This document shows, in pieces, positions 1 through 21,914 of a stretch of 21,914 nt of DNA (position 1 is its first letter; every line of letters starts with the position of its first letter). A model generated the notes under the pieces. It searched no databases, was not told the origin of the DNA, and worked only from the letters and a program-made list of their open reading frames with translations. This DNA comes from a virus. Where the stretch lies: positions 1 to 21,914 of IMG/VR virus record IMGVR_UViG_3300028666_000112; one strand, 5' to 3'. Position numbers and translations under genes: made by a program.

Positions 1-1652
1 GATCGGGCCAGGAGCGTGCCGACAACCGAGGCCCCCAACATGCCGTCGTTCATCCGCTTGGTGGCGGCGTCGAACTTCGCCCAGAAGCCCGCGTTGGCGA
101 GTTCGTCCAGTTCCGTGTTCAGCGTCTTGATGCCCAGCTTCGCTTCAGCCGTGCGCTCGATCCACTGCTTGAAGCCGACCATGATCCCGGCTCCAGCGAG
201 CACGCCGCCGAGCGCCACGAACTTCGCAGCCAGACCGGCGACAGCCGAGCCAGTCACGGAGGCTTCAATCCCGAAGGTCTTCAGGACTCGCGTGGCGATC
301 CCGGCTTTCGTGAACGCTCCAGTCAGGTCAGACAGCGAACGAATCAACGTGCCGACCACGTAGACCGCAGGGCCAGCCGCCGCCGCCAGACCCACGAGGC
401 CAAACACCACAAGCTGAATCGGCCCAGGCAACGCCGCGAAGGCCTTCGCCAGCGTGTCCACAATTGGCAGCAGCACCTTGCCGATATTCACGAGCGCCGA
501 CACGGCCGGCAGCAGCGACCCGCCAACCGTGATCCCGACGTCCTTGATCTGGTTCCACAGGATCTTCAGTTGGTTCGCCGTGGTCGCGAACTTCTTCTGG
601 GCTTCTTCGATGTGCTTGTTGCCGGACTGCCAGCCTTCGTTCGCAATCTTGAGGCTGTCCGTGATGCCGTTCCCAGCCAGCGCCAGCGATTTCATCGTCG
701 CAGCCGTGCGGACGTTCGTGGCGCCGATGTCGCGTACGACGAGGTTGAGGTCGGCGCCTTCACTCTTCATGCGGCCGAGCCCCACCACTACCGCGTTCAC
801 CGCTTCAGCCGAGTTCTTCTTCCACAGCGCCGCGAAGTCTTCCGAGGACATCTTGGCGACCTTGGCGAAGTTTTCGAGCTCCTTGCCGCCTGTGGACACG
901 GCCATCGACATCTTGCCGATCATCGTGCTCATGGCCGTGCCACCGGCTTCCGCGTTGATGCCGACGTTGGCCATCGCCGTGCTGATCGCCATGACTTGCG
1001 GCACGGTCATGCCGGCCGACGCGCCAGCGCCCATCAGGCGCTTGGTGAACTCGAGAATGTCGCCTTCTGTCGCGTTGCTGTTGTTGCCGAGATGCACCAA
1101 CGTGGAGGCCATCTCCGCGATCTTTGTGGTGCCCGTGCCCGCGATGTTGCCGATCTGCGCCAGGCCTATCGCCGCTTCTTCCGTGCTGATTCCGTCGACC
1201 GCCACACCCAACGCCGCCACGTTGCGTGTGAACTTCGCCATCTGGTCGATCGGCACGCCCATCTGACCGCCGAGCGCCGCGATCTTATTGAGCTCGTCCG
1301 TCGTCAGCGGCATTTCCTTCGCCATGTTGCGGAAGGTCTGCGCTAACGCCTTCCCCGCAGCCGTCAACGTCCCGGAACTATCCGCAACACCGTCCACCGT
1401 CTTGGCGACGTTGGCGAAGGACGACTCGAAATCCATCGCCGCCTTCACCGACGCCCCAGCCAGCCCAAGGATCGGCACCGTGACCCACTTGGTCAGCGCC
1501 GATCCGATGGCTTGCGCCTGGGCGCCCGTCTTGGCGAGCTGCTTCTCCCACGCCGCGGCCGAGTCAGCCGACCGCTTCATGGCCTTGTCGTACTGGGCGG
1601 TATCCGCCATTAACAGCACGCGCAGCAAGCCGACCACTGACGAGTTAGCCAT
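1..1652 (-). CDS. Phage tail tape measure protein (partial, runs off window)
   Basis: This reading frame is open from an ATG at 1652 to the left edge, about 550 codons, so the C-terminus is missing. Tape measure proteins run through the tail tube, set tail length and help DNA entry. The N-terminus reads like the TP901-type family: a short start (MANSSVVGLLRVLLMADTAQ), an Ala/Gly/Met-rich body without cysteine clusters, then a conserved-looking stretch around residues 325-375 with KSLALAGNGITDSLKIANEG and LKILWNQIKDVGITVGGSLL. Hydrophobic Gly/Ala/Val-rich segments follow (LVVFGLVGLAAAAGPAVYVV), which could be membrane-active. The start overlaps the stop of the preceding chaperone frame by 8 nt. 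Position directly after a two-frame tail chaperone is the classical order. The family assignment is confident; domains downstream of the window cannot be seen. Confidence 0.92.
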   Translation of the reverse strand, partial: MANSSVVGLLRVLLMADTAQYDKAMKRSADSAAAWEKQLAKTGAQAQAIGSALTKWVTVPILGLAGASVKAAMDFESSFANVAKTVDGVADSSGTLTAAGKALAQTFRNMAKEMPLTTDELNKIAALGGQMGVPIDQMAKFTRNVAALGVAVDGISTEEAAIGLAQIGNIAGTGTTKIAEMASTLVHLGNNSNATEGDILEFTKRLMGAGASAGMTVPQVMAISTAMANVGINAEAGGTAMSTMIGKMSMAVSTGGKELENFAKVAKMSSEDFAALWKKNSAEAVNAVVVGLGRMKSEGADLNLVVRDIGATNVRTAATMKSLALAGNGITDSLKIANEGWQSGNKHIEEAQKKFATTANQLKILWNQIKDVGITVGGSLLPAVSALVNIGKVLLPIVDTLAKAFAALPGPIQLVVFGLVGLAAAAGPAVYVVGTLIRSLSDLTGAFTKAGIATRVLKTFGIEASVTGSAVAGLAAKFVALGGVLAGAGIMVGFKQWIERTAEAKLGIKTLNTELDELANAGFWAKFDAATKRMNDGMLGASVVGTLLAR

Positions 1653-2148
1653 GTGCCTGTGGAGTCCCTTCCGTCCTCGTTAACGCGGCCGGTCTGACCT
1701 TGCCGCCTGTCCGTGCCGCAAACAGTTGCGCGAGCGCCTTCGCTTTCGCGGGCGTCGTGTTCTTGTCCACACGGCTGCTCGAGCCGCGCAGCACCTCGTC
1801 AAACTTCGGCAGTCGCTTCTTCGCCTTGGTCATCACCCACACACGAACCGTCTGATAGGCCTGCGTTGTGTCGCGTTCAAACTCGTGCTGGCGTCGTTCT
1901 TTGGCGGCGACGAGACACCGGAACAGGCCGTGCATCGTCGTGGACCAAAACTCACTGCGGCTCAGGCCGGCGCTGAGAGCACTCAACTCGAGCGCCCTCC
2001 AATCCCACCCCTCTACGCGCCCTGAGCCCTCCGAGGGCGCTGCTTCTTGAGCCCGAGATCCTTGGCGTCTTGTTCGTCGGGTACCGCCGTCGCCGCCATC
2101 GATCCGATGTGCTTGGACAGGTTCACCAGACCCACCTTCGTGATCCAC
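1645..2148 (-). CDS. Tail assembly chaperone, second frame (probable -1 frameshift extension)
   Basis: This frame overlaps the end of the first chaperone gene and is in the -1 frame relative to it. Its only start codon before the conserved-looking part is an ATG at 2148. The residues from there to about 2020 are a low-complexity Gly/Arg/Glu string typical of an out-of-frame reading. The plausible protein begins just past the upstream stop (2013-2015), with GWDWRALELSALSAGLSRSE and FWSTTMHGLF, resembling short tail-chaperone proteins with the pattern W-x-W-R ... Glu-Phe-Trp ... Thr. A long basic helix region follows. The best reading is that this segment is made as a C-terminal extension of the upstream protein by programmed -1 frameshifting, as in lambda G/GT. 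I did not find a canonical slippery heptamer, so independent initiation at 2148 remains possible. Confidence 0.7.
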   Translation of the reverse strand: MDHEGGSGEPVQAHRIDGGDGGTRRTRRQGSRAQEAAPSEGSGRVEGWDWRALELSALSAGLSRSEFWSTTMHGLFRCLVAAKERRQHEFERDTTQAYQTVRVWVMTKAKKRLPKFDEVLRGSSSRVDKNTTPAKAKALAQLFAARTGGKVRPAALTRTEGTPQAHG

Positions 2149-2387
2149 ACGCCGACGTCCTTGATGGACATCTCCGCGTGGTGCTCACGAAGCGCCGCCC
2201 ACATCACCGCTCGGATGTGGAATGCGCTGCCGAGTCCCGCCTTTTGCAGCGCCTCTGTGAACGTGACGATCTGATCGGGCTGACTCAGCACCGTCTCCAG
2301 TTCACACAAGGCGTTCATGTCGAGGACCAGACGGTAGGTCTGGCCCTCGACCTCAATCACCACTTCACCGGTCTTCCGGTTCGCCAT
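2013..2387 (-). CDS. Tail assembly chaperone, first frame (GTA-type)
   Basis: The 124-residue product resembles the gene-transfer-agent-type tail assembly chaperone family. The marker is an N-terminal beta segment followed by an acidic helix: GEVVIEVEGQTYRLVLDMNA and then LCELE, around residues 7-32. These proteins bind the tape measure protein during tail assembly and are absent from the mature particle. The gene lies 14 nt after the tail tube stop and has a GAGGGTTGAG ribosome-binding region before its ATG. The last 15 or so residues are Lys/Arg-rich, and the coding end contains a hairpin (2017-2040) overlapping the stop. The arrangement of tail tube, chaperone, second chaperone frame and tape measure is the standard siphovirus order, which supports the call more than the sequence alone. 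Confidence 0.85.
   Translation of the reverse strand: MANRKTGEVVIEVEGQTYRLVLDMNALCELETVLSQPDQIVTFTEALQKAGLGSAFHIRAVMWAALREHHAEMSIKDVGVWITKVGLVNLSKHIGSMAATAVPDEQDAKDLGLKKQRPRRAQGA
2017..2040 (-). promoter_or_regulatory. Hairpin at the chaperone frame overlap (possible frameshift stimulator)
   Basis: GCGCCCT at 2017-2023 pairs perfectly with AGGGCGC at 2034-2040, leaving a 10-base loop. A competing inner stem (GCCCT at 2026-2030 with AGGGC at 2034-2038) has a triloop. In the mRNA the hairpin begins two bases after the codons AAG AAG and ends just before the first-frame stop. Such structures often stimulate -1 frameshifting, but no X-XXY-YYZ heptamer is visible upstream, so the role is inferred from position. 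Confidence 0.4.
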
Positions 2388-2401
2388 TGCTCAACCCTCA
2401 G

Positions 2402-2893
2402 TTACGGAAGGTCGAACGCCTGCGTCGGCATGATCCCGAACGTGTACTTGACGACGTCCTCGGACCCGACTTCGCTCAGCGAGAAGCCCGTGATGTAGCC
2501 ACGGATCTCGACGTCCGTTTCGGGGCTCGTCGGGAAACGCACGATGAAGTTCCGCGCTTCCCCGTCTTCGGCCAGCGTCGGCATCCCGCCGTTCTGGAAG
2601 GCCCCCGTGCCGCCGCCTGCCGCCGACAAGCTCCACTCATCGGGCATGTAGATCCCGGTGACGGTGAACTCGGACGTGTCGCGGATCCCCGACCGGTGCT
2701 CGTGATGCCGGTTCGGGCTCCGCAGGTGCGTGGTATCGACGTCCGCGAACTTCGTTTCGCCAAACGTGATCGATTCCACGCCTGCGACGGCCGAGAATGT
2801 TTCCGGGCTGTCGCCTTCTCCCACCAGGAACTGCGTGCCGAAGCCGATGAAACCGCTTTCAGCGGCGTAAGTCGTTCCTACTCGTTCTGGCAT
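2402..2893 (-). CDS. Major tail tube protein
   Basis: The 163-residue product fits a siphovirus tail tube subunit, which polymerises into hexameric rings around the tape measure protein. Visible features are an N-terminal IGFGTQFLVG, the segment SPETFSAVAGVESITFGETK near residues 29-48, and VDTTHLRSPNRHHEHRSGI at residues 52-70. These match the Phe-x-x-Val ... Asp-x-Thr pattern of lambda gpV-like and TP901-type tube proteins. The C-terminal half is beta-rich, with RNFIVRFP and VEIRGYITGFSL. A strong Shine-Dalgarno sequence lies six bases before the ATG, and a probable terminator separates the gene from the head-tail genes. Separate, strong expression suits a protein needed in many copies. Confidence is high from sequence and position together. 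Confidence 0.88.
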   Translation of the reverse strand: MPERVGTTYAAESGFIGFGTQFLVGEGDSPETFSAVAGVESITFGETKFADVDTTHLRSPNRHHEHRSGIRDTSEFTVTGIYMPDEWSLSAAGGGTGAFQNGGMPTLAEDGEARNFIVRFPTSPETDVEIRGYITGFSLSEVGSEDVVKYTFGIMPTQAFDLP

Positions 2894-2899
2894 GTGCGT

Positions 2900-2907
2900 T
2901 CTCCTCT
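2900..2907 (-). promoter_or_regulatory. Strong ribosome-binding site of the tail tube gene
   Basis: On the minus strand AGAGGAGA ends six bases before the ATG at 2893. It is the best Shine-Dalgarno match in the window. Most upstream genes instead depend on stop/start overlaps, so this site suggests independent, high-level translation of the tube protein. Confidence 0.7.
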
Positions 2908-2942
2908 ATGCGTCTTGCGCCCCTGACAACTCACTGGCCACC

Positions 2943-3005
2943 AAAAGACAAAGGCCGCTCTGCACGGCTGGAATCACGTCCCAGCACGCACAGAGCGGCC
3001 TTGTC
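2943..3005 (-). terminator. Probable intrinsic terminator before the tail tube gene
   Basis: A long inverted repeat pairs 2947-2962 (GACAAAGGCCGCTCTG) with 2991-3005 (CAGAGCGGCCTTGTC), leaving one bulged A. An inner stem of GCTGG (2967-2971) with CCAGC (2981-2985) extends it. Read on the minus strand, the hairpin ends in a T-rich tail, with TTTGTC inside the stem and TTTT at 2946-2943. This is the layout of a Rho-independent terminator. It would separate the packaging/head/sugar operon from the tail tube gene, or allow only partial read-through. Confidence 0.7.
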
Positions 3006-3099
3006 TCTGATGGCCTTGTCGGTACTCGCAGGCGCTGACCTAGCGCCGTTCGGATGCCTCCTAGCGAGCCCGTTCCAAAGAAGTCGTTACGTCAACTCA

Positions 3100-3537
3100 T
3101 TACCCCTTGTGCAAGACGATCACGTCTCGCACGATCCGAAACACGTTCACTTCATCCGCGTCGAAGAACTCGCGAACGTCGTCTGGGATGATGGCTTCGA
3201 TCGCCATGCTGCCCACCGTCCCGGAATAGCCAATCAATCCCGTGCCGTCACCAGGTCCACGCACGGCTTCGTCTACCGCTCGTGCGCCCGCATACCAGTC
3301 GTAGCCGCCGTACTTCAGCGCGGCCGAGTCAATCTGGATCCGCGTGCGAAACTGCGTCACGCCGCCACGGAGATGCACCGGCTGCGACTCACTGATCCGC
3401 TGCACCCGGATACACCGTGGCGTGGACGTCGTGAAGATCGACTGCGGGAACTGCGACGTGTAGATCCGCTGGCTCACCAGCGCAGTCACCGCAGCCGTGG
3501 CCTTCAGACGAGTCACGATGGCTTCAGCCGCCGTCAC
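3100..3537 (-). CDS. Tail terminator / tail completion protein (DUF3168-like)
   Basis: The 145-residue product resembles the DUF3168 / gpU-like tail terminator family, which caps the tail tube and joins it to the head. It opens with a helical segment (AAEAIVTRLKATAAVTALVS) and then RIYTSQFPQ, the usual N-terminal pattern of short helix followed by a Pro-containing strand. A central beta-rich region contains RTRIQIDSAA, and the C-terminus has a DVREFFDADE segment. I chose the GTG at 3537 because it overlaps the gp10-like stop by 4 nt (GTGA). The longer frame to 3621 only adds residues that shadow the neighbour. It is the last gene before the probable terminator. Position between the gp10-like and tail tube genes is exactly that expected. 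Confidence 0.82.
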   Translation of the reverse strand: MTAAEAIVTRLKATAAVTALVSQRIYTSQFPQSIFTTSTPRCIRVQRISESQPVHLRGGVTQFRTRIQIDSAALKYGGYDWYAGARAVDEAVRGPGDGTGLIGYSGTVGSMAIEAIIPDDVREFFDADEVNVFRIVRDVIVLHKG

Positions 3538-4010
3538 AGCGTCTCGCCTCCAGGCCCGCCAACTGTTGGCCCAGTTGATGTGCCAGTCCGGCTGACACCA
3601 CGCCCAGCGAGCTCCACCCACAGACGACGCCCGATGTCCTTGAGCGCCTTCGCGGCATTGGAATCGAAGGCTGGCCGAGCGAACGACCGAGCCGACATCT
3701 TCACCGTGCCGAACTCGAGGAAGAATCCGTAATGGAACCCTTTTGACGGTCCCACCGCCACCGCCGCGGAGAACTCGTCCGTTTTGAATGTGCCTTCTTC
3801 GCCTTTGATGCTCCTCACCGACGAGATGACCATGTTGTCGGCAATGTCCGGTGCGCCTTCCGCTCTCGGCGCGTTCTTCGCCATGCTCTTTCGCATGGGT
3901 TCAGCGGCATCCTTGAGCACTTCCGTCAGCGTGCTCTTGCGAACACGAGCCGGTAAGCTGTTCAGCGCCGCCGCCAACTCCTTACCGCCTTCCAAGCGCA
4001 GGCCAATCAC
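3534..4010 (-). CDS. HK97 gp10-like head-tail / tail completion protein
   Basis: The 158-residue product has the hallmark of HK97 gp10-like proteins, FFLEFGTVKMSARSFARPAF at about residues 96-115. The Glu-Phe-Gly-Thr and Ala-Arg-x-Phe-x-x-Pro-Ala pattern is characteristic of the family. The first 40 residues form a predicted amphipathic region with LEGGKELAAALNSLPARVRK. Members act at the head-tail interface or tail completion step. The gene overlaps its upstream neighbour by ATGA (4007-4010) and its downstream neighbour by GTGA (3534-3537), so it is translationally coupled on both sides. The C-terminal tail is Gly/Thr-rich and probably disordered. Confidence 0.9.
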   Translation of the reverse strand: MIGLRLEGGKELAAALNSLPARVRKSTLTEVLKDAAEPMRKSMAKNAPRAEGAPDIADNMVISSVRSIKGEEGTFKTDEFSAAVAVGPSKGFHYGFFLEFGTVKMSARSFARPAFDSNAAKALKDIGRRLWVELAGRGVSRTGTSTGPTVGGPGGETL

Positions 4011-4393
4011 GCTTCCACCGCCGATCCCGCCAACGTGACGAGTTCAATCAGCTTCCGTCGCTCCGACTGCCGCGCCGCCACGATGTCGTGATACCGACCA
4101 CCTGTGACAATCCGCCGCTTCTTCGGCACGTCCACGAGCTCAGGATCCATGTCCGCCCGGTAGTTGATCTCCCACACGGTATCGATGGCTGCGGACTCTT
4201 GACCGGCCCTGAACCGCTCCTGCCCTGAGATATCCAGCCGTGACGCGGGCATTTCCACCAGCGTGCTCCACCCTTCCACGGGCGCCCCAGAACTGCCGAC
4301 CGAATCGGTCAGTTGCTGAATCGTGATCGTGCGGTCCCGCATCCTTGAGGCCGAGACGTCACGCCGACGCGACTGGAAGCCACGAAGCGCCAT
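4007..4393 (-). CDS. Head-tail joining (adaptor) protein
   Basis: The 128-residue product fits the phage head-tail joining family, which forms a ring between connector and tail. Features are RMRDRTITIQQ near the start, a central Trp-x-x-x-Val-x-Met pattern (GWSTLVEMPASRLDISGQER), a YRADMDPELVDVPKKRRIV segment, and GGRYHDIVAARQSERRKLIE near the end. These follow the family's beta-barrel layout. I chose the ATG at 4393 because it shares one base with the upstream stop (TGATG). An ATG 27 nt further upstream lies inside the previous gene, and a later Met (MRDRT) is also possible. Identification is firm for type, less so for the exact start. Confidence 0.85.
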   Translation of the reverse strand: MALRGFQSRRRDVSASRMRDRTITIQQLTDSVGSSGAPVEGWSTLVEMPASRLDISGQERFRAGQESAAIDTVWEINYRADMDPELVDVPKKRRIVTGGRYHDIVAARQSERRKLIELVTLAGSAVEA

Positions 4394-4998
4394 CAGATCA
4401 GGCCATTCCTCTCGCCCCAAAAGCGCCTAAGCGTTTCACGAGAAGGCAATTCTCCGAGGTTGTATTGCGAATCAATGCACAGGATGATCCCATTCAAGAT
4501 CGACGGCGCTGGAGTCTTAGTCCAATCCTCAAATCCAACCCTGTATTCGATCGTGACCGCATCGCCATACTGCGACACAGATGGCCACGATCCTCCATCC
4601 ACTGGCCGCAACTTGCTTGGCCGAACACCGGCACGAGCCAACAGATAGGTTTCTGGGCTACCCAACATGGACTGTGTTTCGCCGTCGCCATCCAAATAAT
4701 TGAAAGACACTATGTCGATCACAGGCCGCTGGCTGAGCTCAATGTCGCCACACGGGAACGCGCTCAAAGTGTCTCGCCATGTCTGCGGGCTAAGACGAAC
4801 GCCCCATTGGTTGTCCCTCTCAGCGGTATCAGCGATCGATTCGATGAGCCTCCTAATGTGCTCGTCATCGACGGAACCGTTAGCGACCCTGAGAACCTTG
4901 TCTCGCACGTACGACAGAGACAACACTGGATCAGTTGGAGGCTCTACCTGTTCCGAGCGCCACGTAATCCCGTAGTCCCACGGCGGTGTCCATGTCAT
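4393..4998 (-). CDS. Head-tail connector protein, phiE125 gp8 type
   Basis: The 201-residue product matches the phiE125 gp8-like family, a gp6-type connector ring docking under the portal. Visible markers are LIESIADTAERDNQWGVRLS, TWRDTLSAFPCGDIELSQRP, and VIDIVSFNYLDGDGE, then YGDAVTIEYRVGFED and PAPSILNGIILCIDSQYNL. The Asp-x-x-x-Gly-x-x-Leu, Phe-Pro and Ile-x-Tyr-x-Asp-x-x-Gly pattern is typical. Its ATG overlaps the stop of the last sugar-cassette gene (ATGA, 4995-4998), so it depends on translation of the cassette. Base composition is clearly lower in G+C than its neighbours (26 of 60 in the line at 4441), suggesting a different recent history from the rest of the head-tail block. Confidence 0.88.
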   Translation of the reverse strand: MTWTPPWDYGITWRSEQVEPPTDPVLSLSYVRDKVLRVANGSVDDEHIRRLIESIADTAERDNQWGVRLSPQTWRDTLSAFPCGDIELSQRPVIDIVSFNYLDGDGETQSMLGSPETYLLARAGVRPSKLRPVDGGSWPSVSQYGDAVTIEYRVGFEDWTKTPAPSILNGIILCIDSQYNLGELPSRETLRRFWGERNGLI

Positions 4999-5717
4999 GA
5001 CGCCACCGCCAGATCCTGCTTGTAGTGCTGCGCCACCCAGGACAGGTGTTGCACTTCAGGGCTCCACGGATTCAGGGCTCCGTGAAAGCTCACCACCTTG
5101 GCGTTGTCTGGTAACGTGTACGGGTCAGACGCCAAGTGGTTGCGGTAGCTATACACGCCGTCTTTCTTGCCCCACTTCGCTTCACCTCCGCCGAGCGTGT
5201 AGCTGATAAAACCCTGGTCACTTCCCCACGACCCAGCACGACGCGACTGCTCTGGTGACGTCTGCGGATCGAAGGTGTTCCAGACTTGCGGCCTCGATCC
5301 AGCCGTCAGCAGCATCATCGAGCCGTTGTAATGGCTCCCTGGTTGCGGGTTCGTGTCCCCGAACGCCACGAAGTCTTCTGGCCGGTCCCACACCGACGAC
5401 ACGTCACCAATCAGCACCATGTCCAAGTCGATCGACACGAACCGCTTGCCGAACACCGACGCGATTTCAGGATGGAACATCCGAAGCCGCCGATAGCAAC
5501 TCGGGTTCTTGCCGCCGTGCGGTGAGGGCACTTCCACGAAGTCACGGAAGTCAGGAATGACTTCGACGCTTCGGTCAATGCCGTCTGCCTGGTCCGTGAC
5601 GCAAATGACGTTCACCTTGCGCGGATAGGACCGACGCACCATTGCCGCCAGTGTGTTGACGTGCTCAGCGGTGAACGTCGCGCGATACCGACGCATCGGC
5701 TCCCACTTCCACGTCAC
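4995..5717 (-). CDS. Glycosyltransferase, GT-A fold with DxD motif
   Basis: The 240-residue product looks like a GT8-like, retaining-type GT-A glycosyltransferase. It begins TWKWEPMRRYRATFTAEHVN with a nucleotide-binding strand at VNVICVTDQADGID. It has a DLD motif at residues 97-99 inside KRFVSIDLDMVLIGDVSSVW, the metal and sugar-nucleotide site. Later features are an acceptor-side YNGSMMLL segment, GSDQGFIS at 165-172 and FHG at 211-213 before NPW. I chose the GTG at 5717, 7 nt after the preceding stop, because the residues encoded further upstream shadow the previous gene. Its stop is coupled to the connector gene. The sugar transferred cannot be deduced. It marks the downstream edge of the cassette. 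Confidence 0.8.
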   Translation of the reverse strand: MTWKWEPMRRYRATFTAEHVNTLAAMVRRSYPRKVNVICVTDQADGIDRSVEVIPDFRDFVEVPSPHGGKNPSCYRRLRMFHPEIASVFGKRFVSIDLDMVLIGDVSSVWDRPEDFVAFGDTNPQPGSHYNGSMMLLTAGSRPQVWNTFDPQTSPEQSRRAGSWGSDQGFISYTLGGGEAKWGKKDGVYSYRNHLASDPYTLPDNAKVVSFHGALNPWSPEVQHLSWVAQHYKQDLAVAS

Positions 5718-5724
5718 GACCGAC

Positions 5725-6501
5725 TCAAGCAACACGCTCAGCCTCCACGATGGGATACACCTGCTCGTACGGGATGAGCCCATGCAGCGGACGCCAGCCG
5801 GCGATCTTGGCGCGTTCGGCCTTCGCCTTCGCCAGCCCTGCGTCATTCACCGGATCGTTCTTGCGCGTGTAAACCTCTGGCGGTGTTGATGCGTCCGCGA
5901 TGACTTCGCGCGGATAGCGCACGATCACGTCCGTCATAAGCACAACGGAACGAGAGGCCGCAACGACACGATCGGAGAACTCGCCGCTGGTGCCGTAATG
6001 TCCCGATAGCCGCTCGTCGTAGCCACCGGACAGGTCGAACATGGCCTTGGTGAGCAACCAGGTATCGTTGTGTGGCTTCCACGGTGCAGCCGCAGCGACG
6101 TCATACGGCCACGCACTAGGCGCCGTGACGCGCTTGAACTTGTAGGCCGACTCGGCGTCCAGCGGCCCGTTCAGCAGCCGCGCCATCGTCTCGGCCGGGA
6201 TCGTGTGGTCAATGTCCGTGAGCAGCAACCATTCCGTCGTCGCCACCTTCGCGCCAAGGTTCCGGCACGCCAGCCAGTTCCACCGCTTCTTCTTCGTGAG
6301 TCGGTAGAGGCGCAACGACGCGAGTCCTTCGATCTGCACGGCCTTCGCGCTGAGCCTGAAGCCCTTCGGTGAGCAGTCATCAACCACAACGACGTGAAGT
6401 CTCGAGCGCAGTTCAGCCGGATAGGACGCCCACACGGCCTGTTGCTCGAGGAACATGCCAGAGTTCACGAAGAACGGCAGCACGAGTGTCAGTTCTCTCA
6501 T
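5725..6501 (-). CDS. Family 2 (GT-A) glycosyltransferase
   Basis: The 258-residue product shows the GT2 layout. An N-terminal strand RELTLVLPFFVNSG is followed by LHVVVVDDCSP with the nucleotide-contacting Asp pair at residues 41-42. The conserved NLGAKVATTEWLLLTDIDHT carries a DID motif at 96-98. Further on come WPYDVAAAAPW and LSGGYDERLSGHYGTSGEFS, the acceptor-binding/GGYDE region common in GT2 enzymes. The start at 6501 overlaps the upstream methyltransferase stop by 4 nt (ATGA). The N-terminus is cytosolic with no signal peptide or membrane helix. GT2 enzymes use nucleotide sugars to build glycans by inversion; the substrate is unknown. Neighbouring methyltransferases suggest it contributes to a methylated oligosaccharide. 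Confidence 0.87.
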   Translation of the reverse strand: MRELTLVLPFFVNSGMFLEQQAVWASYPAELRSRLHVVVVDDCSPKGFRLSAKAVQIEGLASLRLYRLTKKKRWNWLACRNLGAKVATTEWLLLTDIDHTIPAETMARLLNGPLDAESAYKFKRVTAPSAWPYDVAAAAPWKPHNDTWLLTKAMFDLSGGYDERLSGHYGTSGEFSDRVVAASRSVVLMTDVIVRYPREVIADASTPPEVYTRKNDPVNDAGLAKAKAERAKIAGWRPLHGLIPYEQVYPIVEAERVA

Positions 6502-7112
6502 GCGACCACCCAGGCCCATGAGGGCGACTTATCAGCGGCGAACACGAACCACGGTGAAATGCCGTTGGCGTGCGTGTAGTGGTCAACCGCGTCGGCTACT
6601 TGGATGAAGTCTTTGCGGCCACGCTCGATGTTGTAGTCGTGACCGGCGATCACCATGCCAGGTTTCACCTTGGGCAACCACGCTTTGATGTCCGCCGTTA
6701 CGTGAGCGCGGAGATGGTTCCCATCGATATAGGCCGCACCGAGTGAGCGATCAGCAATCTGCTTCGCTCCGTCGATAGACGTCGCACGAACGATCTGATG
6801 CGGGAACCCAGCCAACGCCGCCTCTGTGCGCTCAAGCGCACGGTCGAGCCGAGACTTGACGTTCTTGCGCTCGATGTAGCCCTGTTGCGGCGCCCACGGG
6901 TCAACCGCGTAGAGGAACGCGCCAACTTCTTCGCAAATCGTGCGAGCGAACGCGCCTTCCCAGACGCCAATCTCAGCGACCGTCTGCACGCCCAGCGCCT
7001 TCCACCACGCGCGCAACTGCTTGCGCCCACAGTCAGGCAGGATGACTCGGCCTGTGGCTCCTGCGAGGTCCACCGTCGTCAACGCCTGAAGGGCTTGGAG
7101 TTGCGGCGTCAT
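6498..7112 (-). CDS. Class I SAM-dependent methyltransferase (Methyltransf_24 / CmcI-like)
   Basis: The 204-residue product has a Rossmann methyltransferase signature. Motif I is VAEIGVWEGAFARTICEEVG at residues 45-64, the acidic ribose-binding strand is LYAVDPWAP at 67-75, and motif IV/V is AAYIDGNHLRAHVTADIKAW. A PGMVIAGHDY segment at 151-160 has the Gly-His-Asp that resembles metal-binding sites in the CmcI-like and Methyltransf_24 groups. These are often sugar or small-molecule O-methyltransferases. The ATG at 7112 overlaps the upstream stop (ATGA); the longer N-terminus to 7136 is not needed. It sits between another methyltransferase and a GT2 enzyme, which favours a glycan substrate over DNA. 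No DNA methylase catalytic motif (NPPY/DPPY or PCQ) is visible. Confidence 0.83.
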   Translation of the reverse strand: MTPQLQALQALTTVDLAGATGRVILPDCGRKQLRAWWKALGVQTVAEIGVWEGAFARTICEEVGAFLYAVDPWAPQQGYIERKNVKSRLDRALERTEAALAGFPHQIVRATSIDGAKQIADRSLGAAYIDGNHLRAHVTADIKAWLPKVKPGMVIAGHDYNIERGRKDFIQVADAVDHYTHANGISPWFVFAADKSPSWAWVVA

Positions 7113-7663
7113 TCGGGCACCAACACGGCCACCCACTCACGGGACGGCTTCTTCAGCGGAGACACGGGCGGATCTGGCTGCACGGCAAAGCCAGCGAATC
7201 GAACCTTTTCAGCCCACCACTCGGCCGACTCAACAATCAGATGAGCGTTGCGGCCATCGGCCATCGTCTTGTTAGACGGGCGAGTCGCAATCACGACGAA
7301 CACGGCCTTGCGCGCGAGCAACCGTAGATGCGCCAGCACCCGGTCAAGCAATTCCGGTTCGACGTGCTCCAGCACATCTGTCGAAACCACAAGGTCCGCA
7401 AACTCCGGCCGTCCGTTCTTGCCAGGAATGGCCGGGTCGTATTCAGACAGCCGCACGTTGCCCTTGTCGGCAGATAGCGCCTTCACCAGCGAGCCTTCAC
7501 CGCAGCCGTAATCCAGCACCGACGTCGCGCCGAACCGCTGGATCAAGGCGCGGACACCATCCGCCCACTTGTTTCCTTTGCCGCCGTAGCCGTTCGGACG
7601 CGAGTGCAGTTCCACCTGCAGCGCACGATAGGCCGGCGTGATGCAATCAGAGGGCGAGATCAT
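7109..7663 (-). CDS. Class I SAM-dependent methyltransferase
   Basis: The 184-residue product has a clear SAM-binding motif, SVLDYGCGEGSLVKAL at residues 48-63. The second acidic strand is RLSEYDPAIPG and motif IV is FADLVVSTDVLEHVEPELLD at 88-107, with the Asp-x-Leu-Glu-His signature of the methyltransferase 11/12 group. The protein is shorter than many of this family, and the C-terminal half (HLIVESAEWWAEKVRFAGFA) probably forms the substrate lid. It overlaps both neighbours by 4 nt. Related proteins are frequent in phages and prophages, where the substrate is usually unknown. In this operon, flanked by a GT8-like and a second methyltransferase, a sugar hydroxyl is the reasonable but unproven target. 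Confidence 0.87.
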   Translation of the reverse strand: MISPSDCITPAYRALQVELHSRPNGYGGKGNKWADGVRALIQRFGATSVLDYGCGEGSLVKALSADKGNVRLSEYDPAIPGKNGRPEFADLVVSTDVLEHVEPELLDRVLAHLRLLARKAVFVVIATRPSNKTMADGRNAHLIVESAEWWAEKVRFAGFAVQPDPPVSPLKKPSREWVAVLVPE

Positions 7664-8463
7664 GCCGCACCTTTCGTGGGCCTGTCGTAGGTGAAGTTCT
7701 TGCGCGTGGCACCGCCGAATGCGTCAACGCGGTAGCGTTCGATGCCGTAGCCGTTCTCGGTCGCCTCCACCAGCAACTTGTCGAACAACTCCTGCAACTC
7801 AGGCATCGGATGAGCAGCGATCTCGCCCGTGTACCAATGCGTTTTTCCCTCACGAGCCAACCTAGGAATGCAGTGCTTCAACTGCACCTGGGTGGACATG
7901 CGCGAATAGTGGATTGCCTTCACGCGCGGGTCGTAGATCGTGCTGTAGCCTGCCGCGTCGATGGCGTTCCAATCGCCTTGCGGGCGGTCAACGAGATGGT
8001 CGTTGTCCTTGAAGTAGTTGTGCAGCGTGCCCTGCGGATCGTCCATCTGCTTCAACCTGTCGAGGCCGGGCACATGGCCCTTGGCCTTCTCGCAGTCCCA
8101 CAGGATGGAGCACATCTTCAGCTTGCCGTGCGGCTTACTCGACTTCTTGGTCAGCATGACGTTCGGGATGGGCTGGTCCCACAACTCACCGATGTCAGCC
8201 ATGAGCACGAAGTCACTATCGAGGTAGATTCCACGGCCCTTGAAGTCACACATAGCCGGAATGGAATGGCGAAAATGCGAGAACGGCGTGCGACCGCTGG
8301 CGCACTTCCAACCCGAATACGGGCCGGTAGCGGCTTGCTGCATCCAGACGATATCTACGTCGCGCGTGGTGTTCTTGCGGACGGACCACTCCAACACGGC
8401 CTGGCTTTCCAAGTCGCAATTGGTTCCGTCCGCTCCGACAAATAGCTTGATCGCTTCGCTCAC
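7660..8463 (-). CDS. GT8-like glycosyltransferase
   Basis: The 267-residue product resembles retaining GT8 enzymes (glycogenin and LPS galactosyl/glucosyltransferase relatives). It begins SEAIKLFVGADGTNCDLESQ, the usual first strand and loop. It has DSD at residues 82-84 in GRGIYLDSDFVLMADIGELW, the metal-binding motif. Later features are a RPQGDWNAIDAAGY acceptor region and AIHYSRM near 183-189. The real start is the GTG at 8463, which overlaps the endonuclease stop by 4 nt (GTGA). The frame upstream to 8577 shadows the endonuclease gene. Its start is therefore coupled to the inserted homing endonuclease. Sugar specificity cannot be inferred. Confidence 0.82.
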   Translation of the reverse strand: MSEAIKLFVGADGTNCDLESQAVLEWSVRKNTTRDVDIVWMQQAATGPYSGWKCASGRTPFSHFRHSIPAMCDFKGRGIYLDSDFVLMADIGELWDQPIPNVMLTKKSSKPHGKLKMCSILWDCEKAKGHVPGLDRLKQMDDPQGTLHNYFKDNDHLVDRPQGDWNAIDAAGYSTIYDPRVKAIHYSRMSTQVQLKHCIPRLAREGKTHWYTGEIAAHPMPELQELFDKLLVEATENGYGIERYRVDAFGGATRKNFTYDRPTKGAA

Positions 8464-9323
8464 GCCACTGCCTTCCGTTTCTTTGCCCATCTCGCTTCGA
8501 TGGCTTTGCGTGTTTTCGCCTTGCCTTCTGGTGTATTCCAAGACGCCTTCAGCCGAGCTATCTGCGCGGCCTTCCATTCAGGGTCAGCCCACTTGGCTCT
8601 AATCTTCTCGGCGAAATTCTGTCGCGTCTCAGGCCTGGACCAAATCTTCGCGGACGTCTCTGGACTGTGGCCCTTTCGCCCACCCTCTAGATTGCGAAGA
8701 ACAACAGCAGCAAGTCCTGGCTTGTTCAGGAATCGATGCCTCGCCTTGGCAGCCATGTTTGCCTTGAAGGCAGGCGACTGTTTAGCAACGGTTGATTTAG
8801 CTTGGGCTAGCGCACGTTGCTCTGGCGTAATAGCGTTCAACCGAAAGGCTCGCTGAGCCCGAGCCTCTGGAGTAGCCAACTTGGCCAACTGCGCCTCAGA
8901 CTGCCTGCGCCTGGTTTCTGCCGTAACAACTGCAGCGCCCAGGCCTCCAGGGGAGACATTCCACAATTGCCCGCGTGGAACGTTGGCTATTTCAGCCACC
9001 TCGCGCTCAAATGCCTGCTCGTGCGTCAACCCATCAATAACCAACTCGGCAGACGCGTGCGCTCCTAACTTCAGCGCAGACACCAAAGGCCGATACAGAC
9101 GGAGTGGAAGCGATACCTTTTCGCCCGCTTCCTGGCTTTTCAAAATCCTGCGAGCAGTGCGGATGTGTTCGTTCGCCCGCTTCATCGGGATGCCACTGCC
9201 CTTGCCGATGTAGCGGACCACTCCGTCCACTGCGATGGCGTACACGTAGGCGTTTTGCCCAGTATTCATCGGCCTATATTCTACATTCGCCGTATGTTCG
9301 CCGCGAGACAAATAGGGCATCAT
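8460..9323 (-). CDS. GIY-YIG homing endonuclease with NUMOD-like tail
   Basis: The product (287 residues from the ATG at 9323, or 269 from an ATG at 9269) begins with a GIY-YIG nuclease domain. AYVYAIAVDGVVRYIGKGSG gives the degenerate first motif and a clear YIG, followed by Arg and NEH. A conserved-type Glu follows in FEREVAEI. The C-terminal half is a series of basic, Trp-containing repeats (SPETSAKIWSRPETRQNF, KIRAKWADPEWKAAQ, ASWNTPEGKAKTRKA, EARWAKKRK), like NUMOD DNA-binding modules. Such enzymes cut intron-less or intron-containing alleles to spread themselves. No intron boundaries or split host gene are visible here, so it looks free-standing. Composition is lower in G+C than the glycosyltransferase genes around it, especially near 9240-9320. 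The start is uncertain; 9323 gives an ATGA overlap with the zinc-motif gene. Confidence 0.82.
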   Translation of the reverse strand: MMPYLSRGEHTANVEYRPMNTGQNAYVYAIAVDGVVRYIGKGSGIPMKRANEHIRTARRILKSQEAGEKVSLPLRLYRPLVSALKLGAHASAELVIDGLTHEQAFEREVAEIANVPRGQLWNVSPGGLGAAVVTAETRRRQSEAQLAKLATPEARAQRAFRLNAITPEQRALAQAKSTVAKQSPAFKANMAAKARHRFLNKPGLAAVVLRNLEGGRKGHSPETSAKIWSRPETRQNFAEKIRAKWADPEWKAAQIARLKASWNTPEGKAKTRKAIEARWAKKRKAVA

Positions 9324-9496
9324 TCGAGCGGCCTCGCGGCTTCTCGTTGCAAGATCGCCCACTCAGCGACACATGCCCAGTCGCAGAAATCCAACTCAAG
9401 CGGCGACACTGGATCGCGCTCAATGACTACTCGCTTGTAGTCGCGTTCGGACACTACGCGCTTCTTGCAGAAGTCGCAGACCAACTGCGTGCTCAT
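9320..9496 (-). CDS. Small CxxC/CxxxC zinc-finger-like protein (58 aa)
   Basis: A 58-residue gene fills the space between the TOD1-like glycosyltransferase and the endonuclease. It reads MSTQLVCDFCKKRV at the start, with cysteines at residues 7 and 10, and then FCDWACVAEWA with cysteines at 38 and 42. The four cysteines could bind one zinc ion, in a ribbon or MYM/TRASH-like treble-clef knuckle. The remainder is charged and ends REAARPLE. The ATG overlaps the upstream stop by 4 nt (ATGA, 9493-9496), and the gene continues the overlap chain, which argues that it is real. The function is unknown. Small zinc-ribbon proteins of this kind are common in phage operons and may act in protein or nucleic-acid contacts. 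Confidence 0.72.
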   Translation of the reverse strand: MSTQLVCDFCKKRVVSERDYKRVVIERDPVSPLELDFCDWACVAEWAILQREAARPLE

Positions 9497-10167
9497 GCCG
9501 GCACCCGATACGGCTTCCGCCGCTTCTTGTGGTCCGCGTGGTCATGGGTGCTGTAGGGGTTCGCGTGTCGCGTGCCCTGCAGCGCCTTGATCTCGAGTCC
9601 GTTCGCCCAGGCTGAATAGTCCAGGCTCAACTGCGTGTTGTCGCCGCGGTGCATGTCGAACTCGCGCGCCCACGTCTCGTTGAACCGGCCAACCGCCTTG
9701 GAGTGATCACGCACGATCACGCATGAAATGGACAGGTGCGAATCGGGATAGCCATCCTTCCGGTAGGCCTCCATTTGCGGATCGATGTCCTGCTTGCGGG
9801 CTGATCCGACTTTCACTAGTTCTCTGGCTTCGTCGTAGACAGACGCGCGGTTATGGTGCCTCAGCGCGGCAATCGGTGCGTCTCCGGCGTCTCTGAGCAA
9901 CGCCGCCGCGTCTATCAGCGTGAACGAGGCATCGATCCAAATCACACGCGAGTACTCGTCAAACGTCTGATCGGGCAGCGCCCGCAGGCGCCATGCCAAG
10001 CGCCTTGGATCCGCGCCTGCAGCCACGTCGATCTGAAACAGTTCCCAGCCCATTGGGTCGGGGAACAGCGACAGATCGTCCACGAGGCAGACCGCTCGAT
10101 CGACGCCGGTTGGCGCTCGCTTCAAGCTGTCGCAGCCGCCGAGGATCGTGGTGAAGACGACGTTCAT
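9493..10167 (-). CDS. Glycosyltransferase, TOD1/MUCI70-like (DUF616)
   Basis: The 224-residue product resembles the TOD1/MUCI70 glycosyltransferase-like family (formerly DUF616). It opens MNVVFTTILGGCDSLKRAPT with a DEYSRVIWIDASFTLIDAAA segment around residues 70-89. The Asp in WIDAS takes the place of the usual DxD aspartates. An RHHNRASVYDEARELVK stretch and YRKDGYPDSHLSISCVIVRD follow, then FDMHRGDNTQLSLDYSAW, a family-type Arg-Asp-Gln-Leu-Ser motif with local changes. The true start is the ATG at 10167, overlapping the preceding methyltransferase stop (ATGA); upstream in-frame residues belong to that neighbour. It ends in a basic His/Lys/Arg tail. Family members are poorly characterised, so donor and acceptor are open. 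Confidence 0.78.
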   Translation of the reverse strand: MNVVFTTILGGCDSLKRAPTGVDRAVCLVDDLSLFPDPMGWELFQIDVAAGADPRRLAWRLRALPDQTFDEYSRVIWIDASFTLIDAAALLRDAGDAPIAALRHHNRASVYDEARELVKVGSARKQDIDPQMEAYRKDGYPDSHLSISCVIVRDHSKAVGRFNETWAREFDMHRGDNTQLSLDYSAWANGLEIKALQGTRHANPYSTHDHADHKKRRKPYRVPA

Positions 10168-10757
10168 CCGTTCACCGTGAGCACGTAATGCCCCCACTTG
10201 CCGTCACGCCATGAGGCTTTCACCGTGAACCCGTAGCCGCAGATCGCCTCAGCCAACTGGTCGGACGTCTGCCAGAACAGCGCCTCGTTCCCCGGCTTCT
10301 CGCGCCACTTCGCTTCCGTGGCCCCGTCGCGGTTCGTCGCCATGAGGTAGAACCGCCCGCCAGGTGCCAACACGCGCTTCACTTCGGCGGTCAGTTTGTC
10401 CAAGTACAGGCAGTGATCCAGGCTGTTGCTGTAGACGTTCGGGAACGAGCCGTCAGGAAACTGGATGTTGTGCCAGTCGCCTTGCAGGACGGTCGGTCCA
10501 ACCGGGTGCAGGTCGATCCCGACTGATCCCTTGAACCCGGCCTCTGTCGCGCCGATGGACTCCGCGCCAGTCCTAGCACCGAGGCAGAGCACCGCGCCCT
10601 TGTTCAGATGCTCAGCCGCCCGCGTGAAGTAGGCGCGGAAGCTGCGGATGTTCTTCGGCAGGTGTTCCAAGAGCGAGTCACGGTTGCCACGGGCCTTGCC
10701 CCCCTGGTGGTAGACGTAGGACTCGTACGATTCAAAGTCGCGATGCGCGAGGCTCAC
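10164..10757 (-). CDS. Class I SAM-dependent methyltransferase
   Basis: The 197-residue product has a Rossmann methyltransferase core: GAVLCLGARTGAESIGATEA (motif I, residues 54-73), GSVGIDLHPVGPTV (ribose-binding Asp at 82), and GDWHNIQFPDGSFPNVYSNS (93-112) followed by LDH. The post-motif strand is VLAPGGRFYLMAT. This is the methyltransferase 11 pattern, with a slightly variant glycine loop (GARTG). The N-terminal 40 residues are aromatic and basic and could contact the acceptor. It overlaps its neighbours by 4 nt on each side (10164-10167 and 10754-10757). No nucleic-acid methylase signature is visible. The neighbouring glycosyltransferases suggest a sugar substrate, but this is inferred from position only. 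Confidence 0.84.
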   Translation of the reverse strand: MSLAHRDFESYESYVYHQGGKARGNRDSLLEHLPKNIRSFRAYFTRAAEHLNKGAVLCLGARTGAESIGATEAGFKGSVGIDLHPVGPTVLQGDWHNIQFPDGSFPNVYSNSLDHCLYLDKLTAEVKRVLAPGGRFYLMATNRDGATEAKWREKPGNEALFWQTSDQLAEAICGYGFTVKASWRDGKWGHYVLTVNG

Positions 10758-11605
10758 TGAATAGCCCCCATTCGCATGGTCCTTACCGCCAGAGTCGCGG
10801 CAATTTTCCTGGCAACTTTGGGATCAGAAAATGCCCTATCGATCCGTTCAAACTGCGCCTTGGTGCCGCCCATTTGGCCCTGGAAGTAGGCAAGCGGATC
10901 GGTGCCCTTTGAGAGCGGCCAAAACACTGCCGAGTCAAAAACGAGATTGCCAGACCTGTATGACCAAAACCACGGCTTCTGTCGCTCAAACCCAACCGCG
11001 AACACACGCCTTAACCGATCTAGCGATCGCTCGCCAGACAGAAAGCATTCCAGCCAACGAAGCATTAGGAACTGGGCTCCTCTGTGCTTTGATGCGTCAT
11101 GCTTTACTCCGTTGGCTGTTACGGCCCCAGGACTAGGGAACATCTCGCGCAAAGCATCACGAAGAGTGTTTGATGTCGAGTCCCTCCCGCGCATGAAGTT
11201 CACCATCCACACCGCATTCCTGAACGGAACTCTTGTCATGGCCACGTACAAGTCAGAAGCCATGTGCCTGTCGAGCCCACAACAGAAGTCCATCAGAACC
11301 GCTGACACAGGCCGCGACGACGGCCACGACATAAGCGCGTCGATGGCATCTGCGTTGATAGCAGAGGCGCCTAACTCTCTAATCGCATCAACGTTCTGTC
11401 TGGACCGATCGATCGCGATCATGGAATCAGCATGGACTCCCTTTGACAAAGCAATCTCTCTGTCCATGTCCTGGGGACCGGCCAAATACAAGATCGGCTC
11501 AACGCGCTCGCGTCCAGACGTTCTACTAAGCACCTCGTTCCACATAGCCCGGCGCCAGTTGTTCTTCTGGCCGAACTTGTAGTCCTTGTTAGCCCCGTCA
11601 GCCAT
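10754..11605 (-). CDS. Rossmann-fold methyltransferase-like protein
   Basis: The 283-residue product is methyltransferase-like but divergent. It has a strand-loop PILYLAGPQDMDREIALSKG at residues 37-56, in place of a canonical Gly-x-Gly loop. MIAIDRSRQNVDAIRELGAS holds the acidic ribose-binding position, and VSAVLMDFCCGLDRHMASDL follows at 100-119. The C-terminal half (WFWSYRSGNLVFDSAVFWPL) is aromatic, possibly a substrate pocket. The ATG shares a base with the upstream stop (TAATG). Hand counts give about 50% G+C (30 of 60 in the line at 11401), well below the glycosyltransferase genes, so it may have been acquired separately. It could be a DNA or other methyltransferase rather than a glycan enzyme; the class is likely but the substrate unknown. 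Confidence 0.68.
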   Translation of the reverse strand: MADGANKDYKFGQKNNWRRAMWNEVLSRTSGRERVEPILYLAGPQDMDREIALSKGVHADSMIAIDRSRQNVDAIRELGASAINADAIDALMSWPSSRPVSAVLMDFCCGLDRHMASDLYVAMTRVPFRNAVWMVNFMRGRDSTSNTLRDALREMFPSPGAVTANGVKHDASKHRGAQFLMLRWLECFLSGERSLDRLRRVFAVGFERQKPWFWSYRSGNLVFDSAVFWPLSKGTDPLAYFQGQMGGTKAQFERIDRAFSDPKVARKIAATLAVRTMRMGAIQ

Positions 11606-11829
11606 TACGGCTCGCCTTTCAGGGATCGCAACTGAGTCTTGGCGTCACGAATCACGTCAACGGCTTCAGTTTCTGCATCGTATGCCCGCGCCAATACCTT
11701 CTCGCACTCGACAATGAACGCTTGGAGTTCAGCATTCTCAGCAGCTAAACGAGCCGTTTCTCTAGCGATCTGGACATGCGACAGCACGACCTGGCCGCAC
11801 GATGGACAGCACTTGTAGTCGTCGCTCAC
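11605..11829 (-). CDS. Small CxxC and coiled-coil protein (74 aa)
   Basis: The 74-residue product begins SDDYKCCPSCGQVV with cysteines at residues 7, 8 and 11, a half zinc-knuckle. A long helical heptad-type region follows (QIARETARLAAENAELQAFI, then VECEKVLARAYDAETEAVDV), ending KTQLRSLKGEP. With one CxxC pair it could bind zinc as a dimer, which the coiled coil would allow. The start is a GTG overlapping the stop of the MptE/Maf-like gene (GTGA, 11826-11829), and the stop overlaps the methyltransferase-like gene by one base. It shares the lower G+C of that gene. The function is unknown; an oligomerisation or adaptor protein fits the look of the sequence but is a guess. Confidence 0.72.
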   Translation of the reverse strand: MSDDYKCCPSCGQVVLSHVQIARETARLAAENAELQAFIVECEKVLARAYDAETEAVDVIRDAKTQLRSLKGEP

Positions 11830-12458
11830 AGCCAGTCCTCCAACCGTCCACGCTCAAACGCCGTCACCGCGCTAATCGGTGAGCAGTTCACGATCCGCAC
11901 GCCCTTCGACTTCGCGTCCTGGTTCAACCGCTTCAGCGGCGCCATGTGATTGCGAAAGTGGTCCTGTGGTGGGTTCTGCAACGGGTGCTTGCAGAAGTGC
12001 CCTCCGGTCATGTCGTAGCCGAGCAGCACGATCGTGCGAGCCCCGAAGTGATACGCCACGTTGATCGCGCTCGTCCCTGAGTCGAAGCCAGCAACGTGAT
12101 CGCGCATTTCGCACAGGTGATCGTGGTCTTTCGTGCGGGTCACGCGCTTCACAGTCTCAGGCAACAACGGATGCGACTTGCTGCGGACGATCACGTACGT
12201 ACCCGTGAACGTCTTGATCAGCGGCAGGCAAATCGAGTCGAACGCTTCGCCGGACATGAACAGCACGTCGGCATTGGGCCGCGTCAACACGCCATGCTTG
12301 ACGGCAATGAACCGGCCCTTCAGCCGCTTGATCGTCTCAGCCTGTGGCCCAATGCTTTCACCGCTACAGAGCACGAAGCACGGCTCATCCGCCGACCATT
12401 CCTGCGGGATGTGCCACGTCTTCGGCTGCGTCCAGACAGGGGCCATCGTCGCGCTCAC
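11826..12458 (-). CDS. MptE/Maf-like (DUF115) putative glycosyltransferase, second copy
   Basis: The 210-residue product has the layout of MptE-like / DUF115 proteins, a group that includes Maf flagellin-glycosylation enzymes. It shows PCFVLCSGESIGPQAETIKR with the CSGES loop at residues 31-35, RFIAVKHGVLTRPNADVLFM, and SGTSAINVAYHFGARTIVLL from about 127, then GYDM ending at 150 and a nearby His154. The C-terminus reads VRIVNCSPISAVTAF. The protein is a diverged paralogue of the one at 14031, sharing the Gly-Ala-Arg/Lys-x-Ile-Val-Leu-Leu-Gly-Tyr-Asp/Asn-Met block. Starts and stops overlap the neighbours by 4 nt (GTG start at 12458). Family members include nonulosonate transferases and pterin pyrophosphokinases; in this context a glycosyltransferase role is favoured but not proven. 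Confidence 0.72.
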   Translation of the reverse strand: MSATMAPVWTQPKTWHIPQEWSADEPCFVLCSGESIGPQAETIKRLKGRFIAVKHGVLTRPNADVLFMSGEAFDSICLPLIKTFTGTYVIVRSKSHPLLPETVKRVTRTKDHDHLCEMRDHVAGFDSGTSAINVAYHFGARTIVLLGYDMTGGHFCKHPLQNPPQDHFRNHMAPLKRLNQDAKSKGVRIVNCSPISAVTAFERGRLEDWL

Positions 12459-13303
12459 GCCGCCCGCCTTTCCGCCGCGCGTTCCAGGATGCAGAGATAC
12501 TGAGCCGCGATCGTGTCCAGCCGAAACTCACGGCTGCGCTGTCGCCCGAGCTCATACGCATGCTGACGCACCGCAGGCTCACACGCCATCTGCAGCAGCG
12601 ACACCAGATCGGCCTGTGACTCTGCTGTCGCGCCACACGGCTTGAGCTCGGCATACCCTGCCGAGAGTTGACTGACCATCGGCCGTCCGGCCGTGATCGC
12701 GTTGACGTGCTTGACGCCGCTTTTCCACTGCCGGCACACCCAGCCGTCCCACTTGCCGTCACGGAACGACACGAACACGTCCACGTCACGCAAGTCAGCC
12801 GGGTTGACGACGAACTCGAGCCCCAGCGATCCGCAGGCATGTTCCAGCGCAGGCCCCCAGGAGCCGAGATACTTCTTGGCCCCGTCGTAGCCAACCATGT
12901 CGGCCTTGGCCTTGATCGGTGTCGCCTGCAGGTTCACGCGGCACTGGTGCGGCAGATACACGCCGCCCAAGTCCTCAGCCATTGCCTTCGTCGCGCCGAT
13001 CACCAGCGACACGCCAGCCGCGACCTTGATGCTGTCGGCATGAGCGATCAAGGACTCGCGCGAATCCTGGTTATGTTCCGGCTGCGCCCAGAAGTCCAAG
13101 GCATCCCAGACCACCGGCACGCTGCAGGCCTTCGCTTCGTTCGCCCACTGCACCGCGGCACGCTTCACCAGCACCACGAGATCAGCCCAGGACCAGTCCT
13201 GATGTGTCGGCACAGTCGTGACGCGAGCGCCGATCGCTCGGCCCAGCTGCACACCACGCATAGCCCACGATCCTTTGCCCGCACCAATCATTAGGACGTT
13301 CAT
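12455..13303 (-). CDS. Glycosyltransferase-like protein, GT-B type
   Basis: The 282-residue product looks like a GT-B (group 1) glycosyltransferase. The N-terminal half has a Rossmann start (MNVLMIGAGKGSWAMRGVQL) and DLVVLVKRAAVQWANEAKAC, and contains VPVVWDALDFW near residue 70. The C-terminal half begins around ADMVGYDGAKKYLGSWGPAL, with DVDVFVSFRDGKWDGWVC at 173-190. Its HVNAITAGRPMVSQLSAGYA at 199-218 corresponds to the nucleotide-sugar-binding Glu/Gly region of GT4-type enzymes. A basic helix (REFRLDTIAAQYLCILERAA) closes the protein, as is common. It is shorter than typical 350-400 residue GT4 members. It overlaps both neighbours by 4 nt (ATGA upstream, GTGA downstream). The assignment is by fold pattern; donor unknown. 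Confidence 0.72.
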   Translation of the reverse strand: MNVLMIGAGKGSWAMRGVQLGRAIGARVTTVPTHQDWSWADLVVLVKRAAVQWANEAKACSVPVVWDALDFWAQPEHNQDSRESLIAHADSIKVAAGVSLVIGATKAMAEDLGGVYLPHQCRVNLQATPIKAKADMVGYDGAKKYLGSWGPALEHACGSLGLEFVVNPADLRDVDVFVSFRDGKWDGWVCRQWKSGVKHVNAITAGRPMVSQLSAGYAELKPCGATAESQADLVSLLQMACEPAVRQHAYELGRQRSREFRLDTIAAQYLCILERAAERRAA

Positions 13304-14034
13304 ACGGCCACCGCCTCGGCCGCATCGAGCCGATCAACAGCCTTGTCTTCGTCCTGCACGATCAGGGGTTCTCCGCGACGGCGCTTCCGCATGAAGATGG
13401 CGAGATGGCCAAGGTCGATCGCGTGAACGCCGCGTCTACATAGGTCATAGGCCAGCACGGTGGCCGTTGGGCCAAGACAAATCAGCGCACGCTTCGGCGT
13501 GCCAATGCGCTCCAGGATCGACTCGTACTCCGAAAAAGCGTGCTGCTTCGGACACTGAATGCTGGTGATCTCGCCTGCACCAACGAGGTCTTCCGGCTTG
13601 AGCGACTTGCCGCTGCCATGCACCACCGTGATGTCCTGGCCCACCCACAGCGACTGAATGCGATCCCACCACTCAGGCGTATCCGTCCACGGCGCCGAAT
13701 CGGGCCGAGAGATGAACGAACTGGCGTACTGAACACGCTCATTCAGCAGACTCGAGAAGCGCAGATGCTTCGCCCAGAACACGCGCTTGTCGTCCAGCGC
13801 CAGCGGATTCGACAGCACCTCATGGATGTTCGGGATGCCCACCAGGCACTCGCCAGGTTCCTGAAGAATCTCTCCGAGCCGACGCGACAACACCGGGTGA
13901 TGAACCTGCGACTTGATGCCGACGCCGTGGTTCGCCATCTTGAACTCGCCGTCTCCGTATCGGGCGATACTCCGTCCGGCCAGGATCAAGTCCAAGGTCT
14001 GGGATTCCGACAGGACGGCTGGGTATTTGGTCAC
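13300..14034 (-). CDS. GT-D fold glycosyltransferase (DUF1792-like)
   Basis: The 244-residue product fits the GT-D fold family (formerly DUF1792), first recognised in streptococcal Fap1 adhesin glycosylation. The N-terminus has RSIARYGDGEFKMANHG, with the Asp-Gly-Glu metal-binding motif at residues 28-30. The C-terminal domain has RALICLGPTATVLAYDLCRR at 182-201 and HAIDLGHL at 204-211, both signature segments. The middle (VLSRRLGEILQEPGECLVGI) follows the family's pattern. It lies between the two MptE/Maf-like and GT-B genes with 4 nt overlaps (GTG start at 14034). The combination of GDGE and GPTA...DLGH makes this one of the firmest assignments in the cassette. Known members add glucose to glycoproteins, but specificity here is unknown. 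Confidence 0.88.
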   Translation of the reverse strand: MTKYPAVLSESQTLDLILAGRSIARYGDGEFKMANHGVGIKSQVHHPVLSRRLGEILQEPGECLVGIPNIHEVLSNPLALDDKRVFWAKHLRFSSLLNERVQYASSFISRPDSAPWTDTPEWWDRIQSLWVGQDITVVHGSGKSLKPEDLVGAGEITSIQCPKQHAFSEYESILERIGTPKRALICLGPTATVLAYDLCRRGVHAIDLGHLAIFMRKRRRGEPLIVQDEDKAVDRLDAAEAVAV

Positions 14035-14651
14035 GCCGCCACCGCCGTCTCTTCGATCACTTCACGCAGGGCCGTCACCGGGAACATGGTCAAGGCCGAA
14101 CCAGGCGTGCAGTTCACAATCTCCACGCCAGCGTCACGCAACGGCTGCACGATCGTACGGAAGCACTTCACGAACTCTGGATACGGAGAGTTGCCGCTGT
14201 AGGGCACGCCTTCAAAGTGCGACCGGCCTTCAAACCGGCTCATGTTGTAGCCGAGCAGCACGATCCTCTTGGCCCCTAGATGAACCGCCAGATTGATCGC
14301 CGCATATCCTGAGTTACGACCGGTTCGTACCCCATACCGATCCCGTTCAAGCCCGGTTTCTCCGGTGTTCTTCAGCACCTGCACATCGGGTCGTTTCGGG
14401 ATACCTTCCGTCCCACCAACCAACTCACCGACGCTGTAGCGCAGGCCGGCGAAGTCTTTGCCGTTCTTCTTCCACCATGAACGGTGCGAGCTGTAGAGGA
14501 TGTCAGCCCACGGCGCCCAGGTCACGGTGTCGTTGATCGCAATCACGCGGGCCTTGCCGCGGACGTAGGCCACGTCGGACGCCGTGAGTGATGGCCCTGA
14601 CGCCACACACACAACCACCGACTCCGGCCAGATGCGTTCCACCGTCACCAT
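14031..14651 (-). CDS. MptE/Maf-like (DUF115) putative glycosyltransferase, first copy
   Basis: The 206-residue product has VVVCVASGPSLTASDVAYVR with the ASGPSL loop at residues 17-22, then ARVIAINDTVTWAPWADILY with an IND segment. NSGYAAINLAVHLGAKRIVL and LGYNM span about 113-137, and His145 lies just downstream. This is the MptE-like / DUF115 pattern, which is related in layout to GT42 sialyltransferases and Maf flagellin-modifying enzymes. The C-terminus (EIVNCTPGSALTMF) matches its paralogue at 11826. The gene is the first of the cassette after the collagen-like gene, sharing one base of its stop (TAATG). A nonulosonic-acid or similar sugar transfer role fits known relatives; other activities of the family, such as pterin pyrophosphorylation, are less likely in this setting. 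Confidence 0.74.
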   Translation of the reverse strand: MVTVERIWPESVVVCVASGPSLTASDVAYVRGKARVIAINDTVTWAPWADILYSSHRSWWKKNGKDFAGLRYSVGELVGGTEGIPKRPDVQVLKNTGETGLERDRYGVRTGRNSGYAAINLAVHLGAKRIVLLGYNMSRFEGRSHFEGVPYSGNSPYPEFVKCFRTIVQPLRDAGVEIVNCTPGSALTMFPVTALREVIEETAVAA

Positions 14652-15583
14652 TACCGCTTGTCTCCAGGCTCACCCTTCATGCCTTGCTTGCCGTCCTTGC
14701 CGCGCTTGACGCAGAGCTTCCAGGCGCGAGACTCACTCGTCGGCAGGTCAGGCTTCGCCGTCGTGTCCTTCATGGCGATCCACATTGAACCGCCCCACGT
14801 CACCACATCGCCGGCCTCGTAGGACTTGCCTTCGGTCCACAAGTCCCGATAGATCGGCCCAGGCCACTTAAACGACTTAGTCGCGTGACGCTCAGGTGAT
14901 CCGGCCTTGACCGTGAATGTGCGTTCACCGTCGTACTCGATGTCAAAGACGTCTGCCGCCGTGAACGTGAGGCCGTCGATCCCGTCTCGACCGTCCTTGC
15001 CGTTGCTGCCGTCCATACCTTTTTCGCCGCGCTCGCCACGATCGCCTTGAGGCCCCATCGCGCCGTCACGGCCGTCCATGCCCTTCTCGCCTTGCGGTCC
15101 AACCGGCCCCATCTCGCCTTTGGCGCCGTCGATCCCATCTCGACCGTCGAGCCCTTTTTCACCGCGCTCGCCGGATAGACCTTGCGGCCCCATCTGCCCG
15201 TCAACACCGGCCGGTCCCATCGGTCCAGGCTCGCCGTCCTTGCCGTCCATGCCTTTGGCGCCATCAAGTCCAGAATCGCCTTTGTCGCCCTTTTCGCCGC
15301 GCTCTCCGGTATCGCCCTTTGGGCCTTGCACGCTTTCGCCTGCCGGACCTTGCGGGCCTACTGGACCCATCGGGCCTTGTGGTCCTATTGGCCCAACATC
15401 GCCGGTCATACCCTTCTCGCCCAACGCGCCCGGCATCCCGTCACGCCCGTCACGCCCTGGCACTGCTTGCCTGAGCTCCAGCGCGGCCACTCGAGCCACC
15501 AACGCCGCCACGGCCTTTTCAATCGACTCGTTCACCACCGGAACGAGCCCTTTCGCGATGACGGCGAGATCAGCTTCTGTCAC
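14651..15583 (-). CDS. Collagen-like fibre protein with carbohydrate-binding-like module
   Basis: The 310-residue product has three parts. Residues 1-40 are a predicted trimerising coiled coil (NESIEKAVAALVARVAALEL). Residues 43-203 are an almost unbroken collagen Gly-x-y repeat of 53 triplets with one two-residue break (VQ at 85-86). It is rich in charged triplets such as GEK, GER, GMD and GRD that stabilise bacterial collagens without hydroxyproline. Residues 204-298 contain TFTVKAGSPERHATKSFKWP and then a CBM5/12-like module (YEAGDVVTWGGSMWIAMKDT ... AWKL); a short collagen tail follows (GKDGKQGMKGEPGD). The likely product is a trimeric fibre on the virion. The GTG start overlaps the portal stop (GTGA). 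It is the last gene before the sugar cassette and a candidate glycan acceptor, although Thr/Ser are scarce in its triplets. Confidence 0.87.
   Translation of the reverse strand: MTEADLAVIAKGLVPVVNESIEKAVAALVARVAALELRQAVPGRDGRDGMPGALGEKGMTGDVGPIGPQGPMGPVGPQGPAGESVQGPKGDTGERGEKGDKGDSGLDGAKGMDGKDGEPGPMGPAGVDGQMGPQGLSGERGEKGLDGRDGIDGAKGEMGPVGPQGEKGMDGRDGAMGPQGDRGERGEKGMDGSNGKDGRDGIDGLTFTAADVFDIEYDGERTFTVKAGSPERHATKSFKWPGPIYRDLWTEGKSYEAGDVVTWGGSMWIAMKDTTAKPDLPTSESRAWKLCVKRGKDGKQGMKGEPGDKR
14975..15457 (-). repeat. Collagen Gly-x-y coding repeat
   Basis: This 483-bp stretch encodes 53 Gly-x-y triplets interrupted once. Recurring sub-blocks such as GERGEK, GMDG and GPQG give imperfect 18-36 bp DNA repeats. 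Repeats of this type can gain or lose triplets by slippage or recombination, so fibre length may vary between related phages. Confidence 0.8.
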
Positions 15584-16953
15584 GCGGCCATCGCCTTTCT
15601 GAACAGGTGCTCGAAACTCTTGGACTCGTCTTCCGCGGCTGGCTTCTGTGGTGGCGCCACTGGCTCAGGCTTGGGCTTGTTCGTGCCGAATGGATCAGGC
15701 CCGGCATCACGCTTGGCCAGCGCCTCGAGCGAGTAGTTCTGCTGCTGGAGGTACGTCGTGTCCCCGCCTGTCACGGGCGGCTGATTGAGTCGCTTGCGGG
15801 CCTCGTTGATCTTCGTGATGCCAGCGCCGGTCTGCTCCTTCAGCACGTTGGTCAGCGTCATGCTGTCCATGCGGAGCAGATCATCGAGATCGAACTCGGT
15901 GCCGAGCGTTCGGCCTTCGACCTTGTCGAGCCCTAAGCCCTCGTCTTGCAGGAGTTCAATGGATTCGATATGGGTTTGCAGGCACTGCGAGTAGTACTGC
16001 AGCTTCAGCGCCTCGATGTTGTTGTAGGCCGGAGCCGGCCCAACGCCGATCATGTAGCCAGGCACCTTGAACGCCGTGCAGACGTTCTCTGCAGACCACT
16101 TCAACTGATCGATTAACTGGGCATCGACCGCAGACATCATGTTCAGTGGCTCATACTTCAAGCCACCGCCGAGCACCGCTAACCGGCCGGCGTTATCGCC
16201 GCCGTAGTTCGATTCCCAATTTTCCTGATACTGCTTGGCCGTCTCAGGATCGATGCGCTCAGGGTGCGTCAGGATGCCGCCTGGACGCGCACCGGCCGCG
16301 AAGAAGTTCGTAGACTGCGCCTGGATCTTGAGGCCTTGAATCGCTGCCAGCCCACACGCCGTAATGGGCGACACACCGCAGAGCGGGTGATACAACGGCA
16401 CCATCACGTCATGGATAATTTCCGACGCCGGCACGCGGACTCGGTCTTCAGCGATACCAGCCAGGTTGTCGCTCGCGAGTTCGTAGAACACTTCGCCGTT
16501 GTCTGAAACGAGCACCTTGGCTCGAGACGGGTCGAGCACATATTCAGCCACCACGACGCCTCGGCTATCGCGCTCTTTCAGCACGTACGTGTTGCCGTGG
16601 TAGAGCTTTGACACCACCCACTGCTCGTAGAAGGCAATGCGGGTCTGATAGTGGTTCGGCTTCCGCAGCACGGGCGAGAACGCCGAACTCCTGGCTTCAT
16701 TCCAAATGCCGTTGGCGTCCTGCTCCACCAGACGCATATGGAGTTTGCCGATGTCGGACGCGATCAGCGTCACGCAGGCGTAGACCGCCGCGAAACTCAT
16801 CACGCTTTCTGGCGTGTACTCTTGATTTCTTTGCCAGGCCCCGGTGAACGGCTCGAAGATGCGGAACCATCCGCGCCTACCGCCGAAGTCAGAGGCGGTC
16901 ATGGGCGCCACAGCCGCCTTCTGCCGAGAGATGGTCAGCCCGAACAACCTCAC
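15580..16953 (-). CDS. HK97-type portal protein
   Basis: The 457-residue product is an HK97-family portal, the dodecameric ring at one head vertex through which DNA is packaged. It shows the conserved N-terminal YTPESVMSFAAVYACVTLIA and SDIGKLHMRLVE, then YEQWVVSKLYHGNTYVLKER. The wing/stem segments include VPASEIIHDVMVPLYHPLCG with VSPITACGLAA, and the crown region has SAENVCTAFKVPGYMIGVGP. It ends with a Pro/Lys-rich tail and FEHLFRKAMAA. Length is normal for the family. The GTG start at 16953 overlaps the stop of the 94-residue protein. Its place after, rather than before, the protease/capsid gene is unusual for this phage type. Confidence 0.95.
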   Translation of the reverse strand: MRLFGLTISRQKAAVAPMTASDFGGRRGWFRIFEPFTGAWQRNQEYTPESVMSFAAVYACVTLIASDIGKLHMRLVEQDANGIWNEARSSAFSPVLRKPNHYQTRIAFYEQWVVSKLYHGNTYVLKERDSRGVVVAEYVLDPSRAKVLVSDNGEVFYELASDNLAGIAEDRVRVPASEIIHDVMVPLYHPLCGVSPITACGLAAIQGLKIQAQSTNFFAAGARPGGILTHPERIDPETAKQYQENWESNYGGDNAGRLAVLGGGLKYEPLNMMSAVDAQLIDQLKWSAENVCTAFKVPGYMIGVGPAPAYNNIEALKLQYYSQCLQTHIESIELLQDEGLGLDKVEGRTLGTEFDLDDLLRMDSMTLTNVLKEQTGAGITKINEARKRLNQPPVTGGDTTYLQQQNYSLEALAKRDAGPDPFGTNKPKPEPVAPPQKPAAEDESKSFEHLFRKAMAA

Positions 16954-17234
16954 GCGGTCGCTCGCATGTCTTTGCGTCGATACGTGCGTGCTGGCGTGTT
17001 GCGCTGGCGCTTCGGCTTTGCCGGCGCAACCACTGGTGCAGACACAACAACAGGCGCAGGAGCCAGGACGGGCTCAGACTGCGCCTTGATCTCACACTGG
17101 CCGTGCAACAACGACACGTACCCTTGGTGCGCCAACGCCGCGGCCTGGATAGGCTCCAGCCTCACCACGGCACCAGGGCGCACTTCCGCCCCGTCGTGGA
17201 CGAACGACTTGATCACCGGAACCGCCACTCGCAT
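16950..17234 (-). CDS. Small phage protein of unknown function (94 aa)
   Basis: The product has a compact N-terminal domain of about 45 residues (VAVPVIKSFVHDGAEVRPGA then VVRLEPIQAAALAHQGYVSL). Its Gly-x-x-Val-x-Pro-Gly ... Leu-x-x-x-x-Ala-x-x-Leu-x-x-x-Gly pattern is seen in short proteins of unknown function among HK97-type phage head genes. An Ala/Pro/Val-rich linker (residues 58-72) and a strongly basic C-terminus (KPKRQRNTPARTYRRKDMR) follow, which could bind nucleic acid. It lies between the capsid gene and the portal and overlaps the portal start by 4 nt. I cannot name its function; a minor head or assembly role is suggested by position only. Confidence 0.7.
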   Translation of the reverse strand: MRVAVPVIKSFVHDGAEVRPGAVVRLEPIQAAALAHQGYVSLLHGQCEIKAQSEPVLAPAPVVVSAPVVAPAKPKRQRNTPARTYRRKDMRATA

Positions 17235-17244
17235 CAGGACAGAC

Positions 17245-17294
17245 GCGCCCTTTCACATACACGAGGGCGCACAGGCCTGAAGGCCCATGCGCCC
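17245..17294 (-). promoter_or_regulatory. Two mutually exclusive hairpins between capsid and 94-aa genes
   Basis: GGGCGC at 17265-17270 can pair either with GCGCCC at 17245-17250 (stem extended by one pair, 12-base loop) or with GCGCCC at 17289-17294. The second choice makes a strong hairpin, 17265-17294, with an inner GGCC-TGAA-GGCC. Neither has a U-tract, so a simple intrinsic terminator is unlikely. The structures lie between the capsid stop and the next start and could protect the capsid mRNA end or modulate downstream translation. Confidence 0.45.
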
Positions 17295-17315
17295 ATGACT
17301 TCCGCTAGCAGCCGT

Positions 17316-19367
17316 TTAGTACGGGCTGCCCACCGAACCCCAGTTGACGTCATCGAAGAACTTGACGGCATCCGACCGGAGTTTCTTCCAGTTGATCACC
17401 CGTTCCGCGCGGAGCGCGATCGAGTTGGTCTGCCACATCGACACCGTGGAGGCGCCAGTGCCGGCCGTGGCATCCATGCCAGGACCGTCAGACATCTCGA
17501 TCGACGCCTCACGGCTCGCGTCCACCGTCACCTGGCCGTCGTCGGCCAGCGCGATACTCGGCGCGTGAACCGCAATGACCATGTTGCCGTAGCTCGCGCC
17601 GCTGCCCAGGTACTGCGACGTGATGACCGGGATACCGGCCAGCTTGCCACCACCGATTTCGATGTCCGGGAACGCGCGCTGGCCGAGCGAGTTGAGCATC
17701 AGCGAGAGCGCCAACGCCAACGAGTTCGGCATCAGGATGACCAAGCCGCTGACGTCGTACTTGGCCACGACGAACGGGTTGATCAGGTTCTGCAGGTCAG
17801 TCAGGGCGTTCGCCGCCGACGTTCCGGCCGTGGTCAGACCCGTGAGGCCGTTGGTGATCGACGCCGGATTGACGCCAGACGACGCGGCCTTGTCTGGATC
17901 CACGAAGTCCATGTCCAGCCGCTCGATGACAGCACGCGCGAGCTCGTCGCGCACGACGCCTTCAGCCCCAGGCGCAGAGAACCGCGCCAGCTCCTCGGTG
18001 ATGACCGAGATGGCCGCCACCTTCGTGAAGAGCATCGACGTGGTGGTGGAGTTGAACTTCGTGACTGGCTTGCCCTTGCCCTGGCCAACCCACGACGCCG
18101 ACGCACCGGACGTCTGGCTCTGGAACGTCACGTTGAACGGCACGCGCTTCAGCGACGGGATCCCGTTCGTGCCGAACTTGCCGATGATGGTCTGGGGGCG
18201 CAGGTATTCGAGGAAGCTGTCCGCGAGCACGCGCGACGGCTCAAGCAACGCCGACGCCCAATTCGCGTCAGTCGTGGTGCCACCGGCCACCGCGGTCTTC
18301 TGCCGCGTCAAGGCCTGGTGCACGCGGGTGTCATCCGGGTAGCGGTCCTTCGCGATCTCGAGCGCACTGACCGGCTCGCCGTTCTGCATGGCCAAGAACG
18401 ACGCGGCCTTGCAGATGACCATGCGCGAGAACTCGTAGCCGGGCGGCAGGTTCGACCGCACCGACACCTGAGCCTGGGCCGTGACCGCCTTCGTCTCGCG
18501 TGACGCCGACGCGTCAGCCGCCGTGGCCGCAACCACCGGCTTCACCGACGCCTTGTTCACGACGTCGAGGTCTTCGAGCCGCTTGATGTGCTCGTTGATG
18601 CCCTTCACTTCGGCGGACAGGCCGTCGAACTCTTCCTGCTGCTGGGGATCCAGCGTGGTGCCGTCTTCCTGCGACTTCGTCATGATCTCGGTCATGCGAG
18701 TCGTCTTGGTCGTGCGCGAAGCCTCGTACGAGGCAATCTGTTCTGAAATGGTCTTCATGGCCGTGGAGGCACCTTTCGTCGCCTGCCGAACGGCTGTGCC
18801 CGAAGCGCCGGGCGTTCCTACGTGCTGTGAGCCCTGACCACGGCCTGACGCGGCCAGATACGGGGCATCGACTGACTTGACGGCCAAAATCGTGGTGCTC
18901 GCGTTCATCGGCACCGTGACCGTCGAGGTTTCGTACCATTCCCACGAGAAGTAGCGGGCTGCGCCGCTCCGCTCGAGCTTGGGATCTTCGAGAGGTTTCC
19001 AGCCGATCGACAGACCGCCTACCAGGCCGGCCTTGATCAAGCTCCAGGCGTGATCAATGTGCGGGAGGACCGTCTTGGAAATGACGGCGCGAATACGGAT
19101 GCCTTCAGAGGTAACAGCGGCCGAGACGACTTGGCCGATGGGCTGATCGTGCTTGTGCTGCCAGAGCAGCGGCATCGGCAGTTTGAACTTCGCGCCGGCC
19201 GGCTCCATGATGTCGCCGCCGCGGTCGAGTTCAGGCGTGGAGGCCATGCCTTCGATGACACGCTCGTCCCTATCGCCAACGGTCTTGAAGTTCCAGGTGG
19301 CGTAGGCCCGCTCAGACACGCGCACCGCCACAGAGAAGAGGCGTGGCCGCAGGCGCCGTGCTTGCAC
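17316..19367 (-). CDS. Prohead protease / major capsid protein fusion
   Basis: One 683-residue frame joins two HK97 head proteins. Residues 1 to about 165 are a prohead serine protease: ERAYATWNFKTVGDRDERVI, LLWQHKHDQPIGQ with the catalytic His at 71 or 73, and GLVGGLSIGW with the catalytic Ser at 120. Residues 204-270 form a predicted coiled coil corresponding to the scaffolding delta domain. From about 300 on is the HK97-fold capsid protein, with PPGYEFSRMVI, STTTSMLFTKVAAISVITEE and a C-terminal QTNSIALRAERVINW. The start is a GTG at 19367, but nearby GTGs at codons 13, 15 and 17 are also possible. An internal ATG at codon 204 (18758) could yield separate capsid protein. The protease would normally cleave the delta domain during maturation. 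Confidence 0.92.
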   Translation of the reverse strand: MQARRLRPRLFSVAVRVSERAYATWNFKTVGDRDERVIEGMASTPELDRGGDIMEPAGAKFKLPMPLLWQHKHDQPIGQVVSAAVTSEGIRIRAVISKTVLPHIDHAWSLIKAGLVGGLSIGWKPLEDPKLERSGAARYFSWEWYETSTVTVPMNASTTILAVKSVDAPYLAASGRGQGSQHVGTPGASGTAVRQATKGASTAMKTISEQIASYEASRTTKTTRMTEIMTKSQEDGTTLDPQQQEEFDGLSAEVKGINEHIKRLEDLDVVNKASVKPVVAATAADASASRETKAVTAQAQVSVRSNLPPGYEFSRMVICKAASFLAMQNGEPVSALEIAKDRYPDDTRVHQALTRQKTAVAGGTTTDANWASALLEPSRVLADSFLEYLRPQTIIGKFGTNGIPSLKRVPFNVTFQSQTSGASASWVGQGKGKPVTKFNSTTTSMLFTKVAAISVITEELARFSAPGAEGVVRDELARAVIERLDMDFVDPDKAASSGVNPASITNGLTGLTTAGTSAANALTDLQNLINPFVVAKYDVSGLVILMPNSLALALSLMLNSLGQRAFPDIEIGGGKLAGIPVITSQYLGSGASYGNMVIAVHAPSIALADDGQVTVDASREASIEMSDGPGMDATAGTGASTVSMWQTNSIALRAERVINWKKLRSDAVKFFDDVNWGSVGSPY
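18756..18777 (-). promoter_or_regulatory. Possible internal translation start for free capsid protein
   Basis: An in-frame ATG at 18758 (codon 204, MKTISEQIASYEAS) marks the beginning of the delta/capsid part. A GAAAGGTG element lies upstream at about 18770-18777, roughly 13 bases from the ATG, which is longer than ideal. If used, it would let the phage make far more capsid subunit than protease, as the stoichiometry of assembly requires. Confidence 0.4.
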
Positions 19368-19435
19368 GACGGTCGCTATCGCCTATACGGTCGAAGAACG
19401 AGATGGTGCGGTCCACGCCATAGGCATGGTCACGC

Positions 19436-19672
19436 CTACGCGGATTTCTTACCGGAGATAAATACGCGGCGCTCGGAATAGTCGGCTACGAACTCGTTGA
19501 CGGCTTCGCGCACAACTTCGGCCAGCTTCTGCCCTGACTCGTTGGCCACCTGGTCGAGCTTGATGCGTTCTTCGCACGTCAACAGGAACTCAACACGCCT
19601 CGTCGCGCGCACGCCAGCACGCGGTGGCCTACCCCTGCCAACAAAGAACATCTGCGGAGAGTGATCGGTCAT
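19436..19672 (-). CDS. Small ribbon-helix-helix-like protein (78 aa)
   Basis: The 78-residue product has a basic N-terminus (GRGRPPRAGVRATRRVEFLL) and then a strand (RVEFLLT), helix (EERIKLDQVANES) and second helix (KLAEVVREAVNEFVADY). This is the arrangement of Arc/CopG-type ribbon-helix-helix DNA-binding proteins, which act as dimers. The GRPPR stretch is AT-hook-like. Its ATG overlaps the large terminase stop by 4 nt (ATGA, 19669-19672). It may regulate head-gene expression or assist packaging, but neither is shown. A 68-nt gap without clear regulatory sites follows before the protease start. The fold call is from pattern only. Confidence 0.7.
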   Translation of the reverse strand: MTDHSPQMFFVGRGRPPRAGVRATRRVEFLLTCEERIKLDQVANESGQKLAEVVREAVNEFVADYSERRVFISGKKSA

Positions 19673-21354
19673 AGGCGCCCACCCACAAAGAAGAGTTGAG
19701 GAGCCGAATCAACCGCCGGCACCTGAGACAACGCGTTCAACAAAGCCTGCACTCCGTCGATCCTGCCGATGGACTTGCGCTTGCTCAGTAGGACGTTCCG
19801 CCGTTCGTCCTCTTTGGCTTTGACGTTCCCAACCATCACGGACATCAGCGGGTTGTAGTCATGGCGTATTCGCCGCTCGAGGATCCGGCCCTGCAACTGC
19901 TTCATCGGCTCGCTCAGTTGCTCGTACCGCTGCGGCACCATGACGACGGGCAACCCGTCTTCCTGCGCCAACTTGTCGCCCATGTCGTGCATCTGCCACG
20001 GGTCCGCGCAGAAGCCTTTCACCTTCCACTGCTTGGCGATCTGCACCACATGCCGCCGCACCATCTGCCGGTCAATCGTCGGCCCTGGCGTCGTGAACAG
20101 ATGCCCGTCTTGCTTCCAACGCACGTAGGGCACGCGGTCTTGCTGTGACCGGTCCTCGAGCGTGTCTTCCGGCATCCAGAAGAACGGCTTGACCGCGAAC
20201 TCGTCCTTACTGAGTTGCCAGAGCAGCACCGCGGCCGTGATGTCGATCGTGCTCGAGAGGTCGAATCCCATCCAGCACGAGAACGTCTTGAGCTCGTCAT
20301 CGTCCGGTAGCCGCGGGCATAGTTTCCAGTCCTCGAGCGAGAAATAGCTTTCGGCCGCCTGCACCTTCTGGCCGAGATACAGACGACGGAACCGCGACTG
20401 CTCAGCCGGATTCGCCAACGCTTTCTTGCACTCGTTCCGCAAGAACTCGGCCTTCACCGAGATCCCGTAATTCGGGTTGGCCTTCTTCCACGTCTCTTCC
20501 TGCGTCCAGTCGTCCTCCTGGTCTGCAGAGGCGATAAAGGCAAACCACTGCGGCAGATCCACCGTGCCGTCTAACACGCGGGTGCTCAGCAGGTAGTGCT
20601 GTCCGTACACGCTCTGGTCATCGTTGCCGGCCGTCGTGATTTCAAACAGCAGCGGGTCCAACCGCGTGCCCATGCCTGATTCCATGACGTCCACGAGGTC
20701 TTGCGAGGGCAGCTTATGCACCTCATCCACGACCACGATGAACGGGCGCAAGCCATCCAACGTGTCCGCGTCAGCGCCAAGCGCCTCCATCTTCGATTCC
20801 GTCGCGGAGTTGTGCAGGTTGTACTTGCCGATCTCAACGGACTTCTTGAGCGCCGGAGACCGCAGCAACATCTGCCGGCCGGCCTGAAACGAGATCCGCG
20901 CCTGGTCCTTCTTCGTGGCCACGGAATACGCTTCGGCGCCGCTCTCCCCCAGGAAGAACGCGAACAACACGAGCAACCCGCCCGCGATCGTCGATTTGCC
21001 GTTGCCTCGAGGAAGTTCCACGAATGCGTTCCTAAATCGCCGCAAGCCGGTCTTGTGATGGACCCAGCCCATCAACGAGCCGATGATGAACTGCTGCCAC
21101 GGCTCCAGCCGGATCCGCTGCCCAGCCCACTCACGGCCCTTGTAGTGTCTGAACATGCCGAAGATGCCGAACGCCTTGTTCGCGAGCTCGGGCCTGAAGA
21201 TCCATTCCGAGTTGGCTTTCAGATCGGATAGGTGACGCTGACACGCCTTCCGTAACCATTTGCCGGCAGGCACAACCCCATCCACCACAGACTGGGCGTA
21301 CGCCGTGGTGGGATCACTGGACGGCAAGGAGCTTCGCAAGCGCCTCCTCCTCAT
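19669..21354 (-). CDS. terL: Terminase large subunit
   Basis: The 561-residue product is the ATPase/nuclease motor that cuts and packages phage DNA through the portal. The Walker A motif PRGNGKST is at residues 115-122, Walker B FIVVVDEVH at 205-213 and the coupling motif TTAGND at 240-245. The C-terminal nuclease carries GFDLSST with Asp365, a possible second acidic residue in CADPWQ (Asp451), and RIDGVQALLNAL with Asp533. Order and length fit the HK97-like Terminase_1 family. The frame opens inside the small-subunit gene with a 41-nt overlap. The ATG at 21354 is in a purine-rich GAGGAGGAGG, and TTG codons 6 or 10 are alternative starts, so the first residues are uncertain. Confidence 0.96.
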   Translation of the reverse strand: MRRRRLRSSLPSSDPTTAYAQSVVDGVVPAGKWLRKACQRHLSDLKANSEWIFRPELANKAFGIFGMFRHYKGREWAGQRIRLEPWQQFIIGSLMGWVHHKTGLRRFRNAFVELPRGNGKSTIAGGLLVLFAFFLGESGAEAYSVATKKDQARISFQAGRQMLLRSPALKKSVEIGKYNLHNSATESKMEALGADADTLDGLRPFIVVVDEVHKLPSQDLVDVMESGMGTRLDPLLFEITTAGNDDQSVYGQHYLLSTRVLDGTVDLPQWFAFIASADQEDDWTQEETWKKANPNYGISVKAEFLRNECKKALANPAEQSRFRRLYLGQKVQAAESYFSLEDWKLCPRLPDDDELKTFSCWMGFDLSSTIDITAAVLLWQLSKDEFAVKPFFWMPEDTLEDRSQQDRVPYVRWKQDGHLFTTPGPTIDRQMVRRHVVQIAKQWKVKGFCADPWQMHDMGDKLAQEDGLPVVMVPQRYEQLSEPMKQLQGRILERRIRHDYNPLMSVMVGNVKAKEDERRNVLLSKRKSIGRIDGVQALLNALSQVPAVDSAPQLFFVGGRL

Positions 21355-21865
21355 CGTCCAAGGCTGGCCCCTTGCCGCTGCTGACTCGACTGAGCGCCGA
21401 TGGCGTCAGGCCAAACTCAACCAAATACTGCCGCAAGGCCATCCGGTTTTGTCTGATGCTGGCGCCGTAGCCCTTGATGTCGTGTCGCAGCTTCCCGATC
21501 TCCTGAAACATCGCCACGCGGTCACTGGCCTCAATGTCGCCAATGTTCTCTTCCATGATGCGGAGAGACGCCTTGCTTTCCTCTCGCTCCTGCTTCAACT
21601 CCTCAGTCTCCGCAAAGAGATGGCAGTACTGGTACATCGCCGCGTCGTGAACCGGCGACAAGGTACCCAACTGCTCCATCCGCACCACCAGCCGGTCCCA
21701 CTCGTCTCGCGCGTCACCCTCGAGCGGTTTCGGCGGCTCCGGTTTGCCCTTCGGGGCGTCTGGCGTCTTCTTCGCCCCGTGCCGATCGGCGCGAAACGAC
21801 CCGGCCAGCACATGCAAGCCAGTCCCCTTGGCGTTCCGGCCTCCAGATCCCTTAGTGCCCGGCAT
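21314..21865 (-). CDS. terS: Terminase small subunit, P27 family
   Basis: The 183-residue product resembles P27-type small terminases, which recognise viral DNA and hand it to the large subunit. It begins with a Gly/Lys/Arg-rich stretch (MPGTKGSGGRNAKGTGLHVL), then PEPPKPLEGDARDEWDRLVV, followed by LGTLSPVHDAAMYQYCHLFA. A long charged helical region (residues 90-140) may form the oligomerisation core. The C-terminus has the family-typical LVEFGLTPSALSRVSS. The ATG at 21865 has a GTGAGG ribosome-binding site close upstream. It overlaps the large subunit gene by 41 nt. The 49 bases above it show no further gene, so the true upstream edge of the operon lies outside the window. Confidence 0.9.
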   Translation of the reverse strand: MPGTKGSGGRNAKGTGLHVLAGSFRADRHGAKKTPDAPKGKPEPPKPLEGDARDEWDRLVVRMEQLGTLSPVHDAAMYQYCHLFAETEELKQEREESKASLRIMEENIGDIEASDRVAMFQEIGKLRHDIKGYGASIRQNRMALRQYLVEFGLTPSALSRVSSGKGPALDDEEEALAKLLAVQ

Positions 21866-21914
21866 GGAGCCTCACTGACCAGAAACCCATTCGGTGACAC
21901 CGCACGTCGAAAAG

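Follow-up and report, generated by a model that had tools for sequence, protein, structure and literature searches.

How is the second of two overlapping reading frames translated, when it lies between a major tail protein gene and a tape measure gene and no credible start codon stands near its conserved part? The question is raised by a 21,914-base viral record (IMGVR_UViG_3300028666_000112), the whole of which is called the window here and which carries the gene pair on its minus strand. An earlier note on this DNA had proposed a tail chaperone pair joined by a -1 frameshift at an unusual slip site, and had suggested a comparison of relatives to find the conserved one. In the reading that we hold to be highly probable, from sequence comparison, ORF1 and ORF2 would be siphophage tail chaperones joined by a programmed -1 slip at C_CCU, yielding a minority fusion and stimulated by folded RNA. 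The features of the locus are listed below.

2402-2893, minus strand: major tail protein gene, the upstream neighbour (phrog_158, E 3.5e-13; PF16461 below cut-off)
2013-2387, minus strand: ORF1, G-like putative first tail assembly chaperone, 124 aa (PHROG 2115, PF11836)
1645-2184, minus strand: second frame (ORF2, T-like), -1 relative to ORF1 (phrog_19318; HMM domain from about 2001)
3-1652, minus strand: tape measure gene, cut by the window end (PF10145, E 2.2e-21)
2034-2040, minus strand: candidate slip site G_CGC_CCT, with the conserved core C_CCT at 2037-2034
2029-2033, minus strand: spacer CGGAG in the sequence, 5 nt, from slip site to helix
1959-2028, minus strand: candidate stimulatory stem-loop, closed by GGCTCAGG (2028-2021) with CCTGAGCC (1966-1959), the helix of relatives
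1648-2387, minus strand: predicted fusion product, 247 aa, as 118 aa (2387-2034) plus 129 aa (2034-1648, -1 frame)
2013-2015, minus strand: zero-frame stop TAG of ORF1, 18 nt 3' of the slip site
2017-2040, minus strand: inverted repeat of the earlier note, overlapping the slip site and not conserved
1984-1986, minus strand: TTG, possible internal start of the second frame (-1), preceded by GGAGG (2000-1996)

A tail gene pair with an overlapping second frame

The pair is located between the major tail protein gene and the tape measure gene, whose ATG (1652-1650) overlaps the end of ORF2, and this is the position of the lambda G/GT pair. The second frame, which has a -1 phase relative to ORF1 as had been read before, opens after TGA 2187-2185 and closes with the stop codon 1647-1645; from 2184 on, the overlap is open in this frame throughout. 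Only two start codons lie near the conserved part of ORF2: GTG 2148, placed 108 nt before the slip site, and TTG 1986, which already belongs to the conserved domain. This bears out the view that no credible start is available there. The second frame thus resembles that of lambda G/GT in overlapping in -1 without a start of its own, with TTG 1986 as a possible exception. No tRNA genes were found in the window, and no sigma-70-like promoters were found in 1600-3200.

ORF1 matches PHROG 2115, annotated as "tail protein" (E 1.3e-14), and scores 21.6 bits against PF11836 (Phage_TAC_11), under the curated cut-off of 27.8; 27 of the 40 aligned ORF1 members match PF11836 at E<=0.01. Its AlphaFold model has a mean pLDDT of 91.6. 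Fold neighbours in BFVD include proteins named tail assembly protein or chaperone (E 0.001-0.1), the best match (E 4.6e-5) is an uncharacterised protein, and a fold search of the PDB returned no match with E<=0.001. For the second frame the PHROG match is phrog_19318, a family of unknown function (E 1.7e-11), and the predicted structure has a mean pLDDT of 81.8. The Pfam scan of the window's ORF2 gave no match; PF09550 (Phage_TAC_6) is matched by 21 of 35 aligned ORF2 members at E<=0.1, the best at 2.9e-7. Lambda G or T families did not appear in Pfam scans of the window and the aligned members.

The phase of the second frame among relatives

Relatives were collected by scanning viral contigs with an ORF1 alignment, with no slip motif used, and 60 loci were returned. 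The analysis covers 58 loci, namely 57 of these 60 and the window; the other three, L005-L007, do not differ from L004 anywhere in the 900 bases of the gene pair and were not counted. L062, from the contig that also carries L002, and L063 are not part of the set. Other searches were less productive: alignment A4 yielded two relatives in viral contigs and alignment A3 none in genome contigs, where the ORF1 of L020 found five; in phages, the ORF1 search gave one weak match for the window, one for L020 and none for L041 or L037; and ORF2 as a single query found no relatives in viral contigs or in phages.

An HMM of ORF2, built from 17 -1 frames (that of the window among them), was applied to each locus in all six frames. 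A match was obtained in 51 of the 58 loci and is in the -1 frame in all 51, of which 17 are seeds that match by construction and 34 are not; the remaining seven loci have no match. At 80% ORF1 identity the 58 loci fall into 41 clusters, and a second domain is recognisable in 40, the exception being L033. For the clusters of L003, L040 and L056 a sequence motif was the only basis for recognising it. No ATG, GTG or TTG occurs in the -1 frame between the upstream stop and the domain in 33 of the 40 clusters.

A conserved in-phase C_CCT

The slip site of lambda is the heptamer G_GGA_AAG, of the form X_XXY_YYZ. No such heptamer exists in the window's ORF1 in any phase, as noted earlier, and the locus differs from lambda in this respect. 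What the window does have is a tetramer of the Z_ZZN kind, an in-phase C_CCT at 2037-2034, which allows re-pairing in -1. The same in-phase C_CCT is found 15-90 nt upstream of the ORF2 domain in 33 of the 40 clusters; the interval from -90 to -15 was chosen after the sites had been seen, and the count is therefore not a pre-set test. When the codons of each ORF1 were shuffled and the identical interval was used, C_CCT appeared in a mean of 3.3 and a maximum of 10 clusters (2000 runs). By phase, CCCT was counted 37 times in the slip phase and 1 and 0 times in the other two. The tetramer is shared by most of these clusters. The previous candidates, the AAG AAG codons and GGC near the stop, are not conserved; the conserved place is CGC_CCT at 2039-2034.

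Among the 33 C_CCT clusters, 12 have A_AAC_CCT and 3 (L039, L040 and L047) have C_CCT_TTN, both textbook heptamers. The other 18 have no textbook heptamer and read CCGCCCT (7), GCGCCCT (6, including the window), GGACCCT (3), GCACCCT (1) and CTCCCCT (1). In L018 an extra G_GGA_AAC lies upstream of C_CCT. The seven clusters without C_CCT carry A_AAA_AAA (4), A_AAA_AAC (1), G_GGA_AAA together with G_GGG_GGA (1) and C_CCC_CCG (1, L041).

The 5' half of the site is variable. At least 13 state changes are placed among the C_CCT rows by a quick maximum-likelihood tree of conceptual fusions (47 rows, with the trait columns kept in and 17 of 44 inner branches open). L037 and L038, which share 96% identity across 730 nt, differ by six bases at the slip region, and the site is A_AAC_CCT in L037 versus G_GAC_CCT in L038. 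The codon before CCT is CGC at 13 and AAC at 12 of 30 sites, whereas elsewhere in these ORF1s they make up 7.2% and 5.2% of NNC codons, respectively. Such an excess suggests that the P-site codon is not free, yet two codons serve. A Shine-Dalgarno-like element is present upstream of the site in 23 of 40 clusters, compared with 516 of 2967 control positions (17%). The window has no well-placed upstream element of this type, the nearest being an AGGA 18 nt upstream.

RNA structure after the site

Folded RNA downstream of the site is likely. For the 75 nt after the site the mean MFE z against dinucleotide shuffles is -2.0 across the 40 clusters, with values below -2 in 21 and below -1 in 28, and with -2.79 in the window. 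In 19 of the 40 clusters a stem that begins 4-8 nt past the site outdoes at least 95% of shuffles (p<0.05).

In the window, the two arms given in the list can pair to a helix that begins 5 nt after the slip site. Its pair probability depends on the length folded, being 0.97-1.0 at 75 or 80 nt, 0.24 at 85 nt, about 0.67 at 110 nt and 0.01-0.02 at 90, 95 and 130 nt; at 85, 90, 95 and 130 nt the helix is absent from the best fold and competing folds take its place. Among 20 hand-picked sequences, chosen after the folds had been seen and with the helix named by eye, 82.8% of the cells of this 8-bp helix pair. The figure for shuffles is 74.8%, with none of 500 reaching the observed value, and no slid version exceeds 42%. 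Five of the eight pairs are changed on both sides, a number reached by 7 of 500 shuffles. Four of the 20 aligned rows lack the helix, and RNAalifold gave no consensus structure on a 21-sequence alignment. The 3' arm falls within the codons of a conserved Gly-Leu-Ser, and part of the conservation may thus be at the protein level.

A hairpin at 2017-2040 had been described as straddling the end of ORF1. It does exist as an inverted repeat (GCGCCCT/AGGGCGC, -13.8 kcal/mol alone) and ends one base before TAG, so there is no straddling; its like occurs in 1 of 40 clusters, namely the window only. CGC_CCT at 2039-2034 falls inside its 5' arm. As a stimulator this hairpin was rejected: its 5' arm contains the slip site, it shares bases with the relatives' helix, and it occurs in one cluster. 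The helix of the relatives is the better candidate for a stimulator, which is supported but not settled, and its exact form in the window is less firm.

Related gene pairs in genomes

A second sample was assembled from PF11836 loci in genomes, comprising five genomes reached via L065-L069 and 150 genomes of one host's order, the host included. It holds 66 loci (38 returned and 28 low-scoring), after 57 intermediate-score matches and one short match had been left out. Judging from PF11836, the high-scoring loci may be gene transfer agent clusters. The ORF1 stop is present in 65 of the 66 loci. With two HMMs, one from the -1 frames of 40 of these loci and the other being the viral one, a second protein was matched (E<1e-3) in 50 loci, in -1 in 47 and in +1 in 3.

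Start codons within 90 nt were then set against slip motifs under a loose rule that admits any in-phase XXXYYYZ or C_CCT from -100 to just inside the domain. Of the 50 loci, 27 have a motif and no start, 16 a start and no motif, 7 both and 0 neither (P = 5e-8, Fisher's exact test). The three loci in +1 count as motif-less by construction; for the 47 in -1 the numbers are 27, 13, 7 and 0, respectively (P = 6e-7). Since related genomes are not independent, both P values should be taken as rough indications. In 23 of the 50 loci C_CCT is found at -100 to -10. The site is G_CGC_CCT in Brucella tritici (L065) and A_AAC_CCT in Mesorhizobium (L066), while the second gene has its own ATG in Pelagibacterium montanilacus (L068) and Maritalea myrionectae (L069).

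The proposed mechanism and its alternatives

The -1 phase, the lack of starts, and the conservation and phase of C_CCT are established by sequence comparison, and together with foldable RNA and the gene position they argue for the frameshifted chaperone pair of the earlier note. That a shift occurs, its rate, the tRNA that moves and the roles of the chaperones are inferred. Most ribosomes would stop at TAG 2015-2013 and release the 124-aa protein, and a minority would shift by -1 at G_CGC_CCU (2040-2034). The tRNA-Pro would leave CCU and re-pair with CCC (2037-2035). The preceding tRNA-Arg on CGC could not re-pair, since by codon-anticodon reasoning neither GCG nor CCG is open to it. Translation would resume at UCG in the -1 frame and give the 247-aa fusion, with the junction ...KKQRP-SEGSG.... 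The downstream folded RNA, probably the helix 2028-2021/1966-1959, would stall the ribosome and so allow a weak tetramer to work. On the lambda model, the tape measure may be the partner of the ORF1 part, and tail tube subunits may be recruited by the ORF2 part.

The ORF2 product might instead be made alone from TTG 1986, with no frameshift. GGAGG at 2000-1996 ends 9 nt before this codon, and independent initiation does occur in the family, as in the 16 of 50 genome loci with a start and no motif, L068 and L069 among the relatives with their own ATG or GTG. However, a start at TTG 1986 would lose WDWRALE at the beginning of the conserved part and would leave the in-phase C_CCT unexplained, and most viral clusters have no start before the domain at all; we regard this explanation as improbable. 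Almost the same weight, and slightly less, is given to a -1 shift elsewhere in the overlap, e.g., at AAG AAG or at UCA GGG C near the stop. The openness of the -1 frame would permit it, and A_AAA_AAN or G_GGA_AAA sites are used in other clusters, but C_CCT alone, of the motifs that the scan covered, is found again in most clusters with its phase and place kept, and AAG AAG and GGC are not. The record is a viral contig, possibly a fragment, and an error of sequencing or assembly, or decay of the gene pair, might be considered. This is very improbable, as phase, missing starts and motif recur across 40 clusters as well as in Brucella tritici and Mesorhizobium, and a fusion in frame 0 is seen in 0 of the 51 HMM-matching loci. 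The slip at C_CCU is the preferred reading.

Comparison with known systems

The window shares with lambda G/GT the gene position, the -1 overlap, a second frame without a start and an expected minor fusion. Frameshifted tail chaperones are known, and so is C_CCU as a weak synthetic site. In the part of Sharma et al. (2014; PMC4066793) that deals with tetramers in E. coli reporters, the order is A_AAG >> U_UUC > U_UUU > C_CCU = C_CCC > A_AAA; tetramers are barely shifty without a 3' stimulator, and C_CCU with one is a shifty, weak tetramer. The same part counts five tetramers in IS elements, including A_AAG, U_UUU, U_UUC and A_AAA, and the fifth could be C_CCU. Both the IS1222 site G_CGA_AAG and C_CC.U in E. 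coli reporters resemble the window in that a single tRNA re-pairs in -1, and in IS1222, as in the window's G_CGC_CCT, a CGN codon precedes. Such Z_ZZN sites need a 3' stimulator, expected 4-10 nt after the tetramer; in the window the candidate helix begins at 5 nt, and its predicted pairing is strong with 75 or 80 nt folded and weak at most longer lengths, with support from relatives.

Slippage on A_AAG after CGA, as in IS1222, is described in the relevant section of Atkins et al. (2016; PMC5009743), where more wobble of the tRNA on its codon is associated with more shift. A tRNA-Arg(ICG) is generally held, in the passage concerned of PMC10454642, to read CGU, CGC and CGA. Since this tRNA reads CGC, N_CGC_CCU may, as a conjecture, work like the slips preceded by CGA.

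In RcGTA, tail chaperone 1 is g10 (pfam11836) and tail chaperone 2 is g10.5, according to the portion of PMC11409702 on these genes; g10.5 is presumably the PF09550 protein. The relatives resemble RcGTA at the level of profile families, PF11836 for ORF1 and PF09550 for ORF2, and in some PF11836 loci of the second sample the second gene begins at an ATG or GTG of its own, with the slip motif absent. For actinophage genomes, PRFect (PMC10885494) reports eight backward motifs identified by visual inspection. In the portions of the open-licence literature covered, including that paper and Antonov et al. (2013; PMC3711429), no report of C_CCU in a tail chaperone was found; the main survey of such sites, Xu et al. 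(2004), lies outside this scope.

Implications

A broader proposal, to which we give somewhat less than even credence, is that C_CCU forms a natural slip class. Its two main, interchangeable forms would be A_AAC_CCU, where two tRNAs slip, and N_CGC_CCU, where only tRNA-Pro slips and an inosine-bearing tRNA-Arg frees the third codon base. The class would extend across phages and gene-transfer-agent-like TAC_11/TAC_6 clusters and would have traded places, over evolution, with a plain start codon of the second gene. As frameshift searches lean on X_XXY_YYZ, such fusions may be missed or their second gene given a false start. The genome loci suggest that chaperone pairs change from a frameshift fusion to independent initiation or back, a point relevant to whether tail assembly requires the fusion. 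The closely similar L037 and L038, with A_AAC and G_GAC before an identical CCT, constitute a natural pair with which the contribution of the P-site codon could be measured.

Slip sites among relatives of the gene pair

In place of the proposed −1 slip motif C_CCT, eight viral-contig relatives of the chaperone gene pair have A_AAA_AAA, located 57-72 nt 5' of the second domain (L014, L016, L017, L021, L023, L024, L027 and L028). For these A_AAA_AAA sites, transcriptional slippage is a possible alternative to frameshifting by the ribosome.

Other arrangements were observed among the PF11836 loci from bacterial genomes. In five loci (L090, L101, L108, L114 and L115), overlapping C_CCT_TTC and T_TTC_CCT heptamers lie right where the second domain begins, and may represent a further way of slipping within this gene pair. 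At the NNC_CCT_TGA sites of L109 and L112, the zero-frame stop is immediately 3' of the slip codon. Because the −1 frame reads TTG at these sites, a slip and a TTG start are indistinguishable in the two loci. The site in L103 resembles them, with one codon in between.

Other features of the window

A long imperfect inverted repeat was noted by eye at 2950-3004 (portion listed, 2968-2954), between the genes for tail completion and for the major tail protein. It is followed on the minus strand by a T-rich stretch, and together the two look like a terminator.

About 14 frames on the same strand, at 4995-14651, separate the head completion genes from the portal gene, an unusually large insert for a head-tail operon. 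Judged by eye from a listing of the open frames, several look like sugar transferases and methyltransferases, and the frame at 8460-9362 looks like a GIY-YIG-like nuclease. Two further frames are as follows:

14651-15583, a protein of collagen-like triple-helix repeats whose end is weakly CBM5/12-like, adjoining the portal gene
17316-19367, 683 aa, in which a prohead protease domain (PF04586) covers residues 65-163 and the C-terminal part is long

By position, this C-terminal part looks like the major capsid protein, and the 683-aa frame is possibly a protease-capsid fusion.
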